This document shows, piece after piece, positions 1-64,000 of a stretch of 64,000 nt of DNA. This stretch comes from Telluria aromaticivorans. GTDB taxonomy: Bacteria > Pseudomonadota > Gammaproteobacteria > Burkholderiales > Burkholderiaceae_D. How positions within the stretch are numbered: position 1 is the stretch's first letter; every line of letters begins with the position of its first letter. The notes below the pieces were generated by a model. That model ran no database searches. It worked only from the letters and a program-made list of their open reading frames with translations, and was not told the origin of the DNA. Made by a program: the position numbers and the translations under genes. The DNA is taken from contig NZ_JABAIV010000001.1 of assembly GCF_013003915.1 (NCBI RefSeq), forward strand, positions 868,001 to 932,000, written 5' to 3'.

Positions 1-1411
1 CACGGCGCAAGCGAACCGGCCGGCCCGACCCGCGGCGGGCGCGGGCCCGACCGTCCCGCGGGCGTCCAGCCCGGCCACCCTTCCAGCCGCCACGCCGCCA
101 GTCGCACCTCCCCACCTGCCGCCTTCGGCGCCGCCGGGCGTCACCCCGTCCGCTCCCGCCCCCGGCGAAGTCGATGCCCAGGATGCCCTGCCCCTGCCCT
201 CGTCGGCCGCGCAGGACTTATATGCGTCGGCGCGCGGCGACCTGCTGCAGATCCGCATGCTGCTCAAGAACGGGCGCACCCAGTCCACCGTCGGCTCGGG
301 CTTTTTGGTCGGCACCGGCAACCTGGTCGTGACCAACTACCACGTGGTGTCGCAACTGGCGCTCGACCCCGACGTCTATACCGCCGAATTCGTGGACACC
401 GACGGCAACAGCGGCCCGGTGGAACTGATGGCCGTGGACGTACTGCACGACCTGGCCGTGGTGCGCGTCGGCCGCAAGGGCAGCGGCTTCTTCAAGGTGC
501 GCGAACGCCCGCTGCGGCTGAACCAGGGCCAGCGCCTGTACTCGCTCGGCAATCCGCTCGACCTCGGCTTCGCGATCTCGGAAGGCGCGTATAACGGCGT
601 GGTCACACGCAGCTTCTACGACCAGCTGATCTTCAGCGGCACCATCAATTCCGGCATGAGCGGCGGGCCGAGCGTGACCGGCAGCGGCACCGTGGCCGGC
701 GTCAACGTCTCGAAGCGGCGCGACGGCGAGTCGGTGAGCTTTCTGGTGCCGGTGAAGTATGCGCAGGAATTGCTGCGCAAGGTCGAATCCCAGTTGCGCC
801 CCCCGAAGGACTTCAACCCCGTCATCGCCGGACAGCTGCTGACCCACCAGCGCGCCATGGTCGACCGCCTGCTGGAAGAACCGCTGGCCATCAAGAGCAT
901 GGGCCCCTACCTGGTGCCGGTGCGCGAGTCGGGACAGCTGCGCTGCTGGGGAAAGTCGAACGTGAAGGCGGCCACCGCCTATACCTCGGACGCCATGAGC
1001 TGCGCGATGGAAGCGGCGGTCTACGTGTCGGCGGCCCAGCAGACCGGGCACGTGTCGATGACCCACCAGTACATCCGCTCCGACAACCTACACCCGCTGC
1101 CCTTCGCGGCCCTGGCCAGCCGCCTGTTCAAGACCGACCAGCCGCGCGGCGCCGGCGACGCGCGCCTGACCAAGCCGCATTGCACCGAGCATTTCGTGCA
1201 CACCCGCACCCTGCCGCTGCGCGCCGTGACCTGCGTGCGCGCCTACCGCAAATTCGAAGGCCTGTACAACTTCACGCTGCTCACCGCCAGCACCGATGCG
1301 GCCGAGTCCAGCCTGCAGAGCCGGCTCGACATCTCCGGCGTCTCCTACGACAACGGCATGCGCGTCACGCGCGCCTTCCTCGGCGCCTTCGGGCGCAACC
1401 TGCGCCGATGA
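1..1411 (+). CDS. Trypsin-like (S1C/DegP-type) serine protease, 5'-truncated by window edge
   Basis: The frame is open from the first bases, so the start lies upstream. The first ~75 visible residues are a Pro/Ala-rich linker. A chymotrypsin-fold protease domain follows with all three catalytic residues: His in TNYHVV, Asp in VLHDLAVVRV and Ser in NSGMSGGPSV. About 190 C-terminal residues match no domain I know and carry four Cys (RCWG, MSCAM, PHCTEH, VTCVR), which suggests an oxidising, extracytoplasmic location. No PDZ domain is visible. The stop overlaps the start of the FHA gene (ATGA), so the two are probably translated together. The protease call is firm; substrate and localisation are unknown because the N-terminus is missing. 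Confidence 0.88.
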   Translation, partial: TAQANRPARPAAGAGPTVPRASSPATLPAATPPVAPPHLPPSAPPGVTPSAPAPGEVDAQDALPLPSSAAQDLYASARGDLLQIRMLLKNGRTQSTVGSGFLVGTGNLVVTNYHVVSQLALDPDVYTAEFVDTDGNSGPVELMAVDVLHDLAVVRVGRKGSGFFKVRERPLRLNQGQRLYSLGNPLDLGFAISEGAYNGVVTRSFYDQLIFSGTINSGMSGGPSVTGSGTVAGVNVSKRRDGESVSFLVPVKYAQELLRKVESQLRPPKDFNPVIAGQLLTHQRAMVDRLLEEPLAIKSMGPYLVPVRESGQLRCWGKSNVKAATAYTSDAMSCAMEAAVYVSAAQQTGHVSMTHQYIRSDNLHPLPFAALASRLFKTDQPRGAGDARLTKPHCTEHFVHTRTLPLRAVTCVRAYRKFEGLYNFTLLTASTDAAESSLQSRLDISGVSYDNGMRVTRAFLGAFGRNLRR

Positions 1412-2394
1412 CCGGGCCGGGGATGGAGCCAAATGCCGGGCCGTGGACCATCGAGATGCTGGCCCGGAACGGCGAAGTGCTGCACCGCTACCGGGCCGCG
1501 CGCCTGCCGATCCGGGTCGGCCGCGCCTACGACAACGACTTCATCGTCGACGACGATTACGCCGCGGCCCACCACGTGGAAATCGACGCCGACCCAAGCG
1601 GCGCCCTGGTGCTGCGCGACCTCGGCAGCCGCAACGGCGTGGTGCATGCCGGCCGGCGGGTGCAGCAGGTGGTCATGCAAGGCGACACGGTGGTGCGCAT
1701 GGGCCATACCTCGCTGCGGGTGCGCGCGGCCGGGTTCCCGGTGGCGCCCGAGATGTTTGATCGCACCATGCACGGCTGGGAAGGCCTGCTGCCGGGCGCC
1801 GCCGGCGTGCTGCTGGCAGCGCTGGTGGCGCTGCTGGTGGCCTGGCTGCTGGATGCCCAGCCCTTCGAGCTGCTGTACTACGTACAGGCGCCGGCCTGGG
1901 GCATCGGCGCGGCACTGTTGTGGAGCAGCCTGTGGGCCTTCCTCAACCGCCTGTTCGGGCGCCATGCGCGCCTCGGGCGCCACCTGTTCATCTTCGGCTG
2001 CGGGGTGGCCGCGCTGGTCGGGGTGCGGCTGCTGGCCAGCGTGGTGGCCTATGCCGGCTCGTTCGAATGGCTCACCCGCTACGGCTCGCATGCGGCGGTG
2101 GCGACCGTCGCCGGCATCATCTACTTCCACCTCGCGACCATCCGCCCGCCGCTGCGGCGGCGCCTGCGCGCACTGTGCGCCGTGGCCGCCCTGGTGGGCT
2201 CCAGCCTGGTCCTGATCGCCAACGAGCAGCGCCATGGACGCACCGCCGACGAACTGTACATGCCGGTGCTGCTGCCGCCGCAAGTGCGGGCCAGCCCGGA
2301 TGCGACGGTGGCCGACTACATGGGGTCGGTGGCGGCAATGCGCGCAGGGATCGATGCCGAACGGGCCGGCCATGCCGACGAGGGCGGCAACTAA
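1408..2394 (+). CDS. FHA-domain integral membrane protein
   Basis: About 328 aa. Residues ~10-105 form a forkhead-associated domain (RVGRAYDNDF near the start, DLGSRNGVVHAG near the end), the family that reads phosphothreonine peptides. From ~130 onward there are about five hydrophobic segments, so the FHA domain is a cytoplasmic head on a membrane anchor. The ATG at 1408 overlaps the protease stop (ATGA); ATG 1423, with a GGGG stretch just before it, is an alternative. FHA domains usually work with Ser/Thr kinases or secretion machines; none is visible here, but the region upstream of the window is unseen. I infer that this protein and the protease act in one membrane-spanning process. Confidence 0.85.
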   Translation: MTGPGMEPNAGPWTIEMLARNGEVLHRYRAARLPIRVGRAYDNDFIVDDDYAAAHHVEIDADPSGALVLRDLGSRNGVVHAGRRVQQVVMQGDTVVRMGHTSLRVRAAGFPVAPEMFDRTMHGWEGLLPGAAGVLLAALVALLVAWLLDAQPFELLYYVQAPAWGIGAALLWSSLWAFLNRLFGRHARLGRHLFIFGCGVAALVGVRLLASVVAYAGSFEWLTRYGSHAAVATVAGIIYFHLATIRPPLRRRLRALCAVAALVGSSLVLIANEQRHGRTADELYMPVLLPPQVRASPDATVADYMGSVAAMRAGIDAERAGHADEGGN

Positions 2395-2485
2395 GCGCCG
2401 GGGTGCCTCCATGCGGGGCGCTTTGACAAGCACCGGCAGATGGCCGATCATCGCTCATCTATTCCAGCCAATACGCCCTGCGCCG

Positions 2486-3538
2486 ATGAACACGAACCGA
2501 AGCAAGCGTGCCGCCGCCATGGCCTGGCTGCTGTTCTGGACCCTGATGGTGCTGGTCGCCGTCGAGGACTACCGGCGCGATGGCGGCAGCGACTACTGGC
2601 AGCCGGTGCTGTGGGAGCTGTCGTCGGCGCTGGTCGCCACTGGCCTGCTGATGGTCCAGCGCCGCGTGGGCGCGCGCCACGACGCCCTGATCGCCACCCC
2701 GGCCCGCTGGTTCGCGCGCCAGGCGCTGCTGCTCCCCTTCTACTGGATCACGTTCGTGCCGCTGGTCTTCGGCATCCGCCACGCAGTCTATGCATTGGCC
2801 GGCGCGCATTATGAGCACGAGGCCTGGCCCCAGGTGTTCGTGTACGAATCCCTGAAGGTCACCGTCTTCATCGGGCTGTTCACCGTGATCGGTTTCGGCC
2901 TGCTGTCCTACCGCGAGCTGCTCGGTGCACGCCTGCGCGCGGAGCAAGCCAATGCGCTGCTGCGCGAAGCGCAACTGCAATCGCTGGCGCGCCAAATGCA
3001 GCCGCATTTCCTGTTCAACGCCCTGAATACGGTGTCCTCGCTGATGCATACTGACGTCGCGCGGGCCGACGCCATGCTGGTGCGCCTTGGAGACATGCTG
3101 CGCGCAACCCTGGCGCTGGGCGAACGCACGCAAGCGACCCTGGCCGAGGAGCTGCGCCTGGCCCAGGGCTATGCCGGCGTGATGCAGGAGCGTTTCGACG
3201 GCCGCGTGAGCATCGTCTGGCAGGTCGCCGACGAGGTGCTGGAGGTGCCGCTGCCGGCCGTCAGCCTGCAGCCGCTGCTGGAGAACGTCTTCAAGCACAC
3301 GGTCGAGCGGCGCCGCGAGCCGACCCATATCACGGTGAGCGCGCTGCGCGAGGGGAACAGCATGGTGCTGCGGGTCGAGGACGATGCCGGCACCCTCAGC
3401 GGTGGCGAGCCGGGCATCGGGCTGGCCAATTTGCGCGCCCGCCTGGCCGCGCTGCATGGCGATGCGGCCGGCATTGCACTGGCCCAGCTCGCGCCGGCCG
3501 GCGTGCGCGCGGAATTGAGGGTCCCATGCGCATCCTGA
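2486..3538 (+). CDS. LytS/YehU-type sensor histidine kinase
   Basis: About 350 aa. Four hydrophobic segments in residues ~12-142 form a membrane sensor with no obvious ligand-binding domain. A short coiled linker leads to the His_kinase (LytS) domain: phosphoacceptor His174 in QMQPHFLFNAL, N-box LQPLLENVFKH and G-box GIGLANLRARL. The ATG at 2486 is chosen because it precedes the first membrane helix; in-frame upstream sequence looks non-coding. It overlaps the response regulator gene by 13 bases, a clear kinase/regulator pair. The signal sensed is unknown. Confidence 0.9.
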   Translation: MNTNRSKRAAAMAWLLFWTLMVLVAVEDYRRDGGSDYWQPVLWELSSALVATGLLMVQRRVGARHDALIATPARWFARQALLLPFYWITFVPLVFGIRHAVYALAGAHYEHEAWPQVFVYESLKVTVFIGLFTVIGFGLLSYRELLGARLRAEQANALLREAQLQSLARQMQPHFLFNALNTVSSLMHTDVARADAMLVRLGDMLRATLALGERTQATLAEELRLAQGYAGVMQERFDGRVSIVWQVADEVLEVPLPAVSLQPLLENVFKHTVERRREPTHITVSALREGNSMVLRVEDDAGTLSGGEPGIGLANLRARLAALHGDAAGIALAQLAPAGVRAELRVPCAS

Positions 3539-4293
3539 TCGTCGACGACGAACGTCCCGCGCGCGCGCGCCTGCGCCGGATGCTGGCGCTCGAACCCGGC
3601 ATCGAGGCCATCGGCGAGGCCGGCGATGGGATGGAGGCGATGGCGATGCTGGCCGCCTTCCGGCCCGATGCCCTGCTGCTCGACATCGAGATGCCGGGGC
3701 TGTCTGGCATCGACCTGGCGGCCTCGCTGCCCGCGCCGGCGCCGCAGGTGGTGTTCGTGACGGCCTATGACGCCTATGCGCTGCGCGCCTTCGATGCCGG
3801 CGCCGTGGACTACCTGCTCAAGCCCTTCGACCAGCTGCGGCTGCGGCGCGCGCTGGAGCGCCTGCGTGAGCGCCAGGCGCGCCCGGACGCCAGCCCGGGC
3901 ATTGCCGGAATGCCGCCGCGCCAGTTGCTGGTCACGGAGCGCGGCGCCACGCGGATCGTACCGGTGGATGAAATCGAGTGGCTCGAGACTGCCGACAATT
4001 ACGTCGTGCTGCACACCGCCGGGGACGCCCCGCTGCTGCGCCAGACCCTTGCCGGCCTGCTCGAACGGATCGGTCCCGCCTTCGTGCGCTGCCATCGGCG
4101 CGCGGCAGTGCGTTGGGGCTGCATCGAACGCATCGTCCCGCTGGACAAGGGCGACTGCGAGCTGGTGCTGCGCAGCAGCGCGCGCGTACCCTGCAGCCGC
4201 CAGTTCCGCCAGGCGGTGATGGACGCGCTGCAGCCATCCGGCCCGCCCCATGGGGCGCCCGCTTCGCCACAAAACCGTCGCGCCCGGGAGTAA
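3526..4293 (+). CDS. LytTR-family response regulator (LytR/AlgR type)
   Basis: 255 aa. A receiver domain occupies residues ~1-115, with acidic pocket DD at 7-8, phosphoacceptor Asp53 in LLLDIEMPG, Thr in FVTAYD and Lys in LLKPF. A LytTR DNA-binding domain follows (~130-235; EIEWLETADNYVVLH and FVRCHRRAAV are typical). It should be phosphorylated by the overlapping LytS-type kinase and bind DNA as a transcription factor. The downstream acyltransferase gene, 41 bases away on the same strand, is a candidate target or operon partner; that is inference. Confidence 0.92.
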   Translation: MRILIVDDERPARARLRRMLALEPGIEAIGEAGDGMEAMAMLAAFRPDALLLDIEMPGLSGIDLAASLPAPAPQVVFVTAYDAYALRAFDAGAVDYLLKPFDQLRLRRALERLRERQARPDASPGIAGMPPRQLLVTERGATRIVPVDEIEWLETADNYVVLHTAGDAPLLRQTLAGLLERIGPAFVRCHRRAAVRWGCIERIVPLDKGDCELVLRSSARVPCSRQFRQAVMDALQPSGPPHGAPASPQNRRARE

Positions 4294-4334
4294 AGCGCGG
4301 CAGGCTGGCTGCACTTCTTCTTCGAGAGCGCGCC

Positions 4335-5555
4335 ATGACCAGCAACCAGCATCCCGTTTCCCGTCTTTATTTCCTCGACTGGGTACGCATCCTCGCCTTC
4401 TTCGTGCTGATCCTGTACCACGTCGGGATGTATTACGTGACCTGGGACTGGCATGTGAAAAGCCCCTTCGCCGGCACCGGGCCGGAGCCCTTCATGCAGC
4501 TATCCTCCCCATGGCGGCTCGGCCTACTGTTCTTCATTGCCGGCGCCGGCGCCAGCCTGATGCTGGCGCGCCAGGGGCCAAGCGCCTTCCTGCGCCGGCG
4601 CAGCAGCCGCCTGCTGCTGCCGCTGCTGTTCGGCATGCTCGTGATCGTGCCGCCGCAACCTTATCTCGAGGTGGTCGAAAAGCTCGGCTACGGCGACGGC
4701 TATGGCACCTTCATGCGCCTCTACCTGGCCGGCTACAACGGCTTCTGCCGCGAAGACTGCCTGGTGCTGCCGACCTGGAACCACCTCTGGTTCGTGGCCT
4801 ACCTGTGGGTCTATGCGGTGCTGCTGGCCGGATGCGTGGCCTTGTGCGGCTCCCGCTTCGACCGCTTGGCGGCGCGCGCCGGCACCCTGCTGCGGGGCTG
4901 GCGCATCATTGCCATCCCGGCGGCCTTGCTGGCGCTGGCGCGCGTGCTGCTGGTCGAGCACTTCCCGACCACGCATGCGCTGGTGGACGACTGGTACAAC
5001 CATGCGATGTGCCTGGCCCCCTTCCTGCTCGGCGCCCTGGTGGCGCGGGTGCCGGGGTTCTGGGCCAGGCTCGAGCCCGTGCGCTGGCAGGCACTGGGGA
5101 TCGCGGCGACTGGCTGGGCCTTGCTGCGGATCTGGGATGCGGCGCCCGACGGCGTGCTGGCGCCGCAGGCAGTGGCCCTGCTGCGGCCGGCGATGTATGC
5201 GGTGTATGCGCTGCTGGCATGGAGCGCGATGGTGGCTGCCTGCGGATTTGCGCGGCGCCACCTGGACCGCGATGGGCCGGCCAGGTGCTACCTGAACGAA
5301 GCCGTGTTCCCGGTGTATATCGTGCACCAGACCCTGATCGTGACCATGGCGCATTCGCTGCAGCCGATGCGGCTGGCGCCGGGTGTCGAAGCGGTGGTAC
5401 TGGTGGTGCTGACCTTGACGCTGAGCTTCGGGGTGTTCGAGCTCGTGCGCCGCGTCAGGCTGTTGCGGCCGCTATTTGGGCTGGCGCCACGGTGGGCGCG
5501 TCCAGTAGTAGCACGGCCGGTAACGGCCGTGCCAGGTGAAGTGGCTATCAGGTGA
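4335..5555 (+). CDS. Acyltransferase family 3 membrane protein (OafA/OpgC-like)
   Basis: About 406 aa with roughly ten membrane helices. The N-terminal RLYFLDWVRILAFF followed by LYHVGMYY, and the internal WNHLWFVAYL, are hallmarks of acyltransferase-3 proteins. These move acyl groups (acetyl, succinyl) onto extracytoplasmic carbohydrates; OpgC is the closest style I recognise. The ATG at 4335 is chosen because it directly precedes the conserved first helix. It follows the LytS/LytT pair on the same strand, so it may be co-transcribed with or controlled by it. The acceptor glycan cannot be told from sequence. Confidence 0.85.
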   Translation: MTSNQHPVSRLYFLDWVRILAFFVLILYHVGMYYVTWDWHVKSPFAGTGPEPFMQLSSPWRLGLLFFIAGAGASLMLARQGPSAFLRRRSSRLLLPLLFGMLVIVPPQPYLEVVEKLGYGDGYGTFMRLYLAGYNGFCREDCLVLPTWNHLWFVAYLWVYAVLLAGCVALCGSRFDRLAARAGTLLRGWRIIAIPAALLALARVLLVEHFPTTHALVDDWYNHAMCLAPFLLGALVARVPGFWARLEPVRWQALGIAATGWALLRIWDAAPDGVLAPQAVALLRPAMYAVYALLAWSAMVAACGFARRHLDRDGPARCYLNEAVFPVYIVHQTLIVTMAHSLQPMRLAPGVEAVVLVVLTLTLSFGVFELVRRVRLLRPLFGLAPRWARPVVARPVTAVPGEVAIR

Positions 5556-5607
5556 ACGACAGCGGCCGGACTATAGCCGCCGAGCTATAGCCGCTGAATC
5601 GCGCCGC

Positions 5608-6183
5608 TCAGTGCGCAGCGCTGCCGGACGGGCGGCCGCCCTGGCCCTGCTGGGCGCCCTGCCCGGCGACAGGATGGCCGCGCGGCTCCTCGCCGTCGCC
5701 GCGCATGGCTGGCTCGGCGGCGTCGTTCGGACGGGCGAACGGATCGGCCGCAGAACGCAGGGCTTCCTGCTGGGTGCGGATGCTGCGTTCGGTTTCCTCG
5801 GCGCTCGTACGCGCCACTTCATCGACCAGGGCGCGCGCGGTGCGGCTGGTGTTCTGTACGTGCTGTTCGGTCACGCGGGCCAGTTCGGCCTGGGAATCAG
5901 CCGCCAGCTTCGCGAAGTGCTGCTGGTAGGCGCGCAGCTTCTCGGAGGTGGGCTGGGCCCGGATCGATGCGGCGGTGAAGATTTCGGTCTGGCGGTCGGC
6001 CTTCAGCACCTGCTGGCCGGCCACCGTGCCTTCTTCGACCAGGGTCTGTACCAGCTGGATGTTCAGGTCGCACATCTGCTGGAAAGAATGGAACACGGTT
6101 TTCGACATGTCGTTCAGGAAGGCGGCATGGGCGTCCATATGGTTGCGCACGGCCGGGGTCACGGATTGCGGGAAGGGAAACAT
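5608..6183 (-). CDS. phaP: Phasin family protein
   Basis: 191 aa, mostly amphipathic helix with no signal peptide or membrane segment, typical of phasins that coat polyhydroxybutyrate granules. Residues ~15-130 carry the phasin pattern (FHSFQQMCDLNIQLVQTLVE, then SEKLRAYQQHFAKL). The last ~45 residues are Gly/Gln/Pro-rich and look disordered. It is monocistronic: converging with the acyltransferase gene and preceded by a 136-base intergenic region holding an FNR-like palindrome. Which phasin paralogue it is cannot be told here, so the symbol is tentative. Confidence 0.82.
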   Translation of the reverse strand: MFPFPQSVTPAVRNHMDAHAAFLNDMSKTVFHSFQQMCDLNIQLVQTLVEEGTVAGQQVLKADRQTEIFTAASIRAQPTSEKLRAYQQHFAKLAADSQAELARVTEQHVQNTSRTARALVDEVARTSAEETERSIRTQQEALRSAADPFARPNDAAEPAMRGDGEEPRGHPVAGQGAQQGQGGRPSGSAAH

Positions 6184-6295
6184 GCATAGACCTCACTTGT
6201 CTGGAATTGGATGAGAACAGCAAGCCGCAGGCACCCGGCTGAGCTGGGGTCTGCGGCACGAAGGTAGAAGGCTAAAGGCGCAGGCATGCAGCCGT

Positions 6296-6309
6296 TTGAT
6301 CTGTATCAA
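6296..6309. promoter_or_regulatory. FNR/ANR-like box upstream of the phasin gene
   Basis: The sequence TTGAT-CTGT-ATCAA is a perfect match to the FNR/Anr consensus TTGAT-N4-ATCAA. It lies about 113 bases upstream of the phasin start codon and just beyond the channel gene's stop. A box centred at -41.5 would put a transcription start near 6261, leaving a ~78-base leader. Regulation by an FNR-type oxygen sensor is inferred from the site alone. Confidence 0.55.
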
Positions 6310-6319
6310 ACGTGCGCGG

Positions 6320-7216
6320 CTAGGCTTCGGGCGCCACCGGCGCAGGCAAAGCGGCGCCACAATCCTTGCAATACTGCGCGCCGGCATCGTGGCCAGTGCT
6401 GCCGCACTCGTCGCAGGCGCGTGGTGCACGGGCGCCGCCGTGGCGGCGGTCGACCCGCATGGCCGTCATTTCAGCAGTGACGATCCCGGTCGGCACCGCC
6501 AGGATGCCCCAGCCGAGCAGCATCATGAACGAGGCGATGCCCTTGCCCAGCGTGGTCTGCGGCGTGATGTCGCCGTAGCCGACCGTGGTCATGGTCACGA
6601 TGGCCCAGTACATCGCGGTAGGAATGCTGGTGAAGCCATGCTCCGGCCCCTCGACCACATACATCAGGGTGCCCAGGATCAGCACCGCCATCAGCACCAC
6701 CGACAGGAAGACCATGATCTTGCGCCGGCTGTTGGCCAGTGCTTCGGCCAGGCGCGTGTATTCCTCGATGTACAGGGTCAGTTTGAAGATGCGGAAAACG
6801 CGCAGCAGGCGCAGGATGCGGATGTCGAGCAGGGCCTGGCTGCCGGGCACCAGCAGCGACACATAGGTAGGCAGCACCGACAGCAGGTCGACCATGCCGA
6901 AGAAACTGGTGGCGTAGCGCAGCGGCTGCCGCACGCAGGCCAGGCGCGCCAGGTATTCCACCGTGAACAGCAGCGTGAAAGCCCACTCGAGCACGTACAT
7001 CACGCCGGCATGCTCCCTGCCGATGGCCGGCACGCTCTCAAGCACGACCACCAGGATGCTGGCCAGGATCGCGCCGACCAGCAGGATGTCGAAGCGCCGC
7101 CCGGCCGGCGTATCGCTCTGGAAGATCAGGTCGTACAGGCGCGCGCGCCAGCCGCCGTCCGGGCGGCCATAGCGGGCCGGCGTTTTCTTGCCGCCCAGTG
7201 CGGGCGCGGCTTTCAT
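6320..7216 (-). CDS. Voltage-gated-type potassium channel with C-terminal zinc ribbon
   Basis: 298 aa ion_trans-family six-helix channel. An S4-like segment with regularly spaced arginines (RILRLLRVFRIFKL, 133-146) is followed by a pore loop with the K+ selectivity filter TVGYGD at 211-216 and the last helix. The short C-terminal tail carries four Cys, C268-x2-C271 and C283-x2-C286, which form a small zinc ribbon. That tail replaces the cyclic-nucleotide or RCK domains common in bacterial channels. It is followed after 136 bases by the phasin gene; VOC lies 7 bases upstream, so read-through from the VOC/FMN reductase unit is possible. Confidence 0.9.
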   Translation of the reverse strand: MKAAPALGGKKTPARYGRPDGGWRARLYDLIFQSDTPAGRRFDILLVGAILASILVVVLESVPAIGREHAGVMYVLEWAFTLLFTVEYLARLACVRQPLRYATSFFGMVDLLSVLPTYVSLLVPGSQALLDIRILRLLRVFRIFKLTLYIEEYTRLAEALANSRRKIMVFLSVVLMAVLILGTLMYVVEGPEHGFTSIPTAMYWAIVTMTTVGYGDITPQTTLGKGIASFMMLLGWGILAVPTGIVTAEMTAMRVDRRHGGARAPRACDECGSTGHDAGAQYCKDCGAALPAPVAPEA

Positions 7217-7223
7217 AGGCGTT

Positions 7224-7646
7224 TCATCCGTAGGGCGGACCTTTGAGCTCGACGGTATTGCGCTCCGGGTCGAGCAGGTAGATCGAGGGGCCCTCGCCTT
7301 CCGCCCCGTAACGGGTCTCTACCGGGCCAGCCGGCACGCCGTGGGTATCGAGGTGACGCCGGATCGCGGCTTCGTCGAAGGGTTCGACACGCAGGCACAG
7401 GTGGTCGAGGTTGCGCCCGCCCACGCCGGGCGCCGCCCCGCCCTCGCGGCCCAGGGGACTAGCGACCGGGACCAGGTCGATCAGCGCATTGCCTGCCCGC
7501 AGCTGGATCAGCCCGATCTCGTCCAGGCGGCGCTCGACACGGCAGCCAAGCACGTCGCCGTAGAAGGCAATCATGGCGTCCAGCCTGGCCACGCGCAGCA
7601 CGATATGGTCGAGCCCGCGCACCGGGATCGGATGCTCACCTCGCAT
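7224..7646 (-). CDS. VOC family protein (glyoxalase/bleomycin-resistance fold)
   Basis: About 140 aa. Two beta-alpha-beta-beta-beta modules with the expected metal ligands: His in LDHIVLRV, His in LDHLCLRV and Glu in NTVELKG. The closest style is the uncharacterised virulence-type VOC proteins (YPDPERNT-like ending); the substrate cannot be deduced. The ATG at 7646 lies inside the 3' end of the FMN reductase gene (11-base overlap), so the two are translationally coupled. Confidence 0.85.
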   Translation of the reverse strand: MRGEHPIPVRGLDHIVLRVARLDAMIAFYGDVLGCRVERRLDEIGLIQLRAGNALIDLVPVASPLGREGGAAPGVGGRNLDHLCLRVEPFDEAAIRRHLDTHGVPAGPVETRYGAEGEGPSIYLLDPERNTVELKGPPYG

Positions 7647-8190
7647 GGCGCTCGACCCAGGCGGCGAAGGCATCGATGAAAGCCTGGAAGAAGGCGCGGC
7701 TTCCATCGTCGATGAAGCGGTTGCCGTCGTACTTGGCGGCCACGCCGCCGACATAGGCTTCCGGCGCCGGCATGCACGGCATGTCCAGGAAAGGCAGCAT
7801 CTGGCGCAGGTGGTGGTTGGCGCCAAAGCCGCCCAATGCACCTGGCGACACGCTCACCACCGCGCAGGGCTTGCCCTGCCAGGCGGCCTTGCCGTAGGGG
7901 CGCGAGCCGACGTCGATCGCATTCTTGAGCGCCCCGGGTACCGAGCGGTTGTATTCGGGCGTGCAGAACAGGATGGCGTCGGCCCGGCGGATCCGCTCGC
8001 GGAAGGCCGTGAAGGCGGCCGGCGGATGCTCGGTCTCGTCGTCCTGGTTGTACAGCGGCAGGTCGCGGATCTCGACGATTTCCATGTCCAGGCTGCCTGG
8101 GGCTAGTTCGATCATGGACTGCGCCACCTTGCGCGTGAACGAGTCCTTGCGCAGGCTGCCGACGATGACGGCGATATTCAGTGTAGCCAT
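7636..8190 (-). CDS. NADPH-dependent FMN reductase (chromate/quinone reductase-like)
   Basis: About 184 aa flavodoxin-like fold. The FMN phosphate loop is GSLRKDSFTRK near the N-terminus, and CTPEYNRSVPGALKNAIDV is the family signature shared by YieF/ChrR-type reductases that give two-electron reduction of quinones and chromate. The ATG at 8190 is preceded by GGGAGA at good spacing, which favours it over an upstream in-frame ATG. It is the first gene of a two-gene unit with the VOC protein, consistent with a small detoxification pair. The physiological electron acceptor is not known. Confidence 0.88.
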   Translation of the reverse strand: MATLNIAVIVGSLRKDSFTRKVAQSMIELAPGSLDMEIVEIRDLPLYNQDDETEHPPAAFTAFRERIRRADAILFCTPEYNRSVPGALKNAIDVGSRPYGKAAWQGKPCAVVSVSPGALGGFGANHHLRQMLPFLDMPCMPAPEAYVGGVAAKYDGNRFIDDGSRAFFQAFIDAFAAWVERHAR

Positions 8191-8268
8191 GTGGTTTCTC
8201 CCAGGTCGCTGTTGAAAACCCGATGGTAACCATTTTAGCAAGGACAGGTTGCGCGCCAGTGGACGGGA

Positions 8269-8577
8269 TCAGATCCGCAAACGCCGCCGCTCTTCCAGGA
8301 AGCGCTTGAGCCGGGCGGCGGTCATCACGACAACCGGGTCACCGTGCCAGGCGAACAGGAAGGGCTCTCCGCCCTGGCGGTCGGTCAGCTTGGCGGACAG
8401 CAGGAAGCGCGTGCCCGCCGGATAGTGTTCGGGGTCGGCGAGCAGGCGCGAGCACTGCACGCGCAGCGAGGACGAATAGGCCTGGCCCGGAACGGGCCGG
8501 ATGCAGAGGCGCCCGGTGCGCGGATCCAGCCTTGATTCGACCGCCACCTCGCGGTAGGCCCAGCTCTCGCGCGCCAC
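8269..8577 (-). CDS. Small uncharacterised protein downstream of MFS gene
   Basis: 102 aa, basic, no signal peptide or membrane segment. I do not recognise the family. Visible features are RTGRLCIRPVPGQ, a hydrophobic beta-rich centre (LFAWHGDPVVVM) and a highly basic C-terminus (RLKRFLEERRRLRI). Its start lies 3 bases after the MFS stop, so it is very probably translated from the same message. Coding potential is supported by that tight spacing and by balanced composition; function is unknown. Confidence 0.68.
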   Translation of the reverse strand: MARESWAYREVAVESRLDPRTGRLCIRPVPGQAYSSSLRVQCSRLLADPEHYPAGTRFLLSAKLTDRQGGEPFLFAWHGDPVVVMTAARLKRFLEERRRLRI

Positions 8578-8580
8578 CGC

Positions 8581-9867
8581 TCAGCCCTTTGCCGCCGCCA
8601 GCGCGGCCGGACGCACCACCGGCTGCTCGCGGATCGGCAGGTTGACCAGGGCCGCGGCAAGGGCCAGCAGGATATCGGCGTACCACATCCAGCTGTAGTC
8701 GCCGAAGCGCACAAAGGACAGGCCGCCCAGCCAGGCGCCGAAGAAGCCGCCGATCTGGTGCGACAGCAGGGTCATGCCGAACAGCGTCGCCAGGTAGCGC
8801 ATGCCGAACAGCTTGCCCACCAGGCCTGCAGTCGGCGGCACCGTGGCGAGCCAGGTGAAGCCGAGCGCACCGGCGAACAGGTAAAAAGTCAGCGCGGTCT
8901 TCGGCGCCAGCAGGTAGATCACGATGATCACGGCGCGGCTGGCGTAGATGATGGCCAGCAGCGACTTCATGCGGTAGCGGGTGGACAGCGCGCCGGCCAT
9001 CAGGCTGCCGGCGATGTTGAACAGGCCGATCAGGGCAAGCGCCGTGGCAGAGACGCCGGCCGGCAGGCCGCACAGGGCTACCTCGCCCGGCAGGTGGGTA
9101 ACCAGGAAGGCGATGTGGAAGCCGCAGGTGAAAAAGCCCAGGTGAAGGCACAGGTAGCTGCGGTCGCGTGCGGCCTGGCGCAGCTGTTCGGTCAGCGAGA
9201 TGCCTGGTGGGGCCGGCACCGCAGGGGCGCTGCTGGCTGGGCTTGAGCCTGCGTCGCGGCTGGCAGTCGCCACGGGCGGTGGCGACCGCCTACCGCGCAT
9301 CCCGAGCGCCAGCGGAATCGTCAGCAGCGTCGACGCCGCCATCGTCAGCATGGCCGCGACCCAGCCGGCGCTGGCGATGATCGCCTGCATCAGCGGGGCG
9401 AACACGAACTGGCCGAAGGAGCCGCCGGCATTGATGAAGCCGGAAGCAAAGGCGCGCCGTTCGGCCGGCAGGCGCTGGGCGGTGGCACCGATCAGGATCG
9501 AGAAGCTGCCCGCCCCTGCCCCGGCGGCGGACAGCAGGCCCATGGTGACGATCAGGCCCCATTCCGAGTCCACGAAGGGGGTGGCGGCAGTACCGGCTGC
9601 GAGCATCAGCCCGCCGACGACGATCACCCGGGCCGGTCCGTACTTGTCGGCGATGGCGCCGAACACGGGTTGCGAGGCGCCCCACATGAGCTGGGCGACC
9701 GCCATCGCGAAGCTGATCGAGGCCACGCCGAGGCCGGTCGAGGTATTGATCGGGGACAGGAACAGGCCGGTCGTCAGGCGCGCGCCCATCGTGATCATGA
9801 GGATCGCGCTGGCCGCGAGGATGAGCATCCAGGCCGCGCGCGGGGTCATGGCTGAGGGATTATTCAT
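8581..9867 (-). CDS. Major facilitator superfamily transporter
   Basis: 428 aa with 12 predicted membrane helices and a central hydrophilic loop rich in Ser/Ala/Pro (around residues 200-225). The loop-2 MFS motif is present as GAIADKYGPARVIV. Overall it resembles the monocarboxylate/oxalate-formate type of MFS carrier rather than drug exporters, but the substrate cannot be assigned. It forms a two-gene unit with the small protein downstream. Its promoter region is occupied by a copy of the dispersed GTAGGGTGGGC repeat. Confidence 0.85.
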   Translation of the reverse strand: MNNPSAMTPRAAWMLILAASAILMITMGARLTTGLFLSPINTSTGLGVASISFAMAVAQLMWGASQPVFGAIADKYGPARVIVVGGLMLAAGTAATPFVDSEWGLIVTMGLLSAAGAGAGSFSILIGATAQRLPAERRAFASGFINAGGSFGQFVFAPLMQAIIASAGWVAAMLTMAASTLLTIPLALGMRGRRSPPPVATASRDAGSSPASSAPAVPAPPGISLTEQLRQAARDRSYLCLHLGFFTCGFHIAFLVTHLPGEVALCGLPAGVSATALALIGLFNIAGSLMAGALSTRYRMKSLLAIIYASRAVIIVIYLLAPKTALTFYLFAGALGFTWLATVPPTAGLVGKLFGMRYLATLFGMTLLSHQIGGFFGAWLGGLSFVRFGDYSWMWYADILLALAAALVNLPIREQPVVRPAALAAAKG

Positions 9868-9875
9868 CGGTTCTC

Positions 9876-10014
9876 CGTAGGGTGGGCGGGGTGATTTCGG
9901 GCAATGCCCGGAATTACGAACGCCCGCGCGTTCAAATCACGGCTGGAGACCAAAAAGCGTATTGATCAGCGTACGCCGCTTGAACGCGTGGGCAGCACCG
10001 CGGCCCACCCCACG
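9876..10014. repeat. Dispersed GTAGGGTGGGC-type intergenic repeat, copy 1
   Basis: Opens with CGTAGGGTGGGC and closes with the inverted form GCCCACCCCACG ~125 bases later. It contains an inner stretch (GGGCAATGCCCGGAATTACG) that recurs exactly in the copy at 31261. It fills most of the 184-base gap between ispF and the MFS gene. There is no open reading frame in it. Confidence 0.75.
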
Positions 10015-10051
10015 GATTATAGTGCATATGCACGCACGTGTCAGAGTGGCA

Positions 10052-10564
10052 TTATTCTGCCGCCCGGATCAGCATCGCCACCGACTCCGCCGCCATGCCC
10101 TCTTCGCGCCCCAGGAAGCCCAGTTTCTCGTTGGTCTTGGCCTTGATGTTCACCTGCTGCGGCGACACGCCCAGGTCTTCGGCGATGCGCGAGATCATGT
10201 GCGGGATGTGCGGCGCCATCTTCGGCGCCTGCGCGATGATGGTCGCGTCGATGTTGCCGATGGTGTAGCCGGTAGCCACCACGCGGTGCCCCACTTCGCG
10301 CAGCAGCGTGCGCGAATCGGCGCCGGCGAACATCGGGTCGGTGTCCGGGAAATGCTTGCCGATATCGCCTAGCGCTGCGGCGCCCAGCAGCGAATCGATG
10401 ATCGCGTGCAGCAGCACGTCGGCATCGGAATGGCCCAGCAGGCCCAGGCGGTGCGGGATGGTCACGCCGCCGACGATGAGCTTTCGCCCTTCGACCAGTG
10501 CGTGGCAGTCGTAGCCGGTTCCGATGCGGAACGGCGGTGCGGGGTTATAGGAAGCTAGTGCCAT
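10052..10564 (-). CDS. ispF: 2-C-methyl-D-erythritol 2,4-cyclodiphosphate synthase
   Basis: About 170 aa. Catalyses the fifth step of the MEP isoprenoid pathway, converting CDP-methylerythritol 2-phosphate to the cyclodiphosphate with release of CMP. The zinc ligands appear as Asp19 and His21 in GTGYDCHAL and a His in [14 protein letters not shown]; the C-terminal [17 protein letters not shown] is the family signature. The start at 10564 matches the usual length (~160 aa). It lies 16 bases downstream of ispD, the usual order, and that gap holds a run of nine A/T. Confidence 0.97.
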
Positions 10565-10580
10565 AGGTTCAGTTTTTTTT

Positions 10581-11324
10581 TCAGTTCGGTTGGGTGTGCG
10601 ATGCGGGTTGGACCTGTGGTGCATACGCGGCCAAATACATCTCGGCAATCAGGATGTCGGCAGGCAGCGTGACTTTCAGGTTGCGTGGGTGCCCTTCCAC
10701 CAACTTGGGGGCCAGTCCCAGCGCTTCAACCGCACTCGCGTCGTCGGTAATCATGGAAGGATCCGTGGCCGCGTCCAGCGCGCGGTACAGCAGGTGGTAG
10801 CGGAACATCTGCGGCGTCTGGGCCAGCCACAGGCCGTCGCGCGCCACGGTCGCCACCTCGTCGGCCACGCAGCGCTTGACGGTATCGACCACTGGCAGGG
10901 CCAGCAGGCCGCCGGCCGGGTGCTCACCTGTTTCGACGATCAGGCGCTCGATGAGTTCCGCATCCAGCCCCGGACGGGCCGCATCATGGACCAGCACCCA
11001 GTCGTCCTCGTGAAGGATGCCGTGCAGCGCCAGCAAGCCGTTGCGCACCGAGTCCATGCGGCTGGCGCCGCCATGGCGCAGCACGGTCACGCCCTGGGCC
11101 GGGATGATCGAATCGATGATGGGATCGTCCGCGCTCACCACCACATACGTATGGGAAATGAGCGGGCTCGACACGAAGGCGTCGAGCGTGTGCCGCAGCA
11201 TCGGCTTGCCGCCGAGCTGCAGGTATTGCTTGGGGCTGGTCGCCCCCATGCGCGCGCCAACCCCGGCAGCCGGGATCAGGGCGATGTAACGCGCTGGTGG
11301 CTTGGAAGCTAGAGAGTTCGTCAT
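10581..11324 (-). CDS. ispD: 2-C-methyl-D-erythritol 4-phosphate cytidylyltransferase
   Basis: 247 aa. Transfers CMP from CTP to methylerythritol 4-phosphate, the third MEP-pathway step. The nucleotide-binding loop is [18 protein letters not shown] and the second signature is LVHDAARP. It starts inside the stop of the upstream HExxH gene (ATGA) and is followed by ispF, so the three form one transcription unit. Length is near the family norm, with a ~10-residue polar tail (QPASHTQPN) beyond the usual end. Confidence 0.97.
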
Positions 11325-12028
11325 GATGGTTTGCGGGTTCGGGTGGGTCGGAGCAAAGACTGTACCTCACCTCCGCAAACCTTGCCCAGCCGGGCATATT
11401 CCTGCGGCGAATCGATGGCGGCCTGCAAGGCCTCGACCTTGGCCATTTCGCTTTTGATATACGGCATCCAGCCGCGGTCGATCTCGCGCTGGAGCAAGCC
11501 CTGGGCCTGGCCGGTGCGTGCATACAGGGGCTTGTCCTCGAAGCGCTTCTGGAGCGCCATGCGCACCCGCGCTTCGGCATGCGGCAGGTAGCCCAGATAG
11601 GTATTCAGGTGGCGCATCTCGTGGGCCAGCACTTCCTGGTAGGCGCAGGAGCTCGGGGCGAACTCGCGGCTCACGTACACCACGATCGGCGGATAGTAGA
11701 GCTTGACCTCGATCTGCGGGGCGATGCATTCATAGCCGCTGGCCGGGTCGATCAGCAGGCGCCCGCCGACATTGATGCTGACGTGCGACTCGGTGCGCGT
11801 CAGGCCCAGTACGTATTGTCCGGGCCGGGCACGGCCTTTCATGACGGTCAGCGAGCGGTAGCCGACCGTATTGTCGATGCGGAAGCCATTCTGGGTGCCG
11901 GTCAGCACCGACAGGGTTTCGCCGATGCTGTCCTCGCAGCGTGCCTGGAACCCGGTGCGTGCCGCCGCCTGCGCGGGTTGCATGGCGGCCGCCCAGCACA
12001 GCAGCACGAGCGCGAGCACCGGTTTCAT
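11321..12028 (-). CDS. Secreted HExxH putative metalloprotein, unknown family
   Basis: 235 aa. A clear Sec signal peptide (MKPVLALVLLCWAAA, cleavage near AQA-AA) is followed by a domain with four Cys. The motif HEMRH at 136-140 sits in a helix (YQEVLAHEMRHLNTYL), as in zinc metallopeptidases; no definite third ligand is visible, though His150 and Glu152 follow closely. I do not recognise the family. It is the first gene of a unit with ispD (ATGA overlap) and ispF, with the NUDIX gene 4 bases upstream, although an exported protein has no obvious link to isoprenoid synthesis. Protease activity is inference. Confidence 0.78.
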   Translation of the reverse strand: MKPVLALVLLCWAAAMQPAQAAARTGFQARCEDSIGETLSVLTGTQNGFRIDNTVGYRSLTVMKGRARPGQYVLGLTRTESHVSINVGGRLLIDPASGYECIAPQIEVKLYYPPIVVYVSREFAPSSCAYQEVLAHEMRHLNTYLGYLPHAEARVRMALQKRFEDKPLYARTGQAQGLLQREIDRGWMPYIKSEMAKVEALQAAIDSPQEYARLGKVCGGEVQSLLRPTRTRKPS

Positions 12029-12032
12029 TTTT

Positions 12033-12596
12033 TCAGGCGGGGTTCCAGCTGCCGGCTAAAATCTTCTCGAGCCAGAAAGTACCGATGATGGTTTTCACGT
12101 CGGTGATCTCGCCGCGCTGGACCATGTCGAGCAGCTCGGGTACGGTGGCCGTAAAGGTCTCGAGGAATTCTCCATCGTCGAGCTGTTGCTCGCCCTCGGT
12201 CAGGTCTTCGGCCAGGAACAGCTCGAGGTGTTCGTCCGAATAGGCGATGGCGTTGTGGATGGTGCAGACGAAGCGCCATGTGGCGGCCGTGTAGCCGGTT
12301 TCTTCTTCAAGTTCGCGCCTGGCGCAATCGAGGTGGTCTTCGCCCGGGTCGATTTTACCGGCCGGGAATTCGATGAAGACCTGGCCATTCGGATAGCGGA
12401 ACTGGCGTTCGAGCAGCACGCGCCCATCGGGCAGCAACGGCAGGATCACGACCGCGCCGGGGTGGCGGATTAATTCGCGGTGGGAGATCGAGCCGTCGGG
12501 CAGGCGCACCTGGTCGCGTTCTACCTTGAGGAAGGGGCCGTCGTAGACGATGCCGCCGTCGATGCGGGTTTCTTTCAATTCCACGGTCATGCGCAC
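12033..12596 (-). CDS. NUDIX hydrolase (ADP-ribose pyrophosphatase-like)
   Basis: 187 aa. A complete Nudix box GKIDPGEDHLDCARRELEEETGY fits Gx5Ex7REUxEExGU and supplies the catalytic glutamates. The preceding FIEFPAGKIDPGE is typical of ADP-ribose/ADP-sugar pyrophosphatases (NudF type), which split ADP-ribose to AMP and ribose 5-phosphate. It ends 4 bases before the secreted HExxH gene, so it probably heads the unit NUDIX-HExxH-ispD-ispF. Exact substrate is not proven by sequence. Confidence 0.92.
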   Translation of the reverse strand: MRMTVELKETRIDGGIVYDGPFLKVERDQVRLPDGSISHRELIRHPGAVVILPLLPDGRVLLERQFRYPNGQVFIEFPAGKIDPGEDHLDCARRELEEETGYTAATWRFVCTIHNAIAYSDEHLELFLAEDLTEGEQQLDDGEFLETFTATVPELLDMVQRGEITDVKTIIGTFWLEKILAGSWNPA

Positions 12597-12637
12597 TCCG
12601 TTTCAAACATTATTGGGGAGATGACGACACGGCGCCC

Positions 12638-12753
12638 CGTAGGGTGGGCGGCTTCGCCGCCCGCGCGTTCAACGTGCGTGTGCTGATCGAAATGCGTGCC
12701 GGGCCATTCATACGCGGTTTGAACGCGCGGGCGGGAGACCCGCCCGCCCTACG
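12638..12753. repeat. Dispersed GTAGGGTGGGC-type intergenic repeat, copy 2 (supplies a stop codon)
   Basis: Begins CGTAGGGTGGGCGG and ends GCCCGCCCTACGG, with the inner pair CGCGCGTTCAA / TTGAACGCGCG. Its right end overlaps the 3' end of the DUF2818 gene: the TAG stop of that gene is the TAG of the repeat terminus read on the minus strand. Confidence 0.75.
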
Positions 12754-13090
12754 GACGGCGTTTACGCAAATATCGAAACACGAACCCAGGAAACGCCAGC
12801 ACCAGGAACAAACACCCGGTAATCGCATAAAACTCCCAGCCCTGCTTGAACACGCCACCGATACTGGACTCGAGCAGGCGCGCCAGGCCACCGACGATAA
12901 AGTATAAGACAATTAATTCGAGCAGGCGCAGCGGGAGGGACTTCGTGCGCGAGGAAGGAGACACTGCACCGTCAGCGGCGGCGCCGGCCTTGAGCGGAAC
13001 AAGACCGAACACGCGCTCGGTGAGGAAAGGCAGGTTGGCGGCCGCGAGGGAGATCGCGACCACCATCCAGACAGCCAGGGAAGAATCCAC
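12749..13090 (-). CDS. DUF2818 family membrane protein, nuo-linked
   Basis: 113 aa with three hydrophobic segments: an N-terminal helix (LAVWMVVAISLAAANLPFL), a middle one (LLELIVLYFIVGGLARLLE) and a C-terminal one (YAITGCLFLVLAFPGFVF). DUF2818 genes regularly follow nuoN in betaproteobacteria. It starts 4 bases after the nuoN stop and so is part of the nuo transcript. A role in complex I assembly or membrane integration is suggested by that context only. Its stop codon lies in a dispersed repeat, so the basic C-terminus (RKRRP) may have been trimmed or set by the repeat. Confidence 0.88.
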   Translation of the reverse strand: MDSSLAVWMVVAISLAAANLPFLTERVFGLVPLKAGAAADGAVSPSSRTKSLPLRLLELIVLYFIVGGLARLLESSIGGVFKQGWEFYAITGCLFLVLAFPGFVFRYLRKRRP

Positions 13091-13094
13091 TGGC

Positions 13095-14609
13095 TTATTT
13101 TGCGAGGGTTGCCTGCATGGCGCTGTAGCACACCGCCAGCAGCCAGCCCGGGATGATACCCAGCACCACCACGGCCAGGCCGTTGAGCGACATCACCACG
13201 CGCATGTCGGTTGCGGTGTGGATGGCGGCCGTATCCGCCGCGTCGTCGAACCAGATGGTCTTGACGATGCGCAGGTAGTAATAGGCGCCGATCAGCGAGA
13301 ACATCACGGCGACGATCGCCAGCCACACCATGCCGGCGTTGGCGACGGCCTGCAGCACTGCCCACTTGGCCATGAAGCCGACCATCGGCGGCACGCCGGC
13401 GAGCGAGAACATCAGGATGGTCATGACGATCGCGAACCATGGGCTGCGCTTGCCGAGACCCTTGAAGTCCGAGATCAGTTCGGCTTCGTGGCCGGCACGC
13501 GCCAGCATCATGATCAGGCCGAAGCTGCCGACGGTGGTCAGCACATAGGTGATCATGTAGTACATGGCGGCGCTGTACGAAGAGGCGGCATCGCTGCTGT
13601 CGCCGTCGACCACGCCGGTCAACAGGGCCAGCAGCACGAAGCCCATCTGCGCGATGGTGGAATAGGCCAGCATGCGCTTGATGTTGGTCTGGGCAATCGC
13701 GGTGATGTTACCGAGTGCCAGCGACAGCACGGCCAGCACCATCAGCATCTGCTGCCAGTCGAAGGCGAAGCCAGGCAGCGCCTCGACCAGGATGCGGAAG
13801 GTCATGGCCAGGGTGGCCAGCTTCGGCGCACCGCCCAGCAGCAGCGTGACCGCGGTCGGCGAACCCTGGTAGACGTCCGGCACCCACATGTGGAACGGGA
13901 CCGCGCCCAGCTTGAAGGCCAGGCCGGCGACGACGAATACGAGGCCGAACACCAGGATGGTCTGGTTGTTGCCCTTGTCGGCGGTCAGCTGGCCGATGGC
14001 GGTGATGTCGAGCGAACCGGTGGCGCCGTAGATCATCGAGATGCCGTACAGCAGGAAGCCCGAGGCCAGTGCGCCCAGGATGAAGTATTTCATCGCGGCT
14101 TCGGTCGACACGGCGTGGTCGCGGCGCAGCGCCACCAGCGCATATAGCGACAGCGACATCAGTTCCAGGCCCAGGTAGAGCGACAGCATGCTGTTACCCG
14201 AGATCATGATCATCTGGCCGAGCATCGAGAACAGCGCGAGCACGTAGAACTCGCCGCCCAGGTTACCGGACATCATGCCCCTGTCGCCCGAGTACTGGCG
14301 CGAATACACCAGGGTCATGGCGGTGGCGAGGTAGGTGAACAGCTTGAGCAAATTGCCCATCGGGTCCGACACGTACATGCCGCTGAAGGTGTACACCGTC
14401 GCGCCCGAATTGAAATCGGCGAACGAGAGCACGGCGCAGCCGGCGATGGTGAGCAAGGTCAGCGCGTAGGTCAGGTTGCGCTTGCCCTCTTTCAGGAACA
14501 TGTCGATCAGCAGGATCGCGGAAGCCGCGACCAGCAGGAAGATTTCGGCATAGACCGGCACCAGATTGGTGTCGGCCGCCGTGAGCAGGGTGGAGTTCAT
14601 TTCGTTCAT
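13095..14609 (-). CDS. nuoN: NADH-quinone oxidoreductase subunit N
   Basis: 504 aa, about 14 membrane helices of the Mrp-antiporter fold. It is one of three antiporter-like proton-translocating subunits in the membrane arm of complex I. Conserved features seen are LGLELMSLSLYALVAL (helix 5 region with the key Glu), the helix-7 region FKLGAVPFHMWVPDVYQG and NIKRMLAYSTIAQMG. It sits 6 bases after nuoM and before DUF2818. Length and gene position are canonical. Confidence 0.97.
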   Translation of the reverse strand: MNEMNSTLLTAADTNLVPVYAEIFLLVAASAILLIDMFLKEGKRNLTYALTLLTIAGCAVLSFADFNSGATVYTFSGMYVSDPMGNLLKLFTYLATAMTLVYSRQYSGDRGMMSGNLGGEFYVLALFSMLGQMIMISGNSMLSLYLGLELMSLSLYALVALRRDHAVSTEAAMKYFILGALASGFLLYGISMIYGATGSLDITAIGQLTADKGNNQTILVFGLVFVVAGLAFKLGAVPFHMWVPDVYQGSPTAVTLLLGGAPKLATLAMTFRILVEALPGFAFDWQQMLMVLAVLSLALGNITAIAQTNIKRMLAYSTIAQMGFVLLALLTGVVDGDSSDAASSYSAAMYYMITYVLTTVGSFGLIMMLARAGHEAELISDFKGLGKRSPWFAIVMTILMFSLAGVPPMVGFMAKWAVLQAVANAGMVWLAIVAVMFSLIGAYYYLRIVKTIWFDDAADTAAIHTATDMRVVMSLNGLAVVVLGIIPGWLLAVCYSAMQATLAK

Positions 14610-14615
14610 GGCGTT

Positions 14616-16115
14616 TTATTGAGGCACTTTGCTGACTGCGACATGCTGGAGCAGATCCGAGACCGACACCTGCAGGGTTTCTGCGATCGGCGCCGGGTAC
14701 AGGCCCATCCACAGGGTGGCGATGGCCAGCACGCCCAGGATGGCGAACTCGCGGCCATTCAGGTCGGTCAGTTCGGCGACATTCTTGTTGCCGACCGGGC
14801 CGAACACCACGCGCTTGACCATCCACAGCGAGTAGGCGGCGCCCAGGATCAGTGCGGTGGCCGCCAGCAGGCCGGTCCAGAAGTTGAACTCGACCGCACC
14901 CAGGATGACCATGAACTCACCGATGAAGCCCGAGGTGGCAGGCAGGCCGGCATTGGCCATCGAGAACAGCACGGCGAAGGCAGCGAATTTCGGCATCGTG
15001 TTGACGACCCCTCCGTAATCGGCGATTTCACGCGAGTGCACGCGGTCATAGAGCACGCCGATACACAGGAACATCGCGCCCGACACGAAGCCGTGCGAGA
15101 TCGCCTGCATGATGCCGCCCTGCACGCCCATGTCGTTGAAGATGAAGAAACCCAGGGTCACAAAACCCATGTGGGCGATCGACGAGTAGGCGACCAGTTT
15201 CTTCATGTCCTTCTGCACCAGGGCCACGAGGCCGATGTAGATCACGGCAATCAAGGAAAGCACGATGACGACCGGCGCCAGGTAGTGCGAAGCGTCCGGG
15301 GTGATCGGCATCGAGAAACGCAAGAAGCCATATGCGCCCAGCTTCAGCATGATCGCAGCCAGCACCACGGAACCGCCAGTCGGCGCTTCCACGTGGGCAT
15401 CCGGCAGCCAGGTGTGCACCGGCCACATCGGCACCTTCACGGCGAAGGCCATGAAGAAGGCGATGAAGATCAGGATCTGCTCGTTCATCGTGAGCGGCAG
15501 CTTGTGCCATTCGAGGATGTCGAAGGATCCCGAGGCGTTGTACAGGTAGACGATCGCGACCAGGGTCAGCAGCGAGCCGAAGAACGTGTACAGGAAGAAC
15601 TTGAATGCTGCGTAGACCCGGTTCGGGCCGCCGAAGACGCCGATGATGATGTACATCGGGATCAGGGTGGCTTCGAAGAAGAAGTAGAACAGCAGGCCGT
15701 CCATCGAGGCGAACACGCCGATCATCAGGCCCGACAGGATCAGGAAGGAACCCATGTACTGGCCAACGCGCTCGTCGATGACTTCCCATGCCGCCAGCAC
15801 CACGATGATGGTGATGAAGGCGGTCAGCGGGATGAACCACAGCGACAGGCCGTCGACGCCGAGCTTGTAGAACACATTGAAGCGCTCGATCCACGACGCC
15901 ACTTCATAGAACTGCATGCCGTGGGCGGCATTGTCGAAGTTCATGATCAGCGGCAGCGTCGGCAGGAAGCTGACGACGGCGCCGATGAGGGCCAGCATGC
16001 GCGTCAGCCCCTTGTTGGATTCGCGTCCGATCGCCAGGAGACCCAAGCCGAAGACGATCGGGAGCCAGATCGCGAGGCTCAGGTAAGGAGGAAATGTAGA
16101 AATTGACTGCATCAT
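14616..16115 (-). CDS. nuoM: NADH-quinone oxidoreductase subunit M
   Basis: 499 aa antiporter-like subunit of complex I. Diagnostic stretches are FFFEATLIPMYIIIGVFGG (with the conserved Glu of helix 5), AVKVPMWPVHTWLPDAHVEAP (helix 7 Lys) and KDMKKLVAYSSIAHMG. It lies between nuoL (26-base gap) and nuoN (6-base gap). No anomalies in length or motifs. Confidence 0.97.
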   Translation of the reverse strand: MMQSISTFPPYLSLAIWLPIVFGLGLLAIGRESNKGLTRMLALIGAVVSFLPTLPLIMNFDNAAHGMQFYEVASWIERFNVFYKLGVDGLSLWFIPLTAFITIIVVLAAWEVIDERVGQYMGSFLILSGLMIGVFASMDGLLFYFFFEATLIPMYIIIGVFGGPNRVYAAFKFFLYTFFGSLLTLVAIVYLYNASGSFDILEWHKLPLTMNEQILIFIAFFMAFAVKVPMWPVHTWLPDAHVEAPTGGSVVLAAIMLKLGAYGFLRFSMPITPDASHYLAPVVIVLSLIAVIYIGLVALVQKDMKKLVAYSSIAHMGFVTLGFFIFNDMGVQGGIMQAISHGFVSGAMFLCIGVLYDRVHSREIADYGGVVNTMPKFAAFAVLFSMANAGLPATSGFIGEFMVILGAVEFNFWTGLLAATALILGAAYSLWMVKRVVFGPVGNKNVAELTDLNGREFAILGVLAIATLWMGLYPAPIAETLQVSVSDLLQHVAVSKVPQ

Positions 16116-16141
16116 TTTTCGCTTTTCTTATCTTGGCCTGA

Positions 16142-18235
16142 TTAACCGCGCCAGAACGGGAAGAAGTACAGCAGGGTCGCCAGCACGCCAGCGATCATGA
16201 AGAACGCGTAGTGATAGATGTAACCCGTCTGGAGATTGCGCACGACGGTCGAGAACCAGCCGACCAGGCGTGCGGAACCGTTGACCAACAGGCCATCGAT
16301 CAGGCCGCGGTCGCCGACCTTCCAGAGGCCACCGCCGACGGCGCGGGCGCCGCCTGCGAAGACTGCCTGGTTGAACTTGTCCATGTAGTACTTGTTGTCC
16401 AGCAGGGTGTGCAGGAACTTGAACCTGGCATAGAACCAGGCCGGCACGCGCGGGTTGACCATGTAGCAGTAGTAGGCGGCGACGACGCCAGCCAGCGCCA
16501 GCCAGAACGGTGCGGTCTGCAGGCCATGGATCGCCATCGCCGCGGCGCCGTGGAATTCTTCGCTCAGGGTCTTCATGGCAGTGTGGTTCTCGCCGACGAA
16601 GATCACGTCCTTGAAGAAGTCGCCGTGCAGCATCGGGCCGATCGCCAGGTAGCCGATGATCACCGAAGGAATCGCCAGCAGGATCAGCGGCAGGGTCACG
16701 ACCAGCGGCGACTCGTGCGGCTTGTCGCCAGGCTGCAGGCCATGGTGGTGATGGTCGTCATCATGATGATCAGCATGCGTTTCGGAATCGCTGTGCGCTT
16801 CCTCTTCGTGGTGCGCGTCCGAATCGTGCCCTTCGCTGTGCTTGACCGGATGGTTCCAGCGCGACTCGCCATGGAAGACCATGAAGTACATGCGGAACGA
16901 GTAGAAGGCCGTGATGAACACGCCTGCCAGCACCGCGAAGTTGGCGAAGCCTGCGCCCGGGATGTTCGAGGCGTGCACCGCTTCGATGATCGAGTCCTTC
17001 GAGTAGAAGCCCGAGAAGAACGGGGTACCGATCAGGGCCAGCGAGCCGAGCAGCGACGTGATCCAGGTGATCGGCATGTACTTGCGCAGGCCGCCCATGT
17101 TGCGCATGTCCTGGTCGTGGTGCATGCCGATAATGACCGAACCGGCGCCAAGGAAGAGCAGCGCCTTGAAGAAGGCGTGGGTCATCAGGTGGAACACGGC
17201 CACCGAATAGGCCGAGGCGCCCAGCGCGACGGTCATGTAGCCCAGCTGCGACAGGGTCGAGTAGGCAACCACGCGCTTGATGTCGTTCTGGATGATGCCC
17301 AGGAAGCCCATGAAGAGCGCGGTGATCGAACCGATGATGATCACGAAGCTCAGCGCGGTGTCCGACAGCTCGAACAGCGGCGACATGCGCGCCACCATGA
17401 AGATGCCGGCGGTGACCATGGTCGCGGCGTGGATCAGTGCCGAGATCGGGGTCGGGCCTTCCATCGAGTCAGGCAGCCAGACGTGCAGCGGGAACTGCGC
17501 CGACTTGCCCATCGCGCCGATGAACAGGCAGATACAGGCGGCGGTCAGCAGCGGCCAGCCGGTCCCGGGCACGGTCATGGCAGCCAGCGAGGTGCTCTGT
17601 GCGAACACTTCATCGTACTGCATGGAGCCGGCGGCAGCGAGCAGCAGGCCGATGCCCAGGATGAAGCCGAAGTCGCCGACGCGGTTGACCAAAAACGCCT
17701 TCATGTTGGCGAAGATCGCGGTCGGGCGGGTGTACCAGAAGCCGATCAGCAGGTAAGAGACCAGGCCCACCGCTTCCCAGCCGAAGAACAGCTGCAGGAA
17801 GTTGTTGGACATGACCAGCATCAGCATCGCGAAGGTGAACAGCGAGATGTACGAGAAGAAGCGGTTATAGCCTTCGTCCTCGGCCATGTAGCCGATCGTG
17901 TAGATGTGGACCATCAGCGACACCGAGGTCACGACGCACATCATCATTGCCGACAGCGTGTCGATCTGGAAGCCGACCGCCAGCTTGAGGCCGGCGACGT
18001 TCATCCAGGTGTAGATATCCTGGTTAAAGACCGGCGCGCCGTCGAGCACCGCCATCAGGGTCTGGACCGAGATGATCAGAGCGATCAGGACACCGAGGAT
18101 GGTTGCCGTGTGGGAGACCTTGCGGCCGACCACGTTGCCGAAAAATTTCGTACCCAGCAGGCCGGCGATCGCCGAGCCTGCGAGCGGCGCCAGCGGCACC
18201 GCGAGCAAGAGTGTGGAATTGAGTTGCCCCGCCAT
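16142..18235 (-). CDS. nuoL: NADH-quinone oxidoreductase subunit L
   Basis: 697 aa, the distal antiporter-like subunit of complex I, with the long C-terminal lateral helix region. Conserved features are FFGWEAVGLVSYLLIGFWY, GKSAQFPLHVWLPDSMEGPTP and NDIKRVVAYSTLSQLGYM. Residues ~462-504 form a soluble loop strongly enriched in His, Asp and Glu (clusters such as HADHHDDDHHHHG). Similar His-rich loops occur in NuoL of other betaproteobacteria, to my knowledge, and could bind divalent metal. nuoK lies 36 bases upstream. Confidence 0.97.
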   Translation of the reverse strand: MAGQLNSTLLLAVPLAPLAGSAIAGLLGTKFFGNVVGRKVSHTATILGVLIALIISVQTLMAVLDGAPVFNQDIYTWMNVAGLKLAVGFQIDTLSAMMMCVVTSVSLMVHIYTIGYMAEDEGYNRFFSYISLFTFAMLMLVMSNNFLQLFFGWEAVGLVSYLLIGFWYTRPTAIFANMKAFLVNRVGDFGFILGIGLLLAAAGSMQYDEVFAQSTSLAAMTVPGTGWPLLTAACICLFIGAMGKSAQFPLHVWLPDSMEGPTPISALIHAATMVTAGIFMVARMSPLFELSDTALSFVIIIGSITALFMGFLGIIQNDIKRVVAYSTLSQLGYMTVALGASAYSVAVFHLMTHAFFKALLFLGAGSVIIGMHHDQDMRNMGGLRKYMPITWITSLLGSLALIGTPFFSGFYSKDSIIEAVHASNIPGAGFANFAVLAGVFITAFYSFRMYFMVFHGESRWNHPVKHSEGHDSDAHHEEEAHSDSETHADHHDDDHHHHGLQPGDKPHESPLVVTLPLILLAIPSVIIGYLAIGPMLHGDFFKDVIFVGENHTAMKTLSEEFHGAAAMAIHGLQTAPFWLALAGVVAAYYCYMVNPRVPAWFYARFKFLHTLLDNKYYMDKFNQAVFAGGARAVGGGLWKVGDRGLIDGLLVNGSARLVGWFSTVVRNLQTGYIYHYAFFMIAGVLATLLYFFPFWRG

Positions 18236-18271
18236 GTTGAACCTTAGTCGTTATTGTTGTACCGAAACCCG

Positions 18272-18580
18272 TTAGCCCTTGAGGCTGTCGAGGTCTTCCA
18301 CATTGATCGTGTCCAGGTTGCGGAACAGGACCACCAGGATCGCCAGGCCAATTGCCGATTCGGCAGCCGCGACGGTCAAAATGAAGAACACGAAGATCTG
18401 CCCTGCCGCGTCGCCCAGGTAGTGCGAGAACGCGATGAAGTTCAGGTTCACCGCCAGCAGCATCAGTTCGATGGCCATCAGCAGGATGATGATGTTCTTC
18501 CGGTTCAGGAAGATGCCCACGATCGAGATCGCGAACAGGATCGCGCCCAGGATCAGGTAGTGTGCGAGCGACAAAGTCAT
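18272..18580 (-). CDS. nuoK: NADH-quinone oxidoreductase subunit K
   Basis: 102 aa with three membrane helices. It carries the two conserved membrane glutamates of the E-channel ([17 protein letters not shown] and [16 protein letters not shown]). Its start overlaps the nuoJ stop by four bases (ATGA), giving translational coupling. Length is standard for the family. Confidence 0.97.
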
Positions 18581-19266
18581 GGGTTCTCCTTCGGTACAGC
18601 TGGTGCTGGTGCTGGTGCTGCTGCGGCGGCGGCCTGGGCTGCTGCCTCGACCGATGCCGCATCGAGGGCGCGCTGGTTGACCGCGTCCATCTTCACGATG
18701 CGCAGGCGGTCGTTGCGCTTGGCGCGCACGGCCAGGCCCGGGTCGATGGCCTTGGTGTCCTTGCGCTTGCGCAGGGTCAGGGCGACTGCGGCGATAATCG
18801 CCACCAGCAGGATCACGGCGGCGATCTCGAAACCGTAGATGTACTTGGTGTAGATCAGCAGGCCCAGCTCCTTGGTGCCGCCGATGTTCAGCGCGGCGGC
18901 CTCGGCCGACAGCTCGGTCAGGTTGTAGGCGCGGTACAGGATAGCGCCCATTTCGAGCACGATCAGGGCGCCGATGGCCGAGGCCACTGGCAAATAACCC
19001 CAGAAGCCTTCGCGCATGCGGTCGACGTTAATGTCGAGCATCATGACGACGAACAGGAACAGCACCATCACGGCGCCGACATAGACCAGCACCAGCACGA
19101 TGGCCAGGAACTCGGCTTTCAGCAGCATCCAGATGCCGGCCGCGTTGAAGAACGCGAGCACCAGGAACAGCGCGGCATAGACCGGGTTCTTGGTGGTGAT
19201 GACTTGCAGCGAGGCCAGCACCATGATGGCCGCGAACACGTAGAACAAACCAGTAGTAAATTCCAT
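18577..19266 (-). CDS. nuoJ: NADH-quinone oxidoreductase subunit J
   Basis: About 229 aa. Five membrane helices with the conserved helix-3 region ([22 protein letters not shown]) that takes part in the pi-bulge transition near the E-channel. The start at 19266 gives the family's standard N-terminus [12 protein letters not shown]. The last ~35 residues are an Ala/Pro-rich extension ([16 protein letters not shown]) absent from most short homologues and probably disordered. Next to nuoI (20-base gap) and nuoK (4-base overlap). Confidence 0.96.
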
Positions 19267-19286
19267 GACTTGGAAGCCTCTTCTTA

Positions 19287-19775
19287 TTAACGGTACTTCG
19301 CGTCCGCCTCGCGGGCGGCGGCGATGTCGGCTTCGTAGCGGTCGCCCACGGCCAGCAGCATCTCTTTGGTGTAATAGAGATCGCCGCGCTTTTCGCCGTG
19401 GTATTCCAGCACGTGGGTTTCGACGATGGAGTCGACCGGGCAGGACTCTTCGCAGAAGCCGCAGAAGATGCACTTGGTCAGGTCGATGTCGTAGCGCGTG
19501 GTGCGGCGGGTGCCGTCCTCGCGCTGCGCCGACTCGATCGTGATGGCCATGGCCGGGCAGACTGCCTCGCACAGCTTGCAGGCGATGCAGCGCTCTTCCC
19601 CGTTGGGGTAGCGGCGCAGCGCGTGCAGGCCGCGGAAGCGGTTCGACATCGGCGTCTTCTCTTCAGGGTACTGGACCGTGATCTTGCGCGACAGCGCATA
19701 CTTGCCGGTCAGGGCCAGGCCCTTGAAGAGTTCGGTCAGCATGAGGCTGCCGAGGATTTCTTTCACTCGATTCAT
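19287..19775 (-). CDS. nuoI: NADH-quinone oxidoreductase subunit I (two 4Fe-4S clusters)
   Basis: 162 aa ferredoxin-like subunit in the peripheral arm. It binds clusters N6a and N6b through two complete CxxCxxCxxxCP motifs: [12 protein letters not shown] and [12 protein letters not shown]. An N-terminal amphipathic helix attaches it to NuoH. It passes electrons from NuoG to the N2 cluster in NuoB. It lies 9 bases downstream of nuoH. No anomalies. Confidence 0.98.
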
Positions 19776-19784
19776 TTTTCTCTC

Positions 19785-20867
19785 TTACTTCCAGATGTTC
19801 CACGGCGTCTGCATCCAGCCTGCGACGAGAACGAGCCAGATCAGGGTCAGCGGAATGAATACTTTCCAGCCCAGGCGCATGATCTGGTCATAGCGGTAGC
19901 GCGGGAAGGTGCCGCGGACCCAGATCATCAGCGAGACCAGGATGAACATCTTCGCGAACAGCCAGAAGAAGCCACCAATCGCGCCAAACTCCAGGAAGGC
20001 GAACGGCGCCGACCAGCCACCCAGGAACATGATCGCGGCCAGCGTGGCGATCAGGATCATGTTGGCGTATTCCGCCAGCATGAACATCGCGTAGGACATG
20101 CCCGAATACTCGACCATGTGGCCGGCGACGATTTCCGACTCGCCTTCCACCACGTCGAACGGGTGGCGGTTGCACTCGGCCAGGCCGGAGACGAAATAGA
20201 TCACGAACAGCGGGAACAGCGGCAGCCAGTTCCACGACAGGAAGTTCAGGCCCATGCCGGCGAAAGTACCGACCTGCTGCCCAAGCACGATGTCCGAGAA
20301 GTTCAGGCTGCCCGACACCATCAGCACCACGACCATCACGAAGCCCATCGGGATTTCGTAGGAGATCATCTGGGCCGAGGCGCGCATCGCGCCCATGAAC
20401 GAGTACTTCGAGTTCGAGGCCCAGCCGGCGATGATGATGCCGTAGACTTCCATCGAGGTAATCGCCAGCAGTAGCAGCAGGCCGGCATTCACGTTGGCCA
20501 GGGCCGCGCCCGGACCGAACGGGACCACCGACCAGGCGGCCAGCGCCGGCATGATGGTCATGACCGGGCCGATCACGAACAGGCTGGTGGTGGCCTTGGT
20601 CGGGATCACGATCTCTTTGAGCAGCAGCTTGAGCGCATCGGCGATCGGCTGCAGCAGGCCGCCAGGGCCCACGCGGTTCGGGCCGACGCGGATCTGGATC
20701 CAGCCGATCAGCTTGCGTTCCCACAGGGTGGCGTAGGCAACCAGGCCCATCAGCGGCAACAGCACGCACAGGATCTTGATCACGGTCCAGATCACTGGCC
20801 AGACCGGTGCGATCGGGCTGGCGGCGCCGAACTCGTAAAAACTATCGATATAACCGGGCTGTGCCAT
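19785..20867 (-). CDS. nuoH: NADH-quinone oxidoreductase subunit H
   Basis: 360 aa, eight to nine membrane helices, the subunit that forms the quinone tunnel with NuoB and NuoD. Family signatures are [21 protein letters not shown] and the loop [20 protein letters not shown] with its cluster of acidic residues. Its start shares one base with the nuoG stop (TAATG). Length is typical for proteobacteria with mitochondrial-type complex I. Confidence 0.97.
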
Positions 20868-23197
20868 TACTTGCCCTCCCCTGCTTTTTCTACATTGATT
20901 TCACCAAACATCGCACCGAGGGTGGCGACCGCAGGGTGGCCGGCGGCGACGCGCACTGCGTTCGACGGCAGGCGTGCATCCACGTTGGCGACCAGCACGG
21001 CGCTGCCCGAACCCTGCGAGACGCGCACGCGGTCACCCGCGACCACGCCCAGCTGCTCGGCCACCGCCTTCGACAGCGACACCAGCGGCGCATTCGCGTC
21101 GGCGGTGCGCTGCAGCGGCTCCGAACGGCGCGACAGCGCGTCGGTGAAATAGATCGGCACGTCGGTGACGCGCTCGAGCTGGCCGGCGGCGGCATAGCTG
21201 CCGGTCGACGGCGCCAGCTTGGCCACGTTGTTCAGCTTGCCCGAGTGATCGGTGACGCCCTTGCCCAGCGCTTCGTCGCGGATCGATTCCGAAGTGTCGT
21301 AATCGAAGCCGGTGAGGCCCAGCAGGTTGCCGAGCACGCGCAGCACTTTCCAGGCCGGGCGGGTTTCGCCGAGCGGCTTGACGGTGCCGTTGAAGCTTTG
21401 TGCACGGCCTTCGCAGTTGACGAAGGTACCGGCGGTTTCGCTGAATGGCGAGACCGGCAGCAGCACGTCGGCGAAGTCCATGCCGTGCTTGAAGGACGAC
21501 ATGGCGACGACCATCTCGGCGCCATCCAGGGCGGCGCGGGCTTGCTGCGGATTGGCCGCATCCAGCTCCGGCTCCGCGTGCAGCAGCACATAGGCTTTCT
21601 TCGGCGTGGCAAAGGCAGCTTCGCCCTTGCCGGTGGCGCCCACCAGGTAGCCGCCGACCGTGTTGGCGGCCTCGACCAGCGAGCCGAAGCTGCAGCCGGT
21701 CTGCTCGGCGATCCATTGCGCAGCGGCGTGGATCTTCGAAGCCTGCGGGTGGTGCGAGGCGGCGTTGCCGAGGAAGACAGCGCCTGGCGCATCGGTGCCG
21801 GTCAGCGAAGCGGCGATGGCCTTGGCGGCATCGCCGGCCTGCACGTTTTCGAAGCCCGATGGTGCAGCAATACCTTTGGCGCCGGCCACAGCCGAAACCA
21901 CTTCCGACAAGGCAGCGAGCCACTCGCCTGGCGCAGCGATCAGCTTGTTAGCGACCGGCATCAGGAGGTCGTCGTCCGCGCCCTGCAGCAGCGAAAGCTT
22001 GGCACCGCCCTTGACGGCGGTGCGCAGGCGGGTCGTGACCAGCGGGTGATCCTTGCGCAGGAAGGAGCCGATGACGAGCACGCGCTTGAGCTGCGAGATG
22101 CCGGTGATCGGCATGCCCAGCCATGGCGTGACCTGGCCGTCCAGCGAGAAATCGCTCTGGCGCAGGCGGAATTCGACGTTGTCGGAGCCAAAGCCGCGCA
22201 TCGCCTTGTTCAGCAGGTAGAGTTCTTCGACGGTCGAGTGCGCGGTGGCGACGGCGGCGACGCTGTCGGCGCCGTGCTCGTGACGGATGTTGCGCAGGCC
22301 GTGGGCCACGTATTCGAGCGCGGTCTGCCAGTCGGTTTCCTGCCACACGCCGCCCTGCTTGATCATCGGGTTGACCAGGCGGTCGGCATTGTCCAGCGCC
22401 TCGTACGAGAAGCGGTCTTTATCCGAAATCCAGCATTCGTTGATGGCCTCGTTTTCCAGCGGCAGCACGCGCATGACCTTGCCGCCCTTGACCTGGACGA
22501 TCAGGTTGGTGCCGAGCGAATCGTGCGGCGCGATCGACTTGCGGCGCGACAGCTCCCAAGGCCTGGCCGTGTAGCGGAATGGCTTGCTGGTGAGCGCGCC
22601 GACCGGGCACAAATCGATCATGTTGCCCGACACTTCCGAGTCGACGGTCTTGCCGACGAAAGTCGTGATTTCCGAGTGCTCGCCACGGCCGACCATGCCG
22701 AATTCCATGACGCCGGCCACTTCCTGGCCGAAACGCACGCAGCGGGTGCACTGGATGCAGCGCGCCATCTCTTCCATCGAGATCAGCGGGCCGGCCTCTT
22801 TCGGGGCCACCACGCGCTTTTCTTCGTCGTAGCGCGAATTGCTCTTGCCGTAGCCGACCGCGAGGTCTTGCAGCTGGCATTCGCCGCCCTGGTCGCAGAT
22901 CGGGCAATCCAGCGGGTGGTTAATCAAGAGGAATTCCATCACCGACTTCTGCGCCTGCACAGCCTTGTCGCTGTGGGTGCGCACGATCATGCCGGGCGAC
23001 ACTGGCGTGGCGCAAGCAGGCATCGGTTTCGGCGCCTTTTCCACTTCGACCAGGCACATGCGGCAGTTCGCTGCGATCGACAATTTCTTGTGATAGCAGA
23101 AGTGCGGAATGTAAGTTCCGAGTTTGTTTGCGGCGTCCATCACCATGGAACCTGGTGCGACTTCGACTTTCTTGCCGTCTAATTCAATTTCAACCAT
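20867..23197 (-). CDS. nuoG: NADH-quinone oxidoreductase subunit G
   Basis: 776 aa. N-terminal [2Fe-2S] domain ([17 protein letters not shown] plus ACATPV), then the His-ligated 4Fe-4S segment [18 protein letters not shown] and the second 4Fe-4S motif [14 protein letters not shown]. The large C-terminal molybdopterin-oxidoreductase-like domain is cofactor-free in complex I. The extra N7 cluster of E. coli NuoG is missing: the region beginning [20 protein letters not shown] has no cysteines, as in mitochondrial-type enzymes. It overlaps nuoH by one base. Confidence 0.97.
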
Positions 23198-23218
23198 TTG
23201 ATCGTTACCTGACCTGGT

Positions 23219-24514
23219 TTAAAGGTATGCGGGCACGAGACAGTGCTTGTGCTCGATGTGATATTCGAATTCCTCGCGGAAGTTCTTGATCATCGCTTCT
23301 ACTGGCATCGCGGCTGCGTCACCCAGGGCGCAAATCGTGCGGCCCTTGATGTTGAAGGCGATGTTGTTCAGCAGGTCCATGTCTTCCGGACGGCCCTTGC
23401 CGTTTTCAATGCGGTGCACCATGCGGTACATCCAGCCGGTGCCTTCACGGCAAGGCGTGCACTGGCCGCAGGACTCTTCGTAATAGAAATACGAGAGGCG
23501 CAGCAGCGACTTGACCATGCAGCGGGTTTCGTCCATGACGATCACGGCGCCCGAGCCCAGCATCGAGCCGGCTTTCGCGATCGAATCGTAGTCGAGGTCG
23601 GTGTCCATCATGACTTCGCCGCGCACGACCGGCGCCGACGAACCGCCAGGAATCACGGCCTTGATCTTCTTGCCGCCGCGCATGCCGCCGGCCAGCTCCA
23701 TCAGCTTGGCGAACGGGGTGCCCAGCGGGACTTCGTAATTGCCCGGACGCTCGACGTCGCCCGAGATCGAGAAGATCTTGGTGCCGCCGTTGTTCGGCTT
23801 GCCCAGCGCCATGTAGTTCTCGGCGCCAATGTTCAGCAGGAACGGGACCGCTGCGAAGGTCTCGGTGTTGTTGATCGTGGTCGGCTTGCCGTACAGGCCG
23901 AACGAGGCCGGGAACGGCGGCTTGAAGCGCGGCTGGCCCTTCTTGCCCTCGAGCGACTCGAGCAGCGCGGTTTCTTCGCCGCAGATATAGGCGCCATAGC
24001 CGTGGTGCGCGTGCAGCTGGAAGCTGAAGCTTGACCCCATGATGTTATCGCCCAGGAAGCCGGCGGCGCGCGCCTCTTCCAGCGCTTCTTCGAAGCGCAG
24101 GTATTCCGCGAAGATCTCGCCGTGGATATAGTTGTAGCCCACGGTGATGCCCATCGCGTAGGCGCCGATGGCCATGCCTTCGATCAGCGCGTGCGGGTTA
24201 TAGCGGATGATGTCGCGGTCCTTGAAGGTACCCGGCTCGCCTTCGTCGGTATTGCAGACGAGGTATTTCTGGCCAGGGTACTGGCGCGGCATGAAGCTCC
24301 ACTTCAGGCCGGTCGGGAAACCGGCGCCGCCGCGGCCGCGCAGGCCGGAGGCCTTCAGGTCGGCGATGATCTGTTCCGGCGAGATGCCTTCTTCGATGAT
24401 GCGGCGCAGCGCCGAATAGCCGCCACGTTTCACGTAGTCGGCCAGGTGCCAGTTCTCGCCGTTGAGGTCCTTGAGGATCAGCGGATTGATGTGACGGTCG
24501 TGCAGGCTGGTCAT
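23219..24514 (-). CDS. nuoF: NADH-quinone oxidoreductase subunit F
   Basis: 431 aa. It oxidises NADH with bound FMN and feeds cluster N3. The Gly-rich FMN/NADH loop is [17 protein letters not shown], and N3 is held by [10 protein letters not shown] plus a distal Cys in TICALGDAA. Its start overlaps the nuoE stop by four bases (ATGA), consistent with NuoE/NuoF forming one module. Confidence 0.98.
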
Positions 24515-24987
24515 TTGTTCAGTTCCTCAAGCAGGGCGTCGATCTTCTCGTCGCTCATGAACGAGCACATCTGGTGGTTATTCACCAGCATCACCGGCGC
24601 GTCGCCGCAGGCGCCCATGCACTCGCCTTCCAGCAGCGTGAACTTGCCGTCAGCGGTGGTGTCGCGGAAGCCAATGCCCAGCGCATCCTTGATGCGGTTG
24701 GCGGCGCGTTCGCCGCCCGACAGTGCGCATGGCAGGTTGGTGCACACAGTGATCTTGTGCTGGCCGACCGGCTTGATGTTGTACATGTTGTAGAAGGTCG
24801 CGACCTCCTGCACGGCGATCGCCGGCATGCCGATGTAGTCGGCGATTTCCTGCATGGTCTCTGGCGCCAGCCAGCCCAGTTCGACCTGGGCGTGGGCCAG
24901 CGAAGCCATCACGGCCGACTGGCGTTGATCGGCCGGATACTTGGCCAGCTCGCGATCGATTTTTTGGTAGCACTGCTGCGATAACAT
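24511..24987 (-). CDS. nuoE: NADH-quinone oxidoreductase subunit E
   Basis: 158 aa thioredoxin-fold subunit that binds [2Fe-2S] cluster N1a. The four cysteines lie in [12 protein letters not shown] and [12 protein letters not shown], the family pattern. It pairs with NuoF in the NADH-dehydrogenase module, and the two genes overlap. nuoD ends 14 bases upstream. Confidence 0.97.
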
Positions 24988-25001
24988 AGTTCTTTGTCCT
25001 C

Positions 25002-26255
25002 TTACCTGTCGATACTGCCGAACACGATGTCCTGGGTGCCGATGATGGTCACGGCGTCGGCGATCATGTGGCCGCGCGCCATTTCGTCCAGGCTCTGCAG
25101 GTGGGCGTAGTCAGGGGTACGGATCTTCAGGCGGTACGGCTTGTTGGCGCCGTCCGACACGATATAGATGCCGAATTCGCCCTTCGGGTGCTCGACCGCG
25201 GCATACGCCTCGCCTTCCGGCACGTGGAAGCCTTCGGTGAACAGCTTGAAGTGGTGGATCAGCGATTCCATGTTGGACTTCATGTCCATCCGGTTCGGCG
25301 GCACGATCTTGTGGTTGTCGATCATCACCGGACCGGCATTGGTGCGCAGCCAGGCCACGCACTGCTTGATGATGCGGTTCGACTGGCGCATCTCTTCCAT
25401 GCGCACCAGGTAGCGGTCGTAGGAGTCGCCGTTGGTGCCGATCGGGATGTCGAAGTCCATCTTGTCATAGACGGCATACGGCTGCTGCTTGCGCAGGTCC
25501 CAGGCCACGCCCGAGCCGCGCAGCATGGCGCCGGTAAAGCCCATGGCCTTCGCATCGTCGGGCGAGACCACGCCGATGCCGACCGTACGCTGCTTCCAGA
25601 TACGGTTATCGGTCAGCAGGGTTTCGTACTCGTCCACGTAGCCGTCGAAGCGCTTGGTGAAGGCTTCGATGAAGTCGAGCACCGAACCCTGGCGGTCCTG
25701 GTTCAGGGCGTCGATGGCCTTGCGCGAACGGATCGGCGATTCCTTGTGCTGCGGCATGCGGTCCGGCAGGTCGCGGTAGACGCCGCCCGGGCGGTAGTAG
25801 GCCGCGTGCATGCGCGCGCCCGACACCGCTTCGTACACGTCGAACAGGTCTTCGCGGTCGCGGAAGGCGTACAGGAAAGGACCCATCGCACCGATGTCGA
25901 GCGCGTGCGCGCCCAGCCACATCAGGTGGTTCAGGATGCGGGTGATCTCGTCGAACATGACGCGGATGTATTGCGCGCGCACCGGCGCTTCCACGCCCAG
26001 CAGCTTTTCCACTGCCAGCACATAGCCGTGCTCGTTGCACATCATCGACACGTAGTCGAGGCGGTCCATGTAGGGCACCGACTGCAGGTAGGTGCGGGTT
26101 TCGCACAGCTTCTCGGTGCCGCGGTGCAGCAGGCCGATATGCGGGTCGGCGCGCTGGATCACTTCGCCGTCCAGCTCCAGCACCAGGCGCAGCACGCCGT
26201 GCGCTGCCGGGTGCTGCGGACCAAAGTTCAGGGTGTAATTCTTAAGCTCAGCCAT
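25002..26255 (-). CDS. nuoD: NADH-quinone oxidoreductase subunit D (49-kDa type)
   Basis: 417 aa, the [NiFe]-hydrogenase-like subunit without metal that forms the quinone head-group pocket with NuoB. The pocket signature is [14 protein letters not shown] (conserved His), and [14 protein letters not shown] is conserved too. The C-terminal DIVFGSIDR is standard. It is a separate gene from nuoC, as in most betaproteobacteria, and shares one base with it. Confidence 0.98.
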
Positions 26256-26848
26256 TATTTCGTCCCGTAGGTTTCTTCGCGGATCACGCGCGGGATGTTC
26301 TCGCGCGGTTCGATCGTTACCGGTTGGTAGATCACGCGTTTCTGTTCAGGGTCGTAGCGCATTTCGACATAGCCCGTAATCGGGAAGTCCTTGCGGAACG
26401 GGTGGCCGATGAAGCCGTAGTCGGTCAGGATGCGGCGCAGGTCGCCGTGGCCGTCGAACAGGATGCCGAACAGGTCGAAGGCTTCGCGCTCGTACCAGTT
26501 GGCGGCGCGCCAGATGCCGGTGACCGATTCGACGATCGGCATGTCGTCATCAAGGCAGAACACGCGCACGCGCACGCGCCAGTTGTGCTTGATCGACAGC
26601 AGGTGCGAGACGACCGCGAAGCGCGCGCCGTCCCAGGTGCCTTCGCCGTACTGCGAGTAGTCCACGCCGCACAGGTCGATCAGCTGTTCGAATGCGAGGG
26701 CCGGCGTGTCGCGCAGCGCCTGCATCGATGCAAGGTAGTCGGCGGCCTTGACCACCACAGTTACTTCGCCCAGCGCGGAACTAATGGCAGCGCCCTCGCC
26801 CAGAGCATTTTTCAGGGCGAGTTCAAGGGATTCGAGTTTAGTCGTCAT
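26255..26848 (-). CDS. nuoC: NADH-quinone oxidoreductase subunit C (30-kDa type)
   Basis: 197 aa structural subunit of the hydrophilic arm. The signature is [26 protein letters not shown] followed by HPFRKDFP. There is no cofactor. It overlaps nuoD by one base and follows nuoB by 16 bases. The first ~30 residues are the usual variable part. Confidence 0.97.
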
Positions 26849-26864
26849 GGTGATGGGGCTGTTC

Positions 26865-27341
26865 TTAGCGCGCGATGGTATTGGTGCGCTTGATCTTGTT
26901 CTGCAGCTGCATGATGCCGTACAGCAGGGCTTCCGCAGTCGGCGGGCAGCCCGGCACGTAGACGTCGACGGGGACGATGCGGTCGCAGCCGCGCACCACC
27001 GAATACGAGTAGTGGTAGTAGCCGCCGCCGTTGGCGCAGGAACCCATCGAGATCACCCAGCGCGGCTCGGCCATCTGGTCGTACACCTTGCGCAGCGCGG
27101 GAGCCATCTTGTTGCACAGCGTGCCGGCGACGATCATGACGTCCGACTGGCGCGGCGATGGGCGGAACACAATGCCAAAACGGTCGAGATCGTAGCGGGC
27201 TGCGCCCACATGCATCATCTCGACCGCGCAGCAGGCCAGGCCGAACGTCATCGGGAACATCGACCCGGTGCGCGCCCAGTTGATCAGCTTATCGGCTGTG
27301 GTGGTAATGAAACCTTCGTTTAATACGCCTTCAATTGCCAT
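26865..27341 (-). CDS. nuoB: NADH-quinone oxidoreductase subunit B (PSST type, cluster N2)
   Basis: 158 aa. It holds cluster N2, the electron donor to quinone, through adjacent cysteines in [11 protein letters not shown] plus Cys in MGSCANGGG and [11 protein letters not shown]. Amphipathic segments place it on the membrane between NuoD and NuoH. It starts 3 bases after the nuoA stop. No anomalies. Confidence 0.98.
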
Positions 27342-27344
27342 GGC

Positions 27345-27704
27345 TTATTCCCAATCAAGGGCACCTTTCTTCCAGATGTACCAGAATCCGACCACGAATT
27401 CTGCGATGAAGACCATCATCGTGACGAAACCGGTCCAGCCGAGTTCGCGCATCGAGACGCCCCATGGGAAGAAGAATGCCGTTTCCAGATCAAACAAAAT
27501 AAACAGGATCGCGACCAGGTAGTACCGGACGTCGAACTTCATGCGCGCGTCTTCGAAGGCCTCGAAGCCGCATTCATACGGGGACAGCTTGGCGGCATCC
27601 GGACGGTGCGGGCCGAGCAGGCGGCCAAGCACCTGCGGAGCGACGCCAACGCCGACGCCAATCAGAATAAAGAGAAGGACGGGGAAATAATTTTCGAGGT
27701 TCAC
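27345..27704 (-). CDS. nuoA: NADH-quinone oxidoreductase subunit A
   Basis: About 119 aa with three membrane helices and the conserved loop [22 protein letters not shown], including the Cys and acidic residues near the quinone entry. I use the GTG at 27704 because it gives the standard N-terminus ([13 protein letters not shown]) and family length; an upstream in-frame ATG at 27788 would add 28 atypical residues. It is the promoter-proximal nuo gene. The stretch between the tRNA terminator and this start is ~100 bases, so the operon promoter is expected there or inside the tRNA unit; I see no clear sigma-70 match. Confidence 0.94.
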
Positions 27705-27805
27705 GATGAAGCCTGTATTGAACGATCGGTTAATGAAACACTGCAGGGCTGCAGCGCCGAACCGTACTGCCTGGCCAGAACCTTCCACCAGGACGATACG
27801 AATCG

Positions 27806-27860
27806 TAAAAAAAGCCAGCTCAGGCAGGAGAGCGTTTGCTCGTTGCGCCCTTGCTGGCTT
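27806..27860 (-). terminator. Probable rho-independent terminator after tRNA-Leu
   Basis: Read on the minus strand, AAGCCAGC pairs with GCTGGCTT across a 33-base loop that itself contains a small GAGC/GCTC stem, and is followed by a run of seven T. It begins 11 bases after the tRNA 3' end and lies 100 bases before nuoA, so it would separate the tRNA transcript from the nuo operon. Confidence 0.65.
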
Positions 27861-27870
27861 CTTTGTATCT

Positions 27871-27955
27871 TGGTGCCGACGGCGAGACTCGAACTCGCAC
27901 AGCTTGCGCCACTACCCCCTCAAGATAGCGTGTCTACCAATTTCACCACGTCGGC
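27871..27955 (-). tRNA. tRNA-Leu (anticodon GAG)
   Basis: An 85-nt cloverleaf with long variable arm. The acceptor GCCGACG pairs with CGTCGGC before ACCA, and the CCA is encoded. The anticodon stem CTATC/GGTAG encloses loop TTGAGGG, giving anticodon GAG (reads CUU/CUC). The T arm is GCGAG-TTCGAGT-CTCGC. The location between nuoA and secG is the usual one in this group. Confidence 0.96.
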
Positions 27956-27966
27956 TGGAGACCAGT

Positions 27967-27996
27967 ATTTTACCCTGCTTTAGCACTACTTTTCAA
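27967..27996 (-). promoter_or_regulatory. Sigma-70-type promoter for tRNA-Leu
   Basis: On the minus strand TTGAAA (-35, 27996-27991) and TAAAAT (-10, 27972-27967) are separated by 18 bases. The -10 ends 11 bases before the mature tRNA 5' end, a normal distance. It is the best canonical promoter match noticed in the window. Confidence 0.7.
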
Positions 27997-28201
27997 TGCA
28001 CAAATTGCGCTATCACAAGGAATTTACGCAATTTCTCAACAATTTAATGTTGACGATTAAGCTTTACAGCCAATCAAAGGCATTCAGTACTAATTCTGGC
28101 CGGGCTGCGTATAAATCCGGCCCGCGCTACTGACAGCGAGCCGCATTCTACCGCTAATCGCAAACGGGCGTGCGGCGCCCGTGCGACGAAAGAACGAGGA
28201 A

Positions 28202-28693
28202 TTACTTGGTGGCCGGGGCCGGAGCCGGTGCAACCGGGGTCGCAGCGGCTGGGGCAGCCGGTGCAGGAGCAGCCTGGCCAGGTGCGGCCGGGATGGCGAC
28301 GCCCGGGGTCTGCGGGATGTCGTTGGCCGGCACGACCGTGGTCGCGCCGGCGTTCGGGCCGGCGCCCGGGATGTCGCTCGGGATGCCGGTAGCCGGCGCC
28401 TTCGACGACGGCACCGTGACGCGCTCCATCACGCCGCCGTCCGGACCGGCGGTGCGGTTGTTGCTGAAATACGCCAGCGCCAGGGTCGAGGCGAAGAAGA
28501 TGGCGGCGGCGACGGCGGTCGACTTCGACAGGAAGTTCGACGAGCCCGACGCACCGAACAGGCTGCCCGAGGCGCCCGAACCGAAGGCCGCGCCCATGTC
28601 GGCGCCCTTGCCGTGCTGGACCAGCACCAGGCCGATAATGGCCAGGGCCGAAATAACCTGCACGACAATAACCAGATTAAACAGGGTGTTCAT
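28202..28693 (-). CDS. secG: Preprotein translocase subunit SecG
   Basis: 163 aa. Two membrane helices (residues ~3-25 and ~58-77) flank the conserved loop LVLVQHGKGADMGAAFGSGASGSLFGASG of SecG, which assists SecYE by topology changes during export. The second half (~85-163) is an Ala/Pro/Gly/Thr-rich tail, far longer than in E. coli SecG (110 aa) but common in this group. It sits between tpiA and tRNA-Leu. Confidence 0.95.
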   Translation of the reverse strand: MNTLFNLVIVVQVISALAIIGLVLVQHGKGADMGAAFGSGASGSLFGASGSSNFLSKSTAVAAAIFFASTLALAYFSNNRTAGPDGGVMERVTVPSSKAPATGIPSDIPGAGPNAGATTVVPANDIPQTPGVAIPAAPGQAAPAPAAPAAATPVAPAPAPATK

Positions 28694-28757
28694 TGCAATT
28701 CCATTTCCAAGTTAACAACGATTAAATGCGGTAATTCTGTAGTGCGGTAGTGCTGGA

Positions 28758-29507
28758 TTACTTTGCTGCGTGGATGATCGCGAGGAAATCCGCCGCCTTC
28801 AGGGCTGCGCCGCCGATCAGGCCGCCATCGATGTCCGGCTGCGCCATCAGGTCCGCCGCATTATCCGGCTTCATGCTGCCGCCGTACAGCACCAATACCT
28901 TTTCTGCGCTTGCCGCGTTGCATGCGCGCAGCTTTTCGCGCAGGCCGGCGTGCACTTGCTGGGCCATTTCCGGGGTGGCGGTCTTGCCGGTGCCGATCGC
29001 CCACACCGGCTCATAGGCCAGCACGATGCTCGCCAAGGCATCCGGACCGATCTTGTCCAGCACGGCGCCGAGCTGCTCATTGACCACTTCCATGGTCTGC
29101 CCTGCTTCGCGCTGCTCGAGCGTTTCGCCGACGCAGACGATCGGGGTCATGCCGGCTTCGATCAGGGCCTTGGTCTTCTTTGCCACCAGTTCGCTCGATT
29201 CGCCGTGGTAGGCGCGGCGCTCCGAATGGCCGACGATGACGTAGCGGCAGCCGAAATCCTGCAGCATCGAGGCGCAGACTTCGCCCGTGTAGGCGCCGCT
29301 AGGCTGGCAGGACACGTCCTGCGCGCCCCAGGCCAGCTCGCTGCCTTGCAACAGGTCGTGGCACTGGTACAGGTAAGGCGCCGGCACGCATACCGCGGCG
29401 GCAGCTTTGGCATTGGCCAGTCCGGCGAGAATGCCGGTCAGCAGCAGCGCATTGGCTTCACGGCTGCCGTTCATCTTCCAGTTACCTACGACGAGTTTGG
29501 AACGCAT
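28758..29507 (-). CDS. tpiA: Triosephosphate isomerase
   Basis: 249 aa TIM barrel, interconverting dihydroxyacetone phosphate and glyceraldehyde 3-phosphate. Catalytic residues are visible: Lys in GNWKMNG, His in [12 protein letters not shown] and Glu in [12 protein letters not shown]; the phosphate loop [11 protein letters not shown] closes the site. secG lies 64 bases downstream on the same strand. Standard length. Confidence 0.98.
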
Positions 29508-29624
29508 ACGAGTCCACAGTTAAATAACCCGCTATTCTAGCGGTCGAATATGTGGCGGTCAAACAATGGCTCAGCTTCTTTTCGCGCCCTGCCGGACCAC
29601 CACTTCCCTTTTTGATTCAATCGC

Positions 29625-30605
29625 TTAGATCACTTCCAGCACGATCTTGCCGACGTGGGTGCTGGACTCCATCAGCGTGTGCGCTTCCGCCGCCTGCACC
29701 AGCGGGAAGGTCCGGTAAATCACCGGCTTGAGCCTGCCTTGCGCGAACAGTGGCCAGACCTGCTGCCGCAAGTTGCGCGCGATCGCCGCCTTGAAGGCAA
29801 CCGGGCGCGGACGCAGGGTCGAGCCGCTGATGTGCAGGCGGCGGCGCAGCACCTGGCCCAGGTCGATCTCGGCCTTGGCGCCGCCGAGCAGCGCGATCAG
29901 GGCGATGCGGCCGTCGTCGGCCAGGCAGTCGATCTCGCGCGGGAGGTAGTCGCCGGCGACCATGTCGAGGATCACGTCGACCCCCTTCCCGCCCGTCAGC
30001 TCCTTCACGACGGCGGTAAAGTCTTCCGTGCGGTAATTGATGCCGCGTTCGGCGCCCAGCGCTTCGCAGGCACGGCATTTTTCATCCGAACCGGCAGTGG
30101 CGAACACGCGGTGGCCCAGCGCGGTGGCGAGCTGGATCGCGGTGACGCCGATGCCCGAGGTACCGCCCTGCACCAGCAGGGTCTCGCCCGGCGCCAGTTG
30201 CGCGCGGTCGAAAATATTTGTCCAAACGGTAAAAAAAGTCTCGGGCAGCGAGGCGGCTTCGAGCGGGCTCAGGCCGTCCGGGATCGGCAGGCACTGCTCG
30301 GCGGGCGCCGTGCAGTATTCGGCGTAACCGCCGCCCTGCACCAGCGCGCAGACCATGTCGCCCTTCTTGAAGCCAGCTGCGGCGTAGTCGCCGTCGACGA
30401 TTTCGCCGGCCACTTCCAGGCCCGGCAAGTCGGAGGCACCCGGCGGCACCGGGTATTTCCCCAGGCGCTGCAGCACGTCGGGACGGTTGATGCCGGCCGC
30501 GTGCACCCTGATCAGCACTTCGCCCGCCTTTGGTACCGGCACCGGACGTTCGCACAGCTGCAGGACTTCGGGCTTGCCCGGCTGGGTGATTTCAATGGCG
30601 CGCAT
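29625..30605 (-). CDS. NAD(P)H quinone oxidoreductase, zinc-free MDR family
   Basis: About 326 aa. N-terminal GroES-like domain (AAGINRPDVLQRLGKYPVPPG, no zinc Cys pattern) and a Rossmann domain with nucleotide loop LVQGGTSGIGVTAIQLA. This is the PIG3-type quinone oxidoreductase subgroup, which reduces quinones with NADPH. The ATG at 30605 gives the standard N-terminus MRAIEITQPGKPEVLQL. In relatives I believe this gene lies directly between tpiA and pnp; here pnp is ~28 kb away. Confidence 0.92.
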   Translation of the reverse strand: MRAIEITQPGKPEVLQLCERPVPVPKAGEVLIRVHAAGINRPDVLQRLGKYPVPPGASDLPGLEVAGEIVDGDYAAAGFKKGDMVCALVQGGGYAEYCTAPAEQCLPIPDGLSPLEAASLPETFFTVWTNIFDRAQLAPGETLLVQGGTSGIGVTAIQLATALGHRVFATAGSDEKCRACEALGAERGINYRTEDFTAVVKELTGGKGVDVILDMVAGDYLPREIDCLADDGRIALIALLGGAKAEIDLGQVLRRRLHISGSTLRPRPVAFKAAIARNLRQQVWPLFAQGRLKPVIYRTFPLVQAAEAHTLMESSTHVGKIVLEVI

Positions 30606-30678
30606 GGCTGCTCCCGTGTTGAAAAAACCGCAATTGTACGGGAGGTGGAAAAAAGGTGTTTGCTGCGCGCGTCCCGGC

Positions 30679-31134
30679 TTACCCGGTATAACGGGTGCTT
30701 CGACTACCCCGGAATTCATCCACGCGCATGCATTGGGCAAGCTTCTGCCGTGTCGCCCTGCGGCCGTCGCGGGTCACGACGTGTAAGGTACAGGTGAATG
30801 GGTCGCCGACCTGGACCAGGTTCGGGTTCCGGGGAACCGGTGGCAGGCCGAATTCGATCACCATGCTCGCCGACTCCAGCTCCTCCAGTCGCACCCCGAG
30901 CTTGGCGATTGCCTGGTGCAGGTAGCGCGCGTAGGTGCGCGCGACGCTGCACGCGGCGGGCGCTTCCGGCTGCGCGGTCGCGGCCAGCAGGTCGAGCTGC
31001 ATGCGGTTTGCCGAGGCCTGCACTTCGCGGTACAGGACGCCGAAGGCCCAATAGCCTTCGTAGTCGTTGTAGCGGGTGATGAAGGTGTCGAGCAGTCCTG
31101 CGCTGAAGTGATTGAGTTTGCGCCTGGAGATCAT
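30679..31134 (-). CDS. Uncharacterised protein
   Basis: 151 aa, soluble, no signal peptide. I do not recognise a domain. Visible features are an N-terminal basic MISRRKLNHFSAGLLDTFI, an aromatic patch NDYEGYWAFGVLY, two Cys, and a basic C-terminus (ATRQKLAQCMRVDEFRGSR). It lies 73 bases upstream of the quinone oxidoreductase gene on the same strand. A dispersed repeat lies upstream, ~127 bases beyond its start. Balanced composition suggests a real gene; a plausible overlapping alternative frame exists but is Arg/Pro-rich like a shadow. Confidence 0.62.
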   Translation of the reverse strand: MISRRKLNHFSAGLLDTFITRYNDYEGYWAFGVLYREVQASANRMQLDLLAATAQPEAPAACSVARTYARYLHQAIAKLGVRLEELESASMVIEFGLPPVPRNPNLVQVGDPFTCTLHVVTRDGRRATRQKLAQCMRVDEFRGSRSTRYTG

Positions 31135-31260
31135 GGAGGTGGCCCTCGTCGACCGGCGGAAGCCTGGCGTCGTCCGACGTATCGACCAAAGAATTTGGGC
31201 CAGGGGGTTAGATTAACAGAAACGCCAGCACGAAGCTGAATCCGGGTCACTTAGTGAGAA

Positions 31261-31397
31261 CCGTAGCGTGGGCGGGGTAATTTCGGGCAATGCCCGGAAT
31301 TACGAACGCCCACGCGGTGATAGTTGCAATGTAAACAGCCGCACGGGCTGCAGCACTGGAATTTGAACGCGCGGGCGGGAGACCCGCCCACCCTACG
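31261..31397. repeat. Dispersed GTAGGGTGGGC-type intergenic repeat, copy 3
   Basis: Starts CCGTAGCGTGGGCGGGG (one base off the consensus), contains the same inner stretch GGGCAATGCCCGGAATTACG as copy 1, and ends with GACCCGCCCACCCTACG. It occupies the middle of the 329-base gap 31135-31463 between katE and the 151-aa gene; nothing else is visible in that gap. Confidence 0.78.
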
Positions 31398-31463
31398 AGT
31401 AACCGACGGCTCTAAATAGCCAGCGTTAAGCACGAAGCTGGCGTCTCCATCAGACCCTCAGGT

Positions 31464-33878
<2,415 letters not shown>

Positions 33879-33941
33879 CTGTGCCTCGCTATTATTCGTT
33901 ATGGGGAATGACCAACGAACAACATAGCCCTGTCGGGGCTG

Positions 33942-33957
33942 TGCACACTGTTGTGCA
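33942..33957. promoter_or_regulatory. 16-bp inverted repeat upstream of katE
   Basis: TGCACA-CTGT-TGTGCA is a perfect 6-bp inverted repeat with a 4-base centre, 64-79 bases upstream of the katE start. A second, smaller hairpin (AGCCC/GGGCT) lies between it and katE at 33926-33940. It could be an operator; no regulator is assigned. Confidence 0.35.
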
Positions 33958-34036
33958 TCTAACAGAGCAAGATAGACGGCACTTGTTTATTTCTATCGGC
34001 CCGATAGCGATGGACTATGAGCTCGACCCAAGGCGC

Positions 34037-34255
34037 TCAGCGATGAATCTCGTGGCAGACGCCAAGCAAGGTATCGCGGCGCAGCCGCAGGCGGGTATGC
34101 TGGGTGCGGATGCCGGCCGACATGCCCCAGGCCGCGGCCCAGCGCAGCGCCCGGTCGGTGTCCGGACCGAAGGGCCGCGCCGCCGATGCCCGGTTGAGGG
34201 CAGCCGACATGCGTTGCATCGCATACAGCTTTCTCATTGAAACTATCTTTGCCAT
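34037..34255 (-). CDS. Small basic hypothetical protein
   Basis: 72 aa, Arg-rich, no recognised domain. Composition is plausible (MRKLYAMQRMSAALNR, then ALRWAAAWGMSAGIR). There is no good ribosome binding site at the first ATG, and the internal Met at 34237 is an equally weak start. It stands between the katE upstream region and the MYG1-like gene. If it is not real, 33879-34303 holds only the katE upstream region. Confidence 0.42.
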   Translation of the reverse strand: MAKIVSMRKLYAMQRMSAALNRASAARPFGPDTDRALRWAAAWGMSAGIRTQHTRLRLRRDTLLGVCHEIHR

Positions 34256-34303
34256 GAGCCCAAGATAGTCCTTCTGCTGCGCTGCGACAGTGCCTTACCT
34301 AAC

Positions 34304-35299
34304 TCAAACTGGCACTGAAGCCCGCATATCTTTCGCGTCGAAGATCGGCGTCAAGCCCGCGTCCACTGCCTGCAGCGCCTGCCTGGCCATGGCGTATGCG
34401 CCTTCAAACGATTTCGCAGCCGCAATAAACCGGCCGTTATGACAGAACTTGGCGTCCGGCACGCCGGTCACCGCCGCCAGTTCCGCGTCGCGCAGGCCGG
34501 CCCATGGTTCCGGCAAGTCGGCCCGAGCGTCGAAGGTATCGGTCGTGGCCGGGACCGTGTGCAGCATGTAGCGGTCTTCCGACAAACTGTGGCTGAGCAC
34601 AAACAATACCTTCGGCATTTCCTTGCGCACCACCGAGGTCCAGGGCAGCGCGGCATTTTTCAAGAACAGCAGGCGGCCACCTTCCATCGGCTCGGCCTGG
34701 CGCACCTGGGCCAGTGCCAGGGTGGCGCCGACCCGGTATTTGACTGCATTCGTCATCACATCGGCCAGGAAGGCCATCGCCTTGCGGAATTGAAACAGGC
34801 GATAGGCCTCCGCCTCGGTCCCGTAGCCCAGCCGCTGCTCGTCCATCCAGTTCGGGTTATAGCCCGAGACCACCGCCGACATGCCGTAGCCGCCAGGCGC
34901 ATTCTTGGCCGCGCCCACATCCGACAAATCGAGGTACTGGACGATGTCGCTGTCGATGGCATAGGCCAGCTGCTGGGCCGTGTCGGCATCCATCTGGTGG
35001 CCGGTGTGGGCGGCAGCCAGCGCGGCGACGCAGCGCCCGCCGAATTCGCGCCAGACCAGGCCCGCGCTGGCATAGGGCACGCCGCTGGCGCGCGCGCCCT
35101 CGAAGCCTTTCTGGTGGTGGTCGAAGCGGCCCGTGGCCGGATCCCAGATGCCGCCGACGTCGACCACGAAGTCGGCCGCCTCGATGATCGCGCTGTCGCG
35201 GGTCCGGACGATGTCCGCTTCAGGGAACAGGATATGCAGGACGGCGACCGCCCATGCGTCGTCCGCATGGAACTTGCCGTTGTGGGTCACGATGACCAT
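34304..35299 (-). CDS. MYG1-family protein (UPF0160, DHH-type predicted phosphoesterase)
   Basis: 331 aa. Starts with VTHNGKFHADDAWAVAVL and has a DHH-like motif in GRFDHHQKGFEGARASGVPYASAGLVW, the two signatures of the MYG1 family. Eukaryotic MYG1 is a nuclear/mitochondrial 3'-5' RNA exonuclease; bacterial members are poorly characterised, so RNase or phosphoesterase activity here is by homology only. No signal peptide, so cytoplasmic. It is not obviously in an operon: fdhD ends 36 bases upstream on the same strand. Confidence 0.88.
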   Translation of the reverse strand: MVIVTHNGKFHADDAWAVAVLHILFPEADIVRTRDSAIIEAADFVVDVGGIWDPATGRFDHHQKGFEGARASGVPYASAGLVWREFGGRCVAALAAAHTGHQMDADTAQQLAYAIDSDIVQYLDLSDVGAAKNAPGGYGMSAVVSGYNPNWMDEQRLGYGTEAEAYRLFQFRKAMAFLADVMTNAVKYRVGATLALAQVRQAEPMEGGRLLFLKNAALPWTSVVRKEMPKVLFVLSHSLSEDRYMLHTVPATTDTFDARADLPEPWAGLRDAELAAVTGVPDAKFCHNGRFIAAAKSFEGAYAMARQALQAVDAGLTPIFDAKDMRASVPV

Positions 35300-35334
35300 T
35301 GATTACTCCAGGTGCTTTTATTTGAAGGACAGGA

Positions 35335-36177
35335 TCATACCGGCATCCGGGCAAGACGTTGTGGATGCGTGTAGAGAACGTGGCGCCCGCCCCGCACGAA
35401 GCCGGCCAGCGTGAGCCCGGCCTGCTCCGCCAGTTTCACGGCCAGCGCGGTCGGCGCCGAGATCGCGGCCAGCAGCGGGAAGGCCGCGCGCGCGGCCTTT
35501 TGCACCATCTCGAAGCTGGCGCGGCTTGTGACCACCGCGAAACCGGCGGCGCTATCCACCTGGGCGGCCACCAGGGCGCCCACCAGCTTGTCGAGCGCAT
35601 TGTGGCGGCCCACGTCTTCACGCACGCACAGCAAGCTGCCGTCGCGATCGGCCCAGCCGGCCGCATGCACCGCGCCGGTCGCATGGTGCAGCTGCTGGCG
35701 CGCCGCCATCGCTGCCATGGCGCGGTGCAGCGCGGCGTGCTCGAAGACGACCGGCGTGGCGCTCGCCAGCGGCGGATCGAAGGCATCGTCCTCGAACCAG
35801 GCCAGGCTCTCGACCCCGCACAGGCCGCAGCCGGTCTTGCCAGTGCGGGCGCGGCGCGACTCCTTCAGGCGCACCAGGGCGCCGGAGGCGATGCGCATCT
35901 CGATGGCGATGCCGTTGCAGGTTTCTTCCACGTCGAGGTCATGGATGTCGCGCGCATGGCGCACGATGCGCTCGCCCAGCGAGAAGCCGACCGCAAAATC
36001 TTCCAGGTCTTGCGGCGAGGCCAGCATCACCGCGTGGCTGATGCCGTTGTAGACCAAAGCGACCGGCACTTCATCGGCTACCACTTCGGTAGCGGCTTCC
36101 AGCCGGCCGTCAACCCAACAGGCGGCCGGCAGCCGGGACGCGCCCTCAGGCGCAAAGAAAACTTCGCCCGCGTTCAC
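35335..36177 (-). CDS. fdhD: Formate dehydrogenase accessory sulfurtransferase FdhD
   Basis: About 280 aa. FdhD passes sulfur from IscS to the molybdenum cofactor of formate dehydrogenases. The sulfur-carrying CxxC is C117-x2-C120 in TGKTGCGLCGVES; REDVGRHNALDKLVG is the other family signature. The GTG at 36177 overlaps the stop of the molybdoenzyme gene (GTGA) and gives the usual length; an in-frame ATG further upstream would sit inside that gene. The coupling argues that FdhD serves this particular enzyme. Confidence 0.93.
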   Translation of the reverse strand: MNAGEVFFAPEGASRLPAACWVDGRLEAATEVVADEVPVALVYNGISHAVMLASPQDLEDFAVGFSLGERIVRHARDIHDLDVEETCNGIAIEMRIASGALVRLKESRRARTGKTGCGLCGVESLAWFEDDAFDPPLASATPVVFEHAALHRAMAAMAARQQLHHATGAVHAAGWADRDGSLLCVREDVGRHNALDKLVGALVAAQVDSAAGFAVVTSRASFEMVQKAARAAFPLLAAISAPTALAVKLAEQAGLTLAGFVRGGRHVLYTHPQRLARMPV

Positions 36178-38477
36178 GAAGGCCTCCGGTCGCGCTCGAG
36201 GATGACGTCGATCGCCTTGGCCGCCGGCACCTTGCTCTCCTTGGCGTGGTGCCACAGCGGGATCAGGCCATTGAGTTCGGGGAAGTAGCCGGCAATGCAG
36301 CCCGGCGGTACGTCGTAGGGCACGATGGTGAGTCCGGCGACGCGCCGCTCGACGCCGTCGCTGGCGGCCGTGCGCAGGGCCACCACGTCGCCCTGGGCCA
36401 GCGCGTGTTTCGCCATGTCGGCACGCGACATGAACAGCACCATGCGGCTGCCGTAGACGCCGCGGAAGCGGTCGTCATGGCTGTAGATCGTGGTATTGAA
36501 CTGGCCGTCGCTGCGCACCGTGAACAGGCGCAGCGTGGCCGGGGCGCCCGACAGGTCCGGATTGCCCTTCAACTCTTCCGGCACGGTGAAGACGGCCTTG
36601 CTGCTCTCGGTCTTCCAGACCCGGTTGGCCGCGGCCACCGGCTTGCGGAAACCGCCGCGGGTCCACATCCGCTGGTTGAAATCGTGGAAGATCTCGGGAT
36701 AGGTCTCGGCGATCGCCTCGCGCACGGTGGAGTAATCGGCCACCCAGCGGTCCCAGTCGACACGCGGGTTGGGGGCCAGGGTGGCCTTGGCGATACCGGC
36801 CACGATGGCGGGCTCGGACAGCAGCGTGGCCGCTGCCGGCTCGGCCATCCCGCGCGAGCCGTGCATGCAGGCGGTGCTGTCTTCGACGCTCACGTCCTGG
36901 GGCCCGCCGGCCTGGCGGTCGATCTCGATCCGGCCCAGGCAAGGCAGGATGTAGGAGGCCTTGCCGTGGATGACGTGGTTGCGATTGAGCTTGGTCGCGA
37001 TCTGCACCGTGAGCGGCAGCTCGCGCCAGGCAGCTTCCATCAGGCCGCGCTCGGGCACCGCGCGCACGAAATTCCCGCCCAGGCCAATGAAGGCTTGCAC
37101 CTTGTTCGCGAGGATGCCCTCGCAGGCTTCGACCGTGTTCATGCCGGGCTCACGCGGCGGCTCGAAGCCGAATTGTTCCTTGAGTTTATCGAGCGGCGCC
37201 AGTTCCGGCTTTTCGGTGATGCCGACGGTGCGCTGGCCCTGCACGTTCGAGTGGCCGCGCACCGGGCACACGCCGGCGCCCGGCTTGCCGATGTTCCCGC
37301 GCAGGAGCAGCAGGTTGACCATCATCGTCACGTTCTGCACGCCGTTGCGGTGCTGGGTCAGGCCCATGCCGTAGATGGCCATCACGGCGCTGGCCTTGCA
37401 GTACACGGCGGCCGCGCTTTCGAGGTCGGTGCGCCACAAGCCCGATTCGCGTTCGATGTCGCTCCACTCGCAGGCGCGCACCGCGGCCTCGAACTCTTCG
37501 AAGCCCTGGGTGTGCTCGAGCAGGAAGGCGGTGTCGAGCACGCGCTGGGCGCCGCCGTTGCGGGCCGCATCGTCCAGCGCCAGGATCGCCTTGCACAAGC
37601 CCATGACAGCGGCCGTGTCGCCGCCCGGTTTCACCTGGTGGTACTGGGTGCTGATGGCGGTCTCGTGCCCGGTCAGCATCTCGAGCGGCGACTGCGGATT
37701 GGTGAAGCTGACCAGCCCGCGCTCGCGCAGGGGATTGAAGGTGATGATCGGCACCCCGCGCTTGCGCGCCGCCTGCAGCTGGTGCAGCATGCGCGGGCTG
37801 TTCACGCCGACGTTCTGGCCGAAGAAGAAGATGCAGTCGGTCTTCTCGAAGTCGTCCAGCACCACGGTGCCGACCGGGACCCCGATGGTCTTCTGCAGCC
37901 CGACCGAGGTGCTTTCGTGGCACATGTTCGAGCTGTCCGGCAGGTTGTTGTTGCCGTACATGCGCGCGAACAGCCCGTACATGTAAGAGGTCTCGAGCGA
38001 GGCCCGGCCCGAGCTGTAGAACACGACCTTCTTCGGCTCGTAGCTGCGCAAGGCTGCGCCGATTTCGGCGAAGGCGGTGTCCCAGGCGATCTCGCGGTAT
38101 TTGTCGGTGTGGGCATCGTAGCGCAGCGGGACCGTCAGCCGGCCCTGGTCTTCCAGGCGGTGGTCGTCCCAGGCTTCCAGCTCGGTGACCGTGTGCTGCT
38201 GGAAGAAATCCGCACCGATGGATTTGCTGGTGGTTTCCCAGGCCGTGGCCTTGGCGCCGCTTTCGCAGAATTCGAAGGGATGCGGGTTGGCCGGCTTGGC
38301 CCAGGCGCAGCTGACGCAAGCATAGCCGTCCGGCTTGTTCTGCTTGAGCAGCAGGCGGCTGTCCTTCAGCGGCACCCGCTGGTCGAACAGGATGGTGGTC
38401 ACTTCGCCCAGCGAGCCCCAGCCGCCGGCCGGCATCAATGGGTTTTCGATGCGTACATCTCCAGAACTCTTGCTCAT
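36174..38477 (-). CDS. FdhF/YdeP-type molybdopterin oxidoreductase
   Basis: About 767 aa of the DMSO-reductase superfamily, YdeP/FdhA-like single-subunit branch. The N-terminus holds Cys54, Cys57 and Cys71 (CVSCAWAKP, FCESG), fewer than the usual four-Cys 4Fe-4S motif. Molybdopterin-binding stretches include FFGQNVGVNSPRML, GMGLTQHRNGVQNVTMMVNLLLLRGNIGKPGAG and the C-terminal MopB domain (LRLFTVRSDGQFNTTIYSHDDRFRG). E. coli YdeP is tied to acid resistance; formate as substrate is not proven. The ATG at 38477 is chosen over an upstream in-frame ATG (38525) by homology. Translationally coupled to fdhD. Confidence 0.92.
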   Translation of the reverse strand: MSKSSGDVRIENPLMPAGGWGSLGEVTTILFDQRVPLKDSRLLLKQNKPDGYACVSCAWAKPANPHPFEFCESGAKATAWETTSKSIGADFFQQHTVTELEAWDDHRLEDQGRLTVPLRYDAHTDKYREIAWDTAFAEIGAALRSYEPKKVVFYSSGRASLETSYMYGLFARMYGNNNLPDSSNMCHESTSVGLQKTIGVPVGTVVLDDFEKTDCIFFFGQNVGVNSPRMLHQLQAARKRGVPIITFNPLRERGLVSFTNPQSPLEMLTGHETAISTQYHQVKPGGDTAAVMGLCKAILALDDAARNGGAQRVLDTAFLLEHTQGFEEFEAAVRACEWSDIERESGLWRTDLESAAAVYCKASAVMAIYGMGLTQHRNGVQNVTMMVNLLLLRGNIGKPGAGVCPVRGHSNVQGQRTVGITEKPELAPLDKLKEQFGFEPPREPGMNTVEACEGILANKVQAFIGLGGNFVRAVPERGLMEAAWRELPLTVQIATKLNRNHVIHGKASYILPCLGRIEIDRQAGGPQDVSVEDSTACMHGSRGMAEPAAATLLSEPAIVAGIAKATLAPNPRVDWDRWVADYSTVREAIAETYPEIFHDFNQRMWTRGGFRKPVAAANRVWKTESSKAVFTVPEELKGNPDLSGAPATLRLFTVRSDGQFNTTIYSHDDRFRGVYGSRMVLFMSRADMAKHALAQGDVVALRTAASDGVERRVAGLTIVPYDVPPGCIAGYFPELNGLIPLWHHAKESKVPAAKAIDVILERDRRPS

Positions 38478-38748
38478 GACTGCTCCTCGCTGGTGGAAGG
38501 GCCACCCTAGCCGGGTTCTGGCCACCCCTCGGTGCGTGTGCGAACAGTCGCTGTAGAAATCCGAGTCAAATCCCGGACAAGATTGCTCCAGCCACCAAGA
38601 AGAATTCTTGCAGGAATGTCAATCTTCGAGCGCCTCGATTTCGCGCAAAGGAGGCGCGGGCGGTGGTCTTGTCCCGTGCTGCCGAGCTCGTTAGATTGGC
38701 TGGAAGAGCTCATGTTTACCGCATGGTTATTACTTCGAGGAACACACG

Positions 38749-40095
38749 ATGAATCGCTTCCTGCCCTTCTTGGCCGATGTCGTCCGGCGCTTCAAGGACG
38801 GCCTCGCCTCGTCCACCCACGGACCGTATCCGCCACGACGGCGCCTGCTGCTGGGCAGCGCCATGCTGGCTGCGGCGATCGCCCTGCCCCATCCCGCCGG
38901 CGCCCAGGACTGGATCGGCGACCGCTGGGCCACTACCTGGGGCACCGCGCCCGCCGGCCCGCCGCCGGAGGCCAGCCTGCAGACTTTCACCGACCAGACC
39001 GTGCGCCTGGTCGTCCATACCAGCATCGGTGGCAACCGCGTGCGCATCCGGGTATCCAACGAAATGGGCAGCGTGCCGCTGACCGTCGGCGCCGCGCGCA
39101 TCGGCCTGCGCGCGGGCGGATCGGACGTCGCTGCCGGCACCGACCGTGCGCTCACCTTCGGCGGGCGCAGCGCGGTGACGATCCCGCCCGGCGCGCCGGT
39201 GCTGTCCGATCCGGTGGAGCTGAACGTGCCGCCGCTGTCCGATCTCGCCATCAGCCTCTACCTGCCCGGCACGGTGCAGGCGACCACCCTTCACGCACTG
39301 GCGCTGCAGACCGGCTACGTCTCGCTGCCCGGTAACTTCACGGCAGCGGCAACCCTGCCGGTGCAGCGCACGATCACCATCTGGCCCTTCCTCACCGCGG
39401 TCGAAGTCGATGCCGCCGGACTGGCCATCGTCGCGCTGGGCGACTCGATTACCGACGGCACCCGCAGCACGCCGGACACCAACAACCGCTGGCCCGACTG
39501 GCTGGCGCGGCGGCTGCAGACCGAGCGCGATTCGATCCTCGGCATCAGTGTGCGCCTGGGCGTGGTCAACCGCGGCATCAGCGGCAACCGCCTGCTCGGC
39601 AACTCGCCGAATGCACTGGCCGGGCGCAGCGCGCTGGAACGCTTCGACCGCGACGTGCTGTCCACCGCCGGGGTGCGCTTGCTGGTGGTCCTGGTCGGCA
39701 TCAACGACATCGGCAACAGCTCGGCCACCAATCCGGTGACGGCGGAAGACCTGATTGCCGGCTACCGCCAGCTGATCGCCCGCGCCCATGCCAAGGGCAT
39801 CGGCATCGTCGGCGCGACCCTGACGCCCTTCGAAGGCGCCGGCTATTACTCGCCCGAGAAGGAAGTGGTCAGGCAGGCGGTGAACAGCTGGATCCGCAAC
39901 CACGACGAATTCGACGCGGTGCTCGATTTCGACCGCGCCACGCGCGACCCGTCGCATCCGTCACGGCTGCTGCCGGCGTATGACAGCGGGGATCATTTGC
40001 ATCCGAATGATCTGGGGTACCAGGCGATGGGGAATGCGGTGCCGTTGACACTGCTCCGGAGGGTGAACAAGGCGGCACCCGTGGCTACGCCGTAA
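38749..40095 (+). CDS. Secreted SGNH/GDSL hydrolase
   Basis: 448 aa. N-terminal PRRRLLLG followed by a hydrophobic stretch and PAGAQ-DW looks like a signal peptide, possibly Tat because of the arginines at 30-32. Residues ~55-220 form a beta-rich domain often found in this subgroup. The esterase domain shows all SGNH blocks: GDSITDG (Ser ~233), GISGNR, VLVGINDIG and the terminal DHLHPND with Asp and His. Substrate is probably an acylated carbohydrate or ester; unproven. It is monocistronic and followed by a repeat and a terminator. Confidence 0.92.
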   Translation: MNRFLPFLADVVRRFKDGLASSTHGPYPPRRRLLLGSAMLAAAIALPHPAGAQDWIGDRWATTWGTAPAGPPPEASLQTFTDQTVRLVVHTSIGGNRVRIRVSNEMGSVPLTVGAARIGLRAGGSDVAAGTDRALTFGGRSAVTIPPGAPVLSDPVELNVPPLSDLAISLYLPGTVQATTLHALALQTGYVSLPGNFTAAATLPVQRTITIWPFLTAVEVDAAGLAIVALGDSITDGTRSTPDTNNRWPDWLARRLQTERDSILGISVRLGVVNRGISGNRLLGNSPNALAGRSALERFDRDVLSTAGVRLLVVLVGINDIGNSSATNPVTAEDLIAGYRQLIARAHAKGIGIVGATLTPFEGAGYYSPEKEVVRQAVNSWIRNHDEFDAVLDFDRATRDPSHPSRLLPAYDSGDHLHPNDLGYQAMGNAVPLTLLRRVNKAAPVATP

Positions 40096-40097
40096 CC

Positions 40098-40145
40098 CGT
40101 AGGGTGGGCAGAATCTGCCCACCCTACGAGATTCGACGGATCACA
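40098..40145. repeat. Dispersed GTAGGGTGGGC-type repeat, short hairpin form, copy 4
   Basis: The first 31 bases are a perfect hairpin: CGTAGGGTGGGCA, loop GAATC, then its complement. The following bases (ATTCGACGGATCACA) recur almost exactly after the copy at 58334, so the repeated unit extends beyond the hairpin. It starts 2 bases after the SGNH hydrolase stop. Confidence 0.8.
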
Positions 40146-40176
40146 TGTCACGGGCCAGCGTGAAGCCTCAAACAAG

Positions 40177-40202
40177 AACCGCCGGCATCGCCGGCGGTTT
40201 TT
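40177..40202 (+). terminator. Rho-independent terminator after the SGNH hydrolase gene
   Basis: AACCGCCGG pairs with CCGGCGGTT across loop CATCG, then five T on the plus strand. It lies 2 bases before the stop of the converging Sel1 gene, so it may serve both directions, although the minus-strand T run is interrupted. Confidence 0.85.
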
Positions 40203-40204
40203 CA

Positions 40205-40816
40205 TCACGAATTCGTCCCCGTTCGCGACGCCGTCGGCAGCGGCCGGCCCGGCTTCCAGGTGCGCGACAACGCCTGCGCCTCCTCGATCTGCTCCTGCGT
40301 CATCTGGCGCGAAATGGCGGCGCGCTTCTCGACTGCGTTGTGGTTGCCGCTGGCGGCGGCCAGGTTCCACAGCATGTAGGCCAGCACCATATCCTGCGGC
40401 ATGCCGGCCTGGTGGTAGCGGTACATCAGGCCGAGCGCGTGCTGGGCTTCGCCGTGGCCCTGCTCGGCCGCCTTGCGGAACCACGAGACGGCATGGCGCT
40501 GGTCCTGCGGTACGGCGTTGCCGGTGTAGTACATGGCGCCGACGACGTACTGGGCGTCGGCCTTGCCCTGCTGGGCGGCCTTGTGGTGCCAGGAAAACGC
40601 CTGCTTGTAGTCGCGCGAGACGCCCCGGCCCATGTAATACATCAGGCCCAGCAAATGCTGGGCGTCCGCGTGGCCGGAGCGGGCAAGCGGGACGATCTCT
40701 TTCAGTGCTGTCGCGTAGTTGCGCGCGTTGTAGGCGCTGGCACCTTCGGCGAAGCCCGCATGCGCGCTGGCCTGGAGGCCGAGCGCGAATGCGATCGCTA
40801 CGAATAGTTTTTTCAT
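40205..40816 (-). CDS. Secreted Sel1-like repeat protein
   Basis: 203 aa. Signal peptide MKKLFVAIAFALGLQASAHA-G, then about four Sel1/TPR-like repeats between residues ~30 and 170 (LARSGHADAQHLLGLMYYMGRG, AAQQGKADAQYVVGAMYYTG, AAEQGHGEAQHALGLMYRY, then a degenerate one). Sel1 repeats mediate protein-protein contacts; no catalytic part is present. Convergent to the SGNH gene. Partner unknown. Confidence 0.9.
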   Translation of the reverse strand: MKKLFVAIAFALGLQASAHAGFAEGASAYNARNYATALKEIVPLARSGHADAQHLLGLMYYMGRGVSRDYKQAFSWHHKAAQQGKADAQYVVGAMYYTGNAVPQDQRHAVSWFRKAAEQGHGEAQHALGLMYRYHQAGMPQDMVLAYMLWNLAAASGNHNAVEKRAAISRQMTQEQIEEAQALSRTWKPGRPLPTASRTGTNS

Positions 40817-40943
40817 GTCTCGTACATCGGATCAGGATCTCTGCGTACCCTTGGTGCCCGTGAGGACTCCCATTGTTCTTGTCGGCTCGTGCTCGTTTTT
40901 TTGCTTGTTCTTGTTGTCCCTGCAGTCCCGCCCAGCTGCCGCC

Positions 40944-41729
40944 CTACTTCCAGTTCACCTTGCCCAGGCCGTCGAGGCTCACCTTGCGGTTGGCCGGCTT
41001 GCCGTGCACCGTGACCGAGCCCATGCCCGACAGGGTCAGGTTGGCGCTGTCGCGGGCCGTGACGGTGGCATTGCCCAGCCCGGACAGTTCCAGGGTCACG
41101 TTCTCGGCCGAGAAGCCGTGGGCGTCCAGGCCGCCCAATCCGCCGAGTTCGGCCTTGAGCCACTTGCTGCGGCCATGCAAGGTCACATAGCCGGCGCCGC
41201 TCAGGTTCAGCTCCACGCTATCGCTGTTGATGCCATGGATTTTCATGCTGCCGACGCCACCCAGGCTGGCGCTCAGCACCCTGTAATTACATGATACATT
41301 CATTGAGCCGGCCCCATCGAGGTTGAGCTCGAGCTCATCGCCCGAGAAGCCGCTGACCATCGTGCCGCCGACGCTTTCCGAGCTGACTTCGCGCAGGTTC
41401 GGCAGGGTCAGCTCGGCATGCAGGCCCATGCTGCGGCCCAGGTTGATGTTCACGCCGCGGGTCTCGGTGCCGATGTTCAGGGTGTCGCCGCTCTGCAGCG
41501 TGGTGGTCTTGCCCAGCAGGCGCGGGTCGCCGGTGAGCACCAGCATCGGCGTCATGCCCTGGCGGATCTTGAGGTCCACGACCCCATCGATCTTGACGCG
41601 CACCACGCGCGCATCGACCGGACGGGTCTCGGTGACGCGCTCCGGCGCGGCAACGGCGATGCCCATGAAGGTGAACAGCGCGGCGCACAGTGCGGCAAAG
41701 ACAGCGCCGAGCTTGAAAAGGTAAGTCAT
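40944..41729 (-). CDS. GIN-domain protein (DUF2807, putative auto-transporter adhesin head)
   Basis: About 261 aa. A signal-like hydrophobic N-terminus (LGAVFAALCAALFTFMGIAVA) precedes a repetitive right-handed beta structure with recurring SG(A/L)G and GG(V/L)G turns, the hallmark of the DUF2807 (GIN) domain. It has two similar halves. Function of the family is unknown; it is probably periplasmic or surface-exposed. The ATG at 41729 is preceded by GGAGAT, and a perfect AT-rich palindrome lies 13 bases upstream of it. Confidence 0.88.
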   Translation of the reverse strand: MTYLFKLGAVFAALCAALFTFMGIAVAAPERVTETRPVDARVVRVKIDGVVDLKIRQGMTPMLVLTGDPRLLGKTTTLQSGDTLNIGTETRGVNINLGRSMGLHAELTLPNLREVSSESVGGTMVSGFSGDELELNLDGAGSMNVSCNYRVLSASLGGVGSMKIHGINSDSVELNLSGAGYVTLHGRSKWLKAELGGLGGLDAHGFSAENVTLELSGLGNATVTARDSANLTLSGMGSVTVHGKPANRKVSLDGLGKVNWK

Positions 41730-42114
41730 TGAAATCTCCACATACATATATGTATTTAATTGTTGGCTGTTGCCGACCGGATAGGCCAGCACTGCCGCGA
41801 CATACCAGCGACGAGTGAGTTCCAGGTCGCGGTCTACTTATCATGTTGCAACTATATCGGTTCGTGCTGCTGTGTCCTATCGCCCTGCGATGAACTGCAT
41901 AAATCGCGGCCCAGGGCGGCTTATGGACGGATGGATGCGTCTTGCCGGCGTCGAACATTCCTTGGACATAACGCAAACTTTCCTTCAAAAAAAGATTAAT
42001 TATTGGCATGTCTTTGCGCTAATATGCAGCGCATGATGGCCGAGGCCGTCAAGAGATTCACCTGTAAATCACAGTAAAACGCTCACCTTCCCGAGTACAT
42101 TTTCGAGGTCACCA
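41730..42114. other. 385-base divergent intergenic region, no gene seen
   Basis: It separates the GIN-domain gene (minus) from the M16 peptidase operon (plus). It is markedly more AT-rich than its surroundings, especially 41740-41760 and 41960-42030, and so probably holds both promoters. Short reading frames here look accidental. I see no confident -35/-10 pair for the M16 operon. Confidence 0.5.
41742..41755. promoter_or_regulatory. Perfect 14-bp palindrome ATACATATATGTAT upstream of GIN gene
   Basis: The site reads the same on both strands and ends 13 bases before the start codon, just before the GGAGAT ribosome binding site on the minus strand. Such a position suits a repressor operator or an RNA hairpin over the leader. 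No regulator gene is adjacent. Confidence 0.4.
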
Positions 42115-43524
42115 ATGCGCATGCGCCAATTACCTGTTTTGCTGGCCGGGCTCACTTTCTCGCTGTCGGCGGTCGCCGCCACCGCGGACCAGTGGACCCT
42201 GCCGGTCAATGTCAAGAAGTTAGAGAACGGCCTGACGGTCATCGTCACCGAAGACCACAGTTCGCCGACCGTCGGCGTCTCGGTCGTCTACCACGTCGGC
42301 ATGCGCCTTGAGCCGAAGAACCGCACCGGCTTCGCCCACCTGTTCGAGCACCTGATGTTCCAGGGCACCCCGAACGCCAAGAAGGGCGTGTTCGACACGA
42401 CCATCACCGGCGGCGGTGGCCGCAACAACGGTTCGACCCGTCCCGACTTCACCAACTACATCGAGACGGCGCCGGTGTCGGCGCTGGAACCGATCCTGTG
42501 GCTGGAAGCGGACCGCATGAAGACCCTCGACTTCAACGCCGCGACGCTGAAAAACCAGCAGGACGTGGTCAAGGAAGAGATCCGCGTCAACGTGAAGAAC
42601 CAGCCCTACGGCGGCTTCATGTGGATCGACATCAGCCAGCAGGCCTTCCAGAAATGGGAGAACAACCACGACGGCTACGGCAGCTTCGAAGACCTCGAGA
42701 ACGCCAGCCTGGACGACGTGCGCGCCTTCCACCGCGACTACTACGGCCCGAACAACGCGGTGATCGCGATCGCCGGCGACATCACCCCGGCCCAGGGCTT
42801 CGCGCTGGCGCAGAAATACTTCGGCAAGATCCCTGCCCGCCCGACCCCGAAAGCGACCGACTTCAGTGAAGGCCTGAACACCGTCGAGAAGCGCGTCGTG
42901 CAGAGCGACGCCCTGGCCCAGGTGCCGGCAGTCGCCGCCGCCTGGAAGATCCCGCCGCGCGGCCACAAGGACCAGGCCGCGGTTGCGGTGCTGGCCGAAG
43001 TGCTGGCCGGCGGCGACGCTTCGCTGTTCTACCAGGGCCTGGTCAAGGGCCGCGAGATCGCGCTCAATGTCGACACCCTGTTCGGCCTGACCGGCCCGTT
43101 CGAATACGACGGCCCGACCCTGCTGACCGTGTTCGCGCTGTACAAACCGAACAGCAATGCCGACGCGCTGCTCAAGGCGATGGACGAGGAAATCGGCAAG
43201 GTCGCGCAAAACGGCGTCGACGCCGCCACCCTCAAGCGCGTCAAGACCCGCATGCTGGCCGACTGGAACAACCAGATGGAAAGCTTCATCAACCGCGCCG
43301 ACATGATGGCCAAGATGCAGGTGCTGTGGGGCGACGCCAACGTGGTCAACAAGATCCCCGGCTGGATCGAAGGCGTGACTTCGGAAGACATCCAGCGCGC
43401 TGTCCGAACCTACCTGGTGCCGACCAACCGTACCGTCATCGACCGCAAGCCGGCTGCGATGCTCGCGGCGCCTGCCGCCGCTGCCGCCACCCCAACGACT
43501 GCGCCTGCCGGCGCTGCAAAATAA
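42115..43524 (+). CDS. M16-family zinc metallopeptidase, catalytic member
   Basis: 469 aa. Signal peptide MRMRQLPVLLAGLTFSLSAVAA, then the pitrilysin-type inverted zinc motif HLFEH (75-79) in GFAHLFEHLMFQGTPN, with a downstream Glu in the helix KNQQDVVKEEIRVN as third ligand. Two M16 half-domains are present. The C-terminus is Ala/Pro/Thr-rich. It is coupled to the next M16 gene, whose AAGGAG begins at this stop. Probably a periplasmic peptidase; substrate unknown. Confidence 0.94.
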   Translation: MRMRQLPVLLAGLTFSLSAVAATADQWTLPVNVKKLENGLTVIVTEDHSSPTVGVSVVYHVGMRLEPKNRTGFAHLFEHLMFQGTPNAKKGVFDTTITGGGGRNNGSTRPDFTNYIETAPVSALEPILWLEADRMKTLDFNAATLKNQQDVVKEEIRVNVKNQPYGGFMWIDISQQAFQKWENNHDGYGSFEDLENASLDDVRAFHRDYYGPNNAVIAIAGDITPAQGFALAQKYFGKIPARPTPKATDFSEGLNTVEKRVVQSDALAQVPAVAAAWKIPPRGHKDQAAVAVLAEVLAGGDASLFYQGLVKGREIALNVDTLFGLTGPFEYDGPTLLTVFALYKPNSNADALLKAMDEEIGKVAQNGVDAATLKRVKTRMLADWNNQMESFINRADMMAKMQVLWGDANVVNKIPGWIEGVTSEDIQRAVRTYLVPTNRTVIDRKPAAMLAAPAAAAATPTTAPAGAAK

Positions 43525-43535
43525 GGAGCGCATCG

Positions 43536-44948
43536 ATGAAAAAACTGATGCTCGCAGTTGCTGTCTCTTTGGCGTTCGCGCCGGCAGCCTTCGCCGCGCC
43601 TGCCGCGGAAAAAGAACTGGCCATGCCGGCCTATGGCAAGGACAAGCCCATCCCGGTCCCGAAGATCGCCAAGAAGACCCTGTCGAACGGCCTGACCGTG
43701 TGGGTCGTGCCACGCAAGGGCCTGCCGCGCGTGGACTTCGTGCTGGCCGTGCGTAACGCCGGTTTTGCCGCGGATTCGCCGCAGACCCCTGCCTTCGCCA
43801 CCATGATGGCCGGCCTGCTCAGCGAAGGCACCGCCAAGCGCGACTCGCGCGCCATCGCCGAAGCCGCGCAAGGCATGGGCGGCGAGATCGGCGCCAGCGC
43901 CAACTCGGACGGCATCGTCGTCTCGGGCAATGCGCTGTCCTCGCAAGCCGGCCAGATGGCCCAGCTGCTGGCCGAGGTGGCCCGCACCCCGGCCTTCCCG
44001 CAGAACGAAGTGCAGCTGGCGAAAACCAATGCGCTGCAGGCCCTGCGCGTGGCCGAAACCCAGCCGACCTTCCGCGCCGAGCGCGCGATCAGCAAGGCCG
44101 TCTACGGCGACCACCCGTACAGCCGCACCACCGCCACGGTCGAAGCGATCAACGCCGTGACCCAGGACATGCTGCGCGCCGAACACGCCCGCCGCGTGCG
44201 CCCGGACCGCGCCCTGCTTGTGATCACCGGCCGCATCACCGAAGCCGCGGGCATGAAGCTCGCGCAGCAGGCGTTCGGGGACTGGAAGGCAAGCGGTGCG
44301 GCGCCTGTCGACACCGCCGCCGCCCCGGCTTCGGCCAAGCCGGCACGCATCCTGCTGCAGCGTAACGGCAGCGTGCAGTCGACCCTGCGCCTGGGCGCGC
44401 CCGGCATCGCCGCCAGCGCCGAGGACCAGATCCCGCTGCGCCTGGCCAGCACCATCCTCGGCGGCGGCTTCTCGAGCCGCGTGAACATCAACCTGCGCGA
44501 AGAAAAGGGTTACACCTACGGGGCCTCGGCGGGTGCTCGCATGAACCGTGCGGGCGGCGCGATCATCGGCGGCGCCGACGTGCGCAACGAAGTGACCGGC
44601 GCGGCGCTGAACGAATACTTCGGCGAGTACAAGCGCATCGGCCTTGAGCTGGTGCAGCCGAAGGAAATGGAGATGAACAAGCGCTACGTCGCCGGCGGCT
44701 ACATGATCAACAACCAGCTGCAGCGCTCCGTCGCCGGCACGCTGGCCCAGAACTGGCTGGTCGGCCTGCCGCCGGAATTCCTTGGCGAATACGTGCCGCG
44801 CATCCTGAAGGTGACCCCGGAGCAGGTGCGTGACGTGTCGAAGAAGTATTTCTCGCCTGAGAACCAGTCGATCGTGGTGGTCGGCGACCAGGCCGCGGTG
44901 GGTGAGCAGCTGAAGGCGTTTGGGGAGTTTACGGTGCAGGAGAAGTAA
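43536..44948 (+). CDS. M16-family peptidase-like protein, non-catalytic member
   Basis: About 470 aa. Signal peptide MKKLMLAVAVSLAFAPAAFAAP, then two M16 domains. At the place of HxxEH it has FATMMAGLLSEGT, so no zinc site; it keeps the Arg/Tyr pair of the second domain (LREEKGYTYGASAGAR), which binds substrate in active partners. This is the usual inactive half of a heterodimeric M16 protease. The ATG at 43536 follows an AAGGAG that overlaps the TAA stop of the upstream gene. A terminator follows 24 bases after the stop. Confidence 0.93.
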   Translation: MKKLMLAVAVSLAFAPAAFAAPAAEKELAMPAYGKDKPIPVPKIAKKTLSNGLTVWVVPRKGLPRVDFVLAVRNAGFAADSPQTPAFATMMAGLLSEGTAKRDSRAIAEAAQGMGGEIGASANSDGIVVSGNALSSQAGQMAQLLAEVARTPAFPQNEVQLAKTNALQALRVAETQPTFRAERAISKAVYGDHPYSRTTATVEAINAVTQDMLRAEHARRVRPDRALLVITGRITEAAGMKLAQQAFGDWKASGAAPVDTAAAPASAKPARILLQRNGSVQSTLRLGAPGIAASAEDQIPLRLASTILGGGFSSRVNINLREEKGYTYGASAGARMNRAGGAIIGGADVRNEVTGAALNEYFGEYKRIGLELVQPKEMEMNKRYVAGGYMINNQLQRSVAGTLAQNWLVGLPPEFLGEYVPRILKVTPEQVRDVSKKYFSPENQSIVVVGDQAAVGEQLKAFGEFTVQEK

Positions 44949-44972
44949 GCCGGGCCGTTAGCTGATACAGAG

Positions 44973-45003
44973 AAGCCCCGCGAAGTTTGCGGGGCTTTTT
45001 TTA
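44973..45003 (+). terminator. Rho-independent terminator of the M16 peptidase operon
   Basis: AAGCCCCGC pairs with GCGGGGCTT-type bases across AAGTTT, followed by seven T. It lies 24 bases beyond the stop of the second M16 gene. Confidence 0.9.
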
Positions 45004-45056
45004 TGATCGCGATGTGCGATGAACTTGGATCGCGGCCTGCGCCGGGCGACGATTTT

Positions 45057-45167
45057 GTAGGGTGGGCGGGTTTCCCGCCCACGCGGTCAACTAGCGGCAA
45101 GATCATCGCATGCGGCATTTTGTGCGCTAACCATCACCGCGTGGGCAAGGAACTTGCCCACCCTACG
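45057..45167. repeat. Dispersed GTAGGGTGGGC-type repeat, copy 5
   Basis: Starts GTAGGGTGGGCGGG, ends CTTGCCCACCCTACG, with inner CACGCGGTCAA / CACCGCGTGGGC elements like those in copies 1-3. It ends 3 bases from the gdx stop codon and fills the gap between the M16 terminator and gdx. Confidence 0.78.
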
Positions 45168-45169
45168 AT

Positions 45170-45487
45170 CTAGTGGTTGGCGAGCTTCATCAACACCAGT
45201 CCGCAAACAATCAACACCGCGGCAATCACGCGCGTCAGGTTCACCTGCTCTCCCAGCAGCGTAATCCCCACCACGAACGCCCCCACCGCACCGATCCCGG
45301 TCCAGATGGTATACGCCGTCCCCAGTGGAATAGTCCGCATCGCCGCGGCAAGCAAAACGAAGCTGGCCGCCATGGCGACCAGGGTGACGACGGTGGGCCA
45401 CAGCCTGCTGAAGCCCTCAGACTGCTTCATCGCATACGCCCACACGACTTCGAAGATTCCCGCTACCAGCAACATGATCCAGGCCAT
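45170..45487 (-). CDS. gdx: SMR-family guanidinium exporter (Gdx/SugE type)
   Basis: 105 aa, four membrane helices, small multidrug resistance family. The essential membrane glutamate is Glu13 in GIFEVVWAYAMKQSEGF; the KQSEGF segment and GTAYTIWTGIGAVGAF are typical of the Gdx (SugE) subtype, which exchanges guanidinium for protons, rather than the Qac drug exporters. The strongest support is the leader: a probable guanidine-II riboswitch directly precedes it. The start ATG has AAAGGAG 9 bases upstream. It lies just beyond the hybrid kinase gene on the same strand, and a repeat abuts its 3' end. Confidence 0.93.
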   Translation of the reverse strand: MAWIMLLVAGIFEVVWAYAMKQSEGFSRLWPTVVTLVAMAASFVLLAAAMRTIPLGTAYTIWTGIGAVGAFVVGITLLGEQVNLTRVIAAVLIVCGLVLMKLANH

Positions 45488-45489
45488 AT

Positions 45490-45559
45490 CCCGGCTCTCC
45501 TTTCGAAAAGCCGGGCCGTCCCGGTCGTTGGTTCCCGATATGGGGGAGGCCGTTCCTCC
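45490..45559 (-). ncRNA. Probable guanidine-II (mini-ykkC) riboswitch controlling gdx
   Basis: On the minus strand, two hairpins precede gdx. The upstream one (45559-45545) is GGAGG-AACGG-CCTCC and the downstream one (45524-45511) is CCGGG-ACGG-CCCGG. They are 20 bases apart. Tandem hairpins with ACGR loops 7-40 bases apart define guanidine-II riboswitches; the second fits exactly, while the first has one extra A before ACGG. CCCGGC of the second hairpin can alternatively pair with GCCGGG (45495-45490) just before the start codon, enclosing the AAAGGAG. Guanidine binding would free the ribosome site. A TAGAAT -10-like box at 45572-45567 fits a start near 45560. Confidence 0.82.
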
Positions 45560-45574
45560 AGCGGGTATTCTATC

Positions 45575-47476
45575 CTAGCCTTTGAGGGCCCGCTCCAGGT
45601 CGTCCAGCTCGGCCGGCTTGACCAGGTGGGCGTCGAAGCCGGCCTCCAGGGCGCGCTTGCGGTCTTCCGGCGAACCGTAGCCGGTGTGGGCTACCAGGCG
45701 GATGCCGCTAAGGGCCGGGTTCTGCTTGATGCGGCGCGCGACCTCGTAGCCGTCGATACCCGGCAGGCCGATGTCGAGCACGATCACCTGCGGCCTGTGG
45801 TGCAGCGCCAGTCCCTCGATCTGCGAGGCGTCCGAGGTGGTGCAGGTCTCGTAGCCCATTTCGGCCAGCAGGAAGCCCATCATCTCCATGGCGTCGATGT
45901 TGTCGTCGACCAACAGCACGCGCATGCCGCTGCCACCCGAGTCGGCGGCCGGATGGCATTCCATCGTGGGCGCGATCGATGCGACGCGCAGCAGGGGCAG
46001 CTCCACCGTGAAGGTGCTGCCCATCCCGATGCCGGGGCTCTCGGCCATCAGGCGGCCGCCATGCAGCTCCAGCAGGTGCGACACCAGCGACAGGCCGATG
46101 CCCAGCCCTTCGGGCGCGCGGTCGGGCGGGACGTCGACCTGGGCGAACATGCCGAAGATGCGCGGCAGGTTGTCCTCGGCGATGCCGATGCCGGTGTCGT
46201 GCACCGAGATGCGCACGTGGTGCTCGCCACGCAGGCTGGCGGAGATGGTAATGTCGCCGCCCTGCGGCGTGAACTTGGCGGCGTTGTGCAGCAGGTTGCC
46301 GATCGACTGGGCCAGGCGCACCGGGTCGCCGGACACCCACACTTCCTGCTCCGGCAGTTTCACCGCCAGGCGGTGGCGGCGTGCCGTGATCAGTGGCCCG
46401 GCGGTCTCGATGGCCTGGTTGACCACCGTGCCCAGGTTCACGTCGTCGCGGCGCAGCACGATCTTGCCTTCCGAGATGCGCGCCACGTCCAGCAGGTCGT
46501 CGACCAGGTGCGCCAGGTGGTCGACCTGGCGCGTGATGACTTCGCGCGCGCGCGCCTGGCGTTCGCCGGAGCTGTCGCCCTCGGTGCCCAGCAGCGCGGC
46601 CGCATTGCGGATCGGGCTGAGCGGATTGCGCAGTTCGTGGGCCAGCGTGGCCAGGAACTGGTTCTTGTTGCGGTCGGCCGTGCGCAGCAGCGCCTCCATT
46701 TCCTTGCGCGCGGTAATGTCGCTGGTCACGCGCGCCACGCGGTAGACGTCGCCGCGCTGGCCACGCACCGGGAACAGGCGGTCGCGCACCCAGCGCGTCT
46801 TGCCGTCGGTCCCGGACAGGCGGAATTCCTCGTCGTAGTGCGGCATCAGGGCCAGCTGCTCCCAGCGCTGCCCCATGCGGAGCCGGTCGTCCGGATGGAC
46901 CGCGTCGAGCCAGGACGCAGGACGCCCGCGCAAGGCCTCGACGCTGCGTCCCCACAGCGCCGGATAGGCAGGGCTGACGTAGACCAGCGCGCCGTCCGGC
47001 ACGCTGAACATCCAGAACACGTCGTCGATGTTGTCGGTGATCTGGCGGAAGCGTTCTTCGCTGTCGCGCAGCTCGACCTGGGTCTGGCGCATGCGCACCA
47101 GCGCATTGACGTTGGCGATCAGCTCGTCGGCCTCGATCGGCGCGGCCAGGTAATTGTCGGCGCCGCCTTCGAGGCCGCGGATCTTGTCGGCGCGCCCGGT
47201 CAGCGCGGCGGAGGTCTGCAGCACCAGCACCATGCTGCTATCCGGGTTGGCCTTGATGCGCCGGCACACTTCGATGCCGTTAATGTCGGGCAGCTTGACG
47301 TCGAGCAGCACCAGCGTCGGGTGCTGCTCGTGCACGATCTCGAGCGCGTCGGTGCCGTTGGCCGCCTCGATGACCTCGAACCCGGCACTTTGCAGGATCC
47401 GGGTCTTGGCGTAGCGCGCCCCGTCGTTGTCGTCGACATTGAGGATCGTGGGGGTCTTGGTCGGGTGGAAAGTCAT
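45575..47476 (-). CDS. Hybrid sensor kinase: REC-PAS-HisKA-HATPase-REC
   Basis: About 633 aa, no membrane segment. N-terminal receiver (Asp59 in LVLLDVKLPD), PAS domain (~140-258; SEERFRQITDNIDDVFWMF), dimerisation/phosphoacceptor helix with His280 in AHELRNPLSPIRN, ATPase domain (NLLHNAAKF, DTGIGIAE, GLGIGLSLV) and a C-terminal receiver (Asp568 in VIVLDIGLPG). It can both receive and send phosphoryl groups. The ATG at 47476 overlaps the stop of the upstream kinase gene (ATGA). It is the last gene of the stressosome operon, so it is a likely output node. There is no DNA-binding or diguanylate cyclase domain, so the final target is elsewhere. Confidence 0.93.
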   Translation of the reverse strand: MTFHPTKTPTILNVDDNDGARYAKTRILQSAGFEVIEAANGTDALEIVHEQHPTLVLLDVKLPDINGIEVCRRIKANPDSSMVLVLQTSAALTGRADKIRGLEGGADNYLAAPIEADELIANVNALVRMRQTQVELRDSEERFRQITDNIDDVFWMFSVPDGALVYVSPAYPALWGRSVEALRGRPASWLDAVHPDDRLRMGQRWEQLALMPHYDEEFRLSGTDGKTRWVRDRLFPVRGQRGDVYRVARVTSDITARKEMEALLRTADRNKNQFLATLAHELRNPLSPIRNAAALLGTEGDSSGERQARAREVITRQVDHLAHLVDDLLDVARISEGKIVLRRDDVNLGTVVNQAIETAGPLITARRHRLAVKLPEQEVWVSGDPVRLAQSIGNLLHNAAKFTPQGGDITISASLRGEHHVRISVHDTGIGIAEDNLPRIFGMFAQVDVPPDRAPEGLGIGLSLVSHLLELHGGRLMAESPGIGMGSTFTVELPLLRVASIAPTMECHPAADSGGSGMRVLLVDDNIDAMEMMGFLLAEMGYETCTTSDASQIEGLALHHRPQVIVLDIGLPGIDGYEVARRIKQNPALSGIRLVAHTGYGSPEDRKRALEAGFDAHLVKPAELDDLERALKG

Positions 47477-48846
47477 TCGTTCGTTCCATGGTGGCCATCC
47501 CTGGATGGATGGCGGCGCGGCAGTTCCATTGAGAAGGTCGATCCGGCACCCACCGCGCTGGTGACCAGGATCCGCCCGCCGAGCAGGTCGGCCAGTTTGC
47601 GGCAAAGCGGTAGCCCCAGGCCGGTCCCCTTGCTGCGCCGTTGCAGGGGGTGCTCGATCTGGCTGAATTCCTCGAAAATCAGGTGCAGGTTGTCCGGGCT
47701 GATGCCGATCCCGGTGTCGGTGACGTCGAAGCGGATCGTGTCCGCCACCGGGTCCAGCGCGGCCGAGACGCGCACCGAACCGTTCTCGGTGAACTTGAGT
47801 GCGTTCGAGATGAAATTGCGCAGGACCTGGGAGATCATGCCTTCGTCGGACTCGAAGGCGTCCGGGATCTCATCCGGCTCGAACACCAGTTCCACCCGGG
47901 TTTCATCCACCAGGGGGCGCAGCATTCCCTTCAGCGCACGGAACAGGTTATCCACCACCACCGGGTCGAAATGCACCTCGACCTTGCCGGCCTCGATCTT
48001 GGCCAGGTCGAGCAGGTCGTTCACCAGTTCGGACAAATCGTTGGCGGCAGTGGCGATGAACTGCACCTGGCGCTCCTGCTCGACGGTGAGGTCGCCGTCC
48101 ATGCGGCTGAGCAGCAATTGGGCCAGTGCCCGGATCGACGACAGCGGCGTGCGCAGTTCGTGGCTGGTATTGGACAGGAAGCGCGACTTCATTTCGTCGG
48201 CCTTGCGCAGGCGCTCGGCCTTGTCTTCGATCTCGGCGTACAGCGCGACGATGCCGCGGTTGGTGTCTTCCAGCTCGCGCGTCAGCGACATCAGGTCTTC
48301 CTGGCGCTCGCGCAGTTCCGACAGCGTGGCGACCAGTTCCTGGTTCTGCAGCTGCATTTCGTGCAGGGGATTGGCCACCGGCGTCTGGGCGAGGCGCGCG
48401 CTGATGTCGAGCAGCATGGCGCGTTCTATCTTTGCACTGCGCGGCAGGATCTTGCGCATCGTGACTTTACCCATGCCGGCGCCGGCAGGCTCGGTTTCGC
48501 AATCGTCCATCAGGCGATGCGCCGTGACCAGGGCCAGCTCCGGCACCGACGAGAGGCCGGCCTCGGGCGGCAGCTCCTGGCGCGCTGCCTCGCGCGGCCC
48601 GGTGCCGGCGACGATCGTCACCTCCAGTTTCTGGTGGCGCCCTCCGTCGTCGAAAGTGAACGTGACGCGCCCGCCGGAACCCTGGTGGCAGGCGCTGCGC
48701 GCCACTTCGGACACCGCCGTGCCGATGCGCACCTGGTCCTGCTGCGAAAAGCCCAGCAGCGCCGACAGCTGGCGCGCGCGCTGGCGCACCTGCACCACGT
48801 CCTCGTCATTGTCGAGGGCGACATTCAGGATGCGCTGCGCGCTCAC
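47473..48846 (-). CDS. Histidine kinase with N-terminal RsbT-like domain
   Basis: About 457 aa, soluble. Residues ~1-138 resemble RsbT (LALVTAHRLMDDCE, ending GKVTMRKIL), but the ATP-site Asn of the N-box is replaced by Ser51 (SEVARSACHQG), so this part may be a non-catalytic docking module. A coiled coil (~165-220) leads to a canonical kinase core: His229 in NTSHELRTPLSSIR, N-box NFISNALKF, DTGIGISPDN and GTGLGLPLC. The GTG at 48846 overlaps the phosphatase gene stop (GTGA). I infer that it links the stressosome to phosphotransfer. Confidence 0.9.
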   Translation of the reverse strand: MSAQRILNVALDNDEDVVQVRQRARQLSALLGFSQQDQVRIGTAVSEVARSACHQGSGGRVTFTFDDGGRHQKLEVTIVAGTGPREAARQELPPEAGLSSVPELALVTAHRLMDDCETEPAGAGMGKVTMRKILPRSAKIERAMLLDISARLAQTPVANPLHEMQLQNQELVATLSELRERQEDLMSLTRELEDTNRGIVALYAEIEDKAERLRKADEMKSRFLSNTSHELRTPLSSIRALAQLLLSRMDGDLTVEQERQVQFIATAANDLSELVNDLLDLAKIEAGKVEVHFDPVVVDNLFRALKGMLRPLVDETRVELVFEPDEIPDAFESDEGMISQVLRNFISNALKFTENGSVRVSAALDPVADTIRFDVTDTGIGISPDNLHLIFEEFSQIEHPLQRRSKGTGLGLPLCRKLADLLGGRILVTSAVGAGSTFSMELPRRHPSRDGHHGTNE

Positions 48847-49889
48847 CCGGCCACTCCCGCCGGCACACTGGTCCGGCGCACGACCAGCACCATCGCGTCG
48901 TCGCGGCGGCGGATGAAGTCGCGCATCAGCACTGCCGCGATGAGCGCGGTGCTGCGTCCCTGCAAGCCGGGGTACTTGTCCAGGTCCCACTGGGTCTGGA
49001 TGCCATCCGAATGCAGGATGCAGATCGCGCCGGGCGGGAACGGTACTGAAAATTCCTGCACCTTGCGCATGTTGTGGCCGACGATCCCATTGTGCGACAC
49101 CAGGGCGCGCCGCGTGTCGTCGTAGACATAGCCGGCGATGTTGCCGATGCCGGCAAAACGCAGCTCCGAGGTCGCATAGTCGATGCGCGCCACTGCCAGC
49201 GCAGCGCCGCGCGTGCCGCGCAATGCCTCGTGTGCGGCCTGCATCAGGTCAGTAGCAGTGTTCGGGATGGGCGCAGGCTTGGCCAGCACGCCGATCGCCG
49301 CGCTAGAGGCGCGTGCAGCGTTCGGCCCGTGCCCGAGTCCGTCGGACGCCACCAGCGTGGCGCTACTACGCATGCAACGGACACCCCAGCCATCGCCGCA
49401 CTCGTCTTCGCCCGCCAGGGGGGTCAGCAGCGCGCCCACCTCGACGCCGCAGGGATCGGGAGGCGGCTGGTCGCGCCACAGCCGCATGAAGAAGGCAGCA
49501 CCCTTGCCCTCCTGCGAATAGACGTCGAATTCGTCGGCCTGGCGCCGCATGGCGCCCAGCCCAGTGCCGGCAGTGCCGGCGGTCGAGACCCCGTCGACCA
49601 GGCTGGCCGACAGGTCCAGGATGCCAGGTCCCTCGTCGATTGCCAACACGTCGACGCCGACGCCGGCGGTCGACTGTGCCGGCCCGATGTGGATCACGCC
49701 TTTGTCCGCGTGCTTGAGGATGTTGGTGGCTGCCTCGGTGATGATCAGGGCCAGCTTGCCGGCCCGGGTTTCGCTGAAACCCAGGCTGTCCGCCAGCTTC
49801 TGCCCTTCCCTGCGCGCCGCCGCGACATCGCTGGCGTGTTCGACCGAACACACCAGCTGCGGCGTCAATGAGCTGATCAGCGTTTCCAT
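48843..49889 (-). CDS. Stressosome feedback phosphatase: RsbT/RsbW-like ATPase domain fused to SpoIIE/RsbX-type PP2C
   Basis: 348 aa. Residues ~10-135 form a GHKL anti-sigma-type ATPase domain with intact N-box (Asn56 in TEAATNILKH), DEGPGI and GTAGTGLGAMRRQADEFDVYS. Residues ~145-340 form a small PP2C/SpoIIE phosphatase with metal-binding Asp in ASDGLGHGPNA, LHSDGIQT and DDAMVLV, the RsbX-like short form. In Bacillus, RsbX removes phosphates from RsbR/RsbS to reset the stressosome; that is the expected role here. It overlaps rsbT by 13 bases. Confidence 0.9.
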   Translation of the reverse strand: METLISSLTPQLVCSVEHASDVAAARREGQKLADSLGFSETRAGKLALIITEAATNILKHADKGVIHIGPAQSTAGVGVDVLAIDEGPGILDLSASLVDGVSTAGTAGTGLGAMRRQADEFDVYSQEGKGAAFFMRLWRDQPPPDPCGVEVGALLTPLAGEDECGDGWGVRCMRSSATLVASDGLGHGPNAARASSAAIGVLAKPAPIPNTATDLMQAAHEALRGTRGAALAVARIDYATSELRFAGIGNIAGYVYDDTRRALVSHNGIVGHNMRKVQEFSVPFPPGAICILHSDGIQTQWDLDKYPGLQGRSTALIAAVLMRDFIRRRDDAMVLVVRRTSVPAGVAG

Positions 49890-50344
49890 TTGACTACCAG
49901 CACAGCTGTCCCTTCTCCTGGACGGCTATCGACCTCGAATTCGTCCACCAGGCGTTTCGATCCGCCAAAGCCGAGACCGAGGCCACCACCCGTGGTGAAC
50001 CCGTCGCGCAGCGCGCTGGCGATATCGGGAATGCCGGGCCCGGCATCGATGAAAATCAGGCAGACACCGTTGCGCACGCCGTCGCTGAGCGCGTCGAGAC
50101 AGACTTCGCCGCCGCCGCCGTACTTGATCGTATTGCGCGCCAGTTCACTGGCCGCCGTCACCAGCTTGGTCTGGTCCACCAGCGACAGCGCGATTGCGAC
50201 CGCGCGTTCACGCACCTGTTTGCGCAGTCCCACGACATCCTCGTCCGACCGCAGGGGCAGGATCACCCGCCCGGTGCGTTGCTGGCGGTGGTAGTCCAGC
50301 AACCCGGTTTCGAACGGGACTGCATTGGTTTGCGCGTCTCCCAT
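49877..50344 (-). CDS. rsbT: Serine kinase RsbT (switch protein of the stressosome)
   Basis: 155 aa GHKL-fold kinase. The N-box SELARNTIKYGGGG (Asn71), DAGPGIPDI and GLGLGFGGSKRLVDEFEV are all intact. RsbT is held by RsbR/RsbS and, under stress, phosphorylates them and is released to activate its target. Here no RsbU phosphatase or sigma-B gene follows, so its downstream partner is probably one of the kinases in this operon. The N-terminus is ~20 residues longer than in Bacillus RsbT. It shares one base with rsbS (TAATG). Confidence 0.93.
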   Translation of the reverse strand: MGDAQTNAVPFETGLLDYHRQQRTGRVILPLRSDEDVVGLRKQVRERAVAIALSLVDQTKLVTAASELARNTIKYGGGGEVCLDALSDGVRNGVCLIFIDAGPGIPDIASALRDGFTTGGGLGLGFGGSKRLVDEFEVDSRPGEGTAVLVVKWKR

Positions 50345-50700
50345 TAGCTGAAGCTCTTTCCTAACAGCGTCATGCCTTTTTCGACATTCAGCGCCGTCTT
50401 CACGCCATGCAGGGTCAGGCCGAGTTCGACCAGGGTAATGGCCACCGCCGGCTGCATGCCGACCACCACCGTCTGGGCGTCGAGCACGCGCGCCATGGCA
50501 GCGGTATTGCTGATCATGCGGCCGATGAAGGAATCGACCAGGTCGAGCGCCGAAATATCGATCAGCACGCCCTTGGCGGCATCGCGCACGATCCGCTCGG
50601 TCAGGTCGTCCTGCAGCGTCATGGCGAGGCGGTCATGCATGTCGACCTGAATCGTTACCAGCAGCAGGTCGCCCATGCGGAGGATAGGAATCCGTTCCAT
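50344..50700 (-). CDS. rsbS: STAS-domain antagonist RsbS
   Basis: 118 aa single STAS domain, the core scaffold of the stressosome. The phosphorylation site is Ser57 in LVDSFIGRMI, equivalent to Ser59 of Bacillus RsbS, and the surrounding sequence (IDISALDLVDSF, VVVGMQPAVAITLVELGL) is strongly conserved. It binds and sequesters RsbT. Located between rsbR (9-base gap) and rsbT (one shared base). Confidence 0.94.
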   Translation of the reverse strand: MERIPILRMGDLLLVTIQVDMHDRLAMTLQDDLTERIVRDAAKGVLIDISALDLVDSFIGRMISNTAAMARVLDAQTVVVGMQPAVAITLVELGLTLHGVKTALNVEKGMTLLGKSFS

Positions 50701-50709
50701 GACCTGTAC

Positions 50710-51573
50710 TTACGCCTTGGTGGTGGTGATGGTGGTGCCGGTGCGCTCGAGCGCGACCATGAAGGCGTCGGCCAGCGTGGCCTTGGTGACCACATCTTCG
50801 AGGTTCACGCCCAGGTGCACGATGGTTTGCGCAATCTGCGGACGGATGCCGCTGATGATGCAGTCCGCGCCCATCAGGCGGGCCGCCGCGATGGTCTTCA
50901 TCAAGTGCTGGGCCACCAGGGTGTCCACGGTCGGCACGCCGGTGATGTCGATGATGGCGATGACGGCGCCGGTGTCGACGATCTTTTGCAGGATGTTTTC
51001 CATCACCACCTGGGTGCGCGCCGAGTCCAGGGTACCGATCAGCGGCAGCGCCAGGATGCCGTTCCACAGCTTCACCACCGGGGTCGACAGCTCCAGCAGT
51101 TCCTGCTGCTGGCGCACGATGATCTGGTCCTTGGTCTTCTGGAACATCTCGATGGTGAACAGGCCAAGCTGGTCGAGCAGCGTGCTGACCAGCCACGATG
51201 CACGGGCCAGGCCTTGCTGGTCGTCGGCGAAACCGTCGCGCAGGCGCGCGAACACCGGCTGCTTGAACGAGAACACGAAGGTCGCGGTGTCGCTCGGCGT
51301 CGAGCCCGACTTGGCGCGGGAGGACGAAATGTCCGCCAGCAGGTCGCGTACGTCGTCCCACGAGCGGTGCTCGATATTTTCCAGTTCGCCGCTGCGCGTG
51401 GCGGCAATGAAGGCGGCCAGGAACTGCCGGGTGTGCGTGCGCAGCTGCTCGCGCGATGCGCTGGTACCGCGGACCATCAGCGATTCGAGTTGTGCCAGCC
51501 ATTCGGCGCCAATGGCGGCCTGTTCCTGCTGTAGCAATTGGCTGATGTGGCTCGCGAGATCCGTCGTCGTCAT
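50710..51573 (-). CDS. rsbR: Stressosome sensor RsbR (globin-like N-terminus plus STAS)
   Basis: About 287 aa. The C-terminal STAS domain (~160-280) matches RsbR closely: IIDITGVPTVDTLVAQHL and SGIRPQIAQTIVHLGV contain the Thr residues phosphorylated by RsbT in Bacillus. The N-terminal ~150 residues are helical and probably form the non-heme-globin-like sensory turret, but I see no ligand motif. The ATG at 51573 is preferred over 51579 because AAGGGA is then 7-8 bases away. First gene of the six-gene unit that runs to 45575. Confidence 0.93.
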   Translation of the reverse strand: MTTTDLASHISQLLQQEQAAIGAEWLAQLESLMVRGTSASREQLRTHTRQFLAAFIAATRSGELENIEHRSWDDVRDLLADISSSRAKSGSTPSDTATFVFSFKQPVFARLRDGFADDQQGLARASWLVSTLLDQLGLFTIEMFQKTKDQIIVRQQQELLELSTPVVKLWNGILALPLIGTLDSARTQVVMENILQKIVDTGAVIAIIDITGVPTVDTLVAQHLMKTIAAARLMGADCIISGIRPQIAQTIVHLGVNLEDVVTKATLADAFMVALERTGTTITTTKA

Positions 51574-51755
51574 CTTCATTTCCCTTGTCGAATATTGGAG
51601 GTAGTACGACACCGGGCCCATGTGTGGGCCGGCGCCATTGGAATTCTGTCAAACGGCCAACTATACCATTCGGACTGTTAGATAGATGGCACTGTTGAAT
51701 TGATTGCAGGACAAATTTGCTTCCGCGCGAAAAGTCGTGGCACAGGCCTACGAAG

Positions 51756-51774
51756 ATGCACCAAAGCGGTGCAT
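51756..51774 (-). terminator. Hairpin just beyond the czcA stop, possible terminator
   Basis: ATGCACC pairs with GGTGCAT across a five-base loop, starting 7 bases after the czcA stop. There is no T run on the minus strand, so it is a weak terminator at best; it may protect the mRNA 3' end. Confidence 0.35.
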
Positions 51775-51781
51775 TTCCAGG

Positions 51782-54700
51782 TCATGGCTGTCGTTTCCCG
51801 GGCTCCCCGTCTCGCCGGTGCGCGAACTCATAAAGCAAGGGCAGCAACAGCAGCGTGAGCATGGTGGACGACAAGATGCCGCCGATGACGACCGTCGCCA
51901 GTGGCCGCTGGACTTCCGCGCCGGTACCGGTCGCCAGGGCCATCGGCACGAAACCCAGCGAAGCCACCAGCGCCGTCATCAGCACCGGCCGCAGCCGTCC
52001 CAAGGCTCCCTCATGGATGGCGGGAACCAGCGGCCGGCCCGCCTCGCGCAGGCTGCGGATGAAGGAAACCAGCACCAGGCCGTTCAGCACCGCCACGCCG
52101 GACAGCGCGATGAAGCCCACCGCCGCGGAGATCGACATGGGAATCCCGCGCATCCACAGGGCGAAGATTCCCCCGGTCAGGGCAAACGGTACGCCGGAGA
52201 ACACCAGCAGGCCGTCGCGCAGGTTGTTGAAGACCAGGTAGAGCAGGACGAAGACCAGCGCCAGCGCCGCCGGCACCACCACCTGCAGGCGTTCGGCGGC
52301 CGCCTGCAGGTGCTCGAACTGCCCTCCCCAGGCTATCCAGTAGCCGACCGGGACCGCCACCCCGGCCTGTACCCGTTGCTGCGCATCGCGCACAAACGAG
52401 CCGATGTCGCGCCCGCGCACATTGGCTGTGACGACGACGCGGCGCTTGCCCTGTTCGCGGCTGAGCTGGTTGGGGCCGGGAGCCAGGTCGAAGCTTGCGA
52501 TTTCGCCGAGGGTGACGAAGCGTTGTGTGCTCCCTTGCGTCGGCGGCAGCGGCACCGGCAGGCGCTGCAGTGCGTCGATATCGGCCCGCACCGCCTCCGG
52601 CAGGCGCACGACGATGTCGAAGCGGCGGTCGCCATCGAACAGCGTGCCGGCTTCGCGCCCGGCGGTCGCGGTGGCGACCAGCTCTTGCACTTCGCTGATG
52701 TTCAGTCCCATGCGCGCCGCGCGATCGCGGTCGACCCGGACCTGCAGCATAGGCAGCCCGGTGGTCTGCTCGACCTGGACTTCGCTGGCGCCCGGCACCT
52801 TGCGCAGCACGGCCGCCACCCCCTGCGCGGTGGCGTTCAGCACCTCGAGGTCGTCGCCGAACACCTTGACCGCCACGTCGCTGCGCACGCCGGAAATGAG
52901 TTCGTTGACCCGCAGCTGGATCGGCTGGCTGAATTCGTAGCTGTTGCCGGGCAGCTGGCCGAGTGTGCGCTGGATCGCGCCCAGCAGCTCGTCGCGGCTC
53001 TTCTTCGGCGCCGGCCATGCTGCTTCCGGCTTGAGCATGATGATCCCGTCCGCCACGTTCGGCGGCATCGGGTCGGACGCGATTTCGGCCGTGCCGATGC
53101 GCGCGAAGACGCGCTCGATCTCGGGGAAGCTGCGCATCAGGGTCGTCTCGATCTGCTGCTGCATTTTTACCGACTGGCTCAGGCTGGTGCCGGGCACCCT
53201 GACCGTCAGCACCGCCAGGTCGCCTTCGTCGAGTTCGGGCACGAACTCGGTGCCGAGGCGCGTAGCGAGCAGCGCGGACAAGGCCAGCACGATGCCGGCG
53301 AAGGCCAGCACCACCGGCCGGTTGGCCATGGCATAACGCAGGCAGGGTTCGTACAGGCGGCGCGCGGCGTGCATCAACCGGCTTTCTTTTTCGGTAACGG
53401 TCTTGCCGATGAAGAGCGCCACCGCGGCCGGCACGAAAGTCACCGACAGGATCATGGCGCCGACCAGCGCGGTGACGACCGTGATCGCCATCGGATGGAA
53501 CATCTTGCCCTCGATACCGGTCAGCACGAAGATCGGCAGGTAGACGATCATGATGATCAGCTGGCCGTAGATGAGCGGCCGGCGTGCCTCGCGCGCAGCC
53601 TGGAACACTTCCTCGAAACGCTCGTCCAGCGTGAGCGCTCTGCCAAGGCGCACCTGCGCCGCGGCGATGCGGCGCACGCAGTTCTCGACGATCACGACCG
53701 CGCCGTCGACGATGATCCCGAAATCGAGCGCGCCCAGGCTCAGCAGGTTGGCGCTGACATTGGTGGCGACCATGCCGGAAAACGTGAACAGCATCGCCAG
53801 CGGAATGACCATCGCCGTCAGCAGCGCGGCGCGCAAATTCCCCAGGAAGACGAACAGCACGGCGACGACCAGCACAGCACCTTCGAGCAGGTTGTTGCGG
53901 ACGGTCGCGATCGCGCGCTCGACCAGCACCGAGCGGTCGTAGACGGTCACCGCCTTCACGCCCTTGGGCAGCGTGCGGTTGATCTCGACCATCTTGCGGT
54001 CGACCGCGCGCGACACCGCGCGGCTGTTCTCGCCGATCAGCATGAACACCGTGCCCAGCACCACTTCCTGGCCATTCTCGGTCGCGGCCCCGGTGCGCAG
54101 TTCGCGGCCCACCGCTACCGTAGCCACGTCGCGCACGCGCACCGGCGCACCGCGGATGGTGGACACCACGATGTTGCCGATGTCCGCGATCGACCCGACC
54201 TGCCCCGGCGCCCGCACCAGGTATTGCTCGCCCTCGCGCTCGATATAGCCGGCGCCGACGTTCCCGTTGTTCTTCTCGAGCGCCCCGACCACGTCCGCCA
54301 GCGCGAGTCCGTAGGAGGACAGCAGCGCCATGTCCGGCGCCACCAGGTATTCCTTGTTGTAGCCGCCGATCGAATTGATCTCGGTGACGCCGGCGACGTT
54401 GCGCAGCTGCGGCTTGATGATCCAGTCTTGGATCTCGCGCAGGTCGGTCGGCGTGTAGGGGCTGCCATCCGGCTTCTTCGCGCCGGGCACCGACTCCACC
54501 GTCCACAAATAGATTTCGCTCAGGCCCGTGGCGATCGGGCCCATCGCCGGCACCACGCCGGCCGGCAGCTGCTCGCGCGCGTCCTGGATGCGCTGGCTGA
54601 CCAGCTGGCGCGCGAAATGCAGGTCGGTGCCCTCCTTGAACACCACCGTGATCTGCGACAGGCCGTAGCGCGACAGCGAACGGTATTGCTCGAGATGCGG

Positions 54701-54928
54701 CAGGCCCGCGAGCAGCGACTCGATCGGGTAGGTGATGCGCTGCTCGGTCTCCAGCGGTGAGTAGCCCGGCGCGGGCGTGTTGATCTGCACCTGGACATTG
54801 GTCACGTCCGGCACGGCATCGATCGGCAGGCGCCCGTAGTTATAGATGCCGGCCATCGCCATCGCCAGCACGGCGACCATGACGAGCCAGCGGTGCGCGA
54901 TCGCGCCCTGGATAAGTCGGTTGAACAT
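51782..54928 (-). CDS. czcA: Heavy-metal efflux RND transporter, CzcA type
   Basis: 1048 aa, 12 membrane helices with two large periplasmic loops, the proton-driven pump of a tripartite exporter. The helix-4 signature DFGIIVDGAVVIVEN (around residue 400) is that of the HME branch exporting Zn/Co/Cd, as in CzcA, and differs from the Cu/Ag-type CusA motif. N-terminal RLPIDAVPDVTNVQVQINT and PIESLLAGLP are also family-typical. It follows czcB by 12 bases and ends the operon czcI-C-B-A. Exact metal is inferred from the motif and from the CadR-type regulator. Confidence 0.94.
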   Translation of the reverse strand: MFNRLIQGAIAHRWLVMVAVLAMAMAGIYNYGRLPIDAVPDVTNVQVQINTPAPGYSPLETEQRITYPIESLLAGLPHLEQYRSLSRYGLSQITVVFKEGTDLHFARQLVSQRIQDAREQLPAGVVPAMGPIATGLSEIYLWTVESVPGAKKPDGSPYTPTDLREIQDWIIKPQLRNVAGVTEINSIGGYNKEYLVAPDMALLSSYGLALADVVGALEKNNGNVGAGYIEREGEQYLVRAPGQVGSIADIGNIVVSTIRGAPVRVRDVATVAVGRELRTGAATENGQEVVLGTVFMLIGENSRAVSRAVDRKMVEINRTLPKGVKAVTVYDRSVLVERAIATVRNNLLEGAVLVVAVLFVFLGNLRAALLTAMVIPLAMLFTFSGMVATNVSANLLSLGALDFGIIVDGAVVIVENCVRRIAAAQVRLGRALTLDERFEEVFQAAREARRPLIYGQLIIMIVYLPIFVLTGIEGKMFHPMAITVVTALVGAMILSVTFVPAAVALFIGKTVTEKESRLMHAARRLYEPCLRYAMANRPVVLAFAGIVLALSALLATRLGTEFVPELDEGDLAVLTVRVPGTSLSQSVKMQQQIETTLMRSFPEIERVFARIGTAEIASDPMPPNVADGIIMLKPEAAWPAPKKSRDELLGAIQRTLGQLPGNSYEFSQPIQLRVNELISGVRSDVAVKVFGDDLEVLNATAQGVAAVLRKVPGASEVQVEQTTGLPMLQVRVDRDRAARMGLNISEVQELVATATAGREAGTLFDGDRRFDIVVRLPEAVRADIDALQRLPVPLPPTQGSTQRFVTLGEIASFDLAPGPNQLSREQGKRRVVVTANVRGRDIGSFVRDAQQRVQAGVAVPVGYWIAWGGQFEHLQAAAERLQVVVPAALALVFVLLYLVFNNLRDGLLVFSGVPFALTGGIFALWMRGIPMSISAAVGFIALSGVAVLNGLVLVSFIRSLREAGRPLVPAIHEGALGRLRPVLMTALVASLGFVPMALATGTGAEVQRPLATVVIGGILSSTMLTLLLLPLLYEFAHRRDGEPGKRQP

Positions 54929-54940
54929 GGCAGCTCCGTG

Positions 54941-56122
54941 TTAGTCGTGGTGTCCGGCTTCGCCCTTGCCCTGCTCCGCCTTGATGGCGAAGCTTCCCTG
55001 GGCGGCGTAGCGGTCCCCGGCATTCAGGCCGGAGACGATCTCGACGAAGCGGCCATCGGAACGCCCGGTCTCCACCACACTGGCGACGAAGCCCTGCGGC
55101 ACACGCTTGTAGACCACCTGCCTGCCCTCGTGGGTCTGGATCGCCGCCCTCGCAACGGTCACCGGCGCCTGCGCGCTGCCGGTGACGATGTCGACGTTGA
55201 CGGCCAAGCCCGGACGCCATGCACCCTGCGGATTGGCCAGCACCACGCGCGCCCGCGCCGAACGCGATTCTTCGCCGATCAGGGAGCTGACGAAGCTCAC
55301 CTTGCCGGGCGCGGTGGTGCTGGAGGCGATCGAGCGGATGACGGCGTCGGTGCCGACCCGCACGATGTCGAGGTCCTTGGCGGGCACCACCACGTCGGCC
55401 CAGACGGTGGCGAGGTCGGTAACCGTGAAGATGCGGGTGTCGGCGCCGACGACTTCGCCCAGGGCGATGTGCTTTTCCACGACCACGCCATCGAAGGGCG
55501 CGCGCACCTGCAGCCGGTTCGACGAGGAGCTGCCTGCGGCGCCGGCGCCGAGCGCCGCCAGCTTCTGGCGCACCTCCTGCACGGCGATGTTCGCCTCAAC
55601 CAGCTCCTGCCCGGCCTTCTGGTAGTCCTGGCGTGCGGAGATCTTTTCTTCCCACAGCGTTTTTTCCGATGCATGCACGCTGCGCGCATACGCGGCCCGT
55701 TTCTCGGCCACCGCCAGGGCGGCACGCTGTTCCGCGATCTCGGCGCTGGCCACCACGGCCAGCACCTCGCCCTTGCGCACCACCTGCCCGAGGGTGGCCG
55801 GGACGGCTTCCACTGCGCCCGCCGCACGCGGCGTGACGTGGGCGGTTCGGTCTTCATTGAGCGCCACCTGGCCCGGCATCCGGATGAAGGTATCGAGCCG
55901 CATCGGCGCTGCCGTTGCCAGCGTGATGCCGGCGCTGGCGACTTGCTGGTCGGTGAAGCGGACGATGCCGTCTTCGGCATGTCCTTCCGGGGCGTCGTCC
56001 GCGTGCTCTTCGGTTTTGGCATGGACGGTGGCTTGCGGGCGGTCCTTGACGAGGACGAAGGCGCCGAATGCGATCGCCACTGCCAGCATGGCGGCGATGA
56101 TCCTGATTTGCTGCTTGTTCAT
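54941..56122 (-). CDS. czcB: Periplasmic adaptor (membrane fusion) protein, CzcB type
   Basis: 393 aa. An N-terminal membrane anchor or signal (IIAAMLAVAIAFGAFVLV) is followed by a short His/Asp/Glu-rich segment (~35-52, KTEEHADDAPEGHAEDG) that may bind metal. Then come lipoyl and alpha-hairpin regions (VRKGEVLAVVASAEIAEQRAAL) and beta-barrel domains typical of adaptors bridging pump and outer-membrane channel. Its 5' end overlaps czcC by four bases (ATGA). Confidence 0.92.
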   Translation of the reverse strand: MNKQQIRIIAAMLAVAIAFGAFVLVKDRPQATVHAKTEEHADDAPEGHAEDGIVRFTDQQVASAGITLATAAPMRLDTFIRMPGQVALNEDRTAHVTPRAAGAVEAVPATLGQVVRKGEVLAVVASAEIAEQRAALAVAEKRAAYARSVHASEKTLWEEKISARQDYQKAGQELVEANIAVQEVRQKLAALGAGAAGSSSSNRLQVRAPFDGVVVEKHIALGEVVGADTRIFTVTDLATVWADVVVPAKDLDIVRVGTDAVIRSIASSTTAPGKVSFVSSLIGEESRSARARVVLANPQGAWRPGLAVNVDIVTGSAQAPVTVARAAIQTHEGRQVVYKRVPQGFVASVVETGRSDGRFVEIVSGLNAGDRYAAQGSFAIKAEQGKGEAGHHD

Positions 56123-57354
56123 GGGTTCTCCTGGGTCGAAGGGCCGACGAGCCGTTCGATATCGCTGGCCGCGCGATGGCTTTCCGCGACGGCTTTCAGG
56201 TATTGGTGCCTGGACTGGAAAAAGGCGCGCTGGGCATCGAGCACGTCCAGCATCCCGAACTTGCCGAGTTCATAGCCGCGGCCCGCGGCCTGGAATGCGG
56301 CCTGCGCGGCAGGGGCGATCTCGGCATCGATCATGGCGGCTTCTTCCAGCGCGGCAGTGAGCCGCGCATGCGCCTGGGCCAGTTCGGCATGCAGGCGCAG
56401 GCGTTCGGCCTCGAGCTCGTCGCGCGCCTTGTCCACCCGGCGCAGCGATGCGAGCAGCGCGCCCTCATTACGGTTGAATAGCGGCAGCGGTATGGCCAGG
56501 CCGAGCACCGCTTGTCGTCGATCGTCCGGGTATTCGCGACGGGTGCCGACGATCAGGGTCACGTCCGGCGTGCGTTTTGTCCCTTCGACCCGGGCCAGGG
56601 CCTGGCGGTGCGCGACCTCGGCATGCACGCGCCCGATCGCCGGCGACTGCGCGAGGCGTGCTTCAAGCTGCGCCAAAGGCGGCGCGTCAGGCAGATCAGC
56701 CGACATATGTGCCGGCGAAGTCGCGGCAATGTTGATATCGGCGGCCTTCCCGCCCCACAATGCCGCCAACCGAATGCGGGCGCTGGCCAAATCGCGTGCG
56801 GCCTGCAGCGTCTCGATGCGGGCGTTCGCCTGCGCGACCCCGGCACGGGATGCCTCCAGCGGCGCCGCCTTGCCCGCCTCGACCCGCAGCGCCGCCGCAC
56901 TTGCTGCGCGCTGCGCCAGCGCCGCCAGTTCCTGCGCCAGCCGGTGCTGCTCGCTGGCCGCGACGGCCTCATGGAAGGCAGCAATGGCATCCGCGCGAAC
57001 CTGCGCACGCAGCGCGTCGAGCGCTGCGATGGCGAGATCCTGCTCGCGCCGGGCCGCGTCAAGCCGCGCGGCGCGCTTGCCGCCCAGCTCAAATGGAATG
57101 CCTAGTTGCGCGGTCGTGGTGCGATTGGTCCGATCCTGCCCTTCGCGCAGGATTTCCAGTTCAGGATTGGGCAAGGCCCGCGCCTGCGTGATGGCGCCTC
57201 CCTGCGCCGCGACTTCATGCGCGGCGGCGCTCAATGCGGGGTTGGCCTGCAAGGCCAGCTTGATTGCGGCGTCGCGCGTCAGCGCGTCGGCGGCGCTTGC
57301 AGGAGCGACGACAATTCCCGCCACCAGGGCGAGTACGACAAGGTGATGCTTCAT
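56119..57354 (-). CDS. czcC: Outer-membrane efflux channel, CzcC type (TolC family)
   Basis: About 411 aa. Signal peptide MKHHLVVLALVAGIVVAPASA, then two TolC-type repeats rich in long Ala/Leu/Arg helices. LGIPFELGGKRAARLDAARRE and LGLAIPLPLFNRNEG are hallmarks of the CzcC/CusC-like subgroup. It forms the outer-membrane exit for the CzcA pump. The ATG at 57354 is chosen because it begins the signal peptide. czcI lies 89 bases upstream. Confidence 0.92.
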   Translation of the reverse strand: MKHHLVVLALVAGIVVAPASAADALTRDAAIKLALQANPALSAAAHEVAAQGGAITQARALPNPELEILREGQDRTNRTTTAQLGIPFELGGKRAARLDAARREQDLAIAALDALRAQVRADAIAAFHEAVAASEQHRLAQELAALAQRAASAAALRVEAGKAAPLEASRAGVAQANARIETLQAARDLASARIRLAALWGGKAADINIAATSPAHMSADLPDAPPLAQLEARLAQSPAIGRVHAEVAHRQALARVEGTKRTPDVTLIVGTRREYPDDRRQAVLGLAIPLPLFNRNEGALLASLRRVDKARDELEAERLRLHAELAQAHARLTAALEEAAMIDAEIAPAAQAAFQAAGRGYELGKFGMLDVLDAQRAFFQSRHQYLKAVAESHRAASDIERLVGPSTQENP

Positions 57355-57443
57355 GGTCCGGCTCCGAATGAGTGGTCTATTCGGCGGGACACGGGCGCAC
57401 TGCCCCAGGGGCAAGGCGCATGAATGGTTCCGGTCCCGCAGCG

Positions 57444-57773
57444 TCAGGCGCGGGCTTGCCGGTCGGGCGGGGGAACCAGGTCGGGGATATGGGACAGGTA
57501 GTGCGGACTGTCGAAGCGCAGCTCCGGCAACCTGGCGGGGTGCGCGATGTCGGACGCCATCGCACCCAGCGCGCTGCCGGCAAAATGATGGCAGCAGTCG
57601 CAGCCTTCGTCATCCAGCTGCACGCCGGCCTCGTCATCGCATTGCTGCTGCCACTGGTGGCAGACATGCTGGGTGGCCGCCTCTTCCTCCGCGCTGCAGC
57701 AGGCACCCGTAGCTGCCCAGACGAGCTGGAGCGGCATCAGGACGAGCAGCAGCAAGATGAACAGGCGCTTCAT
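57444..57773 (-). CDS. czcI: CzcI-like periplasmic Cys/His-rich protein
   Basis: 109 aa. Signal peptide MKRLFILLLLVLMPLQLVWA, then a small domain rich in likely metal ligands: CC at 25-26, HVCH near 37-40, C46, and CDCCHH near 58-63. The signal ending ...PLQLVWAA and the following Cys/His pattern resemble CzcI of Cupriavidus, a small regulatory or metal-sensing protein encoded at the head of czc operons. It is the first gene after the MerR-type promoter and before czcC. Function is inferred from family and position. Confidence 0.78.
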   Translation of the reverse strand: MKRLFILLLLVLMPLQLVWAATGACCSAEEEAATQHVCHQWQQQCDDEAGVQLDDEGCDCCHHFAGSALGAMASDIAHPARLPELRFDSPHYLSHIPDLVPPPDRQARA

Positions 57774-57807
57774 GGATGGCGGACGTGGAAATTCATATAT
57801 GATCGAC

Positions 57808-57838
57808 ATTAGAAACCCTGTAGCCGCTACAGGGTCAA
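57808..57838 (-). promoter_or_regulatory. MerR-family operator/promoter with 19-base spacer
   Basis: On the minus strand TTGACC (-35, 57838-57833) and TCTAAT (-10, 57813-57808) are separated by 19 bases, the overlong spacing that MerR-family activators correct. The spacer region carries the perfect palindrome ACCCTGTAG-CCG-CTACAGGGT (57815-57835), very close to CadR/PbrR operators. It drives czcI-czcCBA, with the regulator gene divergent. Confidence 0.9.
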
Positions 57839-57863
57839 GCAAATCAAGCGAATCGAGGATGAC

Positions 57864-58271
57864 ATGCTGAAGATCGGCGAACTGGCGAAGCAATCTGGCT
57901 GCCCGGTGGAGACCATTCGCTACTACGAACGCATCGGGCTGCTGATGCCGCCGCAACGGGAGGCGAACAATTATCGCGCTTATAACGAGCGCCATGCAGA
58001 GCGCCTGCAGTTCGTTCGCCATTGCCGCGCGCTCGACATGGGCCTGGACGAGATCCGCGTGCTGCTCGACGTGCGCGACCGCCCCGAGCAGGAATGCACC
58101 GACGTCAACGAACTGCTGGACCGCCACATCCGCCACGTGACCGGCAGGATCGCCGAGTTGGCTGCTCTCGAAGCCCAGCTGCGGCAGCTGCGCGGCTGCT
58201 GCGTGGCGACGCAGGCGGCCAGTTGTTGCGGGATCCTGCATGCGCTGTCCGAGCGCGAGGCGGTGCGATGA
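57864..58271 (+). CDS. cadR: MerR-family Cd(II)/Pb(II)/Zn-responsive regulator (CadR/PbrR type)
   Basis: 135 aa. N-terminal winged-helix domain (MLKIGELAKQSGCPVETIRYYERIGLL), long coiled dimer helix, and the metal loop with Cys78 (QECTD), Cys112/113 (RGCCV) and Cys121/122 (SCCG). These correspond to C77, C112 and C119 of CadR/PbrR, with two additional adjacent Cys. It binds the palindrome in the 90-base divergent promoter and should switch on czcI-czcCBA when metal binds. Cd, Pb or Zn cannot be separated from sequence. Confidence 0.92.
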   Translation: MLKIGELAKQSGCPVETIRYYERIGLLMPPQREANNYRAYNERHAERLQFVRHCRALDMGLDEIRVLLDVRDRPEQECTDVNELLDRHIRHVTGRIAELAALEAQLRQLRGCCVATQAASCCGILHALSEREAVR

Positions 58272-58333
58272 TACGGTTACTCAAAAGCGCACGCGCTAAA
58301 CAAGTAGACGACTACGGTAGAGTTGCCGCGAAT

Positions 58334-58381
58334 CGTAGGGTGGGCAGAATCTGCCCACCCTACGGGAATCGACGGATCACA
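58334..58381. repeat. Dispersed GTAGGGTGGGC-type repeat, short hairpin form, copy 6
   Basis: The 31-base hairpin is identical to that of the copy at 40098, and the following bases (AATCGACGGATCACA) nearly match that copy too. It lies between cadR and the pnp terminator. Confidence 0.8.
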
Positions 58382-58407
58382 CGGTAGCGGGCGATCGCAA
58401 CGGCCAT

Positions 58408-58443
58408 AAAAAAACCGCCAGGCTCACGCACTGGCGGTTTTTT
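58408..58443 (-). terminator. Rho-independent terminator after pnp
   Basis: AACCGCCAG and CTGGCGGTT form a 9-bp stem around GCTCACGCA, flanked by seven A on the left and six T on the right, so it can work in both directions. On the minus strand it lies 35 bases beyond the pnp stop; on the plus strand it would also end the cadR transcript. Confidence 0.88.
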
Positions 58444-58478
58444 GATCGAAGCGGCGAACCGCTTCAGCTCAGCGCAAA

Positions 58479-60581
58479 TTACTGCGCCGCGCCTTCGACC
58501 GGATCGGCAGCCTTCATCGACAGCTTCAGGCGGCCGCGCTCGTCGGTCTCGAGGACCTTCACGCGCACTTGCTGGCCTTCTTTCAGGTAGTCGGCAACGG
58601 CGTTGACGCGCTCGTTGGCGATCTGCGAGATGTGCAGCAGGCCGTCCTTGCCAGGCATGACCTGGACGATGGCGCCGAAGTCGAGCAGCTTGAGCACGGT
58701 GCCGTCGTAGGTCTTGCCCACTTCGACCGATGCGGTCAGCTCTTCGATGCGGCGCTTGGCTTCCTGGCCGGCAGCGGCGTCGACCGATGCGATGGTCACG
58801 ATGCCTTCGTCGGTGATGTCGATCTGGGTGCCGGTTTCTTCGGTCAGCGCGCGGATGACGGCGCCGCCCTTGCCGATCACGTCACGGATCTTTTCCGGGT
58901 TGATGCGGATGGTGATCAGGCGCGGTGCGAAGTCCGACAGTTCGGTCTTCACGGTCGGCATGGCCTTCTGCATTTCGCCCAGGATGTGGTGGCGCGCTTC
59001 CTTGGCTTGCGCCAGTGCCACCTGCATGATTTCCTTGGTGATGCCCTGGATCTTGATGTCCATCTGCAGCGCGGTGATGCCGGCTGGGGTACCTGCGACC
59101 TTGAAGTCCATGTCGCCGAGGTGGTCTTCGTCACCCAGGATGTCGGTCAGGACGGCGAACTTGCCGCCTTCCTTGATCAGGCCCATCGCGATGCCGGCGA
59201 CGTGCGCCTTCATCGGGACGCCAGCATCCATCAGTGCCAGGCAGCCGCCGCAGACCGAGGCCATCGACGAGGAACCGTTCGACTCGGTGATTTCCGAGAC
59301 CAGGCGAACCGAGTAGGAGAAATCTTCAGGGTTGGGCAGCGCAGCGACCAGCGCGCGCTTGGCCAGGCGGCCGTGGCCGATTTCGCGGCGCTTCGGGGTG
59401 CCTACACGGCCGGTTTCGCCGGTGGCGAACGGAGGCATGTTGTAGTGCATCATGAAGTCGTCGGTGTACTCGCCCATCAGCGCGTCGATCTTCTGGCTGT
59501 CACGGGCGGTGCCGAGGGTCGCGATGACCAGCGCCTGGGTTTCGCCGCGGGTGAACAGTGCCGAACCGTGGGTACGCGGCAGCACGCTGGTGCGGATCTC
59601 GATCGGACGCACGGTGCGGGTGTCGCGGCCGTCGATGCGTGGCTCGCCGTCCAGGATCTGCGAACGCACGACCTTGGCTTCCATGTCGAACAGGATGTTG
59701 CCGACTTCGCCGGCGTCGGCGCTGACGCCCTGCGTTGCCAGGCCAGCCATGACTTCCGACGACAGCGACTTCAGCTTCTGCTGGCGCGCCGATTTTTCGC
59801 GGGTCTGGTAGGCGTCGCGGACCTTGGCAGCTGCCAGGTCGGTCACGCGGGCGATCAGTTCCTCGTTCTTTGGCGCCGGGTTCCACTCGACTTCCGGCTT
59901 GCCGCCTTCGGCCACCAGGTCGTGGATCGCGTCGATGACGACACGCATCTGGTCGTGGCCGAAGACGACCGCGCCGAGCATGACTTCTTCCGACAATTGC
60001 TGGGCTTCCGATTCCACCATCAGGACGGCGGTTTCGGTGCCTGCCACGACCAGGTCCATCTGCGAGGTCTTCAGCTCGGTGGTGGTCGGGTTCAGGATGT
60101 ACTGGCCGTTCGCGTAGCCGACGCGCGCTGCGCCGATCGGGCCGCTGAACGGGATGCCGGCGATGCACAGCGCAGCCGAGGCGCCGATCATGGCAGGGAT
60201 GTCCGGGTCGATTTCAGGATTGACCGACAGGACGTGGATGATGACCTGGACTTCGTTCAGGTAGCCTTCCGGGAAAAGCGGGCGGATTGGACGGTCGATC
60301 AGGCGCGAGGTCAGCGTTTCCTTTTCGGATGGACGGCCTTCACGCTTGAAGAAACCGCCAGGGATCTTACCGGCAGCATAGGTTTTCTCGATGTAGTCGA
60401 CGGTCAGCGGGAAGAAATCCTGGCCCGGCTTGGCGTCCTTGCGTGCGACCACGGTTGCCAGCACGACGGTATCTTCGACCGACACGACGACGGCGCCGCT
60501 TGCCTGGCGCGCGATTTCACCCGTCTCCAGGGTGACTGTGTGTTGACCGTACTGGAAGGTTTTCGAAACTTTGTTAAACAT
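58479..60581 (-). CDS. pnp: Polyribonucleotide nucleotidyltransferase (PNPase)
   Basis: 700 aa. Two RNase PH domains (the second with [19 protein letters not shown], catalytic aspartates), then KH domain ([20 protein letters not shown]) and S1 domain ([30 protein letters not shown]). It degrades RNA 3'-5' by phosphorolysis and is part of RNA decay complexes. It lies downstream of rpsO behind a terminator-like hairpin, as in many bacteria. Confidence 0.98.
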
Positions 60582-60692
60582 GGGGTATCCCTTTCATTTT
60601 GCCGACAGATTTTCAGGAGCTGTCGTTCACCTCACCACAGGGCGGAGCGCTAGACGCCGCCATTTACTACCAACAACAAAACTGCACACTAC

Positions 60693-60735
60693 TAAAACGA
60701 AAAATGCCCGCGACAGCTAGCTGGCGCAGGCATTT
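60693..60735 (-). terminator. Hairpin/terminator between rpsO and pnp
   Basis: On the minus strand AAATGCC and GGCATTT close a long, mostly paired stem through GCG and CAGCT/AGCTG, followed by TTTCGTTTT. It lies 28 bases after the rpsO stop and 112 bases before pnp. It is either the rpsO terminator, an RNase III processing site, or both, as known for the E. coli rpsO-pnp leader. Confidence 0.75.
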
Positions 60736-60762
60736 CCTGACTAAACCGTCAGACCCAAGCGA

Positions 60763-61032
60763 TTACTTACGCAGGCCGAGTTTGGCGATCAGGTCGCGGT
60801 AACGGGTTGCGTCCTTGCTTTTCAGGTAGGACAGCAGGCTCTTACGACGGTTAACCATCATGATCAGGCCACGACGCGAGTGGTGATCCTTCTGGTGTGC
60901 CTTGAAGTGGCCGTTCAGTTCGTTGATACGTGCGGTCAGCAGTGCGACCTGGACTTCCGGCGAGCCGGTGTCGTTCTGGCCACGTGCGTTGTCCGCGATG
61001 ATCGCGGCTTTGTTGATGTGTTCTACGGACAT
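60763..61032 (-). CDS. rpsO: 30S ribosomal protein S15
   Basis: 89 aa, the family's exact usual length. It carries the S15 signature [36 protein letters not shown] and binds 16S rRNA helices 20-22. The ATG at 61032 gives the standard [11 protein letters not shown]-type N-terminus, and an in-frame upstream ATG would add 23 atypical residues. It is followed by a terminator and pnp. Confidence 0.98.
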
Positions 61033-61205
61033 GATGTTACCTTTCACATGCGGTGCATGAGTCGAAACCCAGCGCACCGTGATTATCAAATTCCTGCCCA
61101 AAACGGACAGACCCGCCAGTATAGGGGAAAACCCGGCGTGCGGCCACTATTTGCCGCGGCCGGATGGTGCATCATGGGATTACACGCCGTTTGATGGAGG
61201 TTTCG

Positions 61206-61706
61206 ATGAAATCATTAGTCAGGATTACAACACTTGCCGCGTTCGTTTTGCTGGGCGGCTGCGCCGGCATGTTGCGGCAGGCGCCGAACCTGGGCGATCC
61301 GGTGGCGACCGTGCAGCAGAAGATGGGCGCGCCGACGGCGGTCTACCAGGTGGGGGGCGAGCAGGTCTTCGAGTACGCGACCGGGCCGATGGGCCAGCAG
61401 ACCTTCATGGCCCGCATCGGGTTTGATGGGCGCCTCAGCGCTTACGAACAGGTGCTCACCAGCGAGAAGTTCGCCACGGTCAAGGTCGATGCGGCGACCA
61501 GGGACGATATCCTGCGCACCTTCGGGCGGCCGGCCGAGACCTCGCGCGTGGCGATGCGCGATTACGAGGTCTGGTCTTACCGCTACAAGGAAGCCGGCGT
61601 CTGGAACTCGCTGATGCACGTGCACTTCGACCGCCAGGGGGTCGTGCGGCAAATGATGAACGGGCCTGATCCGCTGTATGACCCGCGGGACAGGCAGGGG
61701 CCGTGA
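61206..61706 (+). CDS. Outer-membrane lipoprotein, BamE/SmpA-like
   Basis: About 166 aa. A lipoprotein signal with lipobox LGGCAG (Cys20) is followed by a small alpha/beta fold with a repeated pattern GDPVATVQQKMGAPTAVYQ and TRDDILRTFGRPAETSR. That duplicated helix-turn plus G.P pattern is characteristic of the SmpA/OmlA (BamE)-like superfamily. It is not the canonical bamE, which is shorter. Its stop abuts the stop of the convergent hydrolase with no gap. Function unknown. Confidence 0.82.
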   Translation: MKSLVRITTLAAFVLLGGCAGMLRQAPNLGDPVATVQQKMGAPTAVYQVGGEQVFEYATGPMGQQTFMARIGFDGRLSAYEQVLTSEKFATVKVDAATRDDILRTFGRPAETSRVAMRDYEVWSYRYKEAGVWNSLMHVHFDRQGVVRQMMNGPDPLYDPRDRQGP

Positions 61707-62612
61707 TCAGGGCGGCGTTGTTTGCGTCTTCACGCTGGCCGGCTGGCGCCCGCCATCGCTGCGCACGAAGGCTTCCACCGCATCGAGCGCCGGGGCCAGG
61801 CGGCGCAGCGAGGTCGATAGCGACGCGACCAGCGTGACGTGGTTGACGCCGTCGTAGTACACCTCTTGTACCGGGACCTGGGCAGTGCGCAGGCGCGCGG
61901 CCAGTCCGCCGGTATTGCGCGCCGGGTTGACCAGGTTGTCGGAGTTGGCGGCGATCAGCAGCGCGGGCGGCGCCGTGCTCGTCACGTGGTCGACCGGCTG
62001 CGAATCCGCCGGCGTGTCGGGATACAGGAAGACTGGACGCGTGGTGCGGTTCGTCACCGGCAGGAAGTCATACGGGCCGGCCAGGCCGATCCAGCCGCGC
62101 AGCACCTCCGGTTTGCTCCCCTGCTTGCCCAGCCAGCGCGGGTCCAGCGCCAGCATCGCCGCGTTGTAGGCGCCGGCGCTGTGGCCCATCAGGAAAATCT
62201 TCGCCGGGTCGCCGCCGCGCGCGGCGATCTCGCGCCGGGTCCATGCAACGGCCTGCGCCGAATCGTCGAGGAAATCTGGATAGCGCACTTCCGGATACAG
62301 CCGGTAATCGGGAATCACCACCACGAAGCCACGCGCCGCGAGGGCGCGGCCCACGAACGCATAGTCCTTGCGGTCGCCACTGACCCAGTTGCCACCGTAG
62401 AAGAAGACGATGACGGGGGCGTTCGCGGTGCCGGCGGCAGGCTGGTAGATATCCGCCAGGTGCCGGTTGCCGGGGGCGTAGCGCAAGCCGGTGCTGGTGC
62501 GGGCTTCGCCTTGTGGCGACACCGCGTTGACGACGGAGAGTGGAGAACAGGCGGAGAGCGCGCCAACGACGAACAGGGCAGCAGCGAAGACGGCGATTGC
62601 GGGTTTGGGCAT
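61707..62612 (-). CDS. Alpha/beta hydrolase lipoprotein (carboxylesterase-like)
   Basis: 301 aa. Lipoprotein signal with lipobox LSAC (Cys22). The alpha/beta-hydrolase core has the oxyanion segment VFFYGGNWVSG, nucleophile Ser in MGHSAGAYNAAML, Asp in ANSDNLVNP and His in DGVNHVTLVAS, the BD-FAE/carboxylesterase type. Probably anchored in the periplasm and hydrolysing small esters; substrate unknown. Its stop touches that of the convergent lipoprotein gene. Confidence 0.9.
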   Translation of the reverse strand: MPKPAIAVFAAALFVVGALSACSPLSVVNAVSPQGEARTSTGLRYAPGNRHLADIYQPAAGTANAPVIVFFYGGNWVSGDRKDYAFVGRALAARGFVVVIPDYRLYPEVRYPDFLDDSAQAVAWTRREIAARGGDPAKIFLMGHSAGAYNAAMLALDPRWLGKQGSKPEVLRGWIGLAGPYDFLPVTNRTTRPVFLYPDTPADSQPVDHVTSTAPPALLIAANSDNLVNPARNTGGLAARLRTAQVPVQEVYYDGVNHVTLVASLSTSLRRLAPALDAVEAFVRSDGGRQPASVKTQTTPP

Positions 62613-62718
62613 CAGGCGGACCGGTAATGGTGACCGCCCGAGTATATGGCTGGGATCGAGGAAAGACGCGCACGGGACAAAGGAAAGGACGCGCCCTCCC
62701 CCTTGCCCCGGAAGCTCC

Positions 62719-63582
62719 CTAACGGCGCACGCTGTCGTCCGTCTCGTCGTCGTTCGGGATGATGCTCACCGGCTTGCCCTTGGCGAAGCGCCAGATGAAC
62801 ACCGCATAGCCCGACAAGCCATAGATCACGAAGATCGGCCACAGCACTTTCGGCGGGTCGATCGCCACCAGCGCGAAGGCCAGCGCAATTAGGAACACCA
62901 CGATGAAGGGCACCGACTTGCGGAAGTTGACGTCCTTGAAGCTGTAGAACGGCACGTTCGACACCATGGTCAGGCCGGCGAATACCGCGATGGCCCAGCT
63001 CACCCAATCCACCTGGCGCGAGCTGATGTTGATGTCGGGGTCGGTCATCATCATGATGAAGCCAACCACCAGCGCCGCCGCCGCCGGGCTGGGCAAGCCC
63101 TGGAAGAAGCGCTTGTCGACCACCTCGATATTGGTGTTGAAGCGGGCCAGGCGCAGGGCCGCGCCCGCGCAATAGATAAAGGCCGCGATCCAGCCGAGTT
63201 TACCCAGGCCGCGCAGCGACCATTCGTAAATCACCAGCGCCGGTGCGGCGCCGAAGGACACCATGTCCGACAGCGAGTCGTACTGCGCGCCGAATTCCGA
63301 CTGGGTGTTGGTCAGTCGCGCAATGCGGCCGTCCAGGCCATCCAGGATCATCGCGATGAACACGGCCCAGCAGGCATGTTCGAAGCGCTGGTTCATCGCC
63401 ATGACGATCGCGTAGAACCCGCAGAACAGCGCGCCGGTCGTGAATGCGTTCGGCAGCAAATAGATGCCGCGGCCGCGCTCGCCCTGGATGCGGTCTTTCC
63501 GGCGTCCGAAGCGTTTCAGTCGGGAAAATCGTGGCGCTTTGGGCGCTGAGCCAGGTGGCCTACGGCGTGGAAAATTTGGCAT
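62719..63582 (-). CDS. pssA: CDP-diacylglycerol-serine O-phosphatidyltransferase
   Basis: 287 aa with about eight membrane helices. Condenses CDP-diacylglycerol with serine to phosphatidylserine, the precursor of phosphatidylethanolamine. The CDP-alcohol phosphotransferase motif is complete: DGLDGRIARLTNTQSEFGAQ followed by YDSLSD. The first ~45 residues are very basic (PRRRPPGSAPKAPRFSRLKR), a cytoplasmic extension seen in this group. The partner psd is not visible within this window. Confidence 0.95.
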   Translation of the reverse strand: MPNFPRRRPPGSAPKAPRFSRLKRFGRRKDRIQGERGRGIYLLPNAFTTGALFCGFYAIVMAMNQRFEHACWAVFIAMILDGLDGRIARLTNTQSEFGAQYDSLSDMVSFGAAPALVIYEWSLRGLGKLGWIAAFIYCAGAALRLARFNTNIEVVDKRFFQGLPSPAAAALVVGFIMMMTDPDINISSRQVDWVSWAIAVFAGLTMVSNVPFYSFKDVNFRKSVPFIVVFLIALAFALVAIDPPKVLWPIFVIYGLSGYAVFIWRFAKGKPVSIIPNDDETDDSVRR

Positions 63583-63655
63583 AAGGTTCCATATTCAAGT
63601 AATGCTGTTTCCGCATTATAGAGGCGGAAACAGCATGTTAGCGAATCGCCAAGCT

Positions 63656-64000
63656 CTACTTGAATCGCACCTTGCCTACCAGACGCATCTGGAGGGTCGT
63701 TTCACCAGGTTCAAAACTCGGTTCCGGCATCTGGTCGGCCATTTCGCGCTTGGCGTTCATGCGCATCATCATCGGTGCGTTCGCCGCCTGCGCGTCGCCG
63801 GCATAGTTGCCGGAACCCTCGAAATCGACGGTGTCGAGGACGGCTTCGGCCGGGTTGCGCCCCATCGCGGAGGCGATCGAGACGATGCGCGCGTTCAGGT
63901 TGCGGTAAGTGGCGGCAATACGCTGGTCATCCAGTTTCTTTTCGGTCTCCGGGCTCAGGCCGAAGTTCACGCCGTTGATTTGCAGAACTTTTTGCGCGGC
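63656..64000 (-). CDS. SIMPL-domain (DUF541) protein, C-terminal part
   Basis: The reading frame stays open to the last base, so the start lies beyond the window; 114 residues are visible. They match the C-terminal half of SIMPL/DUF541 proteins (INGVNFGLSPETEKKLDDQRIAATYRN, then a beta strand ending RLVGKVRFK). These are periplasmic or outer-membrane proteins tied to oxidative stress tolerance in some species. The GTG at position 63970 is unlikely to be the true start because homology runs past it. Confidence 0.8.
   Translation of the reverse strand, partial: AAQKVLQINGVNFGLSPETEKKLDDQRIAATYRNLNARIVSIASAMGRNPAEAVLDTVDFEGSGNYAGDAQAANAPMMMRMNAKREMADQMPEPSFEPGETTLQMRLVGKVRFK

Follow-up and report, generated by a model that had tools for sequence, protein, structure and literature searches.

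A stressosome gene block that appears to signal through histidine kinases, one of which carries a degenerate RsbT-like domain

Six open reading frames lie on the minus strand at 45575..51573 of the window (the whole stretch of 64,000 nucleotides analysed here, from a Massilia-like genome), at the coordinates first given for them. According to the ORF coordinates, the genes for RsbR and RsbS are separated by 9 bases (50701-50709), those for RsbS and RsbT overlap by 1 base, RsbT and gene 4 by 13 bases (49877-49889), and gene 4 with gene 5 and gene 5 with gene 6 by 4 bases each. The first-pass annotation had reported six genes with this gap and these overlaps, and the coordinates confirm every value.

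The first three genes encode a stressosome core. Gene 1 (50710..51621, minus strand like all the others) encodes RsbR, which consists of an RsbRD_N domain, a putative sensor domain (Pfam), and a STAS domain; its start is at 51621 or 51573, both ATG and in frame. Gene 2 (50344..50700) encodes a protein with a single STAS domain (Pfam) that matches the solved RsbS chain 6qcm_A (phmmer, E 5.6e-29), and gene 3 (49877..50344; Pfam HATPase_c and HATPase_c_2) encodes the switch kinase RsbT. In the stressosome family, RsbR and RsbS form a STAS scaffold that RsbT binds, and upon stress RsbT phosphorylates both scaffold proteins. The equivalents of the phospho-acceptors are present: in RsbR these are S200 (51022-51024) and T234 (50920-50922), numbered from the start at 51621, which align with positions 175 and 209 of the solved RsbR 7b0u (T at both), and in RsbS it is S57 (50530-50532). 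S200 and S57 are serine in 80/80 named loci and in 33/33 genus loci, and T234 is threonine in 76 of the 80 named loci (serine in the other 4) and in all 33 genus loci. The GHKL ATP site of RsbT is intact, with the N-box Asn and the DxGxG motif in 81/81 rows (80 named loci and the window). With the three proteins co-encoded and these residues in place, the locus matches an RsbRST module in gene content and key residues.

Judging by its domains, gene 4 (48843..49889; Pfam HATPase_c_2 and SpoIIE) combines an RsbT-type ATPase with an RsbX-like, i.e., resetting, phosphatase in one protein. The first-pass annotation had recognised the fusion of an ATPase (RsbT/RsbW type, 49470-49868) with a PP2C domain (48873-49445), but it missed that the latter is RsbX-like. 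Among solved structures, the PP2C is closest to 3zt9 (filed as SpoIIE; E 4.2e-17), which we take to be the phosphatase of the Moorella stressosome, followed by 3w40, an RsbX (E 1.3e-8); since the closest solved chains are of the RsbX type, we ruled out an RsbU-like output phosphatase. Four Asp columns of the PP2C motifs are found in 75-77 of the 77 named rows (the rest being gaps) and in 33/33 genus rows, and the ATPase residues in 76-77 of 77 rows. In having an RsbX-like PP2C whose Asp columns are conserved, and in lying with the RST genes, gene 4 corresponds to the RsbX feedback phosphatase; the single-domain form of RsbX is not what we find, as the PP2C is fused to HATPase_c_2, and split forms occur in other loci.

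The block behaves as one unit within the genus. We fetched loci from 33 of the 34 other genomes with a gene 4 match (leaving out G024), and the complete six-gene order is present in 32 of these 33, the remaining one being interrupted by a contig end. Three flanking genes are present in at least 9, at least 7, and at least 20 of the same loci (lower bounds, because some loci stop shortly after the block). The order is thus kept beyond chance while the flanking genes vary, in line with the earlier proposal that the block is one machine. Separation of the kinase genes from rsbRST in close relatives, which had been set as a check on that proposal, was not seen in the 33 genus loci.

Of the named RsbT loci that extend 4 kb or more beyond RsbT, 71 in all, 53 encode an identical chain; these loci come from seven phyla and are a best-hit sample chosen by RsbT similarity (for L190, and likewise for 4 of the 39 phylum-sample loci, the count yielded no RsbT call). 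The survey therefore recovers the exact chain that had been thought worth describing, but shows it to be widespread, and we ruled out that it is special to this genome. In several phyla, histidine-kinase signalling appears to be wired straight to a protein-based stress sensor through this block. As the first-pass annotation stated, RsbRST modules beside two-component genes are known, and coupling between the stressosome and two-component systems has been published for Vibrio. In excerpts of those reports, the rsbRSTX loci of V. vulnificus and V. brasiliensis (VvD1, VvD2) likewise have RsbR-S-T and a PP2C followed by kinase and receiver genes, without sigma-B (PMC9237108, PMC10014275, PMC4976288). 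As described there, they differ in the globin-type N-terminus of RsbR and the separate single-domain RsbX (RsbRD_N and an ATPase:PP2C fusion here); a further difference is the recognisable RsbT-like domain of the kinase in our block. In the excerpted 2022 work, RsbU_N was not detected on most of the downstream proteins considered, and attempts to show that RsbT interacts with the kinase VvD1 gave no positive result (PMC9237108). The latter would suit two systems that are only co-transcribed, sharing expression without contact. We regard this as very improbable, because the order is kept across phyla, the RsbT-type fold is shared, and kinases with RsbU_N replace gene 5 in other loci.

We then have to consider which output the core may have. 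RsbU_N, the known RsbT binding site, had no match at E 0.001 in any of 37 genomes (that of the window among them) or among the 23 genus genomes searched; of the controls, only B. subtilis matched. In the genome of the window, no sigma-B-type factor scored over the curated cut-off (there are 8 weaker matches), gene 4 is the only SpoIIE-type PP2C at E 0.001, and the five STAS matches (E 0.001) are RsbR, RsbS, and three others. At the thresholds used, the genome thus shows no sigma-B cascade, which would need a sigma-B-type factor and an RsbU carrying RsbU_N, and we rejected one hidden elsewhere in it. These searches agree with the first-pass annotation that RsbU and sigma-B are absent, and a kinase output of the stressosome, which it had also proposed, is well supported by gene content. 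The locus resembles the B. subtilis and Listeria stressosomes in its RsbR, RsbS, and RsbT with conserved phosphosites and in its RsbX-like phosphatase, and it differs from them in having neither RsbU nor sigma-B, in the fusion of the RsbX-like domain to an ATPase, and in an output that is apparently two-component. Besides the relation of its PP2C to 3zt9, it shares with the Moorella stressosome a non-sigma output (excerpts of PMC12143880 and PMC4976288), which in Moorella is an RsbU_N-GGDEF protein (PMC12143880) rather than kinases.

Gene 5 (47473..48846, GTG start; Pfam HATPase_c_2, HisKA, and HATPase_c) encodes a histidine kinase made of an RsbT-like domain (48436-48846), a coiled coil (approximately 48202-48351), HisKA (47986-48192), and HATPase_c (47512-47847). 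It had been described as an RsbT-like histidine kinase, and these domains stand, but the first one has lost its ATP-site residues: the N-box Asn and the DxGxG Asp are each found in 0/34 genus rows, whereas both are present in 81/81 RsbT and 77/77 gene 4 rows. Within the genus, this domain is therefore not a protein kinase of the RsbT/SpoIIAB type. Among the 63 named kinases, 39 retain an intact ATP site, including those of M. frigida and M. atriviolacea, which are named Massilia of a clade different from this genus set. The degenerate state requires at least 3 changes on a tree that omits L156 and L202, has 10 unlabelled rows, and in which L196 and five genus rows were labelled degenerate by hand; the losses are thus independent, unless a lost ATP site can be regained.

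The degenerate domain evolves unevenly. Its first helices are conserved (dN/dS of 0.22 for helix 1 and the N-box) and its pocket drifts (0.81 for the remainder); in intact RsbT-like domains, the first half is likewise more conserved than the second (0.81 versus 0.62). The Arg in helix 1 of the dead domains is also found in the gene 4 ATPase (77/77), and is therefore a family trait and not proof of docking to STAS proteins. Since the dead domain keeps its first helices and not its ATP site, docking is the most likely role, and the worn-out copy of RsbT may be a plug between sensor and kinase.

In our preferred mechanism, to which we give an even chance, the block would encode a minimal stressosome whose output is two-component signalling, through docking of gene 5 and a relay in gene 6. 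RsbT, bound to the STAS scaffold, would upon stress phosphorylate S57 of RsbS and S200 and T234 of RsbR, as known from the family; the PP2C of gene 4 would strip these phosphates and reset the core, and its ATPase could be a second STAS-binding or kinase module. The dead domain of gene 5 would dock the kinase as a pseudokinase plug, either to the core of RsbR and RsbS or to RsbT itself, so that changes in STAS phosphorylation would alter docking and reach the kinase through the coiled coil. The phosphate would then pass from H229 of gene 5 to D59 in the first receiver of gene 6, as their conservation suggests, and in this lineage onward through PAS, kinase, and second receiver to some regulator. 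With such a pseudo-RsbT domain in the output enzyme, there would be a concrete, testable answer, in environmental bacteria, to how Gram-negative stressosomes signal without RsbU and sigma-B; if correct, bacteria could use pseudokinase docking to connect Ser/Thr switches with two-component and c-di-GMP signalling.

The first-pass annotation had favoured another mechanism, in which RsbT is freed from the core and acts on the kinases. It would bind gene 5 (or 6) or phosphorylate it, perhaps gripping the coil, and the pseudo-RsbT domain would then be no more than a decaying remnant. Such a grip would mirror that on the N-terminal domain and linker of RsbU; RsbT rigidifies this linker (excerpts of PMC12143880), and kinases with RsbU_N in place of the dead RsbT-like domain adjoin RST-phosphatase genes as gene 5 does (excerpts of PMC9237108 and PMC12143880). 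Within the genus, coil and HisKA are conserved to the same degree (dN/dS of 0.18 and 0.17), and a coil-only query of the genome matched just the gene 5 kinase and, weakly, its orphan paralogue (6 of 7 copies fetched, that of G024 being left out). Four named chains, from a Planctomycete (L158), Pseudoxanthomonas (L185), Acidobacterium (L205), and Dyella (L214), have a kinase that keeps the coil without any RsbT-like domain. Such domain-less kinases also occur in 7 phylum-sample loci and in the short L227 (the counts of domain presence cover all 97 rows), and the coil is kept in L226, L227, L232, and L236 as well; docking through an RsbT-like domain is thus not universal. Yet the constraint on helix 1 and the N-box is unlike plain decay, RsbU_N has no match in the 23 genus genomes, and the Vibrio interaction was not obtained. 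A query with 95 residues of coil and HisKA matched large kinases in 25 of the 143 class genomes, among them the present one, with most identities at 30-49%, and we dropped the coil as a unique mark of stressosomes. We consider release of RsbT possible but rather doubtful, and docking by the pseudo-RsbT domain remains the preferred mechanism.

The conserved phospho-residues fit a transfer between the two kinases. H229 of gene 5 is invariant among 43 aligned kinases (that of the window plus 42 named ones out of 53 eligible, so that weakly matching actinobacterial domains are absent). Gene 6 (45575..47476; Pfam Response_reg twice, PAS, HisKA, and HATPase_c) encodes a hybrid kinase with a first receiver (47081-47455), PAS (46691-47059), HisKA and HATPase (45992-46666), and a second receiver (45584-45919). 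Among rows selected by similarity to the first receiver, its D59 is present in 58/59 named and 33/33 genus rows, as in a phospho-accepting receiver, but the Lys before Pro of canonical receivers is found in 0/59 and 0/33. This receiver is the part of gene 6 common to the chains, the downstream parts being swapped by lineage, and it is therefore the likely acceptor of gene 5, a point that the first-pass annotation had missed. In actinobacterial chains, gene 6 is replaced by REC-PP2C (6/6 scanned), a phosphatase that could dephosphorylate the core STAS proteins. Together with the PAS domain and two receivers of gene 6, this would suit kinases that are inputs, with signalling through genes 5 and 6 feeding the stressosome and RsbT or the ATPase-phosphatase being under the control of a receiver or kinase. 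A putative sensor domain is already present in RsbR, however, the RsbU_N kinases of sister loci occupy the output position, and the swap of kinase for GGDEF described below resembles an exchange of outputs, so that we find this direction of signalling unlikely.

Other loci carry different plugs. In L109, L113, L118, and L264, the kinase has RsbU_N instead of the RsbT-like domain (Pfam), and in 5 genomes a domain related to pseudo-RsbT is fused ahead of GGDEF, in every case immediately following an RsbT-type ATPase and X. A profile of the five GGDEF-linked domains matches that of gene 5 at 93% (E 2.6e-7), single GGDEF sequences at 35.5% and 74.9% only; RsbS has a weak call at three of these loci and is absent at two. 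The GGDEF-linked domain would thus parallel RsbU_N. We tentatively propose, while thinking it more probably wrong than right, that stressosomes have a second class of output plug alongside RsbU_N that has so far gone unrecognised, namely dead or dying RsbT copies fused to a histidine kinase or a diguanylate cyclase. In this view, the enzyme would take the place of RsbT on the STAS core and a docked pseudokinase would be handed over, RsbT not being released. If so, the stressosome would drive His-Asp or c-di-GMP signalling.

The hhalign probabilities weaken the idea that Vibrio-type kinases carry a dead RsbT-like domain: taken alone, L234, L238, and L231 match it at 1.4%, 0.2%, and 0.4%. No related domain was found in L231, and a search of 117 genomes around the source of L234 matched only the query itself. 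A profile of L234, L238, and L117 reaches 52.5%, which is only suggestive of a related domain in L234 and L238.

The stressosome block spans 51621-45575 on the minus strand, and gene coordinates and Pfam domains bear out the six genes and the gap and overlap sizes of the first-pass annotation: RsbR (gene 1, RsbRD_N and STAS), RsbS (gene 2, STAS), RsbT (gene 3), an HATPase_c_2:SpoIIE-family fusion (gene 4), a histidine kinase with an N-terminal HATPase_c_2 domain (gene 5) and a REC-PAS-HisKA-HATPase-REC hybrid (gene 6). Of the 37 genomes of the genus, 35 contain a match to gene 4, the window's own included, and we read its surroundings in 33 of the 34 others. All six genes stand in order in 32 of these 33 loci, the last ending inside gene 5 at a contig end, and the three genes flanking the block are present in just 9, 7 and 20 of them (lower bounds, some loci being short). 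The first-pass claim of a single unit is thus upheld. The closest named relatives of the locus are Massilia species.

The neighbours were identified by eye. Upstream of the operon lie what look like an RND metal-efflux set (CusA/CusB/CusC-like, 51782-57414), whose CusA-like gene adjoins the block in 9/33 relatives, and a MerR-type regulator (57864-58271). Downstream are an apparent small multidrug-resistance-type protein (45170-45487; 7/33 relatives) and a pair of M16-type peptidase genes (42115-44948), one of them present in 20/33.

Stressosome genes beside two-component genes are already described in Vibrio papers (PMC9237108, PMC10014275, PMC4976288) and in a paper on the RsbU linker (PMC12143880). 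The block is real and conserved, and is a variant of this known coupling. The present analysis adds a repeated change of the ATP site in the RsbT-like domain of gene 5, a half-and-half pattern of constraint along it, and a shared receiver that lacks the canonical Lys. Searches of an open-access library brought up no account of kinases or GGDEF proteins that carry a fused RsbT-like or pseudo-RsbT domain, and the novelty of the fusion itself is uncertain. The block may offer a concrete candidate for the missing link between the stressosome and two-component output.

The arrangement extends well beyond the genus. We selected 80 named loci by RsbT similarity, from Pseudomonadota, Cyanobacteriota, Acidobacteriota, Planctomycetota, Nitrospirota, Actinomycetota and Bdellovibrionota. 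Of the 71 in which 4 kb or more follow RsbT, 53 have all six genes in order with an RsbT-like kinase, three have that order with a kinase devoid of the domain, and in ten the profiles call no kinase. In an even sample of the window's phylum, a search at E 1e-20 detected RsbT in 41 of 398 genomes. The 39 sample loci outside the genus comprise five with the full order (by script), three more (L252, L256 and L258) in which the RsbT-like domain sits on a kinase that scores poorly with the kinase profile, seven chains with a domain-less kinase (plus L227, on a short contig), four with no RsbT call, and other arrangements.

In the core, RsbR S200 and T234 align to positions 175 and 209 of a solved RsbR, RsbS aligns over its length to solved RsbS, and the phospho-acceptor sites of both are kept in 80/80 named and 33/33 genus loci (T234 being T in 76 named loci and S in four). 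The closest solved chains to the gene 4 phosphatase are RsbX (3w40) and 3zt9, filed as SpoIIE, which we take to be the Moorella stressosome phosphatase; no RsbU chain was among its solved relatives at E 0.1. Since its PP2C Asp columns are also kept, and ATPase and phosphatase are separate genes in some other genomes, gene 4 is best read, from these comparisons, as a reset phosphatase carrying an extra RsbT-type ATPase. Another compact system, an ATPase:PP2C fusion adjoining a single RsbR-like STAS protein with no RsbT called, occurs in L100-L108, L110-L112, L114 and L119; L114 has a weak RsbS match, and kinase genes lie a few kb from the pair in L106 and L111.

The absence of RsbU and sigma-B, claimed from the sequence alone, is supported by searches at the thresholds used. 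None of 37 genomes (the window's, 22 of its genus and 14 of its order) gave an RsbU_N match, B. subtilis being the only control to give a match. In the window's genome, gene 4 is the sole SpoIIE-type phosphatase match, RsbR and RsbS are two of five STAS matches, and no sigma-B-type factor scores over the cut-off (eight matches are weaker). Elimination leaves genes 5 and 6, or else gene 4, as the site of the output.

The N-box Asn and DxGxG Asp are missing from the gene 5 RsbT-like domain in 34/34 genus rows (33 relatives and the window); among named loci and the window, RsbT retains both in 81/81 rows and the gene 4 ATPase in 77/77. Among the 63 named kinases, one or more of three key residues are gone from 24, and the other 39 are intact. 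For loci named Massilia at NCBI, the N-box is degenerate in 9/11 (L140-L148), and the two intact domains (M. frigida L212, M. atriviolacea L216) belong to another clade. On a tree of 86 rows (RsbS, RsbT, ATPase and PP2C; built by a quick method and not bootstrapped), the degenerate state requires four changes, at least three forced by well-supported branches; these would be separate losses, provided that the site, once lost, does not return. Orphan paralogues of gene 5 elsewhere in the genus keep the key residues in 6/6 cases. An orphan RsbT-like kinase with an intact ATP site lies elsewhere in the window's genome (L120, G000:C19:306512-306877); a similar orphan kinase from another genus genome (L124) adjoins an RsbR paralogue.

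Part of the domain is conserved. Within the genus, helix 1 and the N-box have a median dN/dS of 0.22 and a mean identity of 88%, against 0.17 for HisKA and 0.22 for HATPase of the same gene, whereas the ATP-pocket half has 0.81 and 50% (34 sequences, simple counting method, the second-half figure being less reliable owing to indels). The first part evolves like a working kinase domain, and the pocket half almost neutrally. Identities of first versus second halves are 88% and 51% in 43 Massilia rows, with a weaker contrast in an intact clade (81% and 62%); Massilia RsbT has 95% and 81%. The helix-1 Arg (R21 in gene 5, R41 in RsbT) is kept in 96/97 kinase rows, with one gap, as are R40, E47 and R50 (each 96/97), and in 58/58 dead domains, 81/81 RsbT and 77/77 gene 4 ATPases. 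It falls on SpoIIAB position 20 in ungapped alignments extended by three and about fifteen residues, presumably an Arg with which SpoIIAB binds both its STAS protein and its sigma factor.

If the dead domain is a plug to the stressosome core, it appears exchangeable. RsbU_N takes its place on the kinase after the stressosome genes in L109, L113, L118 and L264, and the kinase after RsbS, RsbT and X (the RsbX-type phosphatase) in L117 matches the gene 5 profile at 89%. In five genomes, among 150 searched around one source, the protein that immediately follows an RsbT-type ATPase and X joins a degenerate RsbT-like domain to a GGDEF domain. The GGDEF was confirmed by Pfam in two and by eye in three, and Pfam did not detect the N-domain. 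Single sequences of this N-domain matched the gene 5 profile at 35.5% and 74.9%, two-row alignments at 68-71% and the five-row profile at 93% (E 2.6e-7); unrelated and shuffled single-sequence controls gave at most 0.3%. An RsbR-type STAS gene was called at all five loci, RsbS weakly at three, and for two of the ATPases the gene 4 profile gave the best score. The fusion loci (L246, L257, L253, L254, L261; L275-L279) come from one family of the phylum. Counting against exchange are chain kinases entirely without the RsbT-like domain, four among the named loci and, in the phylum sample, seven as well as L227; the four named ones retain the conserved coiled coil of gene 5.

The first receiver of gene 6 (REC_N) is the part common to the genes that follow the kinase. 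It retains the phospho-Asp in 58/59 named and 33/33 genus rows, and Lys at the canonical position is found in 0/59 and 0/33, the rows having been picked for their resemblance to this receiver, a choice that may bias the set towards receivers without Lys. Behind it stand HK-REC, PAS-HK-REC, no recognised domain (L209) or a SpoIIE PP2C. The simplest reading is that REC_N would be the acceptor of gene 5, with the output behind it swapped by lineage. All six actinobacterial chains that were scanned (L152, L193, L198, L203, L208 and L210; L196 left out) carry the SpoIIE PP2C, and there such a REC-SpoIIE phosphatase after the kinase may return the signal to Ser/Thr partner switching.
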